The notes under the pieces: generated by a model
What the model saw: the letters and a program-made list of their open reading frames with translations, nothing else
The model's database searches: none
Told to the model about the DNA's origin: nothing
Program-made: the position numbers and the translations under genes
Assembly (NCBI GenBank): GCA_950295325.1
Contig: OX485806.1
Span: 56,105,169 to 56,169,168 of the forward strand
DNA: 64,000 bases
Source: Polytrichum commune
Lineage: Eukaryota; Streptophyta; Polytrichopsida; Polytrichales; Polytrichaceae
Direction: 5' to 3'
Shown: in pieces, positions 1 to 64,000 of the stretch
How positions within the stretch are numbered: position 1 is the stretch's first letter
Layout of the letters: each line of letters begins with the position of its first letter

Positions 1-1190
1 GAACAAAGCGCTCAAGAATAGATGGAGTATCAATGAAACTTTAAGAGGAGTTGTTATGAGTAGTAACGTCAATTTGAACGTCGGAATTACGATTGACTCT
101 CAAAAGTGGAACTTATCATTAAACTCCTCAAAAGGGAATTATAAATATACATGTGATTGAATGATTGAAAAATTATATGCATGATATGATTAAAGCAAAA
201 CCACTTAACGATTACAAACTCCTTCAAAAGAGGAGGAGCTTATTATTGAAAACTACACAATTGGCTTATAAGTATTATACATATTATACTACATATTGAT
301 TGTTGAACTTATGATTGACAAGAATGATGAAGACATTAATTCACATCAAAGTTTGAATACATATGAATGAAGTAATATTGATATAAGATATTCTACTTAC
401 TATAATTATTATTGGAACTTCTTTCTTTGTGAGTTGTTGGATGTCATTACAATTTGAAGGATTATTTATTCAAGAGAAGATCTCTCTCTCTCTCTTGAGC
501 AAAATTCAAGAGAGATAGGTTTACTTCTCGTCATCAAGAAACACTTTGTAGTAAAAATGTTTTCTTCCTTAAGATACTTTGTAAGTTGTTGGATGTCATT
601 ACAAGTGAAGGATCAACTATCGAAGAGAAGAGTTCTCTCTCTTGAGTAAAACTCAAGAGAGTTATAATTACTATCGTCATCAAGAAACACTTTGAAGTTA
701 AACGTGACATTGCAAAACAATCAATGATGTGTTCATGAAATTTCAACTACTATATGTATACATGTCAAGTTACAATATTATAATTAGTAACACTTGAGCT
801 TAAAAAGGAAGACTCAAGAATATTAGATCTTCTTCATCATTATAAGATTACTATCATTTGTATGATTGATGTTTATGAACTATGAACCTTAAGGATTCAT
901 ATAACTTATTGAAACTATATTATTATTAAGGATATTGTTACACCTCTTGAAGCTTTCTTTACATCTAATGGTTCTTATTATCAATGATGCCTTACATTGA
1001 AAATAAGAATTAAGATAATGAAATTGTGTTCACTCTGATAAATATATTCATATCATAAGGAGAAGAGAGGGATTATTAATTCGAGACCGAACATATTAAT
1101 GAGGCACGGTAGTTCTCAAGCGAATATAAATTTACATGATGTCTCACCGTGAGTCTTCTTGAGCTAATTTGCAAGGGAACAACCCACGGG
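1..1190 (+). repeat. Left arm of a ~1.2-kb inverted repeat
   Basis: This stretch is the reverse complement, with scattered mismatches, of about 5005-6219. The two ends match: GAACAAAGCGCTCAAGAATA opens the window and its complement closes the right arm. The arm is AT-rich and non-coding. Inside it a block of about 130 bp occurs twice (about 425-545 and 579-690), each copy with a small hairpin of the form CTCTCTTGAG...CTCAAGAG. The arms could be long terminal inverted repeats of a foldback or Mutator-like element, or opposed LTRs. The left end lies outside the window, so no target duplication can be tested. Confidence 0.85.
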
Positions 1191-1489
1191 GTGCATTACC
1201 TCCACCTAAGAATACATGAGAAGGGGCCATTAGAACTTGAAATGCAAGACACAAAGTCCAAGACAAAAAATGAGGAAAAGAAGAAAAAAAATTGAAATGG
1301 GGTGATGGTTGGGAGTTTGTCTTGTGGATTCGAAATGGCCATGGAGGTTTAAATTTGGACATTCATTCAAGCAATAAACTGTAGATTTTGTAAGTGCAGC
1401 CGCCGCCACACAATCACCAGCCAACCTACACACCCATAACTCCAAGAGATCTAAAGGGTTCAACTACCAAATACAAAGTGAAGATGACA

Positions 1490-1930
1490 TGAGAGGCACT
1501 GAGGATGGAGCAGCAAGGACCGAGGATGGAGCAGCTGGGATGGAGCACCACAGAGCGGGGATGCAGAAACACAAAGCGGGGAAGGAGCGCCAAGGACCAA
1601 GGATGGAGCAGCGAGGATGGAGCGCCAAGGAACGGGGATGGAGCAGCGGGGATGAAGCAACAAGGAGCGGCCACATCAACAAACACGGCGCGGGGAAGGA
1701 ACTAGGTGCAGTTGCCAGTCGGGTGCAGGTGCACAGAGCGGAGCACGTGCAGGGAGCGGGAGCGGCAGCTACAAGGACTCAGGAGCGGAGCAGGTGCAAG
1801 GAACGGAGCGGAGCAGAGCAGGAGCAGGAGCACATGTGGCTTCAGAGCGGCAGGAGAGGAGCAAAGCGGCGATGGAGAAGCACACAACGGGCTTGGGGTG
1901 GCGAAGGCAGCAAAGGGAGGAGATGACAGA
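1490..1930 (+). repeat. GA-rich degenerate minisatellite
   Basis: Irregular repeats built on GGAGCAGC, GGATGGAGC and AGGAGCGG run through this stretch. Long open frames on both strands come from the composition and are not taken as genes. The following 1950-2210 is GC-rich, LTR-like sequence without coding content. The preceding 1190-1490 holds nothing I recognise. Confidence 0.6.
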
Positions 1931-2209
1931 AGAGACGAGGGGTTGGAGTGAGGGTTAGGGTTTGGGCCCCCTATCCCTCGGCCGTTAGATCGACGGCGAT
2001 ACGGGCGGCCGTGATTGAGCCGGGGGGTGGCCTCTAACACCGTGATAACGGGGCCGGGTTGGCTACAATGCATGCCGCCCGACCCGGTTTGAGGCTAACC
2101 CAACGGGCATTTTCAAAATAAACCATGTGTAAACATAGCATGGCCCTAACTAGTGTAGCAAAAAACATCTGTATAGCCAGATATAAAAACGCTGGTGCCA
2201 AGTAAACCA

Positions 2210-3396
2210 AACCTCTTACCAAAAGCTAGGAATCTTCTTGCAACCGTTGCCTATCCCGTCGGTGCCTTGGCATAGTATGTGCATGGACTTGATCACAAGT
2301 TTGTCGGAGTCACATAGGTATGATGCCATCTTGTTGATGGTAGAGCGGTTTGCCAAGTTGGCACACATGGTGCCGATTGTGGGAACCGCCACCGCGTTGG
2401 AGACCGCATAGCCTTTTCTCAAAGGATGGTTGAGGCACCACGGGTTGCCAAGAGTGATTGTGTGGGATCAAGATCCAAAGTTCACAAGTGCATTTTCAAT
2501 GCAATTCTCTAAGGAGGTCGGAATGAAACTAAGGTTTAGCACGGCCTTGCATTCCCAAATGGATGGGAAAGCAGAGCGTGTGAATGGAGTCTTGAAGCAA
2601 TACTTGAGGAACTTGGTGGGGGCGGACCAAGGAGATTGGGCGGACTATGTGGGTCGAGCGGAGTGTAATTGCAATGTAGCCACACACTTGGCTACCAAGG
2701 GGTGGTCTTTGGTGGTGGTTTATGGAGTGGATGTGCTCCAACCTATTAACCTAGCTCTCGAGGGGGCACATTCAACACTATAGTTCAACCAAGATGGTGA
2801 GGACTTGGCCAAGGATGGTAAACAAGTCTTGGAGATGACCAAGTTGTTGGTGGAGAAAGCCCGAAGGTGCTACGGAGTGCAAATCAATGCCGGAAGACGC
2901 AAAGTGGAGAATGAGGTGGGCCAAAAGGTGTTGTTGAATGTGAACAACTTCATTTAGCCGGAAGGCCTCACTCCAAAGTTCATGTCCAAAATTGGAGCTT
3001 CGTTTTCCATTGTGGAACAAGTGTTCAAGGACATATATAATTTGGAATTACCGCCCGAGATCAAAGTGCATTTGACATTTCATGTCTCATTCCTAAAGCC
3101 ATTTAAGGACGACACCTTGTGGCCCGATCACAAACAAGTGATTAGGCCACCTCCCGACCTTGTGGACGTCATTTGGAACATGAGGTAGGAGGGCATCCTC
3201 AAGTGTAGGAATCCCAAGTTAAAAGGAAAGAAAATGTACAAAGGAGTACTTGGTGAAATGGTGAGGATAGAAAGAAGACGTTTGGGTAGCGGCAAGAGAC
3301 ATGATGAACGCCAAGGAATTGGTAAAGCACTTTGAAGAAACTAAGGCTAGACATTCCAATAAAATGAAGCGTAGGCATTGATGAGGACATCAATCT
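2210..3396 (+). pseudogene. Decayed gypsy integrase with chromodomain remnant
   Basis: Three broken frames read in order as the 3' half of a Ty3/gypsy pol. First comes the start of the integrase core (DLITSLSESHRYDAILLMVE type, about 2270-2410). Next is the second catalytic Asp in VIVWDQDPKFTS and the downstream QMDGKAERVNG, where the catalytic Glu is expected (2430-2783). Then follow the integrase C-terminal region (2800-3188, containing LTFHVSFLKPF) and a corrupted chromodomain-like end (3190-3390). In-frame stops lie near 2410, 2782 and 2956. The order integrase then chromodomain is typical of plant chromoviruses. No gag, protease or RT is present. It is a dead fragment enclosed by the 1.2-kb inverted repeat. 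Confidence 0.85.
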
Positions 3397-3400
3397 CCTT

Positions 3401-4020
3401 TAGTGGGCGAGAGATGCTAGTAGCACACTTAGCTTCGAGGTTAATTTCTCCACAACATGAACTTGTTCTTTGGCTTGAGGCAATAAAGTCCAAACTTTAG
3501 TGGTGCAAAGAGAAAAGTATGAGATGAGGTCCTAGTTTTGTACTTGTGCTTGGTTAGTGGAAGAAGGGGAATAGATATGCCAAACTAGGTTGGGTAAGCC
3601 GAGTAATTGGGGGCCATGGCTTGGAGGGGCCTTGGATAAAGCCAAGAAACTTCTTAATTGTGGGCTTGTCCGGGCGGGGACAAGGTGATGGCGCGTGCTC
3701 ATAAAAGTGCTACCCGTGAGTTAACGAGAGTTGGCGCATGGGAGTCATGAACCCATGTCTCGAAAGAGCAAAGTGGGAACCGAGTCGGGCGGGACTTGGC
3801 ATCACCCCCGTGCGATCGAGGCGTGGCTTAACAATGGAAAGCCATCTCGGAGTTGCAACCGAGACAACTTAGTGGAAGCGTTGAGGTCTCGCCTAGATGT
3901 GTCATGTTAGGCTAGTGAAACCTAACGGGGGATGCCCCAAAGGAGGGGCAACCCAAGTGAGTCCCAAAGTAGGTGGGTCTAGTTTCAAACCTTGCAAAAC
4001 CATACCCAAAACCCCAAATG
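3401..4020 (+). other. Polypurine tract and probable partial 3' LTR
   Basis: Directly after the chromodomain remnant the sequence TTTAGTGGGCGAGAGA resembles the polypurine tract of chromoviruses. It is followed by TGCTAGTAGC, a plausible LTR start near 3414. The rest has LTR-like composition and no coding content. No LTR end or partner was found, so the right limit is arbitrary. 4020-4300 holds nothing recognised. Confidence 0.45.
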
Positions 4021-4299
4021 ACCTGTAAACATTCACACAATTTACACAAGCAATGGATACAAGATCATAAAACAAACTAACAAGAAAATGATTAAAGCAT
4101 TCACAAGGGCATTCACACGCCTAGTTCCATCCTCCTCCATATAAACTCGACCATCAGTCTTTGTATAAACACCCACAAATTCCTTTAAAAAAACTCATGT
4201 ACTTCAATTAACTTCATTCAATTTCTGTGACAATGCACCACTTGGTAATAGAACTGAAATTAATTACAACAATAGCCAAAAATGCACATTTGCATAACA

Positions 4300-4960
4300 T
4301 ATTGTGGCAAGATCATATGGTTTTGGGGCCATGAATGCTCGTTGGTTTGCTTTACCCTGCAAATCACATCCAATCAACAGACATACCCCAACTTAATTTC
4401 TTAATACGTTGGCCATTGTGCTATATAAATCAACAAACTATTAAGTAAGATCAATCTAAGGGTTTGATGGCAATAAATAATCTAGGATTTAGGGTTTAGG
4501 GTTTAGGGTTTAAGGGTTTAAGGCATCTATGAAATTTGCTGCCAACAACAATGAATCTTGGCAAATCAGATGTTGCATTGCATCCTTATGAAGAATTGTT
4601 CCTTATGCAAGCCTGCAACTTTAGATCGTTAGAATCCCCATCCTTGTCCACCACAGCAAAAGTAATCATGATGGGAACGTTGGTTGTTGGTTGCAAGGGC
4701 AACCAGAGCATTTGCAACACATATACACCTAATTGTGGAGAATCTTTAGCAAAAACATTTCATCTGCAATATCATTAAGTTCATTACTTTCTTGCATTCT
4801 GGATAGGAAGTCTCAAAACCCACATGCAATGCCATTCAGCAGAAGATAATGAACAGATGGGATGCAGTGGCTCACTGTATATGGCGGTGTCAATTTGTTC
4901 TGGTAGCTCCTTGATGTCCACTTCAAAACGCTCTTGTACCTGATAAAACATGTATTTTTT
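4300..4960 (-). pseudogene. Fragment of an unidentified host gene (about 3 exons)
   Basis: On the minus strand at least three short stretches look like exons with matching splice signals. The first (about 4880-4945) follows TTTTATCAG and encodes VQERFEVDIKELPEQIDTAIY. The second (about 4540-4760) follows ATATTGCAG and encodes a peptide containing FAKDSPQLGVYVLQMLWLPL and MITFAVVDKDGDS, with one in-frame stop. The third (about 4300-4360) follows TGATTTGCAG. I do not recognise the protein family. Its place between inverted arms, without promoter or remaining exons, fits gene-fragment capture by a transposon. Confidence 0.5.
4488..4523 (+). repeat. Interstitial plant telomere-type repeat
   Basis: Three perfect TTTAGGG units (4488-4508) are followed by two degenerate TTTAAGG(G) units. 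The array is too short to be a chromosome end. It may be a telo-box-like promoter motif or a repair scar. The motif supports a plant origin of the window. Confidence 0.85.
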
Positions 4961-5004
4961 ATCAATATCCACAGAGTCCAGACTTTGCCAACGATTGATG
5001 GACG

Positions 5005-6219
5005 CTGTGGGTCGTTCCTTTGCAAATTAGCTAAGACTCACGATGCACATCATATAAATTTATATTCGCTTGAGAACCACCGTGCCTCATTAATATGTTC
5101 GGTCTCGAATTAATAATCCCTCTCTTCTCCTTATGATATGAATATAATTATTGGAGTGAACACAATTTTATTATCTTAATTCTTACTCTCAATGTAAGGC
5201 ATCATTGATAATAAGAACCATTAGATTTAAATAAAGCTTCAAGAGGTGTAACAATATCCTCGATAATAATATAGTTTTTAATAAGTTATATGAATCCTTA
5301 AGGTTCGTAGTTCATAAACATCAATCACACAAATGATAGTAATCTTATAATGATGAAGAAGATCTAATATTCTTGAGTCTTCCTTTTTAAGCTCAAGTGT
5401 TACTACTTATAATATTGTAACTTGACATGTATGCATATTGTAGTTATAATTTCATAAACACATCATTGATTGTTTTGCAATGTCACGTTTAACTTCAAAG
5501 TGTTTCTTGATGACGATAGTAATTATAACTCTCTTGAGTTTTACTCAAGAGAGAGAACTCTTCTCTTCGATAGTTGATCCTTCACTTGTAATGACATCCA
5601 ACAACTCACAAAGTATCTTAAGAGAAAAAACACTTTTACTACAAAGTGTTTCTTGATGACGAGAAGTAAACCTATCTCTCTTGAGTTTTGTTCAAGAGAG
5701 AGAGAGATCTTCTTTTGAATAGATAATCCTCCAAATTGTAATGACATCCAACAACTCACAAAGAAACTTAAAGAAAGAAGTTTCAATAACAATTGTAGTA
5801 AGTAGATTATTTCATATCAATATTATTTCATTCATATATATTCAAACTTTGATGTAAATTAATGTCTTCATCATTCTTGTTAATCATAAAATAAGTTCGA
5901 TAGTCAAACATATGTTATATAATATAATATGCATAATACTTGTAAGTTAATTATGTAGTTTATGATAATAAGTTCCTCATCTTTTGAAGGAGTTTGTAAT
6001 CGTTAAGAAGTTTCACTTTAATCGTCCATAACATGCATATAATTCTTCAAACATACAATCACATGTATATTTATAATTCCCTTTTGAGGAGTTCAATGAT
6101 AAGTTCCACTTTTGAGAGTTAATTGTAATTCCGATGTTCAAGTTAAATTGACGTTACTACTCATAACAACTCCTCTCAAAGTTCCATTGATACTCCAACT
6201 ATTCTTGAGCGCTTTGTTC
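5005..6219 (-). repeat. Right arm of the ~1.2-kb inverted repeat
   Basis: This is the reverse complement of 1-1190, including the doubled hairpin block (about 5500-5760). The match begins around GCAAATTAGCT and ends at GAGCGCTTTGTTC. The arm may continue to the right, because the matching sequence left of position 1 is not available. Confidence 0.85.
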
Positions 6220-7140
6220 TCACCCTCACACTAATACTTTGAGTTCTTTCTCAAAACACCTACTTTTCTTTCGTTTATCAATCACTTAAGTCACAAGTAC
6301 CAATTGACAACTCGTAGTTCAATTTGAGAAAGAGAGAGAGAAAGGTCACACACACATTTTGTGGAAAAGATAATGTATTGCAAAAAAACTCCGAGAGGAG
6401 AGATACAAAAGTAACTCAAGTGTTGTTGACACTCAAATTTGTGATAACTTTGTTGTGTAGAAAATGAGGTGTAGGTTCCCTAAATTGTTCCGCTTATATA
6501 GTCTTTTCTATCTATCTCAAAATTCATAATAAGAGTGGTTGTTATCTCCACTTTCCTAGATAACTAACTATCTCCGTCATATGTAGATGATATCTAACCT
6601 AAACGGTTATAACCGTTTCACCACTCTAATGTTTGTAGTACTAAGATTTTACTATATCTTTGTCGTGGCTACATTGTAATTATTTTTGAGAATCCAATCA
6701 AGTCTTCATATTTAATTGATTATTTTTCAATGGTTTGTATTTAAAACATACTAGTAGAATCTATCTTTGTCCTATATGCTCATAATGCATCTTCAAAATG
6801 GTTCTAAATTTAATATCCCAACATTCCTATATATTCCATAATCATGCCTCTTCTTAATAATCATTAACTCAAAATATCCTTGATCCTTATATATATTTCA
6901 TAATCATATCTTCTCAATAGTCATTAACTCAAAATCCTATGCTCCCTAATTACCCATAATATTTCTCTAATTGCTCTCGGCTTAATACCCTACTTATCCT
7001 TTTACTAACTCCGGTTGTCCCTAAGGCCGCGGCTTGGGGACCCTAATACCGCGTGTTTGCCTCGTAATTCCGTGAATGGCCTTAAACCCGTGGCCGAGGG
7101 GTCCAGGTACAGGTGTCGGGACTGAGGTTCATTCCTCGCC
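6220..7140. other. AT-rich intergenic sequence, nothing recognised
   Basis: No coding region, repeat pair or RNA gene is recognised. A GA microsatellite lies near 6330-6350. A TATATAG box near 6495-6502 is the only promoter-like word. A Myb-like AACGGTTATAACCGTT palindrome lies near 6602-6617. Confidence 0.5.
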
Positions 7141-7149
7141 TTCCTCGGT

Positions 7150-7400
7150 ATTCAGACTCGGCTCTTCCCTTTGCTCAGTGCCCACTGCTGCATACAGGCT
7201 CTCCCTTGGGCTATTTGCTTTCCACTTGCTAGTGCCTGTTGCCGCATACAGGCTCTCCCCTGGCTAGTTGCTCTCCTCTCGCTAAGTGTCTGTTGCCGCG
7301 TACAGGCTCTCTTCTGGCTAAGTGCTTTCCTTTTGCTAAGTGCCTACTGCCGCGTACAGACTATTTTGTGGGCTAAGTGTTTTCCTCTGCAGATTCAACT
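7150..7400 (+). repeat. Minisatellite, about 4 units of ~60 bp
   Basis: About four degenerate units share the words TGCCGC(A/G)TACAGGCTCTC and TTGCTAAGTGC. The composition resembles the minisatellites inside the LTRs at 17 and 34 kb, so this may be part of an old LTR. The overlapping open frames are by-products of the repeat. Confidence 0.7.
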
Positions 7401-7988
7401 CTCTTGTGGCTAATTGCCTTCCTTTTGTACCATCTGATTACTTCTCCTTAAGCAGCTCTTCTCGAATTTAATTTGTTACTTGTTGTAATGTTATCACTTA
7501 ACAACGATTAAGTGACTCCAAATTATTTCGGTGTTTGAATAACACCGGTCTACCTTCTCAATCTCCTGACCAATCTTGTGTCAACGAAGTTGGATGAGTA
7601 ACCTTCTGAAGTGTGAGCCCAAACTTGTGCCCACATTAAGACTTAACTATAAAACCTTGTGAAAACCTTGATATGGTATTTTCGGGGTTAGTCAAAAGGA
7701 TAAGAAACGCGAAAGGTCAAAAGTCTTGATCGGATTAAGTTAAAGGGTGAATAAGAGCTAGGAAGGGCAATAAACCTTAGAGGATTAATGGGGAGTAAAG
7801 GCATAAGTGTTTTAAGTGTGAGCCTAGTAAAAAAACGTACTAAAAACAACCAAGCAATATCAATAGAATAAAAGAAAGGGTCATCATGATGATCATTATT
7901 TATTGACCAATATGTATACAGATAGCTCAGGAAGATGGGTAGGAGCCGGTTGGTTGATGCAATTTTCCTGCCTAGAAATCACTAGCAA

Positions 7989-8106
7989 CACCAAGTCATG
8001 TGTAACACACTAAACGATCAGACGGACTCAACGGGAATCGAACCCGGGCCGTCTAGGTGTAGTACAAACATCCTCCCTCAACCAACCGAGGAAACATGAC
8101 TTGGTG
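7989..8106 (-). other. tRNA-like sequence within a 13-bp inverted repeat
   Basis: On the minus strand a B-box-like GGTTCGATTCC with a near-complete T arm lies about 50 bases after an A-box-like TGGTTGAGGGAGG, so the spacing resembles a tRNA. The segment is bracketed by a perfect inverted repeat, CACCAAGTCATGT (7989-8001) and ACATGACTTGGTG (8094-8106). I could not draw a complete acceptor stem or assign an anticodon. It may be a tRNA-derived SINE head or a decayed tRNA gene inserted in the solo LTR. Confidence 0.4.
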
Positions 8107-8202
8107 ACCACCAACACAACAAACCACAACTTATACTATAACCCAAGCGTGATTACTTGCTAACAACTACGGTGGGTTACTCTTAATTGTCCTACCTAAC
8201 TA

Positions 8203-8240
8203 TCTATCTATCTATGAGTTTTATCTATCTATGAGTCTAG
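8203..8240 (+). repeat. (CTAT)n microsatellite
   Basis: Two short runs of CTAT/TCTA units are separated by GAGTTTTAT. It is low-complexity sequence within the solo LTR. Confidence 0.7.
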
Positions 8241-10447
8241 GAGAAGAAGAGGTCAAGTGAAGAAGTGGAAAAGTGGAGTGGGAAGGGTGAAGGCCAAAGG
8301 AAAAGGTCTTAACCCGTTATTTCTCTCGGGCGGCCCGAAAGATGCCGGGCAACCGGGAAAGAAAAAAAAGGTTGGAGGGGTCTCGGGAGGTAGGAGGCAA
8401 GGAACTCATTATGCATGTAAGAAGAGGGGAGAATAGAGAGGAGGCAAAGCCCTGCCTCGATGGGAAATGGGGTAAGCTAGGAGGGGGAGAGAGGAGTCGA
8501 ATGTGTAAGGAAAAGCATGCTCTGATGGGAACGCACTTCGACTGGGGGACTAGGAGGGACCTCATAGCATCAGAGAATCCTTCCTCCATTCCTCGGAAGG
8601 AGTTGTGTTTCGTGGCAGAGCATCTTATCTCCTAGTGGAAGGGTGAATGGGGGCAGGGAGAAGGAATGTGGGATTGGGGCGATACCGAACTCGAGATCCG
8701 GGAAAGAACCCCCATGGGCACTGCAAGCTGCCATCATTGAAATTGGGGAAAGAACGGCACAAGCGACGCTGGTGGTGATTAGCCGTGCACACACCATTCC
8801 GACCTCGCCGATCTGCGATCGCTCGGTGTTCGCCTGTGGAGGCCGGGCAAAACAACGTCTGAATCAGAGAAGAGCAAATTCGATGAAAACGAGTGCCAAG
8901 GGCGAGGGGAGTATAACGAGCGGCCAACCATCTGAAGGTGTCGGAGGGATGCACTAGGGTGGCTAGCCGAGTGGGCCAAAGCCTCATTCATCGCACGCAT
9001 CGATGTTATTGCACACTCAATCCGGGAGCACTCTCACCTCCCTGGTGTTGTTTTTCTTTTCTTTCTTGGTTGTTCAATGGTCAGAGTTCAAGTTAAAGGT
9101 CGGCGTAGGAATTTTGTCGTGCGGAGTGAGAACCAGCACCTCATCGATGCAGTGAGGTGGAGGGATGTTTAAGGTTGTGTTGAGTCGGGTGATTGAGTCC
9201 GTCCTTGCTAAGTAGGGTAGTGTGAGCATTCCTCGCGTTTCAACTGCCTAGGAGCAGCCTCGAATCGGAGGTAGTTGGTAGTTGCCTACAACCATGTGCT
9301 ACCGTTATTCATTCCGACCATGGGGTGGTGCTGAATTAGCGTAGATTTGCAATAGAATAGGCCAGGGCGAGACGAGTGTGGTGGTGTTGGAAGGAATTCA
9401 TGTCTTTGGACCACTGACTCACACTGACTGCAATCCAGAGGTAGTGGAAGTGTGCACGGGGGGTAGGGCGCAGGATTGGCTGGGCGAGAGGAATTGTCCG
9501 TGGGATGCAGATGCACTGGCCTCAACCCTAGTAGTTTGAAGCGGCCGGAAGTCGCTGAGGCAACTGGAGTTACGAATACCCAGCGCACCAGGGCCCTGGA
9601 CTTTTTGGCACCGAGTTGGGGTGAAGGTGATCACGACGGAAGGATGGGGATCGGACCAACGGGGGAATTGCTCAATAGAGCCATCAAGACGCGCGGGGGC
9701 TGCTGAGCAACCGAAAGCTGGATAATGCCGAGGGGAGTTGCGTTGTGGGGTAGGCGAATTATTGACAGATGAAGGTGTACTCAGAGTGGAGGGCACTTAA
9801 GAGAGACTTGGGACAGAGCCGGTTGGTGTGATGATGTTGATGTCTTGGGGTGGTTGGGCAATCCAGAGGCCTACCGGTTGACAGCTCGGAGTGCTAATGG
9901 ACAACATAGGTAACAGGAGGAACCGAGGGGGGATATGTCAATGGTATGAGTGCAAATTGAGCTTGTAGTTAAGGAAAGTCTTAAGTAGGTTGGGGATTTA
10001 GGCACCCATCCTTGAAGGAAAGGGAAGTGGTTAGGGTGTGGTAGATACTTACTTAGTCCAATTGTATGGATATTGTTGATGACCAAGCATTTGTGAATGC
10101 TTATATTCTCTAATGAAAAGGGTGTTATACACACCATTTCTCCCAATCCTTTTAAATTGCTTGCACATGTGAATTGTAACTTGAGTGTAGCTCATGATCC
10201 CTCACCCGGACTAGGACGCAATCAAAGGGTGAGGGGGATTGAGGCTTACATGAAGCGATAGAAGACAAAATTCCCTTGTCAAGAAAAAATGACCTAGAAA
10301 ATCTCAAGTCTGCAAATAGCTACATTTATCCCTATGAAGTTATGGTAAAATTAAATATTTCATTTGAGAACTTGATACTTGCGTTCTGCAATCCTAGGCA
10401 GAGTAGTATGAAATGACCAAAAAAAATTCTAGAGGGAATTCAAATAC

Positions 10448-11742
10448 CTAATTGATGGTGGTGATGGTGACCCCATCAAACTCAACAATTACATCATCAT
10501 TGTGTACCCCTGCCCGTGATGCAGGAGATCCAGGAATCACCTGCATACTCCACATTGCCTTCATCAATAATTATTTGAAACTTCTACGTGGTATTTTATG
10601 AACATTAACGATGCTCTTACACTAATTGCAAAAGCTAGAGATTTACAGGGGTGACAACAAGTTTCACTGATATAGACAAAACATACATATTTGTATGGGG
10701 CAAAATAATCGTGTAAGACAAAATCAATGGAAGGACTGAGAACCACTCCATGAATGGCACCTTGTGTGCTTAAGTATCAACTAAGGTAGATGAGCCTTAA
10801 TTGGTTATTTTTTTCTGTTTGCTACCTTATACTACTCAATTTTGTGAGGTTGAAATTCTGTGCATCCACATTCGTATCTGAAGAAGTCAGGATCAATCCC
10901 AGAAAGTTTTGGAGTTATTCTAGAATTTGAATTATCAACTGACAGTGAGCCATAAGAAGGCCACATAGCCAATGACCTCACCATCTAGGTTCACCAAAGG
11001 TCCCCCTGAATTCCCCTAATTATAAGCACACCCAAAAATGCTATATTAAACTGTATGATGACTTATACAACCCTCCAGAAATATCTTGCCCAATTGACTA
11101 AGAAAAAAATACTTGGAGTTGTGGCTAATCTCATCAAATTTTAAGTATGAATTCCAAAGAGAATGAAATAATGTCTTCACTTAGAAAAAGTTCCACGATC
11201 CCTTTGCACACTGAGGATATGCAATTTCTCTGATACCTGGTTGATAGTTGCATCAGTCTGAATGTAGCCTGTTCCAACTCCTTCAAGTCCTATTTCTGAG
11301 CTTTTTCGATCCACACAGCTGATCAAATATATAAAATTTAACAATCAGTCACGATACCTAGATGTACATAAGAAGCAACCTTGGCTCTACAAGTGTCCTT
11401 GCAATGCACTTGCAGTCACATACATCAGACACCTTCCATTATCCTGGCCTGGTGTTCAAAAGTTTGCATCTTCATGTCACTTGAAAAAAATACAAATGAA
11501 ATTGAGCCTCAAAATATACTGAAACTGGTACTTGGAAACAAAAAAATCTCCTACACCGTCAACCCTAAAAAGCTTATGAGTAGTTGTATGATTTTGACCC
11601 TTCAGATAAGAGCAAAAAGAGGTAAATTTCACCTGATAATGCCAGCTGTGACCGTATTCTGTAGGTGAAGAGGACTACCCAAAGCAACCACCCATTCTCC
11701 AGGCCTGAGATCTCTGCTTGTTCCAAGATTGAGCCTAATAAG
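10448..11742 (-). pseudogene. Deg/HtrA serine protease gene fragment (DEGP14/HtrA2-like)
   Basis: Four exons on the minus strand read as the catalytic and PDZ part of a plant Deg protease. Exon a (11633-11742) encodes [20 protein letters not shown]. Exon b (11237-11318) encodes SCVDRKSS and ends YIQTDATINQ. Exon c (about 10966-11015) starts GNSGGPLVNLDGEVIG and includes the catalytic Ser of GNSGG. Exon d (10448-10540) encodes GSPASRAGVHNDDVIVEFDG of the PDZ domain. The joins a-b and b-c use GT/AG sites and keep phase, giving II-SCVD and NQ-GNSGG. After VIG the family sequence is lost, and exon d ends in a stop. The His and Asp of the triad and the N-terminus are absent. Deg proteases degrade damaged proteins in organelles or nucleus. 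This is a partial copy, probably captured by a transposon. Confidence 0.85.
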
Positions 11743-11904
11743 CTTCACAAAAAAAGAAACAACAAAAGAAAAATTCAACAACGAGAGATTCAATTCAGAG
11801 GTGAAATAAAGACAAACTCCTAAGTGAAATTTCAGAAGGAAAAAAAAGTGTTTCCTTATGTAAAGCTGAGGACCAGAGGTGCGTATTAGGTAGATTAGTG
11901 ACAT

Positions 11905-12115
11905 TAGTGAGATCCGAAATGAGAGCGGAGTAAATTTCATCCTCATTTTCACACACAAGCTTCCAAACTGCCTCCAATTGTGATAACCTCCACTCCAAGC
12001 TCCGAGTTCTTCCACTCCGAGCACATCGCCTTAGATCGCTCACAATTTGGCTAGCATCAAATACCGGTTCTTCATCCGGAGTGCTCATTCCTCTCACTTT
12101 AAAAACTCTCCACAA
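11905..12115 (-). pseudogene. First-exon fragment of a class 3 aldehyde dehydrogenase
   Basis: Reading from an ATG near 12088, the frame carries [20 protein letters not shown], then a [13 protein letters not shown] block and [12 protein letters not shown]. This is the characteristic start of plant ALDH3 proteins (family form GKTRSYEWRxxQL and EIxxALxxDL). The similarity stops after ISDL, where a tail without resemblance begins. The NAD-binding fold and catalytic Cys are absent. It lies about 160 bp upstream of, and on the same strand as, the Deg fragment, so a chimeric ALDH-Deg transcript is conceivable. ALDH3 enzymes oxidise aldehydes to acids with NAD(P). Confidence 0.82.
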
Positions 12116-12119
12116 ACCT

Positions 12120-13450
12120 CACTAAACCTCAAAAATAACCAATCTTGATACCACAACAACTACAACAACCAAACAAACATTTCTTGAGGAGACTAAGAAG
12201 TTGAGATGATACTTTCTTGAGGATGCAACCCCCTAAACCTACTTTCTCAAAAGTTCATAATAAGCCTCAGTGCGAAAAGAGGGCCTTGTAACTCAACTTA
12301 TACAGTCTTTCCTTCTTTCAATCTTTCATGTGGCAAGAAACTTCACCGGAAATTCTTTGGCCCACATTTCAAATTCTCAATTTCTGGGTAACACCCAAAA
12401 GGGGAAGTGAAGTTGTTAATCACCGTGACCCAGAATCGTAACCCTAAGAATCAAAACAGGAGACTCTGTTGGTCAATCACACTGCAACTAAAGTGAAACT
12501 GAGAGCATGGAGCTTGGAACAAGCCAAAAGCATACCTCATACGTAGATAAATTTCCACAGCAATTTCCAGTAGGACCTCGTCCTCTGGCTCTGAAACCAC
12601 CTGTTATACAAAATCCGAATGACACCTCTCATCGAAACATACACACTTTTACAACTATTGGTGTGACATCAATAGCATGTCATCAAAAAACGGACAGTGG
12701 AAGGAAAAAATCAAGAAGTTGGAGTTTGAAATTGACTCTTACCGCACGAGAGCGGAGCAAGCCGAATCTTTGGCGCTTGTGAAACACCTTATGTGAATGC
12801 TATGAATGCTATGGAACAAAGAAGAAAGCTCCAAAAAATGTGTTTTACCTACCGCCTTGGTGTCACGCTTCACTGCTTCACGCTTCACCAATGCAAGACC
12901 TCCTACCCAAACGCTTCACCGCCTTCACGCCACTATGCTTGTCCAAACCCTAAGCAAACCCAAAGGCCGTTCAGAAGTCACAACATTCCTTCCCCAAAAA
13001 AATCCAGAACATTTCCCTCCATACTAACGCGCTTCATTCAAATTTGGACAGAATTTACACAATTCTTCATCCAAGTAGTCAAACCCATAATTATTCTATT
13101 GATTCTACTACACACATTTGGAGGGATCCAATATCTATAATCTTGTTTTTTTTCTATTGATTTATTAAAATGGAAGAATTATTCACCGCCTTATTTTACA
13201 TATAATCATGTAGGGAACATATTTCCAAAGCTATGGTAGATCTAACGAATTTATAAAATTTACCCTCAACAAATTAAATTGACATTTTTTTTTCTCACGT
13301 GGTTTCTTAAATTCCGATAGTCACCTCCCCATGAGTGTTTCATCTCAACCTTCAATTCAGTCATGTCAACAAACGTCAGGCTTGATCAATTTGAAAATTT
13401 TCCTCAAAACATGGATAGTGAAAGTGAAACTCAATTAGGTGAAGACACAA
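12120..13450. other. Non-coding stretch with possible small exon fragments
   Basis: No gene is recognised. A possible minus-strand exon (about 12538-12602) lies between an AG acceptor and a CTACGTATGAG/GTATGC donor. A plus-strand coiled-coil-like peptide with KIKKLEFEIDSYRTRAEQAE is at about 12675-12790. Both may be further captured fragments. The remainder is AT-rich. Confidence 0.35.
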
Positions 13451-13452
13451 GG

Positions 13453-13655
13453 AAGTCACTTCCTCTTTAATTAATGCATATACGTGCACTCAAGACCTAT
13501 TTTTTGGGGGGTTATTTACCTTGTAGAAAATATTATAAGGTATGGTATTCTTTAAAATAAAGGTGAATGCTTGTATTTTAATACACCCTATCAATCATTA
13601 TAATTTTTTTGTGGAATCATTTAAAAATAACCTATTTTATTTATACTACATTTGG
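13453..13655 (+). repeat. Direct repeat, copy 1 (~200 bp)
   Basis: It matches 16468-16665 in the same orientation and shares CACTTCCTCTTTAATT, ATGCATATACGTG and TTGTATTTTAATACACCCTA. The two copies are 3.0 kb apart and bracket the truncated LTR at 14546. They could be short LTRs of a small non-autonomous element or a segmental duplication. The region 13660-14545 between this copy and that LTR holds AT-rich sequence with recurring CAATTGGTTGAT words and nothing coding. Confidence 0.8.
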
Positions 13656-14545
13656 AGTCCAACATCATTAGGTAAAACATTGTTGATTTCACATCCTACT
13701 ATTAAACCATGACAATTTGTCCATCTATTTTGATTAGTTGATCTCATGCATTGGCTTGTCAGCCTACATAGACGAATTGATTTTAATTGGTACTCTAACC
13801 TCTAAACATGTTACTGTGGCATGCCATGTGGATTGGTCACCATATCATGTCAACTGGACAAGCCAATATGTTGTTAGATTAGCATGCAATGCCATATAGA
13901 CCGGTTGGCAAGTTGTTTGTTGTATCATTTCCCAACACAACCAATCCACTTAGCATCAAATGGATGAAATTCATGTCAATTGGTTGATGGGGTCGCACAA
14001 TAGCCATATCACATCTTGATTAAAAATATAGTTGGTCGATTATTTGGGACAACCAACGTTTTCAACCTGTGTTTAGGTCTCACACTTAGGACAACCAATT
14101 TAGTCAACTCAAATTCCAATCAAAGACACTTGCAATTGGTTGATTATTTTACTACCAAGAGTAAAAAAATATACACCATTTTCTAGGTCTTTTGGCATAA
14201 CATCGTTGCTGACCATTTGTGTCTTGATCTGTCCTGTAAAGTTGGATGGGCCAATCAACAATAAAATCAAACATCCCATGTATTTTCCAACCTTGATTCA
14301 TTTTGGTTTTTGAAATCCACCAACTGATGGCTACCATTTTGTAGAGGCTATAAATTTATCTTGACATTTTTTGAAATTTGAAAATCCATGTTGGAGATAT
14401 ATATTCTTTATTTTTGTTTGAGAACCCATTCTTACAAAAAATCTTATATCTAAAGAAACAAAGGTTGTACTTTGCATCAATGTAATCCTAGAAATTGACT
14501 AAAAAATCATGGTCTTGTTTGTAATTTCTAAAAGACCATGCATGT

Positions 14546-16460
14546 TGTGAGCCCAAAATTGCGCCCACATGTTTTCTCAAGCGTAAAAATTACAAAAACC
14601 TTAGAGTTCGTGTTTGTCTGATTTGTCAAAAGCATACAAAAAAAATGATGTGTTAGAGTTTAGTTATAGTTGAGTTAAGTGCTGAACTTGAGTTAGTAAA
14701 AGATAAAAAGACCAAAAACAAGTAATTAGTTTAATTCAGTTTTAAGGACACCTATGTTTGAGAGACTTAGACTAGGCTTGGGTGGCCGAGCTTAAAGTAT
14801 TGTTTGTATTAGGCTTAGGCTACAATTGTGTAAGGGGGGGGATCCCTCCTCAATTCGGATCAGGCACTGAAAGTTCGGATCCAGGAGAGAGACCTGGAAT
14901 GCTCGGAGAGGGGACTGACACTCTCTCTTTCGGGAAGATGGTGGCAAGAGCACCAAAGAGGCCTCCCTATTGGGTTCCGAACTAAATGGTTGCAGCCGCG
15001 GGCACCAGGGATTTTGGCCTGGTGTAATGCGAGTGCTGAAGAAAGGAGACTGGGAGGCTAAAAGGCGGAATGCCAGATGACTACCTATGCTTTTCGTTCA
15101 AGGTAAAATGCTCTCGGCCAGCAGCCGAGCAGGTGGATTTGGCAATGGCTTGAATCAAAAGGGATTCAGCAATGTGCACTGATCGAAGGACCAGCAGTTA
15201 AGGTGGAGGGGGTAAGACTTCACAGGTTCGGTGAGGAGTGCCGAGCGAGGTAGCTGGTGGACCCAACGAGACCACTCGCTCACCATCAAAGGTGTGCGGA
15301 TGCGAGGGTTGCCACGGTGCAGCGGGAGGTGCAGTTCCGAGAATAGCTGAGACTATACAGGTGTTGTAACCGGCAGTTGCATTAGCTGCAAACTCAACTG
15401 AAGGAGGAGAGGTTCAATCTGGTGGGCTCGGTGAATGGGAATTGGAGAGGAGATTGGGTCAGCGGCAGAAATCAAGGGGAGAGAGTGCTGGGAATGCGGT
15501 GGATTATTGATGATTTCGTGATGAAGGCAAGGAACGGTGAGGGTGCATTAGGTTGAGATTAGATCTTCTTCAATTTCCATGTTTCAACGAGTTCTTGAAG
15601 GTTGTCCGAACTCGGTTGCTGCCTTAAGGCAGGGGGCAGGAGGCAAGATTTGAATGCTGGGTGGTTGCTCATCAACTTGGAAAACACACAGGCCGTGGGT
15701 CGAAATGGCTGGGCAGTGGCGATCCTCTACTGGACTGGGATTTGAAGGAGTCCTTGAGGCGACTGGGCAGGCTATGGTTCCACTGTCGAGCACAGTGTAA
15801 GGAGGGTGAAGGCCCTGGTGGCACATCAGTGGCTAGTGGAGATGTGAGCTGGCCGAAGGAAGGAAAGGAAATTAACGAGGTGGCAGGGAGGACCGTGGGT
15901 TTAGGTTCTCTTTGAGAAATGCATAACCAGCCCTCAGTGAGAGTTGAATAAAACACATTAATCTTTCTTTTATTTTCTTTATTGCTTGGTCTTCAAGTAT
16001 TAACAAATACTTGTAGCTCAACAAAACTCATCTAAACCCTATACTAACACTAATCTAAGTCACTAATCCCTTCACTACAAATTGATTACTATCCCCTGCC
16101 CAGCTGCCGGTACTGTGGGTTTAGGTTCTCTTTGAGGTTGTTGAAGGTGCAAAATTGCTTGAAAAATGCAAAGCTTGACCCAAAGGACTCGATATGCCTT
16201 TGCTACAATCTTTTGATGTTCACCTACAACAACACTTACAAGTCAGTCCAACTGCAATAACCAAGGATAAAAAAACTCAGATGCAACTTTGCCACCTTCC
16301 ACAATTTTTGTTGTCTTTACCTTAGTTGCCCAAGGTGTTGTTTTCCTTAATTCTCTATGAAAATCTCCACATTCCTATGGCCACCTACAACATCAAGTAC
16401 TGAAGGTGAAGCATCTCTTCAAGAACCAATATATGCACATCAACACTCGCAAATCTCGGG
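14546..16460 (+). mobile_element. Partial LTR of the TGTGAGCCC superfamily
   Basis: It begins TGTGAGCCCAAAATTGCGCCCACATG, like the LTRs at 7612, 44510 and 62602. GC-rich, LTR-like text runs to about 15900 and then AT-rich sequence. A phrase GTGGGTTTAGGTTCTCTTTGAG occurs twice (15894 and 16117). No terminal CA with a matching CATGT duplication was found, so the right limit is uncertain. The open frames at 15.6-15.95 kb are overlapping shadows without recognisable protein. Confidence 0.55.
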
Positions 16461-16467
16461 GAGGTCA

Positions 16468-16665
16468 CTTCCTCTTTAATTCATGCATATACGTGTGCTC
16501 AAGACCTATTTGTCGGGGGGATATTTGCCTTGCAAAATATATTATAATGTATGGTATTTTTTAAATATAAGTAAATGCTTGTATTTTAATACACCCTATC
16601 AGTCATTATAAATTTTTGGTGGATTCATTTAAAAATACCTTATTTTATTTATACTACATTTTTTT
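16468..16665 (+). repeat. Direct repeat, copy 2 (~200 bp)
   Basis: It is the second copy of 13453-13655, with about ten to fifteen percent difference by eye. It ends 6 bp before the target duplication of the 18.7-kb gypsy element, so that element landed at its edge. Confidence 0.8.
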
Positions 16666-17049
16666 CCTTATACCCTTATGAGCCCAAAATGGTTGCTCAT
16701 ATTTGTTTTATGTCTAGAATTTACTTAGAATTGCATTTGAAGTCGTTATTGAAACAACAAAAAGCATTAAAAAGAGTGAGGCTTGGTGTGGAGTTATGTT
16801 TTAGGCCTTAGGCTTATTTTTGTGTGGTTAATTAGAAGCTTAGCGGCATTAAGGGATTGGGTGAATTAAGTTGATAGTATGTGTGTTAAGTAAGGGGAAG
16901 GGCCTCGGGATTTAAGTGTTTGAATTGGGACCTATGGTGTTGGTTTAGGGGGTGAGGGTTTAATGGATAAGATGAGGTCCTACTAAATAGGAGAGAGGTG
17001 AGGGGTTAAGCCCTCTTGGTTTTGTGTATGTCTCCCTCTCTTCTTCTTG

Positions 17050-17714
17050 TGTGTGGGGAGCGGCGGGGGAGCTCTCGGCTACTGATTCAGGCTTTGGGTA
17101 ATGGTTTGTTGCCGCTGGAGGAGCTCGGTTACTGATTCAAGCTTTGGGTAATGGCTTGTTGCCGCTGGAGGTCAGCTCGGCTACTAATTCAGTCTTTGGG
17201 TAATGGCTTTCTGCCGCTGGAGGTCAGCTCGGCTACTGATTCAGGCTTTGGGTAATGGCTTGCTGCCGCTGGAGGAGCTCGGCTACTGATTCAGGCTTTG
17301 GGTAATGGCTTGCTGCCGCAGGAGGTCAGCTCGGCTACTAATTCAATCTTTGGGTAATGGTTTTCTGCCGCAGGAGGTCAGCTCGGCTACTGATTCAGGC
17401 TTTGGGTAATGGCTTGCTGCCGCTGGAGGAGCTCGGCTACTGATCCAGGCTTTGGGTAATGGCTTGCTGTCGCTGGAGGTCAGCTCGGCTACTAATTCAG
17501 GCTTTGGGTAGTGGCTGCTGTCGTTGAAGGTCAGCTCGGCTACTAATTCAGTTTTTGGGTAATGGCTTGCGGCCGCTAGAGAAGCTCGACTACTGATTCA
17601 GGCTTTGTGGTAATGGCTTGTTGCCGCAGGAGGTCAGCTCGGCTACTCATTCAGGCTTTGGGTAATGGCTTGTTGCTGCTGGAGGTCAGCTCGGCTACTG
17701 ATTCAGGCTTTGGG
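17050..17714 (+). repeat. LTR minisatellite, ~55-bp units (continues 18652-18800)
   Basis: Tandem units alternate GAGGTCAGCTCGGCTACT, GATTCAGGCTTTGGGTAATGG and CTTGCTGCCGCTGGAG. About a dozen units precede the inserted solo LTR and about three follow it. The same unit fills 33957-34950 in the 3' LTR. Confidence 0.9.
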
Positions 17715-18651
17715 TGTCGCAACCCTTGCTAGTTTTCCTTCACTTAGCTTGACCGCCTTTCCAACCTAGCAAGTGCCACGAGCGCTAACCTGCACATCCC
17801 AAGCACATGCATGGTTAGCTCCCAAAACCGCGGACCTTCAAGCTCATGGCTTGGTCACCAAACCCTCCTACACATGCATTCGGGACTCTCCCCTTAGTAG
17901 GTAGCCAATGGCTAAGGTGGACTTCCATCCATGGAAGTCCACTCTTGAGTTGATCATCGTGTTGCCAAAACAACACTACAACCACCCGGAGCACATTGCC
18001 AAGTATGCTCTGGGGGGGTCGGTCGGCTAAGCCGCCTCACCCATATAAGCCTCTAGGACTTTGGGCGGGGCCCCTACCCCACCTTCAAGTACCCTTTTGT
18101 CTCTCTACAAGGGTTGGGGCCAAGTGGACATTTTCCCTTAGCCGCTGGGGCTGGAACCCCCCAGCAGCTTCAGACCACCATAACTTCTACATATGATGTC
18201 TGATGCCCTCAATCCACCACTCTATTGTCACCTACTCTTTGCGTAGATGCCGATGGACCTCTCACTTGCCCCATTCGGGCAAGTATTGAGGAAGTTATGG
18301 CTCCTCAAACCTTGGCAGTCCTGGGCACCATTCCCAGGTCACTGCTGTTCCAGGGTGCTGTCCCGGGACAGCGCCCCACTCAAATTGCCATATCTCCTAG
18401 CTAGCACCTCCGATTGAGGTGTTCCTTAGCATTCTAGAATTCCACCGCCATAAGCTACTCATAACTTATGGCCTTACCCTCATGACTCTTAGTCCCCGTG
18501 GGTGAGAGGCGTTCTCAACGCCCGGGGTCCTCACCCACACTAAGAGTACTTGGGCCCTCTCACCAATGGCGCCACAAGCCCCGGGTATCACTCCGGGGTC
18601 CCCCTTGTGCCCATGCAGTTGCGGGCACTCCTCATGGAGAGGTGCGCGACA
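17715..18651 (-). mobile_element. Solo LTR, family X, 937 bp, TSD TTGGG
   Basis: It runs from TGTCGCAACCC to GCGCGACA and is flanked by TTGGG on both sides (17710-17714 and 18652-18656). It landed within a minisatellite unit. Other family members lie at 35925-36691 and 44932-46243. The true sense is taken as minus, because the copy ending at 46243 reads GGGTTGCGACA and is followed 2 bases later by a tRNA-Met-type primer-binding site. No coding sequence is present. Confidence 0.9.
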
Positions 18652-19188
18652 TTGGGTAATGGCTTGCTGCCGCTGGAGGAGCTCGGCTACTGATTCAGGC
18701 CTTGGGTAATGGTTGTTGCCGCTAGAGGAGCTCGGCTACTGATTCAGGCTTTGGGTTATGGCTGCTGCCGCTGGAGGTCAGCTCGGCTACTGATTCAGGG
18801 CTTAGGCCCGGAGGGAATTGCTGGTTTGAAGACCGGGTATGAGCCGGGTATGGGACCGGGTATGGGACCGGGTATGGGAAAAGGCCAAGGGCCAAGGGTA
18901 TTAAGGGGATTTGGCTCCACCATTAGAGGGTGGCCTAGGGAGATGAGCTTTTGGTAGTGAGTTGAGGGTTGGTGCGTAAATTAGTGTACGGAGAAGGGGA
19001 TAAATAGAGAAGAGCATTTTTCAATGCTTGTACTCTTATTATGGAATAAATTGGTGTGCAAGAGTTTATGAGAAATGAAATGGATTTTTACGAAGTTGGT
19101 AAGAGGGAGTTATGTGAACATGAATGTGATACCCATGCCCTCACCCGGATTAGGTAGCATAAGGGTGGGTGGTTTGGCCTCACATAAA

Positions 19189-19206
19189 TGGTGCGTCCAC
19201 TGGGAG
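19189..19206 (+). promoter_or_regulatory. Primer-binding site of the 18.7-kb element
   Basis: TGGTGCGTCCACTGGGAG starts 4 bases after the 5' LTR. TGG at its 5' end is as expected for pairing with a tRNA 3' CCA, and the rest resembles the TGGCGCCGTCTGTGGG class of plant gypsy elements. The tRNA is not identified with certainty. The leader 19207-20067 is non-coding. Confidence 0.6.
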
Positions 19207-20067
19207 TGAAGCGGGATTAGGGAAGATTTGGAGGCGACATCGTAGGAGAAGGGAATGAATGTTTAGTTCATGGTAAGTGTCTTACTTAGAGTTTTTTATT
19301 TTTGTCATTGACTAGTTTATTTCAATTTCTTTATTTTCTTGGAATGAATTGCATATTTCCTTTATGCATTTTGTTTTGAGAAGGGAGCACGGCCAATGTA
19401 TGGCCTCAACCTTTTTGGGGATTTGCTAAAAACATAAAAATAATTTATGATCGTTAGTTCACTAAGACCTTAGAAGGATAATTAAATTTAGGAAGATTAG
19501 ACTTTGACACTCACCTCGGGGTGAGTCTCCAAGTCTTGGGGATTTGACATTTGGTGCTCTAGATTAGATTGTTAGTTTAGAAATTTTGTTGTTATTGTCA
19601 CATTGAGTCACGGTCGAGAGGAATGCTAATTTGCAGAGGATGACAAATTTCTTAAGGTATGGCATTCTTTCCATTGAATTTATTAAACTAATTAAGGAAT
19701 GATTTTTTGTAACTGTTATTGTCATTATCTATTGGAGAGGGTAATTCCCTAGTTGTGCTATTGTGCGAGGATAAGAGGGTGATGCCTCGGTTCTCCGCAT
19801 AATACATGGCGAAGGTCAGCCCCTCACAATTGGTATTGTGGTGAGTGTCATTTGGAGGAAAAGTTTTAGAGGTGATGCTCTAGCCTAACCAAAAATTGAC
19901 ATGAACATGCCTATCCCCTATTTGGGATTGTTCATTTAAGTGGGCTTGCAGGTTCTCTTCCTCACCTCCTCAATCTTTAAATCACATCAAGAAAAGTGGA
20001 AACATTAATGAGTGAAGGCAATGAGGAGTATGATTGGTCAAGTGAGGGTTGATCGATTTTTTGGGGA

Positions 20068-23000
20068 ATGCAAGGTAAGACTCGATCCCAAAAACCAAAG
20101 TTGGAATTAGAAGTAGATAGACTTACTCGTAGAAGAAGATCATCTAGGATTATTGAAGTGGTGGAAGAAGTTGAAGTTAGGATAGAGAGTCGTTTGAATG
20201 TGCAACCTAGTGTTAGTCCATTGTTAGGAACATTAGAGGAGCATGCTCAGTTAGAGGACGACGATATTCTGTCCAGGTGGGGCGTCGAGACACCATCGAA
20301 AACTAATTCACCTAGAGAAGACAATTCAATAGGAATCGATAGACACATAGGAGAAGATCCACCGGTCGACATGGCACGGCGAGAGGATGACGAGGGACCC
20401 ATACCGGAAGAAGACCCCATTGATCCATTGGTTAGACCGAGAGGTTTACCAATTGTGGTTCCACAAAACTTACATGGGGTGGATATGCCATCCCACCTCC
20501 TTAAGTTTTATGAAACCAATGATGAGGATCTTTCTAGGCACATGGAGAGGTACATGGAGAGGTTGGTTAGTTCTCTTGTGACCAATCTGGGATATTGGTT
20601 GGTATGGTTTCCTACTACTCTAGAGGATGAGGTTTATGAATGGTATAGAGACCATACCGAGGGACATTTTAGAGGATGGGAGCAATTGCAAAGGGAGTTT
20701 TTGAATGAGTTTCGGCCGGAGATTGGTCAAAGCACGACTTTGAGGGCATTGGCTTCATTGAAGCAAGGTAGACAAGAGAAGATTTCGGCTTACATTAGGA
20801 GGTTTGATTTAGTGTGTACACAATTTGTGGGCACCATGCTCAATGATGATACACTAAAGCAATTTCTTCATTCAAGGATTCTTTAAGTCGGGGACAATTA
20901 TGGGTGTTTTTTAGAGGTGTGGTACTTTTGGGCCACCCCCTTTCGAGGGAGCCTAAAAGTATCACACAAGCCCTTCAGTGAAGGTGGCCTGCACTTACAA
21001 GTGCCCAAGCCGAACTCGGATTATAGGTGTATAACGTGAGTAGTTAGATTTTTAAGGGAAATTAAATATGCGTCGTACTACCTCCGGTGGTTGGGCCTTA
21101 GTTTTTTACTATTGTGGCTCTAAACTCCACTAACTGATTTCATATCTAGTTCAAACCTTAACATACAACCTATTCTACGCGCAGACGCAACAGCCTTGAA
21201 ACCAAGGCAATCCTAATTTGTAATGGTTTTGATACACACCAATCGGGTGTGACTCATACCACCCTAGCTCAATGAACGGAATAACGACAATTTGATGGAC
21301 CATTTAATTTTTCATATTTCTTTACTTAGTTCTATTTAATTTTCTAAGCGGGGGAACTCGGCCTAAGTTCCATCCTTTATACAAATTATTTCTTAATTAT
21401 TTGATTTCGGTTGCACCTCCTACTTCACTACATTCACATATTAGGCATCACCCCTTATCTGATTGGTGCACCTCTTACCTCGGAACCTTCTAAGGCCTCG
21501 TGCAGGTCTTTTGAAGGTCGAGTAACATCTCAAACCCTTCGGACTTCAACGGTCCGACGGGTGGTGTCACCCTACCGAGTTAAGTTTCCGATTCGGGTCT
21601 CTTGCCAACAAGGGTTTACGATTTATTTGTATGTTTTAATTGTTAAGTGGGTTTACATTCGATAGGCCACGAAATTACAACTTAATGGGACTAAGGTGAC
21701 GGGCAACCTGTAGGTTCAATCTGTTGCACAATTTTCATAAATTGGGGTCATTACTCCCAATCTATGGGGCCAACAACATAATAGTGGATTCGCGGGTCAT
21801 TAACCCCACCTTTCCACCAACAACATTCAGAGTGGTCGTGTCGGTGATTAATCCGACTTACCACACACAAAACTTGCTAATAAATGAAGCTACTACCACA
21901 AAACATACCAAGGGCCCCGAAAACAATGGAATTGGGTACTCCCTTGGCGGTCAAGTGGTCAAGCCACTTGACCTTACGAGATAGGTGAATAGGTTAAGAG
22001 ATGCGTACCTTAGCCGCGCTCCCTCCAACCCTAAATGGAAGGCTAGCGTTAGTAAATTTACCTCAATTCTCCTCGGTTGAATTGGGCTCAATGTAGGCCG
22101 AGCCGCTTCCTCCTTCCTTGCTCCACTTCCCGAGCGTCGACCTTGCCTCTTTCTTTGTAACTAGTTTGGTAGTTTGGGAGTAATATTAAAATATAAAATA
22201 TTTATTCTACATCATAATTTAATCCTAAGCATAATATTTATACTTAGTGCACCTAATTATCTTTCTAAGGATCTAAAAATCACTTTAATCGGATAAGAAA
22301 TGCAAAAGTTATGAGGGTTGGAAGTATGAGGTCGATTCAACCGACCCTTCCAACCCACCTATCTACCTTCTAATTTTAAAACTTCATAGCACATTCCTTA
22401 CTATTTGGATCTAGGATTTTCTTATACCATTGGAAAGCTATGAACAAGTTCTAACTAGGAAAATTATGATATCAGCAAGTTAAGCTAATAGAAATTCAGC
22501 AGACTCCTTGTAACACAGCAGTCAATCAAGAAGGCTTACACTATGTATCTCGCCTTCAACAATTCATATCTAATTCAATTCTTATTCAAATCAAACGTTC
22601 TATATGACCCTGGAGAGATATTAAAAAGACATATTTGATAAAAATATGTGATTGGAAAGGTAAGCCGAATTGAACCCAGCAGATCCTCTGTAATGCAGCA
22701 GTCAACCAAAAGTTCTCAAACTATGTGTCCCATCTTCCACAATTCATATCTAATTCAAATCATGCTCAAATCAAATGTTCTAAGCCATTTTGGAAAGCTA
22801 CACAAAAGTTCTACTTGGGAAAAATATATCTTTTTAGAATTAAAATTTTAATTGGGCTCGCAGGTCTGATCCAGCAGCCGCTACCCACAAGACCACCCAG
22901 TTCTTCTACTCCATCTTTGAAAATCCATAACTAATTGTCATCTTAACCAAATCACAAATGGGAAACGGCTATGGATAGCTATAGGAAATCTCCCTAAGAG

Positions 23001-24765
23001 AAAAATGATAAGTATCTTGTTCTAGGTTCTGAACTAAGCCTTCAGGGCATTGGCAGATGAGGTCTATAATGCTTCCACTCAAAGTCTACCATCCAACCTA
23101 CCTCTACAAAAGAAGGAATAATTTTGTTGGTGTGTTAATAAACACACATTCTAACTAGGAGAGAGAGTAGAGGAGGTTCTCAAACCTTTTTTTAGGCCAT
23201 TGAGAATGCATGCTAAAGGATTTTTTCCTAACTACATTGAAGCAGGGTGGAAGAAGGGGTTTTTAAACCCTCTCACAAAACGGTTGGACCCCTCCTCCAC
23301 CGGATCCATTTTTCAAACCCTTTCCCAAAATTTTGGCTCGGGGGTTTTCCGGGTTGAGATTGCCACCCTCTCGCCGAGGTGGCTCGGACGGGAAACCTAG
23401 AAATCTTTCTAATTTTTCGCCATCGAGTTGGCAAGAGGGCAAGTGGGCAAGTAGCCCCCTTGCTCTCTTTCTTTTTTGTCTTCAAAAGTCTTCAAGCCGA
23501 TTTTATCATCTTACGCAAAACACCTCCAATAGTCTTGTGTTCCTCACACTAATTAATAAACTAACACTTGCTTAGCTAGCATCTACTAACATTTGCTTAA
23601 TAGCTAGCATCTACTAATATTTGCTTAGCTAGTTGTCTTTACTAGCTAGCATATTTTTTTCTACTTTGCTTATCTTCTAGCACTACTTAGTTTCATTTTG
23701 ACCTTCCTTTTTCTAGGCTAAATGCTAAATGAACTAATTTTCCCAAAATTCCCTATCAATTCTAACTTTTAATGCTAACATTCTAACTAAAAGTGATCCC
23801 GCGGAGTGGTGGACCACTCAAAGGGTTCACAAGAGGAATCCTCATACATTGGCGGATGCCAAGAGAGCGGCTAGAGATATAGAAACCTTGGATAGAGATC
23901 ATGAGAGATTGTGGAGAAGGGATGATGAATTGATACCACAATTCATTCCCATTCGACCTAGAATGGTGGCGGGAGAGCCGGTCAAGTATGAGAGTCAAGT
24001 GCCCTATGCTCTTGTTGACACGGGTCCACGTCCTTTAGCGGTTAGAGAACCGACACTACTTTTGGCATTACCGGCTTCTAGAAGTGATCCTCACCTAGAA
24101 GAAGTGGAGAAGAGATTGGGAGCTAGTCAATTGGGATTTCAAGAGGCCATGATTAAGCAAATACAAAGTCTTACGGATCAAATATCTTTGATAATCAAAA
24201 GCCAACAACCGGGCCTTCCTCCTCCGGTTGAGTCGGGTAGACATGCATCGGGATTGTGGTGTGTTTAATGTGGCCAACCGGGCCACACTCGTCAGTTTTG
24301 TAGAAGTGGACAAAACCATGATAAAAAAAAAATGGTGGTCCACCTCCACAAACCAAAGTGGTCAAGGACAACCTCAATATGGGCAAGGTAACAATAGGGG
24401 ACCTCCTCCTAAAGGTCAAGGTGGTCAAAACGTGGAGACAAAAGAGTTCTATTCATTTTGTGGGAGATGACATGCACAAGGTCAATGTTGGTCCGAAGGA
24501 CAAGGTCACGGTTGTAGCAATTGTGGAGGAAACCATCCTTCGGATGAGTGTCGTCAACCGGATAAGATTATTAGTGTGAATTACCCGGTGGCCAATCCAC
24601 AACAACAAGCGAGGGACAACATGAGGGGAGCTAAACCTCAAGGTGGACCACCAAATGAGCTTAGGCCACCGAATTTGTATTACGACCATAGTAACGCGAG
24701 ACAAACTTCTCATCCACCGGCGGGATTGCAAACTGCGAATGCTTTCATTCCGATTCAAGGTAGGT
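20068..24765 (+). pseudogene. gag: gag of the 18.7-kb element, split by a solo LTR
   Basis: The first part (20068-20917) is an acidic N-terminus followed by a capsid-like region: LVWFPTTLEDEVYEWYRD, a WEQLQREFLNEFRP block and KISAYIRRFDLVCTQF. This is the usual plant gypsy retrotrans-gag signature. The frame resumes after the inserted LTR (23832 on) with NPHTLADAKRAARDIE. Then come zinc knuckles: CGQPGHTRQFC (about 24260, CX2CX4HX4C, preceded by a stop), a degenerate second one and CSNCGGNHPSDEC (about 24505-24545). Defects are a frameshift with a stop near 20884, a stop at the insertion site, a TAA before the first knuckle and a TGA near 24470. Gag would form the cytoplasmic particle and bind element RNA. 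The gene is dead in this copy. Confidence 0.88.
20918..23831 (+). mobile_element. Solo LTR, family Y, 2.9 kb, TSD AGAGG, inserted in gag
   Basis: It starts TGTGGTACTTTTGGGCC and ends GTGGACCACTCAAAGGGTTCACA. The 5-bp duplication AGAGG is perfect (20913-20917 and 23832-23836). Removing the LTR and one duplication copy rejoins the two halves of gag, which confirms the boundaries. A second copy of the family lies at 36708-39498. Inside are CGCGCAGACGCAACAGCC-like and CCCGCGGAGTGGTGGACC words common to both copies. There is no coding capacity. Confidence 0.93.
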
Positions 24766-24821
24766 AAGGAGGTCTACAATACTTCGACCCGGGTCCGTCT
24801 AACTCTCAGGATGTCAGGTTT

Positions 24822-26630
24822 ATGGATGGTGTAGTGGAGTCACATCATGATGACACTCTTCCTCTCCAAATGGAGATTGGAGATGAACAAGGTCAATGGT
24901 CTCCACACACCAATGCCATTACCTATGAATCGAAGGGTCTAGGAGATGACGTTACCCATGAGGCACCGGCATTAACGGTTACCACTAGAGCTAGGAGAGG
25001 GAAGACCCCATTAGAGGTAGGAATAGAGGATCAAGAGGAGTATTCTTCGGACGAGGCTCCTAACATTTCCGAATTTGATAAGGTAGCTAGAGTAGCTAGA
25101 AGGGCCACTAGCGAATTAGAGAAAGAGAATATGATTCTTCATGATAGAGAGAGACCTAATGTCATTCATGATTTGAAGGATAGTGAGATGGGAGAATGGG
25201 AAGGACCGGGAATTCCTTTGGATGACTTCGATGGTGTTGGCAATGCCAAAGTGGAGAAGTCGAGTGGCTACGATTTATGGGCCGATCTTAGCTCACTTAA
25301 GGCCGATATTACCTTTGGACAATTGTTGGAGATTTCACCCATAGCTAAAAAGACTCTCAAGGAAGGGATGCCGATGACTAGGAGGACTAAGAAGGTTAAG
25401 ACTAGGGTAGCGGCTAGAGTTCAAATGCAAGGAGGAAGACGGGATGTCAAACCAATTGAAATTGAGGTTATGGTGGTGGACAAAGTGGTTCCTAATGTGC
25501 TAGTGGATGGAGGTAGTGGAGTAAATATCTTACCGGAGCATACCATGAAGAGGTTGGGTCTTAGTTTTATGGGTCCGTTACATTTTATCATCAATGTGGC
25601 GAATAAAAGTCCGGCCGTGCTGTTGGGAATGATTAAAAATTGTAGGATTAGCACCGGAGGGGAAAAATATATAATCATCTTTCATATCATAAAAATGCAT
25701 TCTAACAAGGATACATTTCCCATCTTGTTAGATAGACCTTGGTTGAGAATGTCAGATGCCATAGTGGATTGGGGTGGAGTCAAGCATTCCATTACTTATG
25801 GTCCGGAGGATAATAGGGTCAAAGTTCCCATCGGGTCGTTAGGTGGTTGGATTAGACAAGAGATTGCTTCCTCTTCGGACGATGAAGGTGATGCCAAGGA
25901 TGATGGCAAGAATGATGAAGCATTGGTAGAAGTAGTTCATTCGGGTGGTCTAGGTCCTAGTTTTTACAATTATGGGGATGATGGGAAGTATGCCCAATGG
26001 TTGAGAGATTATCCGGAGTCGGAATTCGATGTCATGACGACGTCCCACCATGCATGTTTGAGAGATGACATTCTTCATTCACGGAGTGAGAAATGTTCTT
26101 TGTTAGAACCATGTGAGGTGCTCACCGAGGAAGAGTGGATTTTAGGGGGATTGACACCTTGGGTAGATAGTATGGAAGAGAGTGACGTTAGTTTAGTACA
26201 TGTGGATGGGACTCAAGATAAGGAGGCTATCATAGAAGCGGAGAAGTTGGAGGAGCCTTTGCACTTCAAGACTACGTTAACAGGAATTGTGGTTGGTCAA
26301 GATGTCAAGGATTATCCCAACGTACCGGCGGATTGGTATAGAAACAAAGATGGGCAAGTTCATGTTACGGATGCGAATTGGAATTATGTAGATGTTCCAA
26401 TTAGAGTTGGACATTGGGTGTTAGAATGGTCATCTTGCGACCCCCATCAATGTTGGGTTGAAATTTGGAAACTATGGATAGAAGATGGAATTAGGATTCA
26501 ATTGGGGTACCAACAATGTTACATCAAAATGTCTAATGATGAAGAGGAAGACCAATGTTTTTCTAGTTCTAGAGGAAGGTTGCCTAGACATCGATATAGT
26601 TTGCAATGGAGTTTCTTAAGGTCGCAATAG
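24822..26630 (+). CDS. Retropepsin-containing polyprotein segment (602 aa open)
   Basis: This is the longest open frame in the window. The N-terminal 200 residues are acidic linker. The aspartic protease is at about residues 215-340, with active site VLVDGGSGVNILPEHTMKRL (Asp codon near 25505). DGGSG replaces the usual DTGAS, as is common in plant gypsy proteases. ILLDRPWLRMSDAIVDWGG follows and has the place of the second hydrophobic-Gly segment. The last 200 residues are an acidic linker that would lead into RT. RT itself is missing: the text jumps near 26600-26640 to the integrase C-terminus. Retropepsin would cut the Gag-Pol polyprotein. The open frame suggests fairly recent activity, although the element is internally deleted. 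The start codon is arbitrary because the region is read as part of Gag-Pol. Confidence 0.85.
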   Translation: MDGVVESHHDDTLPLQMEIGDEQGQWSPHTNAITYESKGLGDDVTHEAPALTVTTRARRGKTPLEVGIEDQEEYSSDEAPNISEFDKVARVARRATSELEKENMILHDRERPNVIHDLKDSEMGEWEGPGIPLDDFDGVGNAKVEKSSGYDLWADLSSLKADITFGQLLEISPIAKKTLKEGMPMTRRTKKVKTRVAARVQMQGGRRDVKPIEIEVMVVDKVVPNVLVDGGSGVNILPEHTMKRLGLSFMGPLHFIINVANKSPAVLLGMIKNCRISTGGEKYIIIFHIIKMHSNKDTFPILLDRPWLRMSDAIVDWGGVKHSITYGPEDNRVKVPIGSLGGWIRQEIASSSDDEGDAKDDGKNDEALVEVVHSGGLGPSFYNYGDDGKYAQWLRDYPESEFDVMTTSHHACLRDDILHSRSEKCSLLEPCEVLTEEEWILGGLTPWVDSMEESDVSLVHVDGTQDKEAIIEAEKLEEPLHFKTTLTGIVVGQDVKDYPNVPADWYRNKDGQVHVTDANWNYVDVPIRVGHWVLEWSSCDPHQCWVEIWKLWIEDGIRIQLGYQQCYIKMSNDEEEDQCFSSSRGRLPRHRYSLQWSFLRSQ

Positions 26631-26857
26631 GTTCGCGCCTTACCGAGAGTCAATCATTGAAAAATAGGTTGACCGACTTGGAGGAGCTTGATGAGAGAAG
26701 GAGAATGGCGGCTCAACATATCGAGGCCATTCAACGGCGAAGGAAAATCACAAGACAAAAGACACAAGAAGAGGGCGCTACGACCGGGAATGATGGTGAT
26801 GATTCAAGATGGTAGGAAACTTGAATTCCCCGGTACGTTCGATGCGGTTTGGTTGGG

Positions 26858-28147
26858 TATGAGCCCAAAATGGTTGCTCATATTTGTTTTATGTTTAGAA
26901 TTTATTTAGAATTGCATTTGAAGTGTTATTAAAACAATCAAATGTATAAAAAGAGTGAGGTTTGGTGTGGTTTATATTTTAGGCCTTAAGCCTGTTTTGT
27001 GTGGTTAAGTAGAAGCTTAGCGACATTAAGAAGTGTTTTGGTTGAGTGAGTAGTATTTGGTGAAGCAAGGAGAAGTGCTTTGGATTTAAATGTTTGATTT
27101 AAAACACGTTTGTGTTGGTTTAAGGGTGAGGGTTTAGTGGATAGAATAAGGTCCTACTAAGTAGGAGAAGGTTGAGGGGGTTTGTGGTCTTGGGTGGCCT
27201 CCCCTCTCTCCCCCTTCTCTCTCCCTTTCTTCTTCCTCATCTCCTATCTCTCTCTCTCTTCTCTAGGAGGTTGAGCTCTTAGAGCTTGAAAAAAAATTTG
27301 GGAATTAAGTAGGGGGACTTAGTGGAATTAGTGAAATTAGGAGGGGAAGTAAGTAGGGGGACTTAGTGGAATTAGTGAAATTAGAAGGGGAAGTAAATAG
27401 GGGGACTTAGTGGAATTAATGAAATTAGGAGGGGAAGTAAGTAGGGGAACTTAGTGGAATTTAGGTAGGGGACGGCCATATTAAGAAGGGCTAAGGAGCT
27501 CGGACTAAAATGCAAGTAGTTGCAGCTGCTGGGGAGCTCGGACTGAATCCAAGAGCTCGGATTGAAATGCAAGTAGTTGCAGCTGCTGGGGAGCTCGGAC
27601 TGAATCCAGGAGCTTGGACTAAATCCAAGGGTCTCGGACTGAAATGCAAGTAGTTGTAGCTGCTGGGGAGCTCAGACTGAATCCAGGAGCTTGGACTGAA
27701 ATGCAAGTAGTTGCAGCTGCTGGGTAAGGAGCTTGGACTGAAATGCAAATAGTTGCTCCTGCGGGGTAAGGACTGATGCCCGGAGGGAAGACCGGGTATG
27801 AGAAGGTCATTGCACCAGGTAGAAGACCGGGCACGAGCCGGTTACGGACCGGGTAGGGCCAAGGACTTAATGGGGGTATTGCTCCATCATTAAAGGGTGG
27901 TCTAGGGATGAGCTTTTGTAGTGAGTGAGGGTTGGTGTGTAAGTTAGTGTAGAAAGAAGGGGATAGATAGGGAAGAACATTTTTTAATGCTTGTACTCTC
28001 ATTATGGAATAAATTGGTGTGGAAGATTTGATGGAAAACGTGATGGATTCTCACGAGGTTGGTAAGATGGAGTCATGGGAACACGAATGTGAGATCCATT
28101 CCCTCACCCGGACTAGGACGCTTAAAGGTGGGCGGTTTGGCCTCACA
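26858..28147 (+). mobile_element. Solo LTR, 1.29 kb, TSD TTGGG, inserted in pol end
   Basis: It starts TATGAGCCCAAAATGG and ends GGCGGTTTGGCCTCACA, like the LTRs of the host element, but its middle is different and shorter. The duplication TTGGG is perfect (26853-26857 and 28148-28152), and pol reads on across it. It is therefore a separate insertion of a related subfamily and not the 3' LTR of the element. Microsatellite-like CTCTCTC and two minisatellites lie inside. Confidence 0.92.
27300..27770 (+). repeat. Two minisatellites inside the solo LTR
   Basis: 27300-27470 has about four units of ~45 bp with GGGGGACTTAGTGGAATTAG. 27480-27760 has about six units of ~40-50 bp with GAGCTCGGACTGAA and TGCAAGTAGTTGCAGCTGCTG. 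The unit families differ from those in the LTRs at 17 and 34 kb, though the GCTCGG and TGCTG words recur. Confidence 0.85.
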
Positions 28148-28324
28148 TTGGGTCCTTATCTTTTCCGTGAAGTATTTCCCAACAATTCTATGCAATTGGA
28201 AACATTGAACGGGGAGAGCTTCCCAACTCGAACCGCGGGGAGTAGGTGCAAGGAGTATCGAGTTTGAACGACAACTTGCCTTCGAAGCAAGATATTCGGG
28301 ATCCATCCCCTGTGGAAGTCCAAA

Positions 28325-28375
28325 TTCGACGGAAATACGGAAATACGGATCCATTTTCCGTATTTTTGCTTGCCT
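28325..28375. other. Hairpin after the pol stop
   Basis: AAATACGGAAATACGGA is followed after a short loop by TTCCGTATTTTT, which can form a stem of about 12 bp. It lies 60 bp after the pol stop codon. It may be an RNA structure ending or separating the gag-pol region from the extra ORF. Function is unknown. Confidence 0.5.
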
Positions 28376-28539
28376 ACATGAGAACAATAAGGTCTCTTAG
28401 GTTAAAAATTAGGGTACTAGGGAATAGGGCAATCTAAATCCGTCTCGCACGATGAAAAGAGTAAAAAAATGTATGATTACCGGTCCGGTAAATTGGATTA
28501 GGGGGACCGTTTGATCATGGTCCGGACCGCTGGGCCGGA

Positions 28540-28830
28540 CTAAGTAACGGTTATGCCACGTTCAACTAACGGCCCGGAAGTGGAGAGATGGTTACAACGG
28601 ACTTATGATGGTTGGGGGAAAGAGAAAGCCGTTGGTAAAACTGTTAGTGAAACCGTTGGTAAAAACTGCCAGAAAACGGTTGGCAACCATTTTCCGTTAA
28701 ACCAAACGGTAACAGGGGAAGGAAGAGGGAGGAAAGATATTTAAGGGTCCCTTCCTTCTCCTTCCCACATTTTTTTCTCTGTTCGCAAAGGGCAAATTGT
28801 TGAGAGAACGAGTGGTGAGTTTGTTGTTAT
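28540..28830 (+). promoter_or_regulatory. Candidate internal promoter with clustered AACGG/CCGTT sites
   Basis: Between 28545 and 28715 at least eight AACGG or CCGTT words occur. Three fit the plant mitosis-specific activator core YYAACGGYY read on either strand (CTAACGGCC near 28565, and complements of CCGTTGG near 28629 and 28656). A TATA-like GATATTTAAG follows at 28735, then a pyrimidine-rich CTTCCTTCTCC stretch, and the extra ORF starts at 28988. CAAATTGTTGAGAG...GTGAGT near 28815 could be a splice donor. MSA sites bind three-repeat MYB proteins that drive G2/M transcription; that role here is inference. Confidence 0.45.
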
Positions 28831-29145
28831 TTCGAGCCGCCAGCAGTTAGATTGCTCGGACTCCGCACTTTCCGGTCACCGGCAGTTGGCTTCCGGGACT
28901 CTGTAGCAATTAGACGGAAGAGAGGGAATCCGGAGGAGAGAGAGAGAGTTTCCGTAGTCGAGCCGGAAACTGAGAAAGGAGAGGAAAATGCCGGAAGCAC
29001 GGGAAGAGGATAAGAGGGAACCCATCCCGGTTCCGCTCAAAGCCCTCATCCCTGCAATTCCGAAGGAGGATAGGGAGCTACAGGAGCTCGCGGAAGATCT
29101 CTGGGTTATGGGCTGCGCGGGGTTGCTCGCCAAACCCTGGAACCT

Positions 29146-30858
29146 TGTGAGGCCAAATCCACCACCCTTTAGCGTCCTAGTCCGGGTGATGACTTTGAGA
29201 ATCACATTTGTCTATTACAACATTGAACCGTGTGCAAGGTAATTTTCATGTTCAAATGAACCCGTATTGTCTCACTCATTGTGCTTTATTAATATTAGCC
29301 TCTTGGCTTGTGGTAGAATGGTCTTTATCAAGAGTCCAACCCGCGGCTTTAGCCACGCATGCCCTTAAGGATACTCCCCTCACTCTTTTAATCTTTACTT
29401 CCGTCTTCTTGCTATTGCAAGAATCCTCCACATTCTCCATTAACTGTGCACCTAATTTATGGGGACTTGAGAGTGTGCAAGTGTTGAAAAACACTTTACT
29501 CCATAGTCAATGTTACATTTACTCACATGTGACCTCCACACACACACCTCCTATCCTATTGAGCTCAACACTTATCTAAAGACTATTTTAATTCATGATT
29601 GGCATAACACCCTCACGGCTAGTTTAGTGGCATTCTTCCACACAATTTCAGCCTTAACTTGCTAAACCCTCCAACTATCTAATTAACCTGATGGTACGAC
29701 TCTGGCCTGGTTACCGACAGTCCCTTGGTTACCCGAGTCCAAGCCTAATCCCACATGGTTCGGCAGTCGGCTTCCAAGCCTAATACCACACAGTCCAGCA
29801 GTCGGCTTCCAAGCCTAAGCCCACACAGTCCAGCAGTAGGCTCCAAGCCTCAGCCCACACAGTCCAGCAGTCGGCTTCCAAGCCTAATACCACACAGTCC
29901 AGCAGTCGACTCCAAGCCTAAGCCCACACAGTCCAGCAGTAGGCTCCAAGCCTCAGCCCACACAGTCCAGCAGTCGGTTTCCAAGCCTAATACCACACAG
30001 TCCAGCAGTCGGCTCCAAGCCTAAGCCCACACAGTCCAGCAGTCGGCTCCAAGCCTAAGCCCACACAAACCAGCAGTCGGCTCCAAGCCTCAGCCCACAC
30101 AGTCCAGCAGTCAGCTCCAAGCCTCAACCCACACAGTCCAACAGTCTGTGGTAAACCCAGCTACTAGCTACCCTCAATACAAGCCCTTTCACCCATTAAT
30201 CAAATGTTTCCTAGGTCTTTCCTTCTTTTCTTTTCCTTGCCCTAAGTCATGAACTAATCTAACACACTACTTTCACTAACTACTACCTAATCACCACATG
30301 CAATCCTAAGCTCTAAGAGCTCACTCCCTTGAGAGGCCTTGAGAGAGGGATCTTAACTAGCTAACTTCACTAAAAATTAATAACCCACACACGTGGCTCA
30401 AGCTCTTAAGAGCTTGCTCCCTTGAGAGAGAGGAAAATGATAGAGAAAACACCTTAAGTAGCAAAGAGGGAGAGAGGGAGAGAGGGAGAGAGAGGTGAGG
30501 ATAGGGTGAGAGGATTAGCACCTCCAATCACAATCCCTTAACCTTCACCTTCAAAGTAGGGACTAATCCCCTTCCACCAAGCTTCCTTCTTCCTAAACTA
30601 CCAAGGTGGATCCAAAAGTGGGCATTTAACCCGCGGAGCTCACCTTGCTTCACCTTACCCCCTACTCACATTATCAAGGCATACTCTTATTGAATTCAAC
30701 CTTGAAATAATCACACAACACATTCTAAAGCCTAACCTTAAATCCACACCACACTTCACTCTTTTTATGTTTTGTGAATAATCATAATACATCAAAGTCA
30801 AACTAAAATTGGTTTCGAAGAGTTAATCACCACATGTGGGCACCATTTTGGGCTCACA
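29146..30858 (-). mobile_element. Solo LTR in inverse orientation, 1.71 kb, TSD AACCT
   Basis: Read on the minus strand it starts TGTGAGCCCAAAATGG and ends TTTGGCCTCACA, so it is the same superfamily as the host element's LTR but reversed. AACCT flanks it (29141-29145 and 30859-30863). Excising it restores the frame of the extra ORF exactly. It keeps the canonical TG start, unlike the TA start of the three plus-oriented copies. Confidence 0.93.
29745..30150 (-). repeat. LTR minisatellite, ~34-bp units, about 12 copies
   Basis: Units have the form CCACACAGTCCAGCAGTCGG followed by CTCCAAGCCTAAGC. They give a repetitive open frame that is not a gene. A GA-rich microsatellite (AGAGGGAG)n follows at 30470-30500. 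Confidence 0.9.
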
Positions 30859-32722
30859 AACCTCCGAGCAGAAGATACCCTCCGAGAGTTCAAATTCGAG
30901 AGAGGAAATCAGTGGCTAGGAACAAAGAGGAGGGATCCGGAAAATTGGACTCCGGATATTTGGAATAGGGTCTATGGGTTTCCTAGGGGGATTGCAGAGG
31001 GGTGGGCCGGCCGCCGCGACGGCCTGTTCGCCGGAAAATTTACAGGGGACGCGGACCCAAAGGAACTGGAGGGTGTTAGAGTTCCTCTTACCTATCCTTA
31101 ACCCGGACGAGCCGAAGCGGATTAGCCTTACCATGGCTAACACCCTGTTCGGTGCTCTGTCCGGAGTTCGACCCGTGAACTGGGGGTTGATTATCCAGGA
31201 AATAGTAGGGCGGGCCCTCCCCCATATTGGCCGGAAACCCTCCTTCCTCTCCCCCTTCATTCTGCATCTCTACCAGCATTTCGACTGCATCACGGCCGAG
31301 GAGGAGGACTTGCTAACGATAGCGGCGGACAAGGTCACCTACAAGCTCCACCCGGAAGCTGGAGACCTCGAGACGGAGACTTCCAGCGACCCAATCATTC
31401 CGGAAGCACCTCCCTCCTCACCCGGAAGCCCGCCGCCGACCCACCAGAGGCCAGTCTCTCCTCCCCCTCATCATCATCCGGAACCCGGACCCAGCCGGGA
31501 GACCACCTGGTGGAATGTGGATCTCTCCGCTTGGGACTTTCCAGAAAACCCCTTCAAGCGGGTCCAGGAGGGGTTGGAGAACCTGCAGAACCAGTATTAC
31601 CGGCTAGAACACATCGTCCGGGGAGCGAATCAAGCCCTGGACGACTGCGGACCTGGAAATATTCTTCGGGAATTGGCAAAGAGGGCGGACAGGAAGGAGC
31701 TTGAGTAGGCAAAGATGGAGAATGCTCATCTCACCGCGCAGGTGGCGGCCATGACTCAGGAGCTGAGTCAGAAGAGCGAGGAGATCCGGAAGTACCACGC
31801 GGAGCACGCAGTGGTCTCCAGTCGGATCCGGGAGTTGGTGGGGCATCCGGCGGAGATCGTCAACAAGGCGCATCTCTACGATCGGATGATGAAGTCCGGA
31901 GAACCTGCTTCCGCCAGGTAGACCCTCCCCATCCTCGTGAAGTATTCACGGACGATGAAGGATCTCCTGGCGGAAATCCAGAAGGTGGTTCCGCCAAACG
32001 GAACACCCCGGCGGGTACTCTATCCGGGTCCGCCTGGATCACCAACCGGAACCTTCTATGAGGTGGTTGGTGAAATGGCCCTGGTTCAGAATCCGTCGAC
32101 GTCTGCAGGACCCAGCCAGCAGGGAGGCGGCTCTCGGCCTGGTAGTTCCGGAGGGGCTCCGGAAAGGGTCCGCTCTCCCCAGATGAGGAGGAAGAGCACC
32201 GGGTCCGTTCGGTCCGGACGAGGCCAGTCCCTTGTTCCGCGGACCTCGGATCGGTCCCGGACTCCGGATAGGGCTAGGACGCCAATTCGGCACCAAACTT
32301 CGGATCGGGAGGCAACTCTGAGTAGGGGTAAGACCCCTATGACTCAAGCCTCACCGTCTTCTCCTCCGGACTGCCAAATGGTTAGTCCATTCCCTCCGCC
32401 ACCTTCAAGAGCGGCCTCCAACAGGGATCCGCGGACTGCTTCGATCTCGGGCGGGCAGAATCCGGAACAGCGTACCGGAAGCGATCCTTCTCCGGTCCGG
32501 AGCATTCGGAAGGGGAGTACAGTTTCCGGAACCCCAGGGACCGGAACACCGCGGACTGAGAGAACCGCGGACTCGGAGGATGAGATTGCCCCTTCTCCGA
32601 ACATGAGGAGGATGCTCACGCGGTTGCAGAAGGCGGCGCCGGGAGGCGGCTCATCCGCCGTCAGTGGACTAGGCAGCCATTCAAAGGAAGGATCGGCTCA
32701 GAAGAAGCACCGCTCTTCTTAG

Positions 32723-33564
32723 CTTAGAAGGGCGGCTAGATTAGTTAGGTAGAATAGAGGTAGGAAGGTAGGACTCAGGAGTTTTTGAAGATGAGGAATG
32801 AAATTCTCCCTTGGGTGTGTTAGCGGAAAATCCGGATCTTGATCCGGGAAATCCGGGAGAACGGGTGCAGTTAGGGTTTTCCTTGGGGGCGGCCGCCTCG
32901 GCCGCCGCCCTCTGGTTAGGGATTTTGGGCCTCTACTTAAGGCTGAATAAGAAGTTGGGGAAGGGTTCCTTCTCCATTGTTGTATTTTGATTGCTCCTAC
33001 TCTAATAAATTCTTTGTTTTTTCTCACTCCTTGACTTTCTTTGATTGATGTTTGTATGAATGATCCGGAGATCGTTAGCGGAGGAGGGAGAGCATGAGGG
33101 GTAGGAGTTACGGATAGGACATGGGAGAGGAAACCCAGATCCGATCTGGTTATTGCCTTGTAGATCCTCTCTGTGTGTAGTGGGAGGGAAACCTCACTGA
33201 CCCGGATGGTTGAGTAACGTCTAGGTGGGATAGCCGCTGGGAGGATTCGGTGAAATCCGGAAGGGATCCGGATGTAGAGGGTAGATGTAGAGGAGGGGGT
33301 AAGCATTATAATTAGAACTTAGAAATACGATCCGGAAAGGCACACTCTGGAAGAAGAAGAAGAGTGTCCCAAAGACCAAAAGTTCGAAAATCAAGGTTTT
33401 CGGAAATTTGGCTAAGGAAGAGAAAATAAGCAGGTACGGAGCGTTCTAGACCTCCTACACTTCACAGAATCCCTGGACGATACTAGGGTCATCCGGACTC
33501 AAAAACGCCAATCCGGATATGTTGGTGTTCGCGTGTTCCCACATCCCCCGATGGTCGCCAATTA
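32723..33564 (+). other. 3' untranslated region of the gypsy element
   Basis: No coding content follows the extra ORF. A TAATAAATTC poly(A)-signal-like word lies at 33003. Repeated TCCGGA(T/A) words continue the composition of the extra ORF. The last bases before the LTR are ACATCCCCCGATGGTCGCCAAT rather than a clear polypurine tract. Confidence 0.5.
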
Positions 33565-35332
33565 TATGAGCCCAAAATGGTTGCTCATATTTGTTTAATG
33601 TTTAGAATTTACTTAGAATTGCATTTGAAGTCGTTATTGAAACAACAAAAAACATTAAAAATAGTGAGGCTTGGTATGGAGTTATGTTTTAGGCCTTAGG
33701 CTTATTTTTGTGTGGTTAATTAGAAGCTTAGCGGCATTAAGGGATTGGGTGAATTAAGTTGATAGTATGTGTGTTAAGTAAGGGGAAGGGCCTCGGGATT
33801 TAAGTGTTTGAATTGGGACCTATGGTGTTGGTTTAGGGGGTGAGGGCTTAATGGATAAGATGAGGTCCTACTAAATAGGAGAGAGGTGAGGGGTTAAGCC
33901 CTCTTGGTTTTGTGTATGTCTCCCTCTCTTCTTCTTGTGTGTGGGGAGCGGCGGGGGAGCTCTCGGCTACTGATTCAGGCTTTGGGTAATGGTTTGTTGC
34001 CGCTGGAGGAGCTCGGTTACTGATTCAAGCTTTGGGTAATGGCTTGTTGCCGCTGGAGGTCAGCTCGGCTACTGATTCAGGCTTTGGGTAATGGTTTGTT
34101 GCCGCTGGAGGAGCTCGGTTACTGATTCAAGCTTTGGGTAATGGCTTCCTGCTGCTGGAGGTCAGCTCGGCTACTGATTCAGGCTTTGGGTAATGACTCG
34201 CTGCCGCTGGAGGTCAACTCGACTACTAATTCAGGCTTTGGGTAATGGCTGCTACCGCTGGAGGAGCTCGGCTACTAATTCAGTGTTTGGGTAATGGCTT
34301 GCTGTCGCTGGAGGTCAGCTCGGCTACTGATTCAGGCTTTGGGTAATGGTTGTTGCCGCTGGAGGAGCTTGGCTACTAATTCAATCTTTGGGTAATGGTT
34401 TGCTGCCGCTGGAGGTCAGCTCGGCTACTGATTCAGGCTTTGGGTAATGGCTTGCTGCCGCTGGAGGAGCTCGGCTACTGATTCAGGCTTTGGGTAATGG
34501 CTTGCTGTCGTTGGAGGTCAGCTCGGCTACTAATTCAGGCTTTGGGTAGTGGCTGCTGTCGTTGAAGGTCAGCTCGGCTACTAATTCAGTCTTTGGGTAA
34601 TGGCTTGCGGCCGCTAGAGAAGCTCGACTACTTATTCAGGCTTTGTGGTAATGGCTTGTTGCCGCAGGAGGTCAGCTCGGCTACTCATTCAGGCTTTGGG
34701 TAATGGCTTGCTGCTGCTGGAGGTCAGCCCGGCTACTGATTCAGGCTTTGGGTAATGGCTCCTGCCACTGGAGGTGCTCGGCTACTAATTCAGTCTTTGG
34801 GTAATGGCTTGCGGCCGCTAGAGAAGCTCAGCTACTAATTCAGGCTTTGGGTAATGGCTTGCTGCCGCTGGAGGTCAGCTCGGGTACTGATTTAGGCTTT
34901 GGATAATGGTTGCTACCGTTGGAGGTCAGCTCGGCTACTGATTCAGGGCTTAGGCCCGGAGGGAATTGTTGGTTTGAAGACCGGGTATGAGCCGGGTATG
35001 GGACCGGGTATGGGACCAGGTATGGGAAAGGACCAAGGGCCAAGGGCATTAAGGGGATTTGGCTCCACCATTAGAGGGTGGCCTATGGAGATGAGCTTTT
35101 GGTAGTGAGTTGAGGGTTGGTGTGAAAATTAGTGTAGGGAAAAGGGGATAAATAGAGAAGAGCATTTTTCAATGCTTGTACTCTTATTATGGAATAATTT
35201 GGTGTGCAAGAGTTTATGGGAAATGAAATGGATTTTTACGAAGTTGGTAAGAGGGAGTTATGTGAACATGAATGTGATACCCATGCCCTCACCCGGACTA
35301 GGACGCATAAGGGTGGGTGGTTTGGCCTCACA
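33565..35332 (+). mobile_element. 3' LTR of the 18.7-kb gypsy element
   Basis: It starts TATGAGCCCAAAATGG and ends GGTTTGGCCTCACA, followed by the duplication ACCCT. Outside the minisatellite it is nearly identical by eye to the 5' LTR (for example AAGGGATTGGGTGAATTAAG in both), so insertion was relatively recent. The 3' part again has CTTGTACTCTTATTATGGAATAA and CTCACCCGGACTAGGACGC. Confidence 0.92.
33957..34950 (+). repeat. LTR minisatellite, ~55-bp units, about 17 copies
   Basis: The same GCTCGGCTACTGATTCAGGC / TTTGGGTAATGGCTTGCTGC unit as at 17050 is present, with more copies and a different order of variants. A short GGGTATG(G)GACC tandem follows (34980-35020), also present in the 5' LTR near 18835. 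Confidence 0.9.
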
Positions 35333-35337
35333 ACCCT

Positions 35338-35920
35338 TTGTAATCATTTTTTTTGATTTTACCCCAATTAATTTTTCTCAAAGCCCAATTATTGTCCATT
35401 TTTCTCTTACACCACATTTTATTTTGTGCACCTCATTTTTTTGGTTTTGTAAGCGACATTTTTTTCATGAAGGACATTTTTCTTTTTACAACCATGAATT
35501 GTGAAATTCAAGTACAATATTAAATTCATGTGAACTAAATCAAAACAATAAACCTAATGCAAAGACATGCAACTGAAACATTGTCTTAGACTATGAAATA
35601 AAGTCAAATATGATAAGTTAGTTTGTATTTAAGAACACAATGTATCCAGCCTCTTGCGGGTTCAATTTAGTCCAATTTGGCTCATATTTGTGGGTCCAAT
35701 TCGGATCCTAAAGCTCAAACATAAACATTTCTAATATGCTAGATATGACAAGAAAATTATAGAGATGATTGCATCCACATCAATCCAAACACAATCACTC
35801 TCCATATACTTATACTTGTTGTGGTTTGGATGCTTTTGAAACCAATACAAGTAGACCATTGCAATTGGCAAGGTAGATCCCCTGTTTCTGTTTTGAATTG
35901 CCTTCTTCATCAAGTCGATT
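35338..35920. other. AT-rich flank, nothing recognised
   Basis: This is sequence into which the gypsy element inserted on its right side. It holds T-rich runs and no coding, RNA or repeat feature I can support. Confidence 0.5.
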
Positions 35921-35924
35921 GCCT

Positions 35925-36691
35925 ACCTTCATGGAAGTCCAATCTTATGTTGATCATCGCATTGCCGGAGCAACATTACAACAACCCGAACCATACTAGG
36001 CAACTATGGCCTCATATTGGGCCAAAGCCCATGGAGGCCGTGCCGTTCGGCCTCGGGTGGGTGAGGCCACACCACCTCACCCATATAAGCCTCTAGCACT
36101 CTAGGCGGGGCCCGTACCCCACCGTCAAGAATCCTATTGTCTCTCTACCAAGAGGTGGGGCCAAGTAGACATTTTCCCTTAGCCGCTGGGCCTAGAAGCC
36201 CCTAGCAGCTTCAAACCATCATAACTTCTTTGTATGATGTCTGATGTTGACAAGCAACCACTCCATCTTCATCTACATTTCACGTAAATGCCGATGGGCT
36301 CTTCACTTGCCCCATTCAGGCAAATATTGAGGAAGTTATGCCTGTTCAAACCTTGGCAGTCCCGGGAATCACTTTCAGGCACTGCTGTACGAGGGCGCTG
36401 TCCCGGGACAGCGCCCCACTCAAATTGCTATAACTCCTAGCTCACACCTCCAATAAAGGTGTTCTTGAGCATTATGGAATCTACACGCCATAAGCTACGC
36501 ATAGCTAAAGGCTTAACCCTCGTGCCTCTTATTTTCTGTGTTTGGGAGGCGTTCCCAACGCCCGGGGCTTTTGCCCACACTAGGATCACTTGGGCCCTCT
36601 CACCAACGGCGTCACAAGTATCGGGTGTCACTCCGGGGTCCCCCTTGTGCCCATGGTGTTTTGGGCACTCCTCATGGAAAGTTGCGCGACA
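35925..36691 (-). mobile_element. Truncated family X LTR
   Basis: It matches the inner and distal parts of the solo LTR at 17715-18651, from the CATGGAAGTCCA word to the terminal GTTGCGCGACA. About 200 bp at the TGTCGCAACCC end are missing, so no duplication can be checked. It ends 16 bp before the next solo LTR. Confidence 0.8.
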
Positions 36692-36707
36692 TGAATTGAT
36701 AGTTGCA

Positions 36708-39498
36708 TGTGGTGCTTTTGGGCACCCCCCTCCGAGGGAGCCTAAAAGTACCGCACAAGCCCTTCGGTGAGGGTGGCCTGCCTTGGCAGGTGCCCAAGCC
36801 GAACCCGGTTGTTTTGATATTTAGTGGATGTTTTGTGTTTGTGGAGGGGTTTGATAATCGTGTCGTAATCTTCCAAAAGGTTGTGCCTAGATTCTAAGTG
36901 TCTAATAAAATTATCAAGTTCCCTAACTTAATGCCTAATCTATCCTAGTCTACGCGCAGAGGCACCAGCCTTGGGATCAAAGCAACCTAACCCTAATGAA
37001 TGAAATAACCTTACACTTTACCTTGGGCCACCTCTAATTTTTTACTTCTTATATATTAAATTCTCTAAACGGAGGGACCTTAATTAAGTACCACCCTCTC
37101 AACCTTCATTCTTAGTTTATTGTTGATTGAACAAAGCCTATGTTACTAAGTTCATAATATATGGCATCACCACCTACCTGTTTGGTGCACACCCTAACCC
37201 GAACCCTTCAAGGCCCTGTGCGGGCCTCTTGAAGGTTGATTGATACTTACACCCTCCGATCTTTGCCGTCAGAGGGGTAGTCTCAATCCTCCGAGTTAAG
37301 TTTCTGGTTGGTTTTTTGCCCACGGGCGTCGTACGAATGTTGTTGGTTATTAATTAGTTCAACATGATTTGACCACAAAAATTCAACTTGATGGAACTGG
37401 GGAATAAGGCAACCTGTATGTTCAAATTGTTGCACAATCTTCAAGGGTTGGGGCCATCACCTCCAACCCTTGGGGCCAACAACATGATGGTGGTTTCGTG
37501 GGTCATTACCTCCACCTTACCACCTACAAACATACAGAGTGGTCATGCCAGTGATTAACCCGGCTTCACCACACACGAACGAGCTATGAATGGAAAACTA
37601 CTATCACAACATTTAACCAAGAGGCTCCACACACATGGGAGTTGGAATCCCACTTGGCGGCTAGGTGGGTGATGCCCCCCTAGCCTTACATGGATAGTTG
37701 GGTTGGGGTGAGAATTTACCTTTGTCGCGCTCCCTCCAATCCTAAATTGAAGGGTGTAGGGTTGGTGCGGAACCCTTACTCCAACGCTAGGCCGCCCACC
37801 ACACCAACTCGTACCCGCCAACCTTGGATGGACGAACCTCTTCTCGTAAGGCAGCAGATACCCTTTGTTTAAACGACCACAAATTTTGCTCACAAGCTTC
37901 AATTGGAATAATTGTTAGTTATCTATAAATCTTAAAATAATAAATATAATTCATCCAATTATTAAAGCAATTGTATGGATCTTCTTAAAGATATGAGCTT
38001 ACAAAGTCAGCTCCTAACATTCAAGAGGCAGTTGGGATACCTTCATTCAAACATCCATAACTTTTGCCTATTAACTTAGATTCCAGCAAACTTAGACTTT
38101 CTAGAAACCTTAAAATCAGATCTACAACTACCCGAGATATCAAAACAACTGCATGCTTCATCTTGCAGGTATGAGCTTACAAAGTCAGCTCTTATATTTT
38201 AAGAGGCAGCTGGGATACCTTCATTCAACATCTATAACTTTTGCCTATTAACTTAGATTCTAGCAAGCTTAGACTACCTAGAAACCTTAAAATTAGATCT
38301 ACAAATATTTCAAATATTAAAACAACAGCATGCTTCCTCTTACGGGTTTAAGATTATAAAGTCAACTCTTATATTTTAAGAGGTAGCTCGGATACCTTCA
38401 TTCAAACATTCATAATTCTCATTCCTTAAATATGATTGTGACAAACTTATACTTTCTTAGAAGCTAACAACAAGAACTATAACGCATTTGAATATCAAAG
38501 CAACTAGATCATTTCTCTTTTAGTTATGCGCTTGCAAAGGTAGCGCTTGTAATTTCAGAGGCAGCTTAGACATCTTCATTCAAATACTCATAACTTTTGC
38601 TACCTAACTCTGATTCTAACAATCTTAGGCTTTTTGGAAAGCTAACATCAAAGGCTAAATTAACTTCAAATCTGAAGGCTAAACTATAGTATTTGTGTTC
38701 ATTATACTTGCTTGAAAGTGGCACAGCTACTTAGCGGCGTGTTCAAAAACATACTATCTTCTCTCAAGAATTCTAATTTATGGCTATATTGAATTAATGA
38801 GGATGTTTTCTCCTTCTAACTACGATTCTAGAAGGCTTCGCCGTGCAAAAAATAAAAATGTGGAGAGAGATTGAAAAGGAAGAGGAGTTTTTCAAACCCT
38901 CTCCAAAAAGAGTTGGACCCCTCCGCCACCGGCTTCATTCTTCGAACCCTTTCCCGAAATTTTGGCTTGGGATTTTTTTTCGGTTGAGGTTGCTACCCTC
39001 TCGCCGAGGTGGCTCCGACGGGGAACCTTAGAACATTTCTAATTTTTTGCCATCTAATTGGCAAGGGGGCAAGTGGGCAAGTAGTCCCTTTGCTTTCTTT
39101 CTATTTTTTCTTCAAAAGTCTTCAAGCCGATTTCGTCTTCTTACGCCAAACACCTCCAATAGCCTTGTGTGACCCCTATTAACTAATAAACTAATATTTG
39201 CTTAGCTAGCATATACTAACATTTGCTTAGCTAACAGTTTTTATTAGCTAGCATATTTTTTCTACTTCGGTATTTTTCTATCACTACTTAGTTTTCATTT
39301 TAACCAACCTTACCCTTCACTAGAATTTTGTTACTTCCGGTTGAAGGCCCGAAGTCTTTAGTACTCGACCTTCATTCTTCTAGGCTAATTACTAATTGAA
39401 TTAATTTTCCCTAAATTCCCTATAAATTCTAACTTTTAATGCTAACATCCTAACTTAAAGTGATCCCGCGGAGTGGTGGACCACTCTAAGGGTTCACA
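36708..39498 (+). mobile_element. Solo LTR, family Y, 2.8 kb, diverged TSD TTGCA/TAGCA
   Basis: It starts TGTGGTGCTTTTGGGC and ends GTGGACCACTCTAAGGGTTCACA, matching the LTR at 20918-23831 over its length. Flanks are TTGCA (36703-36707) and TAGCA (39499-39503), which agree at four of five bases and fit an aged duplication. A block with GCTTACAAAGTCAGCTC is repeated two or three times around 37990-38360. There is no coding capacity. Confidence 0.85.
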
Positions 39499-39505
39499 TA
39501 GCAGG

Positions 39506-39631
39506 CCTAACTCTGGTTGTTTTTCCAGCTGCCTTGACCGTAGATTCAAAACCTCGCATTTCTTTAAAACAGACACCAACATCAGACCCTAGATGTAGCA
39601 ACATAGATGTGGTGGATGATGATACAACAAG
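39506..39631 (+). pseudogene. Isolated exon-like fragment of unknown gene
   Basis: The stretch follows ACATAGCAG (acceptor-like) and ends CAACAAG/GTAATC (donor-like), with an open frame containing ALTVDSKPRISLKQTPTSD. I do not recognise the protein. It directly adjoins the end of the family Y LTR, whose duplication overlaps the acceptor. It may be the edge of a gene or captured fragment interrupted by that insertion. Confidence 0.35.
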
Positions 39632-39639
39632 GTAATCAT

Positions 39640-40865
39640 CAGAATTATTAAAATAAATAAAATTCTTCATGTGAGTTAACCTATCCTTGGATAGATATGG
39701 ATTTCCATTTAACTGGCTAACTAACCTGGATTGGTAAATGAAATGACCCTAGAATGTGATTACTAGGAGAACTTTGGAAGACGGTGGAATACTAGAAACT
39801 TGTTTCTCATGCTTGCTGAGTAGCTCCACAAACACCTGTCGAGTATCCATCAACATGTTTTTTTATAAGCAAAAAAATTAATTTACTTGCACAAGATCAA
39901 ACAATTTCCTCTTTGCACTAAATCTTGCAATTGCATCACATCTATTTTTCTTGTTTGTACATGTTCTAACAATGGATATTTCAATACAACAAATTTGTAT
40001 GCCTCAAGGCCTCTGTTTGTGTTTGATTTACATTGCTATCAATTAGTGTGGGCAAGCATGTGAAGATCAATCAAACACCACAAAGGATAAGGAAAACCTA
40101 TACTTTGAGTAGTCAAACTAAAAGGCAAACATTATGAGTCCTATTTAAACTTTGAAGCTTTATACGATCAAACCTTACCCTAGACCCAATCTCACACCCA
40201 ATAGATTGAAATTGAAGGATGATTTTCAAGCACCTTAACATACAACGATTTCACAACCCCATTGCACATGTACCTTAACCCTCAACTCAAAATTCCTAAA
40301 CCTTGATCTATGTTGCAATGAACTTTAATAACCCTTAACACAAAAGAATCCACTCTACTTATTGGATCAACTCCCGTCGCTAAAGGCTCCTTGTTGCTAA
40401 TATGACAAGAACACACACGCCTTTCATTGAAGCAGGGTTGCCGTCCTCCCTTTCCTACTCTTATTCTCTTGCTACATAATGAGCCTCTCACCCTAGACTA
40501 CTGAGACCCCTCCAACTTAGCTTTTGTTTTCCCGCGTTGCCCAATGGCCAATGGTCTCTAGGCAGCCTGAAGAAAAAACGAGTTTTTCTCTTTTGTATTG
40601 GAAAAAAAAATATTCAAACAAAGCGCCAAAATTTTCCCTCCCCGCACGTGAGGAGAGACCATTAACTCCACATTGGAACCATTGGTTTAATAATGTTCAA
40701 GCAAGCCAACGTGCAAAATCATCCATCCAAGAATTTTCAACAAAAAATTATGTTTTTTTCATTCACTAGCATAAACCCTACCCTAGATCCACTACCCCTA
40801 GTAATTATTTTCATGTTGTTTTACATGTGCCAACAAGATAAAAGAGGCCATTATATGTGATGGTA
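39640..40865. other. AT-rich stretch without recognised genes
   Basis: Short open frames on both strands show no family resemblance. Nothing else can be supported. Confidence 0.45.
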
Positions 40866-40871
40866 ATCTAC

Positions 40872-41420
40872 ATTGTTGTGTAAATAACGATTGTGTGTCA
40901 CTGCAGCTTGAGTACCAACCAGCACTAACAAACAACACTAAAACATAACAAAGTAATACATAAACAATACATCTCGACAAAGAAAAAACCAAACCCTTAC
41001 AAAAGCTTTAAATCTCTCTTCAAATGCACATAATTAATCAAGTTATCTCTCACTCCACCACGGGAGAATCCAAGAGTGTAAGTAGGGGAAGAAGAATTCA
41101 AGATTCATTGCAAAAACATATAATCTTCACCTCACACAAATTCTTTCCACACTCTCATTCACAAGGCTTGACTTGGCAATAATGCCAAACCAAAAAGGAG
41201 GCTCCTCACTTAGGAACTTCCCTCTCTGCATATTATATTGATCCATCCAAACCTAAATAAATAAAACCCAACGGATAAGGTGCGGCCGCCGACGCCGCAT
41301 ACTGTGACAGTTGTCGTGTAAATAACGATCGTGTGTCACTACAGCTCGAGTATCAACCACCACTAACAAATAACACTAAAACATAGCAAAATCACACATA
41401 AACAACACACGTTGACATGG
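40872..41420 (-). mobile_element. Probable 3' LTR remnant with internal duplication
   Basis: A block of about 110 bp occurs twice in the same orientation (40872-40981 and 41312-41420), sharing AAATAACGAT(T/C)GTGTGTCACT and AACACTAAAACATA. Read on the minus strand, the right copy begins TGTCAACGTGTGTTG directly after the purine-rich GTTGAGGGGGCCA, downstream of the pol and PHD reading frame. It is therefore the likely start of that element's 3' LTR. The 5' LTR partner is not found. Confidence 0.5.
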
Positions 41421-41714
41421 CCCCCTCAACTGACTATGGAGTCCTACCAAACAGCTAGGACCAATGCCAATCCAAAGGGCATAGATAATGAAGGATTGCT
41501 CCATAACAAACTAGTATGGTGAATATCATTCCACGGAACTGTAGGCTAGGTGCAGTGTGAGCCCCATCTTTAATTGCCTTTGATGATTGGCCATCAAATT
41601 CCAAAGAATTAATTCCACCATCTCATGTTCGATCGCGTGTCTAAACTATAACTCATTATTTTCCATTTGGACATGCATAACACAGTGAAAGCCACACATG
41701 ATCATTGAGTACGA

Positions 41715-44504
41715 CTAGTGAAAGCACTAGGTACTAAGAATCCTCGACAACAAGGAAAACTCCACTGTCCAACTGGTAGAGAAGTCAAGGGTGGCCTCAA
41801 ACATGCCATGTGCCAACCACGTTGACATTAATCACACAAGAGCATGGTAGCCGTTCATTTCTTGTCCCCCCACACAAAACATGGAAAACCCTCTGAAACG
41901 ACGGCCAATTCAGGATGGATTATACCGTTGATGGGTACATGACATGGACATTCATAATTTTTGGAATGCTCACGACATTCCCAACCATCCTTGCCTTCCA
42001 ACAACAACAAACCACACAGCAACACCTCCTTCATCTGAAGGATAATGCTCCCCGCCGTGACATCCAATGTCGTGGGTACATCACATTGGAGATAGACATA
42101 ATCCCCTTGTCGGAATCTCCACAATTGAGGTCGGTAAGCACCACTACAAATGCGTGAATAACGTAGCGTGTCACGGTGCTGAGCAATGGACAAATTTTCC
42201 ATGGCCATAGGCATGGCCCTCTAGAAAAGTTGAGCCCGCTCCTGCAAACACTTTGCCCAAATGTTTGGGTCATCCAAGTCCACAACAGGAGCTAGCTTTT
42301 CCCGAATGGAACTTGGAGTATAAGCTCACGTCCATACAACAACTGATACGGGCTGTAGAACGCCAAAGAGGCATGCCTACTTAATCGATAGCCCATAGCA
42401 ATCCAAGGCAACATAAGGTTCCAATTCCGGTGGCTCCCATGAAGTAATCCATACTTCCTCAAGCCACGCTTGGTTGTCTTAACAATCCATTCACCCAAGC
42501 CATCTGCCTCCGGATGATCCCGAGAGGTGATACGGTGATCTATGAGAGCCTTTGTGTACAACTCCTAAGAAATACCCGGAATTCCTTCCCTTGGTCCGTT
42601 AGTATCTCATCCGGTGCTCCAAAACGTGCCAACACACGATCCCAAAAAGTGGTCGTGGCCAACCTTGCAAAGTTTTGGGGTAGAGCAACAAGCTCAATCC
42701 ACTTGCTAAAATGCTCCACCATCACCAGCATGTACTGTGCTCCACGCGGTGTGACAACCAACAGTCTTACAAAGTCCAACGACCAACGATAGCCCAATCT
42801 CATGATAGGTAAGGGTTGTAACTGAGGTGACAAGGTGTTAAAGCTAGATTTGACCTGGTCATAAACTTCATATCTCCTGACATAAGCAGCTACATGGTGA
42901 TACATGCCAATCCACCAATATTGGCCACACAACATTGAATGTGTCCTGCGTATGCCAAAATGGCCAAGTTCCTCGTGCACTCGTCGCACCAAGGAAGACC
43001 TCTGATCCGGTCTAGGGACAATACGCCTTGTCCCATCCGACCATAATCAAAATAAGAAACCGTTCTCCCAACAAAACCTTGTTGTTCGATGTCCAATCCT
43101 ATTCCTTTCCATTGCCAAGGTAGACGAAGGAAAGGTCCCCTACTGAAGCTTATGTAATACAGGAAGATCCTCCTATATATCCGCAATAGCTTCAAGTCGA
43201 TCGGTCTCATCATCCGATCCATGTATCGGAACCTCAATAGCATCGCCAAAAAACAAAGTGAGGTAAGCAATCATGTGCCAACCTGGAACCTCCTCTCGAT
43301 CATATTTTCCACGCCACCTGGCCCCGGTCAAGTCCTAATCCGAAGGACTTGGATTGTGTAAAAGTCCATCTACATTCAAGTTGGTAATCCCAGCATGGTG
43401 CACCACATCAAATTCACACTCCTAGAGCAACAAAGGCCACCTTGCAAGCTTGTCAATAAACTTATTCGACTCTATGACCCACCGTAACGGCTGATGGTTA
43501 GTCACCAAAGTAAAGCGTTGATCATAAAAATATGGTTGGAAATGGGCAATAGCCCACACCGCCGCCAATGCTTGTCCCTCATAGGACGAATAATTGGCCT
43601 CCATAGTGTTGATGCTTCGCAAAGTATAAGCAACAACATACTTGCGGCCAAGATCATCCTTCTAATTGAGAAATGCTCCCAAACCCAATGAACTCTAGTT
43701 TGTGTGCAACAGGAAGGATTTGGAGACATCCGGACGTCGAAGCACTCGAGCCGCACCTAAATTTTACTTCAATGTCTCGAATACCTACTGTTGCTCACGA
43801 TGCCAAGTCCAAGGTTGGTCCTTGCTCATGAGAATGGTGAGAGGCTTGGTGATCAAGCTAAAGTTCTTGACAAATCGGCGATAATAATTCGCCAAGCCCA
43901 GAAAAACACAAAGTCTCGGCACATCGACCAGTGCCAAGATTTTTTGCAATGCGTCCACCTTAGTTTGTTGCACCCAAAGACCTGCACTAGTGGAATAATC
44001 ATATGATCTAGATATACTAGTCGGTCATGGAAAACTTGCACTTGCTATGATGCAAGCGCAATCCCCACCGCCGCAACCGTTAAAAAACGGGTTGCAGATG
44101 CCTCACATGCTCTTGCGGTGTCTTCTTGAAAATGTTAACGTCATCAATGTAACACCGAGCAAAGGGCAAGCCAAAGAGAACTTGGTCCATCACTCTTTGA
44201 AACTCAGCATGTGCATTCTTGAGGCCAAATGGAAGAAACTTCCAATGATATACTCGATCATTCCCATCCTGATCAACTCCCCAGAATGCGGTTTTCACTC
44301 GATCTTCCACCAAGTAATGAGAACTGTTGATAGCCGAATCTCAAGTCTAGGGTGCTAAAGACTCGAGAAAATCCGATCACATCAAACAACTCCTCCAAGA
44401 TTGGCATGGGATACCGATCCGATTTGGTCTTCCAATTAACTGGACTGTAATCCCTGCACATCCGCTTCTCCGTTCAATTGCCAAAGATATCCTTATTTGA
44501 TGGC
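41715..44504 (-). pseudogene. pol: Ty3/gypsy pol: RT, RNase H, integrase, PHD finger
   Basis: Broken frames on the minus strand give a nearly complete pol. RT (44504-43990) has RYPMPILEELFD, LPFGLKNAHAEFQRVMDQ and the active site CYIDDVNIF. The RNase H part (43850-43380) has YVVAYTLRSI and NYSSYEGQALAAVWAIAHF, with TNHQPL in place of TDHQPL. The integrase has HEELGHFG with its Cys pair lost, catalytic Asp in RWSLDFV and ILTDQGKEF, and Glu in ADGLGEW (42992-42290). The C-terminus (42200-41745) carries LDVTAG, HPELAVVSEGFPCFVWGDKK and, after a stop, TATMLLCD.CQRGWHMACL, a PHD finger with one Cys replaced by Trp. Many stops and shifts make it inactive. It shares its RT with the plus-strand copy at 47720-48586. 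Upstream parts are cut off by an LTR at 44510. Confidence 0.88.
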
Positions 44505-44509
44505 ATAAC

Positions 44510-44931
44510 TGTGAGCCCAATATGGTGCCCACATATGTTCTTAATCTTAAAGTTCATTAAAACTTAGAGATTGTGAGTGCATTGAAATTTCAAAAAGATA
44601 AAAAGAGTTACGTCCTTAAGTTTAGATTTGAATTAAGTTAAAGCCTATGTTATGAGTCATTTAGAGGTTAGGATCTTTGCGGAATTAATTTAGGAATTAG
44701 TTTGAGAATTAGGTAGTACTTCGGGCAAATTGTTTAAAGTCAAGGTTTTAGCGTAAGAATTAGGCTCCTTACTGTCCATTTTAGGGAGGGGTTAGAGGCA
44801 GGTGGTTGATTTTCCCACAGGGCAGAGGTCGGGAAAACCAGGGAGGCCCCAGGTCAGGGAAGCCAGGAATGGCTCAGGTGAATAGGGCAAAAACTCGACG
44901 AAAACACTTTTTTTTTCGTCTGGGTGCAGGG
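44510..44931 (+). mobile_element. LTR fragment of the TGTGAGCCC superfamily
   Basis: It starts TGTGAGCCCAATATGGTGCCC inside the RT of the minus-strand element. After about 420 bp it is interrupted by a family X LTR. No right end was found. Confidence 0.65.
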
Positions 44932-45837
44932 TGTCGCAACCCTTGCTAGTCCCCTTAAAAATCTTGCCAATTTGCATTTCTAGCAAAGGTCACGAGCGCT
45001 AACCCTTCACATTCCGCCATGCTAATGAATAGCTCCTCCTACCTCGGACCTTATAGTTCATAGGAGGGAACCAACCCTCCTACTTTGCTTTCGGGACTTG
45101 CCCCTTAATCGGTAACCCATTTCCCCAATGTGGACTTCCATCCATGGAAGTCCACTCCTATGTTGATCATTGCATTGCCAGAGCAACACTACAACAACCC
45201 GAACCATACTAGGCAACTATGGCCTCACAATGGGCCAAAGCCCATGGAGGCTGTGCCGTTCCGCCTCGGGTGGGTGAGGCCACACCACCTCACCCATATA
45301 AGCTTCTAGGACTCTACGCGGGGCCCCTACCCCACCGTCAAGAGACCTCTTGTCTCTCTACCAAGAGGTGGGGCCAAGTAGACATTTTCCCTTAGCTGCT
45401 GGGCCTGGAAGCCCCTAGCAGCTTCAGACCACCATGACTTCCTTGTACGAGGTTTGATGCTAACAAAAGACCAGTGCATCTTCATCTACGCTTCACGTAG
45501 ATGCCGATGGACTCCTCACTTTCCCCATTCAGGCAAGTATTAAGGAAGCTATGCCTGTTTGAACCTTGGCAGTCCTGGGAATCACTCCCAGGCACTGCTG
45601 TACCAGGGCGTTGTCCCGGGACAGCGCCCCACTCAAATTGCCATAACTCCTAGCTCACACCTCCGATTGAGGTGATCTTGACCATTCTAGAATCACCATG
45701 CCATGAGCTACGCATAGCTTATGGCTTTATCCTTGTGCCTCCTAGTCTCCGTGGGTGGGAGGCGTTCCCAACGCCCAGGGCCCTCACCCACACTAGGATC
45801 ACTTGGGCCCTCTCACCAACGGCGCCACAAGTCCCTT
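44932..45837 (-). mobile_element. Family X LTR, truncated, opposed to the next copy
   Basis: It starts TGTCGCAACCCTTGC and follows the solo LTR at 17715 to the CACAAGTCCC word, where it abuts an inverted copy. The last ~80 bp (to GCGCGACA) are missing. Confidence 0.85.
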
Positions 45838-46243
45838 GACGGTGGGGTAAAGGCCCTGCCAAAAGTCCTAGAAGCTTATATGGGTGAGGTGGTGTGGCCG
45901 AACCCAGCTGAGGCCGAATGACACAACCTCCAACATTGGCCCAATGTGAGGGCATAGTTGCCTAGTATAGTGTGGGTTGTTATAGTGTTGCTCCAACAAC
46001 GTGATGATCAATACAAGATTGGATTTCAATGGATGGAAGTCCACATTCAAAAATTGGTTACCAATTAAGGGGTGAGTCTCGAAAGCAAAGTTGGAGGGTT
46101 GGTTCCTCTCTTATGAATTATAAGGTCCAAGGTATGAGGAACTAATCATTAGCATGGCGGAATGAAAAGGGTTAGTGCTCGTGATCCTTGCTTGAAATGA
46201 ATATAACCAAGTTAGTTAAAAAGAGCTAACGAGGGTTGCGACA
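45838..46243 (+). mobile_element. 3' part of a family X LTR, in front of a primer-binding site
   Basis: It is the reverse complement of about 44932-45345, ending GAGGGTTGCGACA. Together with its neighbour it forms an inverted repeat with arms of about 400 bp. Two bases beyond its end lies a tRNA-type primer-binding site, so this is the downstream end of a 5' LTR in plus orientation whose upstream part is lost. Confidence 0.8.
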
Positions 46244-46245
46244 CG

Positions 46246-46257
46246 TGGTATTAGAGC
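46246..46257 (+). promoter_or_regulatory. Primer-binding site (initiator tRNA-Met type)
   Basis: TGGTATTAGAGC differs by one base from TGGTATCAGAGC, the complement of the 3' end of plant initiator tRNA-Met. It starts 2 bases after the LTR end. The following 46258-46500 has no room for gag and shows no recognisable coding, so an internal deletion or a junction between elements lies here. Confidence 0.75.
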
Positions 46258-46499
46258 AGGGTCCCAATATTTGAACTAGCGTTTGTAGGAAAATATGGCT
46301 ATCAAATGTGCGAATTATAATGGTAAGCCCGGGACTTCCAAATATATTCGAGGCTTAGAATACCAAATGCATCCAAAAGCTTGAAAGGTCGTAATGTTGG
46401 AATGAAACTCCAATTCAAAATGCCTAAAAGGTGATAATGTGGGAATGACCTTAGTGCAAATAAGGCACCCGGGGTCTCTTAAGGCCTATGTGCGCGAAT

Positions 46500-47660
46500 T
46501 CCACAAAGCTACTCCAGCGATGTGAGGACATTATCCTCTATCTCGGTTCTACGACACCGGTCACACCGGATAGCCCATCGGCGTTGGCACACACCATTCT
46601 GTGATGCCCACCGGACAAGGGGATTACTTTGGTGGAAGTGTTTGGGGGCATCGGAATAGGATTGACAGCCGTGTTGGAGGCTGGCCTCACGGTTCGACGG
46701 TATGTCCATGTGAATAACAGTCAAGTGTCCACCCGTGTGGCTCTTCAACATTTCCACTAGTTGGTGGTGTTGTACCCATAGCAGTTACACCCGACTACCA
46801 TTCGTGGGTGTTTTGCACGTCTCCCTCGTGATGTTACACTTATCAATGAAACAAACTTACAACAGTTGGGTCCGGTGGATATGGTGATCGCAGGATGGCC
46901 ATGCCAGGGCCACTCACGTGCTGGAGCAGGCCGAGGTCTAGAGGATCCCAAGTCTAGTCTATTATGGGACCTCATCCGGCTCATGCAGAGGTGGTTTGCC
47001 CACCAACCTTCCCTTCCAGGGTATATCTTCAATAATGTACCTTTGTTGAAGAAGACTTAGGTCAAGGTGTTAGAACACCGACATTATGTTTGTCAGCACC
47101 TTGGAGATCTCATTTTTGTGGATGTCACGAGCCTTGGTTCTTATTCCCACCGGCTTCGGTGGATTTGGACCAACCTCTCACCGTTATCCACTTTAGTTGC
47201 AATATTTTCTGCAGTGCCTCCACCTTTTGATCAGAAGGTAGATAACATCTTGGATCCAAACCGGACCTCTTTGCCGGTTGTTCGAGATGATTTACTCCCA
47301 TTGGCATTGGTCAACAAAGTGGGGCCACCACGGAGGGCCTTCCCCACTTTTATGACGTTTCCACAGTCATTCGCATTCTGCGATCGGGGGTCGGGTATGG
47401 TGTGGGATGCTCACACCAAAACCCACACTGAATCATTGGCTGATGAATGGGAGCATACCATGGGATTCCGCACTGGCACCACTGCAGCTCCTTGCCTTTC
47501 TGAGGGCCAACGACGCTTTGTGTTGGGCCAAGCCATAAATCTTTATACCATGGTGGGGACTGTTGATTTATGCCTTGCATTGCAACGACATCATGGTGAC
47601 CAGTTGTTCTATATAGGGGCAGAGGACTCTGGTCAGGGGCATAGCAATTCACATCCATAG
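46500..47660 (+). pseudogene. DNMT3-like cytosine-5 DNA methyltransferase in a gypsy element
   Basis: The frame carries the conserved C5-methyltransferase motifs in order. Motif I is TLVEVFGGIGIGLTAVLEAG (SAM binding, F-G-G-I-G at 46641). A motif II-like VHVNNSQ follows. Motif IV is GPVDMVIAGWPCQGHS with the catalytic Cys (PCQ at 46899-46907). Motif VI is FNNVPLL, where ENV is expected (47031-47039), so the catalytic Glu is replaced by Asn. A motif VIII-like HRLRWIWTNL is near 47146, and a motif X-like RRFVLGQAINL near 47512. Order and wording (AGAGRGLEDP, RWIWTNL) fit DNMT3/DRM-like rather than DNMT1 enzymes. Stops occur near 46590, 46758 and 47058. It is followed by gypsy RT in the same direction. 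The product would methylate cytosine in DNA; this copy is dead. Confidence 0.85.
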
Positions 47661-47719
47661 ATAAGGGAATTGAGGTCATGACTGGAGAAGCCGAACGAAT
47701 ATTTTGATTCAAACAACAG

Positions 47720-48586
47720 GTGATGGAGGAACTTCGAGCTCAATGGATTTATACTGCTTTGGCTTCTTCACCTCCGGTGGTGGCTTCATCATCACATATT
47801 GGTGGTGATGAAGAGGGGACAGACTTTATTGCTAGCACGAAGGTTGGGGCATGGTTAATGCCCCCTCCTCTCAGTAGTAGTTAGAGTCCGTGCCAGCACC
47901 AAGTGGCTTCCCCCTGGTGGAGAGGGAGACCACATAGTTTGATGATTGGCCATTGGAATTAGACCCTCATCTTATTACTGCTGAGGCACGGAAAACACGA
48001 GTGTTCATTCACTCGTGCCGTAGGTGTTTTGCTTTTAGCCTTGAGGATTTTGAAGGTTATAAAAGAGAACCCATCCACATTCAATTGGAAGACGACCATC
48101 CCATTTTTCAGAGACCTTATAGGCTCAGTATTTCCGAGCGTATTGGTGTTCATGCTCGTTGCCGAGAGCTCTTGGCAGCAAGGTTAATTGAATTTTTTAA
48201 TGGGGAGTATGCTTGTGCTATGGTTATGTCATCAAAGAATGATATCTTTGGCAATTGGACGGAGAAGCGGATGTGCGGAGATTACCGTCCAATTAATCAG
48301 AAGACCAAGTTGGATCGATATCCCATGCCAATCCCAGAGTAGTTGTTCGATGCCGTCAGATTTTCTCAGGTATTTAGCACTTTGGACTTGAGATCCGGGT
48401 ATCACCAACTCACATTACTTCCGGGAAATCGAGTTAAAACCGTATTTTGGGGAGTTGATCAGGATGGGAAGGATCAACTGTATCATTGGAATTTTCTTCC
48501 ATTTGGCCTCAAGAATGCACCTGATGAGTTTCAGAAAGCGATGGACTAAATTCTCTCTGGCTTGCCCTTTTCTCGGTGTTACATTG
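47720..48586 (+). pseudogene. pol: Linker and N-terminal half of gypsy reverse transcriptase
   Basis: After an acidic linker with VMEELRAQWIYTALASSPP come FDDWPLELDPHLITAEA and the RT palm and fingers: FQRPYRLSISERIGVHA, EKRMCGDYRPINQKTKLDRY, VFSTLDLRSGYHQLTL, FWGVDQDGKDQLYHWNFLPF and LKNAPDEFQ. The text is cut at RCYI, just before the YIDD active site that the minus-strand copy retains. Frameshifts and stops lie near 47880, 48340 and 48547. Its closeness to the RT at 44 kb shows one family, whose complete order was probably (gag-protease)-methyltransferase-RT-RNase H-integrase-PHD. The next 48587-48798 holds no recognised feature. Confidence 0.88.
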
Positions 48587-48809
48587 CAGAGTGCAAGTAA
48601 ACATTAGTGAAACTAGTAGGAAACTAATAAATCACATAGTAAGCCACTTAGGATTAGTGGACTTCAAGGTGGCAAGTAATCGTCTAGGCCACATAGGTAA
48701 GGCAAACGAAGGTGAAAGTAAATAAGGGCCAAGAAATGATTTCTTGGTTAGCCTTAGGAATCTTCCCATACCTAGATAATGTATAGGTAGTTTTTAGGCT
48801 ATAATCTAC

Positions 48810-48875
48810 GGGGAATGCTATCTTGTGAGCGGTGAGCAGTGAGCGATGAGCAGTAATTTGTGAGCGGTGAAGAAA
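48810..48875 (+). repeat. Left terminal inverted repeat with TGAGC heptamers
   Basis: GGGGAATGCTATCTTG is followed by TGAGCGGTGAGCAGTGAGCG and further TGAGC units. Heptamer tandems at transposon ends often serve as transposase binding sites; that is inference. The next 48880-49399 is AT-rich and non-coding. Confidence 0.8.
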
Positions 48876-49399
48876 ACAAAATATTTGGTAATAGGTCCCC
48901 TAATATCCTATAACCGTGGCCTAAAGAAATAAATTTTTAGGGTTCAATAATAAGAAGAGTGGGAAGGACAAACAACATGAATGCTAGATTGTGAGTAGTG
49001 AGCAACGAAAAAGACCAATATGTACATGACTAGGGGCATATATATATTTATCATATACAAATTTTCATAGTTGTATTGCATGTCGTATGACAATGGAATG
49101 GACAAAGTTGAAGTGAATGATGCTCATGATAATGATGATCATTAACATTCATAATATGAACACATTGAACAATAAAACAAAACATGATGCAATGATACTA
49201 AATTTTGTAATTGGTCATTATACAACATAAATATAGAGAGTGCAAAAAAAATAGAGTTGGACATTAAACATGTGTAAGTCCTTCAAGGTATATTATAAGT
49301 TAATGTATTTTAAAATATTGATACCAAGTGTAAATATAAGAGTTGAACACGTGCCAACAAAAAATAATTATTAGTATAAGTTAAAGTGATGGAGGTTGA

Positions 49400-52300
49400 T
49401 TATGATTCGGCCTCTAAATCTATGAACTCCAAAAGCCGACAATCATACCGTTTAGATTTTCTATGGGTAGAGGAAGGGGAAGATTGAGCAGCAAAAACGG
49501 AACCCATGGTCTCGGCATAGATAGGGAGGCTTCGTGGAGGTGATGGACTTGCTACAAAATTTGGATCTTCAAAAAAAGGTCGCCAACGTCGGCGACAATG
49601 TGGTATCACATTGCTAGCACATGACAACATAATTGTGTTAGTATTCATAATAATCCAACTAAATGCATATACAATATAATGCAAGTAAAAATTATACAAT
49701 CAACCATATGAAGGTTTCAAACAAGATAAACAAACAAAACTTACTCACAAAATAAATTGACGGCCTCACGATTAACAATTAGAGAATCATCCAAGTCTTC
49801 AAAATTGATATCTTTGCCAATAGGTAAAGGGGATTGTAGAATTAAAGGCTTCAAGACGGAATCAAAAACATCTTTATCACCTTCCAACGCCAAGAGGTCA
49901 CGCTTCAAAGCGCGGCAAGCATGTATGGAAGGTCCTATCAAAGATATAAGAAAAAATTATCAAAACATAAATAAATGAGAACATGTTAGTTTATAAAAAA
50001 AACGTAATAAAATCATTTCAAAGCAACAAGAAAATGTTTTATATCTATGCCAGCAGTGAGGTCTGCAACAATGCCTTCGGGTTTTGAGAAAACATCAATC
50101 AAACATTGGAAAAACAATGGATGTTTTTCTCGCGGGCCTCTCCAAGGTGTGCTACCATCATCTCTCATTAGTTAAGAACTAGCATCCGTGAAGTTGTATA
50201 AAACATCATCATCCAGACTCATACCATTCTCCGAAAGATCTTTGTCAATGTTCATTTGAAAAGGCAAAGGCATGCGTTTCAATTGAGTAGTATCACTGAA
50301 AGAGCGTCGAAGCAAGATGGCAGTGAATTTGATGGTCTGCACAACAAATGTAACATAAGTAAAATAACAGACTAATCAAACTATAATGTTCAGAAACAAC
50401 AAAATTCATTGAAAAGAATAAATTATGATGAAAAGAGATGTGACACTAATTATTTTGTTTGGATTGTGAGGATTGGCTAGACAAAGTGGGTTCACACAAG
50501 TCCAAGGTCCATGACCAACCTTGAAATTATAATTGAAAAAATATGTAGATAATTCTTTCGTCGACTTTGGATCTTCATGATGAAATATCAACAAAACACT
50601 ATTGTTGTGAAGATATTGCATGCAAAATGAAAAAAGAACAAGAAGGTATGGAAGACGAAGGTGTTGAAATTCCAAGCACAGGAAGCCCCTCCGGAATATT
50701 TGCAATAACCAAATCAACTGATGGTGTTGCCTTTGGAACACCTTGAAAGCAAAATGTGCAATTTGCACCAACCTGAACAACATAAATACAATCAATAGAA
50801 TTCAGTATATTATTGAGCCACAAAATGCAAAACAAAATTGGATTTGTTATTTAACATAAAATTTACAAAAATCGGCAAGAAAAATAACTTAGTAAGAAAT
50901 GCATTGACGTCATGGAAAGATTGAGGCCAAGAGTCGGTTTTTTCTTTGACATTCAATATGTTCAAAAAAAAATCATTCAAAATGGACTCAAATGAGTCAT
51001 TGTCATAACTACGTTATGTAGTTTGAGAAACTTTAGTCTTGATTCTCAAATAAGTAAAAGGCTCTTAAATTGTAGAAAAACCAGGGTTGGTACTTGATGA
51101 AGTTGAAGGTTTAGAAACCTTAAGCTTCTTGCTAGAAGGTTCATCTTTCATTGGACCATTGTCTTTGGATTGTTCAGGCACTTGAACACTATTCTTCCTC
51201 TTGCCTTTAATGGGTGCACTACGTGGGAAATCTTCCTCCACTGTAGGTGGAACAAATGCTGGCTCAAGATGATTACACAATTCCAATTCAGAATGTGGAG
51301 TTTTACTCTTAGGACAATCCAAATACCATCCGCATTCATACCAATGGACCTCATTCCAATCTTTGCATATTTCACGAGTGAACATCGAATTCTCCGATTG
51401 AATATCCTTGAAACTGTCAAAAAATGTTGGTAGCTTATTTAAAGCATTGGCAGGCAGCAACACACGCTTAAAGTATCTGTGTAAACCAAAAAATTAGATT
51501 CAAGTAAAAAGAGTTACAAAAATTGGAAAAAAATGAAGAATGCCAAACATAAAATATAGTCAAGACAAATATCACATATACCTGTAAACAATCCCCCTCA
51601 TGGCTTGAAGTCCCCCAGGCTGCTTATCAAAAGTCTTGTTTATCATGATGTCGTCATTCGATTTGAACAATTTGAAAAATGCCGTTTGCCAACAAGTAAC
51701 CCTCCAAGATTCAACATAATCAGCAAAAAGTGAAAATGTTTCACTATTTCAGGAGCGATCTTGATGGTGATGTTTAATTCAGAAATTGTGGATTCATGGA
51801 GAGCAAGAGCTTCTTTAGCCAACTGTTGAAAGAAAAAAAACAATTAAGAAAAAAAATATTGAATATACATAATATGAAAATAATACTTTCAATTATTCAG
51901 ATCAAAACAGACTTCAACGAGATATTATTACATGACTCCAAAAGGTTGCTTTGTGTAAGCCTTATCGGAAATAGGCATCTTTGGAAATTTCAAAGACATA
52001 CAAAATGCAGGAATTGAATTCCACAGCTCCAACCATTTAACCTTCTGCGCGGCATCTACTTTCGATGTCACAAGATGCTGAAGTTTTTCTTGATTCATTT
52101 GAGGTTCTTTATAATACAAATCATAATGCCGTTTGATTTGAGCCAAGAAATCATGTCCCAAACTAATATTCACAACGGGTAAATGCTTTGTAAGACTAGA
52201 GTCTAGTTTGACACGTTTGGCATCCATTGCTGCATTCATAAATTCTGTAACTTCTTCGACAAACCTCTCATGCTCTTTAGTGACCTCAAAATATTTTTTT

Positions 52301-55300
52301 GGGTCAAATCTCCTGCATCAGCAATATCATGCTGAACAAATAACACAATCAATTAAACACAGAAATACGATTAAAACCAGAAAGCTAATGAAAAAAACAA
52401 AGAGTGCGTAGAGTGGTATGAAACTTACATTATATAAATAATGCAAAAAAAAGATCCTGTGTAAGCGAGTACCACGTTGCAATTGTCTTTGTGATGCACT
52501 TTTTGTATTGGTCAGGTGTCAATAGATTTTTTAAGTTTCAATGGGTAAACTTCCGATAGCTTGCACACAATATGATTGATGCACGACGTTGGTCTTCACA
52601 TGAGAATGTTCAATGTGACTGAAACAACCAAAACGAATTCAATAAGAAATATAAAAAACGAATGAGAAACAAACTAAAAACTTGAAAAATGAAAAAACAA
52701 ATTACAAATTACACGGTAAAAACTTACTTGTTGAGATCGTGCATTGCCGTGAGCAACACCGCAACATCAGGGGATGGATTCCACAAAATATAATCCACTG
52801 AAATGTACGAAGTTGCATCTCTAAAATGATGCTTATCGATAACAGACCTCCATACTTGCAAATGATCATTCCCATCCCAAACCTAAAACTTCTTGTCCAC
52901 AAATTTGTTGAGAATATCGTCTTCTTTTAGAAACTCATCGAATTTTGCACTTTCATTTTTCCAGTGTATATTCCAAGAATTTATGAATTCAGAGGTCACA
53001 TCTTCAGTTTCTATTTGATTGTTTATAACTAAGATAAAGAACACGGCATTTTTGGATATATACCTATCAATAAATCCATGTTCCAACTTGAGAACATCTG
53101 ACATGAAGGTTGGTCGAACCAAAGGCATTGAAAGCAAACGATATAACGGACTGAAGAATCTTGATTTTGAAGTAGGTTGAAACTGTAGATTCTCAATCAC
53201 TGAGTTAGAATCAAACGAATGATCATTTAAAATAGCATTTACTTTCACATGAGAAGAAGTCACTTCACACAATTCATCATCTGGCTTGTTATCAGAAGCC
53301 AAATGTTTTGAAGTATCGTTTCTCTCCATCTGCAACAAAGATGAAGAAACTTGTCAAAACACAAATTGTTGATCACTACAACTAAATTCAAAACAACAAA
53401 CAACTTCTTATGTAGAACTTCAATAAATTTTTAAACATAAAAAATGAACTCATATGAAAAAACATTTTACGAACAAGTAGTAGAGCCAAACAAAATGAAT
53501 TTGATCGTACTTATTTTCTAATTTTTCATTAAAATCTTCAATTTTTATGGACCTTCAAAGTTGCCTAGTTGAAAGAAACACTGCATAAAACAAATTTTAG
53601 AATGTACCGTGGGGGTACATTAGACTACAAATATTCAACCCCACAAAAACAGTAGACTTTGGAAAATTCCTAAAAATGCAAATTCAAGTTTTAAATTCCA
53701 CAAAAAATCATGTCTACTGGCATGATCAAAATATATACACTTTTTTGTTTTCAACGTAATCTAAGGTGTTTTTATAATTTTAAAAATTCACCTTTTAAAA
53801 AACCCAAATCTACCAATTTCGGTCTTTGAAAAAAAAAACAAAAAAAAAACACACAAACACAAACACAAACACACACAAAAACCCACATATGCATACACTC
53901 ATATTCACACCAACATACATATACATACAGTCTTTGGTATATTGGTTGTGCCGCCAATATCCTCAGACTGTTGATACATAGTAGAATTGGTTCTTCATTA
54001 TGTTATCAAAACATTCAGTACTTCAATATTTGGTTCTTACAAGGGTATTGGCGGTACCGCCAATACCCTCAAATACAAATTCATTTGTCTATACAGATTA
54101 TAACAACATATACTTGTACAGATTACAAACACATGTTTTTAAGCTTGAAAACAACTTTTCATATGCATTTTCAGAATACACAATACATACATACACAAAT
54201 GAAGATAATCACCTCATACTTTGTTGCATCCGACCTTCCGACAACCCGCGACAACTAATATTTTTTTCCACCACCTCCCTACTACCACCACGGCTTGCCA
54301 CTCTTCTCAATGTTCAGCAAACGAAAAAGAATTGAACTTCAGGTTTCCTACCTTGTCTATCAGAATTTTCTGACGAATAAATCTTATTGGATGAAAATTT
54401 ACATTTGGATGAGGACGATGCTTACCCAAAAATACTTTCAGTTTCCTACCTGGATGGTATCGGCGGCACCGCCAATATCTTCATAAACATCGCAACTTTA
54501 GGCCTTAGGGATATTAGCGGTACCGCCAATACCCTTGGTAATTTCTAATGCATTACCTCTCCTATACCCTGAGGGGTATTGGCGGCACCGCCAATATCCC
54601 CAAGCCCTTGTACGTGCTTCCTCTTTCATACCCGAGGGGGTATTGGCGGTGCCGCCAATGCCCCTTAGACCTCATATTTATTTCCTCCTTCATACCCGAG
54701 GGGGTATTGGCGGTGCCGCCAATACCCGTGAGACCACATACGTATATCTATTTCCATACCCATGGTGGCCAGGAGGGTGTTGGGGGCACCACGAATACCG
54801 TTGGGGCCTTTATACATGTTTTCATTTTAATACCCGGGGGGTATTGGCGGCACCGCCAATACCCTTCGGGACCTCCTTCGTATTTCCCATCTCATACCCA
54901 AAAGGATAGTGGCGGGTACCGCCAATACCCCTGGGGCTGTCATACGTGTATCCACTATCATATACGGGGGGTTGTGGCGGTACCGCCAATACCTTGGGGG
55001 CCCTCCTACATATTTCCACTCTCATACCGGATAGGGTATTGGTGGTGCCGCCAATACCCTATCCGGTCCTCATACGTGTTTCTACTTTCATACACCGGGA
55101 AAAGAGTATAAAATTTGCAGTCCTGTTAATACCTTCTGGACTCTTAGCCGTAATTGTGGTTGCTTATAGTAGATTAGCTAGAAGTGATCATATACCTTCG
55201 CGAATTGACTATAACTGTGTGGAAAAGGATTTAAGACATCTACCTGTGGATGCGAGTAGTCTAAATAGACTAATGTTTCGGTCTGCACTAACCGGTTGGT

Positions 55301-56012
55301 TGCATTGACTCGTGATATCCCTTAATGAGCTAATGGTTAGGCAGGAAATAACATAGGTTGGATATATAGAAGGTTTTCCTATGCAAGTATGCGTAGATCC
55401 TTCTTAATAAATTTTTAATGAAATTATCTACTTTCAACAAACTAATGCATTTGCTGAACCATTTGGCTGACTATTGCTCTCATCAAATTGCAACTCCAAT
55501 AGCATTTGTGTTATGTCAAATATGTGTTATTTTCTATGAGATGCTCAAAGAATACTTACGCAATAAATTTCGTCTCCAACTTCATCTTCATCTTCATCTT
55601 CATCTTCATCTTCTTCGTTTCCGTGCGGGGAGTTGTTGTCATCTTCTTCATACATCTTGATTTGATCATTTTCTTCCTCTTCACCATCATCGTAGACTCC
55701 AATCTTATCCGCAGTATTGTTGTATACATCCCTATCAACCTCTTCTCTTACCTCTTCACTTTCTTCGTCCAAATCATTCAAATCTATACTCTTTTGTGTT
55801 TTTGCTAAATCATCTATATATTTCTGCACTACAATGTTAGATTTTTTCCTCATACTGCTTGCTTGTTCTTGAACTCTCTTTGTTGTAAAGTACAATTATT
55901 TTCGTCTCTTCTTTCTTCCACTCAATTGTATATTAGTCTCATGTTGATCTATCTCTTGCATCTGTGATAGTAAATGCTAAACGCTATACAACTCACTTTC
56001 TAAAACATTCAT
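49400..56012 (-). CDS. Ten-exon gene with N4/N6-type DNA methyltransferase-like C-terminus
   Basis: Minus-strand exons with consensus splice sites: 56012-55560 (acidic, with a KKSNIVVQKYIDDL segment and an Asp/Glu run), 53329-52728, 52618-52431, 52331-51932, 51822-51582, 51476-~50889, 50772-~50447, 50336-50051 (GC donor), 49934-49745 and 49613-49400 (stop). Exons 2-6 are unrecognised (for example WYECGWYLDCPKSKTP). Exon 7 has PSVDLVIANIPEGLP, a place match to the DPPY motif IV but with NIPE. Exons 8-9 have PREKHPLFFQCLIDVFSKPE, IVADLTAG and ACRALKRDLLALEGDKDVF, which fit the motif X, motif I and acidic-loop order of class-beta amino-methyltransferases. Stops lie near 52884, 51065, 51005 and 50165, with shifts near 52600, 51722 and 50630. 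Only 322 bp separate it from the divergent transposase. It is probably inactive in this copy. The family assignment is inference from motif order. Confidence 0.65.
53820..53890 (+). repeat. A-rich and (CA)n microsatellite
   Basis: Poly(A) runs are followed by CACAAACACAAACACA units. It is low-complexity intronic sequence. Confidence 0.85.
53944..55065. repeat. Array of GGCGGTACCGCC palindromes at a 65-bp period
   Basis: Twelve copies of an imperfect palindrome GGTATTGGCGG(T/C)(A/G)CCGCCAATACC are seen. The cores start at 53944, 54050, 54462, 54516, 54581, 54646, 54709, 54782, 54846, 54911, 54976 and 55041, and the last nine are spaced 63-73 bp, mostly exactly 65. Spacers share CTCATACGT and TTTC.TACCC words. 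The palindrome arms are conserved better than the spacers, and arm changes are sometimes compensated. The array lies in intron 1 of the methyltransferase-like gene. The open frames across it are by-products. Confidence 0.92.
55575..55614 (-). repeat. (GAAGAT)n coding microsatellite
   Basis: Six ATCTTC units (sense GATGAA/GAAGAT) encode the alternating Glu-Asp run at the end of exon 1 of the minus-strand gene, 10-50 bp before its GTAAGTATT donor. Such runs vary readily in copy number. Confidence 0.85.
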
Positions 56013-56334
56013 ACGAAGTTTGGTGCATACTCCTACATATATATATTCAATCTTATTAACGCATGGTTCTATTCTATTGATTAGAATATTTATTTTGAAA
56101 TATATTGACACCGTGTATTTTCTTTGTTATTTTTTTTCGAAGCGAAAACTCGCTTATTGTAATCTATTTTATCATTTGAATGTGATCGCCTTTATTGTTA
56201 TTATATTTTAGGGTTTCTTCATTTTTTTATTGTTTTCATTTAGGGTTTCTTGCGAAGGTCCAATATTGCCAATACAAATAGTCTTTCATTTGCACATTCC
56301 AATGTCTCTCATTCTCCAATACCCTTAATTCAAA

Positions 56335-59300
56335 ATGGCTACCATTAAAGCATCTCGATCATTTGTGCCCTTCACTTTGCCTCTTGAGGATGATCATCAT
56401 GTGAAGGTCTCAGAAGAGTTGCTTAGTTTGAGGTTCAATCTCCGGATAGGATCTATGTACGTGGAGCAAGAGATGTATTCCACGAACGGCGATATCTTGG
56501 AGACAATTTTGATTCCAAAGAACATGTGTGAAGATGGATACTTTTGGATTTTAGATCCAGGATCATTTAGAGTTATAGGGCTTACTGATTCTCAAATGCA
56601 AGCATCCACTGTTTTGTTGACAAATGGGTCTGGTGCATCTACTGTCGATGATGTGCCTAATATGACTAATGTTAAGATAGAACCAAGTGACGATGATGCT
56701 CTTGTGTTGTGGGATTCAGATGAAGAGGTTTGTCATGTTGTTGATCTTTTTGATACATCACATTTTCCTTATAAGACTAAGTCTTCCAATCTGGTTTTGG
56801 ACTCTGTGGATGTTGATAAAACCCCTCACAATTCGTCGTACATGAAATTGATTCGCCATGGTGTTTCGTCTCAACGTCCACCTCTTCATCTTTCTTCATC
56901 TTCTTCAGGTTTTAATATTATCGATGCATTAAAATGTGACAAACTCTAGGAGAAGGTCTAAATACAATCTTACTGCAATTGATTTTGACACTATAGATGT
57001 ACGTGATGTCAAGTACTTGCCACCATCTTTTGATTGTGATGTTATCTTTATTTTGCCTCCAATAACTGTGGATGTTTCAAATACGTATGGGCGTTCCATG
57101 GATGGCATGGATAAGATGTACGACGGACATCCTTGGTGCACAACCAAAACAATAAATATCCAAAACGATTTTGGATTTTCTTTCAGATGTTCTTCATGTT
57201 CCGGTCATTTACAGTGCACAAATACATATTGTGATTATTTGTATCGCAATGGAGGTGTTCACAACTGCACCGAATGGATTGGATCGACTCCTATCCCATA
57301 TTTTGTAAGGTATGTCTATAAGATTGGAGTGTAAAGTATGTCGTTCAACACCAGCGTGTATTGCGTTGTGTCATGCTTACATAATATATGTTCACTCCAC
57401 ATCCCCATGAATTTTAAGAGCTTGTTTACATCTAGGTGTTCATAAACACCCTGTATCAAATTGTACATGTCGTGAGTCACTTGACATGGCTTACCAATGC
57501 GTTGCCAATGAGGTCATGAAACCACCCACTGCCAAAAACTCTGCAATAGTTATGGCAGCGAGCAAAAAAATTCCTAGCAGACTACCTTCTAAAATCTCCA
57601 TCAAATGGTGAAGGACATCACCTAGCAGGTTCGTCATTAAAGGTCGTCATTGATAAATTCAGTACTCTTGCCACTCCAAATTGTCGTAACTTTGTATCGG
57701 GCTCAAAGCGCTTTGTTCATAGTGGAATGGGCACAATGGATAGTATCATGGCATTCAAAGATCATTCAGGCTTCAAGTACGTCCATGATAGTAGATTCCC
57801 GGGACAATCCAAAGACAAAGAATTTATCTTCAAAATGTCAGTAGATCTTCCGGGAAGTGGTGTGGATCTTGTGAAACGTATGCAGGTGGGAGGAGATATG
57901 GAGAATTCATGGATAATGTTTGATCATATCAAACGTCTGAAGGGCTGGACCACCTTTGCGTGTCATGTGTATGATAGCAAGTACTGTAAGGTGTTGCGAC
58001 ATGCAATCTGAAGATGGCGTAGCTCAAACGCTCTTTTGGGAAAACTTGAACTCCGTCATGTCGGAGAATGGAGTGTCAAAAGTAAATTTCAAAGGTTTCA
58101 TGGCAGATAGCGCTCAGGCTAATTGGAATGCGGTCAAAAAGATTTATGGTGTAGGTGACCCAAGTTTGCCAATGGTGGGTCGTGAACGTACTTGTCTCTT
58201 TAATTGGTCACAAAGTTTGGATAAGGTGACGCAGAAGTATATCAAGACATCTTTGCAGTTTCAGCACAAACAACTATGCAAGGATTATAAAGACGCGAAA
58301 ACAATTGATGAAGCTGAAACTAAATATCATGTCATTCGTTCATGGTGGTTGTCATCCGGAACTGCCACAGAAGAAGGCATTCTCGGCTTGTCCGAGTGGT
58401 TGGGGTTTTGGCACTTTCATTATAGGCAATGGGGTGGTTACATGATTTTTGTAAGTGCTTCATTACTATGTATTTCAGATGTTATTTTAATTTTTAGAAA
58501 TCCATGATATATATTTACATATACCATCTATTCTAATTTGTGTAATATTTTTGCAGGATATGACAATGGATGAACGTGCAGAAATGCCAACGTGTAATCT
58601 TGTAGAAACAGTGCACAACAAATGGCTCCAGTAGTCTGGAAACAAGATGACTTGTCTGTATGAAGCAACAGTGTTTGATTTGATCCGTGCATTCATGCAG
58701 ATTGCAAATTATAGATCATGGTTGAGAGGTGGTTCTACTGGTAAAGGGCCTGATTCTGCGTCCTTGGAATTGAAAGTTGCTGCCAGGTGCGGAGATCCGA
58801 AACTATTGGCAGATGCCATGAAGTCCTATCCAGGGTTGCAAGATCTCAATACTAAGGATTGTGCTTTGGAGGGGTCTAAGTTGTTTGGATCCACCAAACG
58901 AAAGCTTGATCTGCCACCGGGTGCAGATTGTGACCCACACTGACCCGATAAAGTGAACCACTCCATTCTTCGCCCTAACACTAGGGTTAGAAGGGCAATC
59001 ATAGAGGAATCTTTGGTTTTTACAAAGCATGGTGTGGCACATACCACATTAGTGTTAGAGACTGATTGTTTTTCTTCCCATTGCCATATTGCACGATTGC
59101 CAGCCAACTCTGCCAAAAGATGTTGGGCAATGCAAGCCAATACAGGGACTTTGTGCAATGCCAAAGTCGGAACTGGCAAACATGGCACACCAACTCCCAC
59201 GTACAAAGGATTGAAGAAGGAATACCGCTCCACCATCAATGTGGAGTACGAGTTTTGGTTTTGCCCTGATGACATCAAACGTTGTGTAAGTGGGAACAAG

Positions 59301-59924
59301 AAGAAGTATGTGTTAGATTGGCATGTAGTTCCCAGCATATGGCCTGTGAAGATAGGTACCAATCTCTCAAGGCAAGAAGTATTGGCACTCGAAGATGCTG
59401 GGTTCCAATTGCAGCAGAGGGAGGCTCTCTCTCCTCGCCGTAGGCTTTCAACAATTGCGATGCTCCCAATCCCTCGGACGGATTTTCATGTGCCACTAAA
59501 TTTGGATGCCCACCCAACTTCTAGGTTTGGCAAGTAAGTGCGCCGCAATCTAGCAGCACCAACAGTAGATCATAAAAACAAATGGGAGAACGCCGGGCTT
59601 ATGGACGGATATTATGTGGTTGGAATAACTGCCTTTCCATATCCAGGATTTGGAGTGCTAATCAACATCGTCTCCAAGGAGGACATCACATATCGTGTCA
59701 CAATTGGCGACATGCCGCATTGCACATGCCGTGACTTCACCAAAATGTCATGTCAGTCATTGGGAAAGAAAGGGAAATGGGTGTATTGCAAACATCTTTA
59801 TTACGTGTTTAGATTTTTGTGCAAAGTGGATTATGATAGTGACAAGTTCATTCATGCTCCAACGTACTCCTACAACGAGGTCATGCGTTTAATTGAACTT
59901 GCAGGTGTTGTAGAATGTGAGTAA
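56335..59924 (+). pseudogene. Mutator-like transposase with SWIM zinc finger
   Basis: It starts MATIKASRSFVPF and would be about 1160 residues. Order: an acidic N-terminus with SDDDALVLWDSDEEV; a Cys-rich domain (57160-57270) with FSFRCSSCSGHLQCTNTYC, a FLYWCH/GCM-like zinc site; and a DDE-like core (57720-58450). The core has first Asp in SWIMFDHIKRLKGWTTFACH, second in FKGFMADSAQANWNAVKKIY, a C-x2-H-like CLFNWSQSL and a possible Glu in GLSEWLGFWH. One intron (58451-58556, GTAAGT...TTGCAG) follows. The C-terminal SWIM finger is CTCRDF...CKHLYYVF (59720-59810), as in MURA transposases. Shifts near 56945, 57340, 57590 and 58000, and in-frame stops at 58632, 58941 and 59535, inactivate it. It would bind the terminal repeats and cut the element out. 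Confidence 0.8.
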
Positions 59925-60134
59925 TATTTCAAGTGTTGTATTTAACTGCATGTTTGAGAATTTGAATAAGTGACATGTATTAGTGTGGATTTCTATAATA
60001 AAAACCAGCAATGGACTAAGTATCCATGGTAATAAGTTGCCTTCATTTTTCTTCAATCATAATGCGAGTACTTTATATTCCAAAAATATGAGTGCCAATT
60101 TTAGAAAATATTACCTAGAACCATGCCCAATTGA

Positions 60135-60233
60135 TAAATTTGGTATCATTGCTCACATGTTACTGCTCATTGCTCATGTGTTACCGCTCACCGCTCACTG
60201 CTCACGGCTCATTGCTCATGTGTTAGCTTCCCT
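60135..60233 (-). repeat. Right terminal inverted repeat with TGAGC heptamers
   Basis: Complement reads AGGGAAGCTAACACATGAGC and then repeated TGAGC(A/C/G)(A/G) units in two clusters separated by GTAACA(C)ATGAGC. It is longer than the left repeat, with more heptamers. Confidence 0.8.
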
Positions 60234-60244
60234 CTATAATCTAC

Positions 60245-61020
60245 TACATCTTGAATGTCAAAAAAAATGAAGATTATATGAGCTCTTTCCAAGGATGACT
60301 GGAAGAGCTATCTATATTTTTATAGAGTAATTAAAGATATAATAAATTAAGAGAACGGCACATGTTAGGCACCTCCTCTCACTATATAGAGAGTTAGGAT
60401 TAATGTTAGAAGACCTTACCTTATTCATGTCAATAGACTACACAAGAGCTAGGTCCTTTGTATCCTTTACCATTTTGGAATATACGAGCTTCAAACTCAA
60501 CCTTCTTCATAGTTATTCAAGGTGGAGGCAAAGTAAAATATTAACTTAAACATAGTTAAGTTGAATAATTGTGAAAGCAACTTGAGATGTCTTATAACAA
60601 CTCACATGAGGTGAAATATTACATAAGTTAGAGAGAGGTAGCTTATGTAAAAAATTGAGAGACAATTATGTAGGAGTGACTTATGGAGTCAAACATATGA
60701 TAAGAGAATTGGATACTCACATAAAGAGATAATAGACACGAGAGTGGATAGGAATTTTGTTGAAGTGATTATACAAAAGTAAGTGAGACTTAAAGGGTTC
60801 TAAGTGCGAGTGTTAACAATTGAAATTGAAAGATTATAGATGTGAGAAGATTGGTTGATACGCAAGGCGACCATAAAAAGTATAAAAAAAAAAGATGATG
60901 AATGCAAAATTGTATGCGGAACTATTGCATGAAAACTAACCTCCATATAATTCTTTTCATTCTTCCTATCTTATAATTCTCGTAATATAATGAAGTTGCT
61001 TGGTAATTGATAATTTGAAA
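60245..61020. other. AT-rich stretch, nothing recognised
   Basis: This is non-coding sequence between the transposon end and a protease fragment. No repeat pair or RNA feature was found. Confidence 0.45.
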
Positions 61021-61027
61021 GAACCCC

Positions 61028-61438
61028 ATGATCAAATCATTTCAATTACAAGTGTATTATGATCCACCCCAACCTAGACTCTTGAATTCTATCTCGACTA
61101 ATGGTCTAACTATGCAATTTTTAGGGAAAGTTTCTGGAATGGATAGGCATATTTTAACAGATACCGCTGCTAGTCATTGTTATTTGAGGTCATCATATGT
61201 CAAACGTATTGGTTTGCATATGAAAGAAAATAATGGTAAAGTGGTATTGGGAAATGGATTGGAAGTTGACATGGAGGGGACCGTCAATGTGCATGTGAAA
61301 ATTCAACAATACCAATCTCAAGTCTCTTGTTTGGTTATCAAATTAAGTGATGGCTTTGACTTGATTTTGGGAGATAATTTGTTGAATAAGCATAGAGCCC
61401 ACATTGACTATGATTCTACGATATATTCTACGATGTAA
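61028..61438 (+). pseudogene. Gypsy retropepsin fragment
   Basis: A 136-residue open frame reads as the aspartic protease of a gypsy element: ILTDTAASHCYLRSSYVKRI corresponds to the family form DTGASH.Y, and the C-terminal LSDGFDLILGDNLLNKHRA to the second conserved segment (hydrophobic-LG-D-W-L). The active site reads DTA instead of DTG, so it is probably inactive. No RT follows. It may belong to the methyltransferase-bearing family at 46-48 kb, whose protease is otherwise missing, but nothing here proves it. Confidence 0.8.
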
Positions 61439-61439
61439 G

Positions 61440-62601
61440 CGGCTATTACTAAGTATCAATGAATTCTATATACCTTACAATATCTAAGAGGGTAATGAAT
61501 CATAACTTGAATGTTTTTGGAATACAATACAGAAAGTTATGAACAAAGAATAAAGTGTGATGAGTTCTTTATTCACTTTGATTTGACTACATGATGATAT
61601 TACTGTAATCATTGATTGGTTATGTTATGACTATGCTAAATACAATCAATTATATCTACGACAAAGATATATTATATACAATGTTAAAAATAGACTATAT
61701 ATAAGATAGTGGCGAATCCATAATTGGTTGTGACATTGATAATTTGAGAAATAAAAAGAAGAAGAAAAATATTAGAAAGAAGCGCAAAACGGTTACTTGG
61801 CCGTTTGAAGAATAACACTTGGATACTCAAAGAGTATTGGAAACAAACGCAAAACGGTTACTTGGCTATTTGAAGATGGACACCCGTAGGAGGTTGTTTA
61901 GTTACATTGAAAACGATCACTTGGCCACTTGAGGAAGATGATTTGGATACTTGAAGAAAGTTACGTGTGACTTGGACACTTGTCATTTTAAAAAAAAATT
62001 AGTTTTTACTCTGTACTCGACGACTTGAAGAAATTTCCAACCATTTGAATACTCGAAGAAATATCATTAAGAGACTATTTTAAAATAGATTGTAATGTAT
62101 ATCATTGAGGAGCCAAAGGGCATACAAGGGAAAGAAGATTATTATGAGAGGAATGACTAAGTTGAGTTAATAACTCAAGGATGCCTCCTCAAAAGTTGAT
62201 AAGAAAATGGAAGATTAATAAAGGTATTACTACACATGTGAAAATAATATTTAACAATCACTTCATTATTTTTAAAATATTATCAACACATGTTTCAATA
62301 GAGGGAAGTTCCGGTAGTGGAAACTAACAATAAGAAACTAAGATTAAGACTTGCAATAGAGGAAATGTTTTTGGAATGAAAGGTAACTTGGTTCATTGAA
62401 GACGGTTATTTGGCTACTTACCAAATGTAAAAGAAATGACAACTGCGAGATGATAATAACGCACAATGAGGAAATTAGGTAGTTAGGTCATCATAATCCG
62501 GATGACGCTCTAAGTCACTACGATACGGTCAACCCTAGGAACAAGTAGAGGTAGTTGAGCTCTACAACTTTCACCAGTCGTACTCAATGATCATGTGTGG
62601 T
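61440..62601. other. AT-rich stretch with short degenerate repeats
   Basis: Around 61780-61960 a word of the form AAAACGGTTACTTGGC(C/T) recurs with TTTGAAGA and GGATACT, giving an irregular 60-70 bp repeat. No coding content is recognised. Confidence 0.5.
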
Positions 62602-64000
62602 TGTGAGCCCAAAGATGGGCCCCCATGTGTTCTTAATCGTAGAATTCATTGAGAATGGGTATTTGGCTTTTTATTGGTTATTCTAAAAACATAAACAGAG
62701 TGAAGTTAGAATAGATCATGATTTCAAACTTTAGGCTTAGATGTTGGCTTTAGATTCAGGAATTGGGTGAAGAATTAACTTGGGCTTGGCTTAGATAAGT
62801 GTGAGAGTGGGGTCGTTGTGACCGAATTAGGCTAGTCGGTGTTCGCATTGAGGGGGGGTGCTGTACCCCTAGGAAATCCCGGAATTGGGATTAAGTGGGC
62901 TGCGGTTGGAAGTCGTTTAGTAGTTCCAGGGAGGTATGTGTGAGCTCGGGGACGAGGAGGTCGGCGGCCACCACCAGGAGGAGGCAGCCGAAGTGAGGAG
63001 AATTGGCTTTGGAAGAGAGCTTGGAAGGTTATGGAGACTGGGAACAGAGTAACTGGGTAACAGAATGTGACTCAAGGGAAGCAACCTGGTTTAGTGGCCG
63101 AGAGGAATTGCCACTGACGCAGAATGTGAAAGAATTAGTGGCTGAGACAGGCGGCATTCCGATGCAACGCTGTTGGTCACGCTCCGGGTGGCTGAAATGA
63201 GATTTGGGAACAGAAGTTGAGCATTGAGGGAAGAGGGAAATGCCGAGAGGGGTAGCGAGCTGCCTGGGGTGAGCGGCAGGTCAGACTCGGTTTTACTTGG
63301 ATTATTTCCGTATGCGCAAAGATCTGCACTGAACCAAGAGTAGGAGGTCTGCTGAGGTGGAGGCAACTTTGCTCGAATGCCATGAGGGAGGCGACTTCGA
63401 GGTATGTAATGAGGTCGGAACGTGGAAGGACCAAGCATCCATGGATTCGTTAAAATCTCATGGCACTCTGTTTTGTGCTCAAGTGGGCAACTCGGTCTAA
63501 GAATGTTGAGCCTGAATTCAATGAGGGGGTGCTCCATGAGACAATGTGGCCCAGGCTTCACACTGGGTTTGGGCTTGAATGCTTGGATTAGCTAGGTGAG
63601 TGTGTGATTTAGTTGCAGGAGGTGTGGCGAGACAACAGGTTGCTGCCGCTTCGGAATCGGCGGAGTTGGGAATTACAGGCAAGGTACAGAGAGTTTTTGA
63701 TGCAGCAAGCTGCAACCTATTCACCTGAATGGAGATCTGGAGGAGGCAGGGCGAGGGAATTCACAATAACTTTTGGATCACTGGGATTCAAGGTCAAGTC
63801 CGCTATGATGGCCGAATCAGAGGTAGTATGGTGCAGAATTCTACTCACCAAAAAGAAAAACTTGTTGGTTGCAGCTGTCTGAGGCAAGGTGTAGCTAGTT
63901 TTTTGGTTAGGAACAAAACCCAGGGGAACAATCAGGGAAGATTTAAAAGGTGATTTGTACAACATCTAGGTGTCTTAGATAAGATTTGTTAGGGAAAACA
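62602..64000 (+). mobile_element. LTR of the TGTGAGCCC superfamily, cut by the window end
   Basis: It begins TGTGAGCCCAAAGATGGGCCCCCATGTGTTCTTAATC, closest in its first 40 bases to the fragment at 44510. The rest is GC-richer, non-coding text with open frames on both strands that show no family resemblance. Its right end is outside the window, so its duplication (left flank GTGGT) cannot be tested. Confidence 0.65.

Follow-up and report, generated by a model that had tools for sequence, protein, structure and literature searches.

The targets of VANC proteins, encoded by the VANDAL elements of Arabidopsis, are described as rapidly diverging tandem repeats of noncoding DNA that differ between families, and VANC proteins as binding such motif arrays (PMC10398659). 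The locus reported here, a two-gene Mutator-type DNA transposon, lies in a window of 64,000 nucleotides (the whole stretch analysed; C4:56105169–56169168) of the 408-Mb genome of Polytrichum commune, with seven large contigs of 42–78 Mb. Like VANDAL as presented in that source, it combines a Mutator-type element of more than one gene with tandem noncoding motif arrays differing between related families (PMC10398659). The likeness is one of arrangement (an accessory gene, private arrays and many clades per genome); unlike VANDAL, the elements here have recognisable TGAGC-type termini, a methyltransferase-related second gene (gene B) and palindromic arrays.

Transposon-borne genes for epigenetic enzymes are also described for retrotransposons with C5 cytosine methyltransferases (PMC5890265), and for fungal DNA transposons with TET/JBP and oomycete MuDR elements with SET (PMC12730594). 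These carriers share such a gene with the present element, but their enzymes belong to other families, whereas gene B appears to have an amino-methyltransferase fold, catalytically altered by its look. MULEs with a second open reading frame, namely mudrB and the Ulp1-carrying Kaonashi, likewise have an accessory gene beside the transposase and duplications of 8–11 bp (PMC6446971, PMC13317346), although that gene comes from a different family. With phage ParB-methyltransferase fusions (M.PhiCh1-I), gene B shares an N6_N4_Mtase domain in the same permuted order, with a profile match of 88–89% over the domain; in the phage proteins the tetrad is DPPY or SPPY and the linker is short, whereas gene B has neither tetrad, a linker of several hundred residues, many introns and a putative relation to ParB.

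Structure of the element

The whole element occupies positions 48810–60233 (11,424 bp) and is enclosed by an 11-bp target-site duplication, CTATAATCTAC, at 48799–48809 and 60234–60244, the only two occurrences of this sequence in the window. Its outermost bases are GGGGAATGCTA at the left and, on the opposite strand, AGGGAAGCTA at the right. The terminal regions consist of TGAGC-type repeats with the inverted repeats I1 and I2 (48810–48870, plus strand; 60146–60233, minus strand, the latter with a tandem period of 21/7); the terminal inverted repeats are imperfect, with 45–46 nt paired at 78–80%, and pair in more than one register because their units repeat. A copy on contig C5 (c2), whose aligned pieces are 91–96% identical to the window element, carries both genes and window-type termini within a different 10-bp duplication, CCCCTAATGC, and a relative on C1 (11,886 bp) carries both genes and the same termini with an 11-bp duplication, CATCGAAGTTA, on either side, so that the three elements with both ends read have duplications of 11, 10 and 11 bp. 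The matching terminal repeats and identical 11-bp flanks of the preliminary description are thus exact at 48810–60233, with termini that recur in c2 and the C1 relative, and its two-gene Mutator-type element is borne out by both genes lying inside duplicated flanks in all three. A second C5 copy (c3) aligns along both genes; its left end, the one compared, is diverged, and its right end lies outside the sequence read. In another copy (c1, C1:16408400–16421700), some 11 kb of other sequence separates the transposase from gene B, including a palindrome-dense stretch (TTTACGAACG–CGTTCGTAAA) that is perhaps a further inserted element.

The transposase gene (gene A; 56335–59924, plus strand) has an intron at about 58451–58556 according to splice signals in the window, and in the C1 relative it consists of two exons, both open, with frames of 742 and 455 residues. 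Its SWIM-like zinc finger (59691–59810, plus strand) was matched by Pfam SWIM with E 0.039 in the window and 0.1 in the C1 relative's protein, both short of the curated cut-off, as was DUF6208 of its own (E 0.0015 in the plus-strand frames of the window); a D...D...C-x2-H pattern was seen by eye only. The label Mutator-type therefore rests on the duplications of 10–11 bp, the terminal repeats and the SWIM-like motif, with Pfam SWIM below its cut-off and no match to the Pfam MULE domain in the C1 relative's transposase protein. The window copy is dead, being broken by in-frame stops and frameshifts in gene A and gene B alike.

Gene B and its linkage to the transposase

Gene B lies on the minus strand, divergent from gene A, with about ten coding blocks at 53329–49400 and an upstream exon, the borders being drawn from splice signals and relatives, not RNA. 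The ten-exon divergent gene described earlier is thus upheld for its coding blocks but was missing the upstream exon at 55961–55560. This first exon (55560–55961) encodes a basic GRKKRRK followed by an acidic stretch, contains one stop, has by eye a counterpart in locus L043 (KRRRRKALYFTSEKKR), and is separated from the remaining coding blocks by a 2.2-kb noncoding part. There follow, on the same strand, the N-domain exon (52727–53329; one stop), the middle coding blocks (51582–52617; borders approximate), a block with a CGWYLDCP motif and a linker (50898–51477; stops), three methyltransferase-like blocks (50451–50772, with a frameshift; 50046–50336, with one stop; and 49744–49935), and the last coding block (49400–49609), to which a stretch in the L043 ORF 302–643 is similar by eye. 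The N-domain, possibly ParB-like, contains W[DE]GNHR in most exons read, exceptions being the window (WDGNDHL) and some dead copies, and a [HN]VxTN block follows it wherever the next exon was read.

The genome was searched with the gene B protein, where 48 of 3534 first-look candidates were scored and at least 149 exon matches obtained, and with a diverged copy, where 62 of 3304 were scored and at least 134 matches obtained. Gene B forms a genome-wide family with the clades B1 (that of the window), B2 and B3 and the further L063, L067, L068 and L069, the clades being about 30–50% identical in protein; when four members, of which two were assembled from several copies each, are aligned, conserved blocks run from the N-domain through the C-terminus.

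At all eight further transposase loci read, hand-picked from 47 scored and read in the flank expected to hold gene B, gene B adjoins gene A in the opposite orientation (in the first flank stretch at five loci, in the second at three), and we regard the linkage of the two genes as nearly certain. The loss of the second gene among transposase relatives, an outcome considered in the preliminary description, was thus not encountered at these loci, where reading covered mainly the N-terminal half of gene B; its methyltransferase block was encountered at two of the eight (L068 and L069), and also in the B3 gene of L043 (with one in-frame TAG) and, for the most part, in L044. Counted from gene B, at least 7 of 36 loci lie within 15 kb of a scored transposase, all of them divergent; here the loci are a hand list (35 from the window-protein search plus L043) and the transposases the 47 scored, and the fraction is a lower bound because the window, c2 and c3 carry both genes yet fall outside the 47. 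None of the six listed B2 loci was within 15 kb of these 47 transposases, and the 8 kb beside one B2 copy contained two frames of at least 110 residues, neither of them transposase-like by eye.

Palindrome arrays in noncoding DNA

A tandem palindrome array with the consensus GGGTATTGGCGGTRCCGCCAATACCC (53937–55067) lies in what is predicted to be the first intron of gene B. When palindromes were counted with arms of at least 10, a loop of at most 2 and one mismatch, and with 20 shuffles as the control, the noncoding part in the window gave 7 in 3 kb (shuffle mean 0.00), the C1 relative 25 (0.45), L038 10 (0.55) and five other stretches 3–8 (0.05–0.40); the weakest stretch, L037, had 3, the highest count among its shuffles being 2. 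Since the remaining window is enriched as well (11 in 48.8 kb; shuffle mean 2.25), the genome holds other palindromes; all 15 occurrences of the half-site TATTGGCGG or its complement in the window, in turn, fall within the element. Across four B3 stretches, all 28 TTTGGGTC/GACCCAAA pairs have a spacing of exactly 4 bases, filled by nine different centres, and other clades and copies have the array sequences GAGGTGCCGTTAACGGCACCTC, GGGGTGCCGTTGCCGGCACCCC, TCAATAAGGGTGGCCGTTAACGGCCACCCTTATTCA, GTGGCATCTCGGATCCGAGATGCCAC and TTGTCTCGGATCCGAGACAA. The array region is lacking in c2 through an internal deletion, and no array of this kind was found within the 2.9 kb read at L063 and L065. Such palindrome arrays in noncoding DNA, specific to a clade and with their half-sites fixed, are a new observation, and the combination of constant arms and variable centres is what selection by a dimeric DNA-binding protein would be expected to produce. 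The repeated sites found with gene B are internal, contrary to the earlier idea that it marks the element's own ends. Upstream of a B2 copy (L042; C3:55895100–55903100) there are a second palindrome array, AGGGTGTCTCGGGACCGAGACACACT, and, at 4647–5405, a frame resembling by eye a diverged gene B exon (GGWYLDC).

The arrays could alternatively be promoter or operator sites between divergent genes, with gene B a transposition co-factor, a role that has been proposed for MURB of maize Mu. The pairing of gene B with the transposase in opposite orientation is in agreement with this explanation, as are the position of the arrays between both coding regions and their operator-like dyad symmetry with fixed half-sites. 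We nevertheless consider it rather unlikely, as the C1 relative also has arrays within its transposase intron, so that they are not exclusive to gene B, others lie between B2 coding blocks, and ten or more copies would be unusual for an operator.

Methyltransferase descent and the altered catalytic motif

The C-terminal half of gene B has the motif order of class-beta amino-methyltransferases (IV, X, I, II), as the preliminary description had proposed for an amino DNA methyltransferase, and homology points the same way. The PDB profile search gave M1.HpyAVI (E 2.4e-6 and 4.1e-6), followed by CcrM (0.066), M.BceJIV entries (0.11 and 0.16) and RsrI (0.16); hhalign of the gene B profile with the N6_N4_Mtase domain of phage ParB-methyltransferases gave 89.1% and 87.6%; and the best phage tblastn matches were annotated DNA methylase (2e-3 and 5e-3). 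Pfam N6_N4_Mtase alone matched at 0.05–0.12, below the cut-off, in three of the four sequences holding X–I, with no match in the fourth. Among the families that had been named for comparison, class-beta enzymes, not MT-A70, are closest by sequence, and a fold search with a low-confidence gene B model matched Rossmann methyltransferases, the fold that had been anticipated. Judged from these comparisons, descent of gene B from a class-beta amino DNA methyltransferase is nearly certain.

In the window, the second methyltransferase-like block contains the motif X region and motif I (DLTAGI, 50046–50063); motif I ends in the third, which also holds motif II (ALEGD). Motif I, the putative AdoMet-binding site, is kept as DLTAGTG and DLTCSTG, also as DLSVGTG and NMTASTG, and the acidic motif II as ALEGD, AFEGD and ALESD. 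The catalytic [DNS]PP[YFW], however, is absent from every gene B copy read; nearly all have x-x-P-[DE]-[GD] at that motif IV position, which reads NIPEG in the window (50686–50700) and, across copies, also DIPEG, DVPEG, DMPEG, VIPEG, DILEG, EYPDG, DYPDG, QFPDG, DVPED and DLPEG. Because the canonical tetrad is absent and the AdoMet motif kept, gene B is a methyltransferase by descent with doubtful activity.

That gene B actively methylates the element as an amino (N6A or N4C) DNA methyltransferase is unlikely, and canonical DNA methylation by gene B is less likely than self-recognition of the element (see below). The class-beta motif order and homology would suit an active enzyme, as would the preserved motif I and ALEGD-type motif II, the purifying selection on gene B and the retention, in several clades, of the D that opens DPPY (ADIPEG, ADYPDG, FDVPED and ADLPEG). 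However, the first residue is E in B2 and Q in B3, and every copy read lacks both the second P and the aromatic residue at the fourth position; it is on this aromatic residue that the target base stacks in known amino methyltransferases. The DNA modification by gene B put forward earlier is thus unsupported in its catalysis. Still less probable, to a degree that makes it a marginal explanation, is an action on RNA instead of DNA: Trm14 was the top match of the low-confidence model, with aTrm11, METTL4 and METTL3–METTL14 also listed, but the Trm14 and aTrm11 rows cover 81–82 residues, the rows spanning the model have class-beta DNA enzymes as the best and MT-A70 types below or tied, and the methyltransferase matches of the profile are named DNA enzymes or "Methyltransferase", the latter being M.BceJIV.

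Gene B may possibly have descended through a phage-type ParB-methyltransferase fusion, which we keep as a lead. Among the phage methylases, coverage was widest for M.PhiCh1-I (97%, though with E 0.9), which has N6_N4_Mtase and a ParB_N match just below the cut-off, and in comparison with the phage ParB-methyltransferases the DGNHR of gene B was aligned to the ParB G-x-x-R motif at a probability of 3.9%. Pfam gave a sole match at 0.17 for three B2 N-domain exons and one at 0.12 for the window N-domain, and the best PDB match of the N-domain profile was a ribosomal protein (0.045); no DNA-binding domain was recognised in gene B by Pfam, the PDB profile or the phage ParB-methyltransferase comparison.

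Selection on gene B

The gene B family is under purifying selection within clades. Within B2, in comparisons spanning dS 0.3–1.0, dN/dS is 0.07–0.13 for the N-domain (dS 0.43–1.0), 0.11–0.14 for block IV–VII and 0.16 for block X–I, and two B3 copies give 0.11 for the N-domain and 0.25 for block IV–VII (dS 0.07). Little can be drawn from the seven pairs of very close copies (dS ≤0.12; six of these pairs B1), whose dN/dS scatters over 0.30–1.03, and between clades, where dS is near or beyond saturation, dN/dS is 0.13–0.57 where defined. A chance capture, passively carried and with unrelated repeats, is hardly credible in view of the dN/dS well under 1 within B2 and B3 and the recurrence of the same gene in clades that have diverged strongly, with linkage at all eight loci read, even though Pack-MULE capture is described as common (PMC13317346), the window copy is dead and very close B1 copies reach the ratios just given.

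A possible role in self-recognition

The reading that we prefer is that gene B is a self-recognition factor at the internal arrays, part of a VANC-like anti-silencing module; we place this proposal, with its inferred mechanism, slightly short of an even chance, and self-recognition by gene B as such about evenly balanced. Gene B would bind the palindrome arrays of its own clade as a dimer and sequence-specifically, use AdoMet as a ligand or for an altered chemistry, and alter the chromatin or modification state at the arrays, whereby copies with matching arrays would stay active; the module would work as VANC does, with other protein parts. Against self-recognition speak the lack of a recognised binding domain in gene B, the occurrence of B2 without a known transposase and the existence of some copies without arrays. 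A more far-reaching and more doubtful proposal, though one deserving some weight, is that plant Mutator-type elements adopted a bacterial or phage-type (ParB-)methyltransferase as a sequence-specific self-recognition protein for the clade-specific palindrome arrays within its own element. Protein and arrays would then diverge in step and each clade would reach its own copies alone, which would amount to another, independent origin of a self/non-self anti-silencing system of the VANC kind, on a methyltransferase fold whose catalysis is altered.

If self-recognition is true, an amino-methyltransferase-like factor joins the short list of transposon-borne epigenetic genes, and the task performed by VANC would have been solved by a second kind of protein. 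The candidate target arrays are available for several clades within one genome, and recognition is therefore directly testable in vitro.

Surroundings of the element in the window

Gag-like and integrase-like frames were seen by eye around the element (20053–26630 and 42540–43046). Long arrays of a 52-bp unit lie at 17074–17715 and 33962–34947, as two related copies 17 kb apart, and a 1.2-kb stretch is present in inverted copies, 91% identical, at 1–1196 and 4998–6219.
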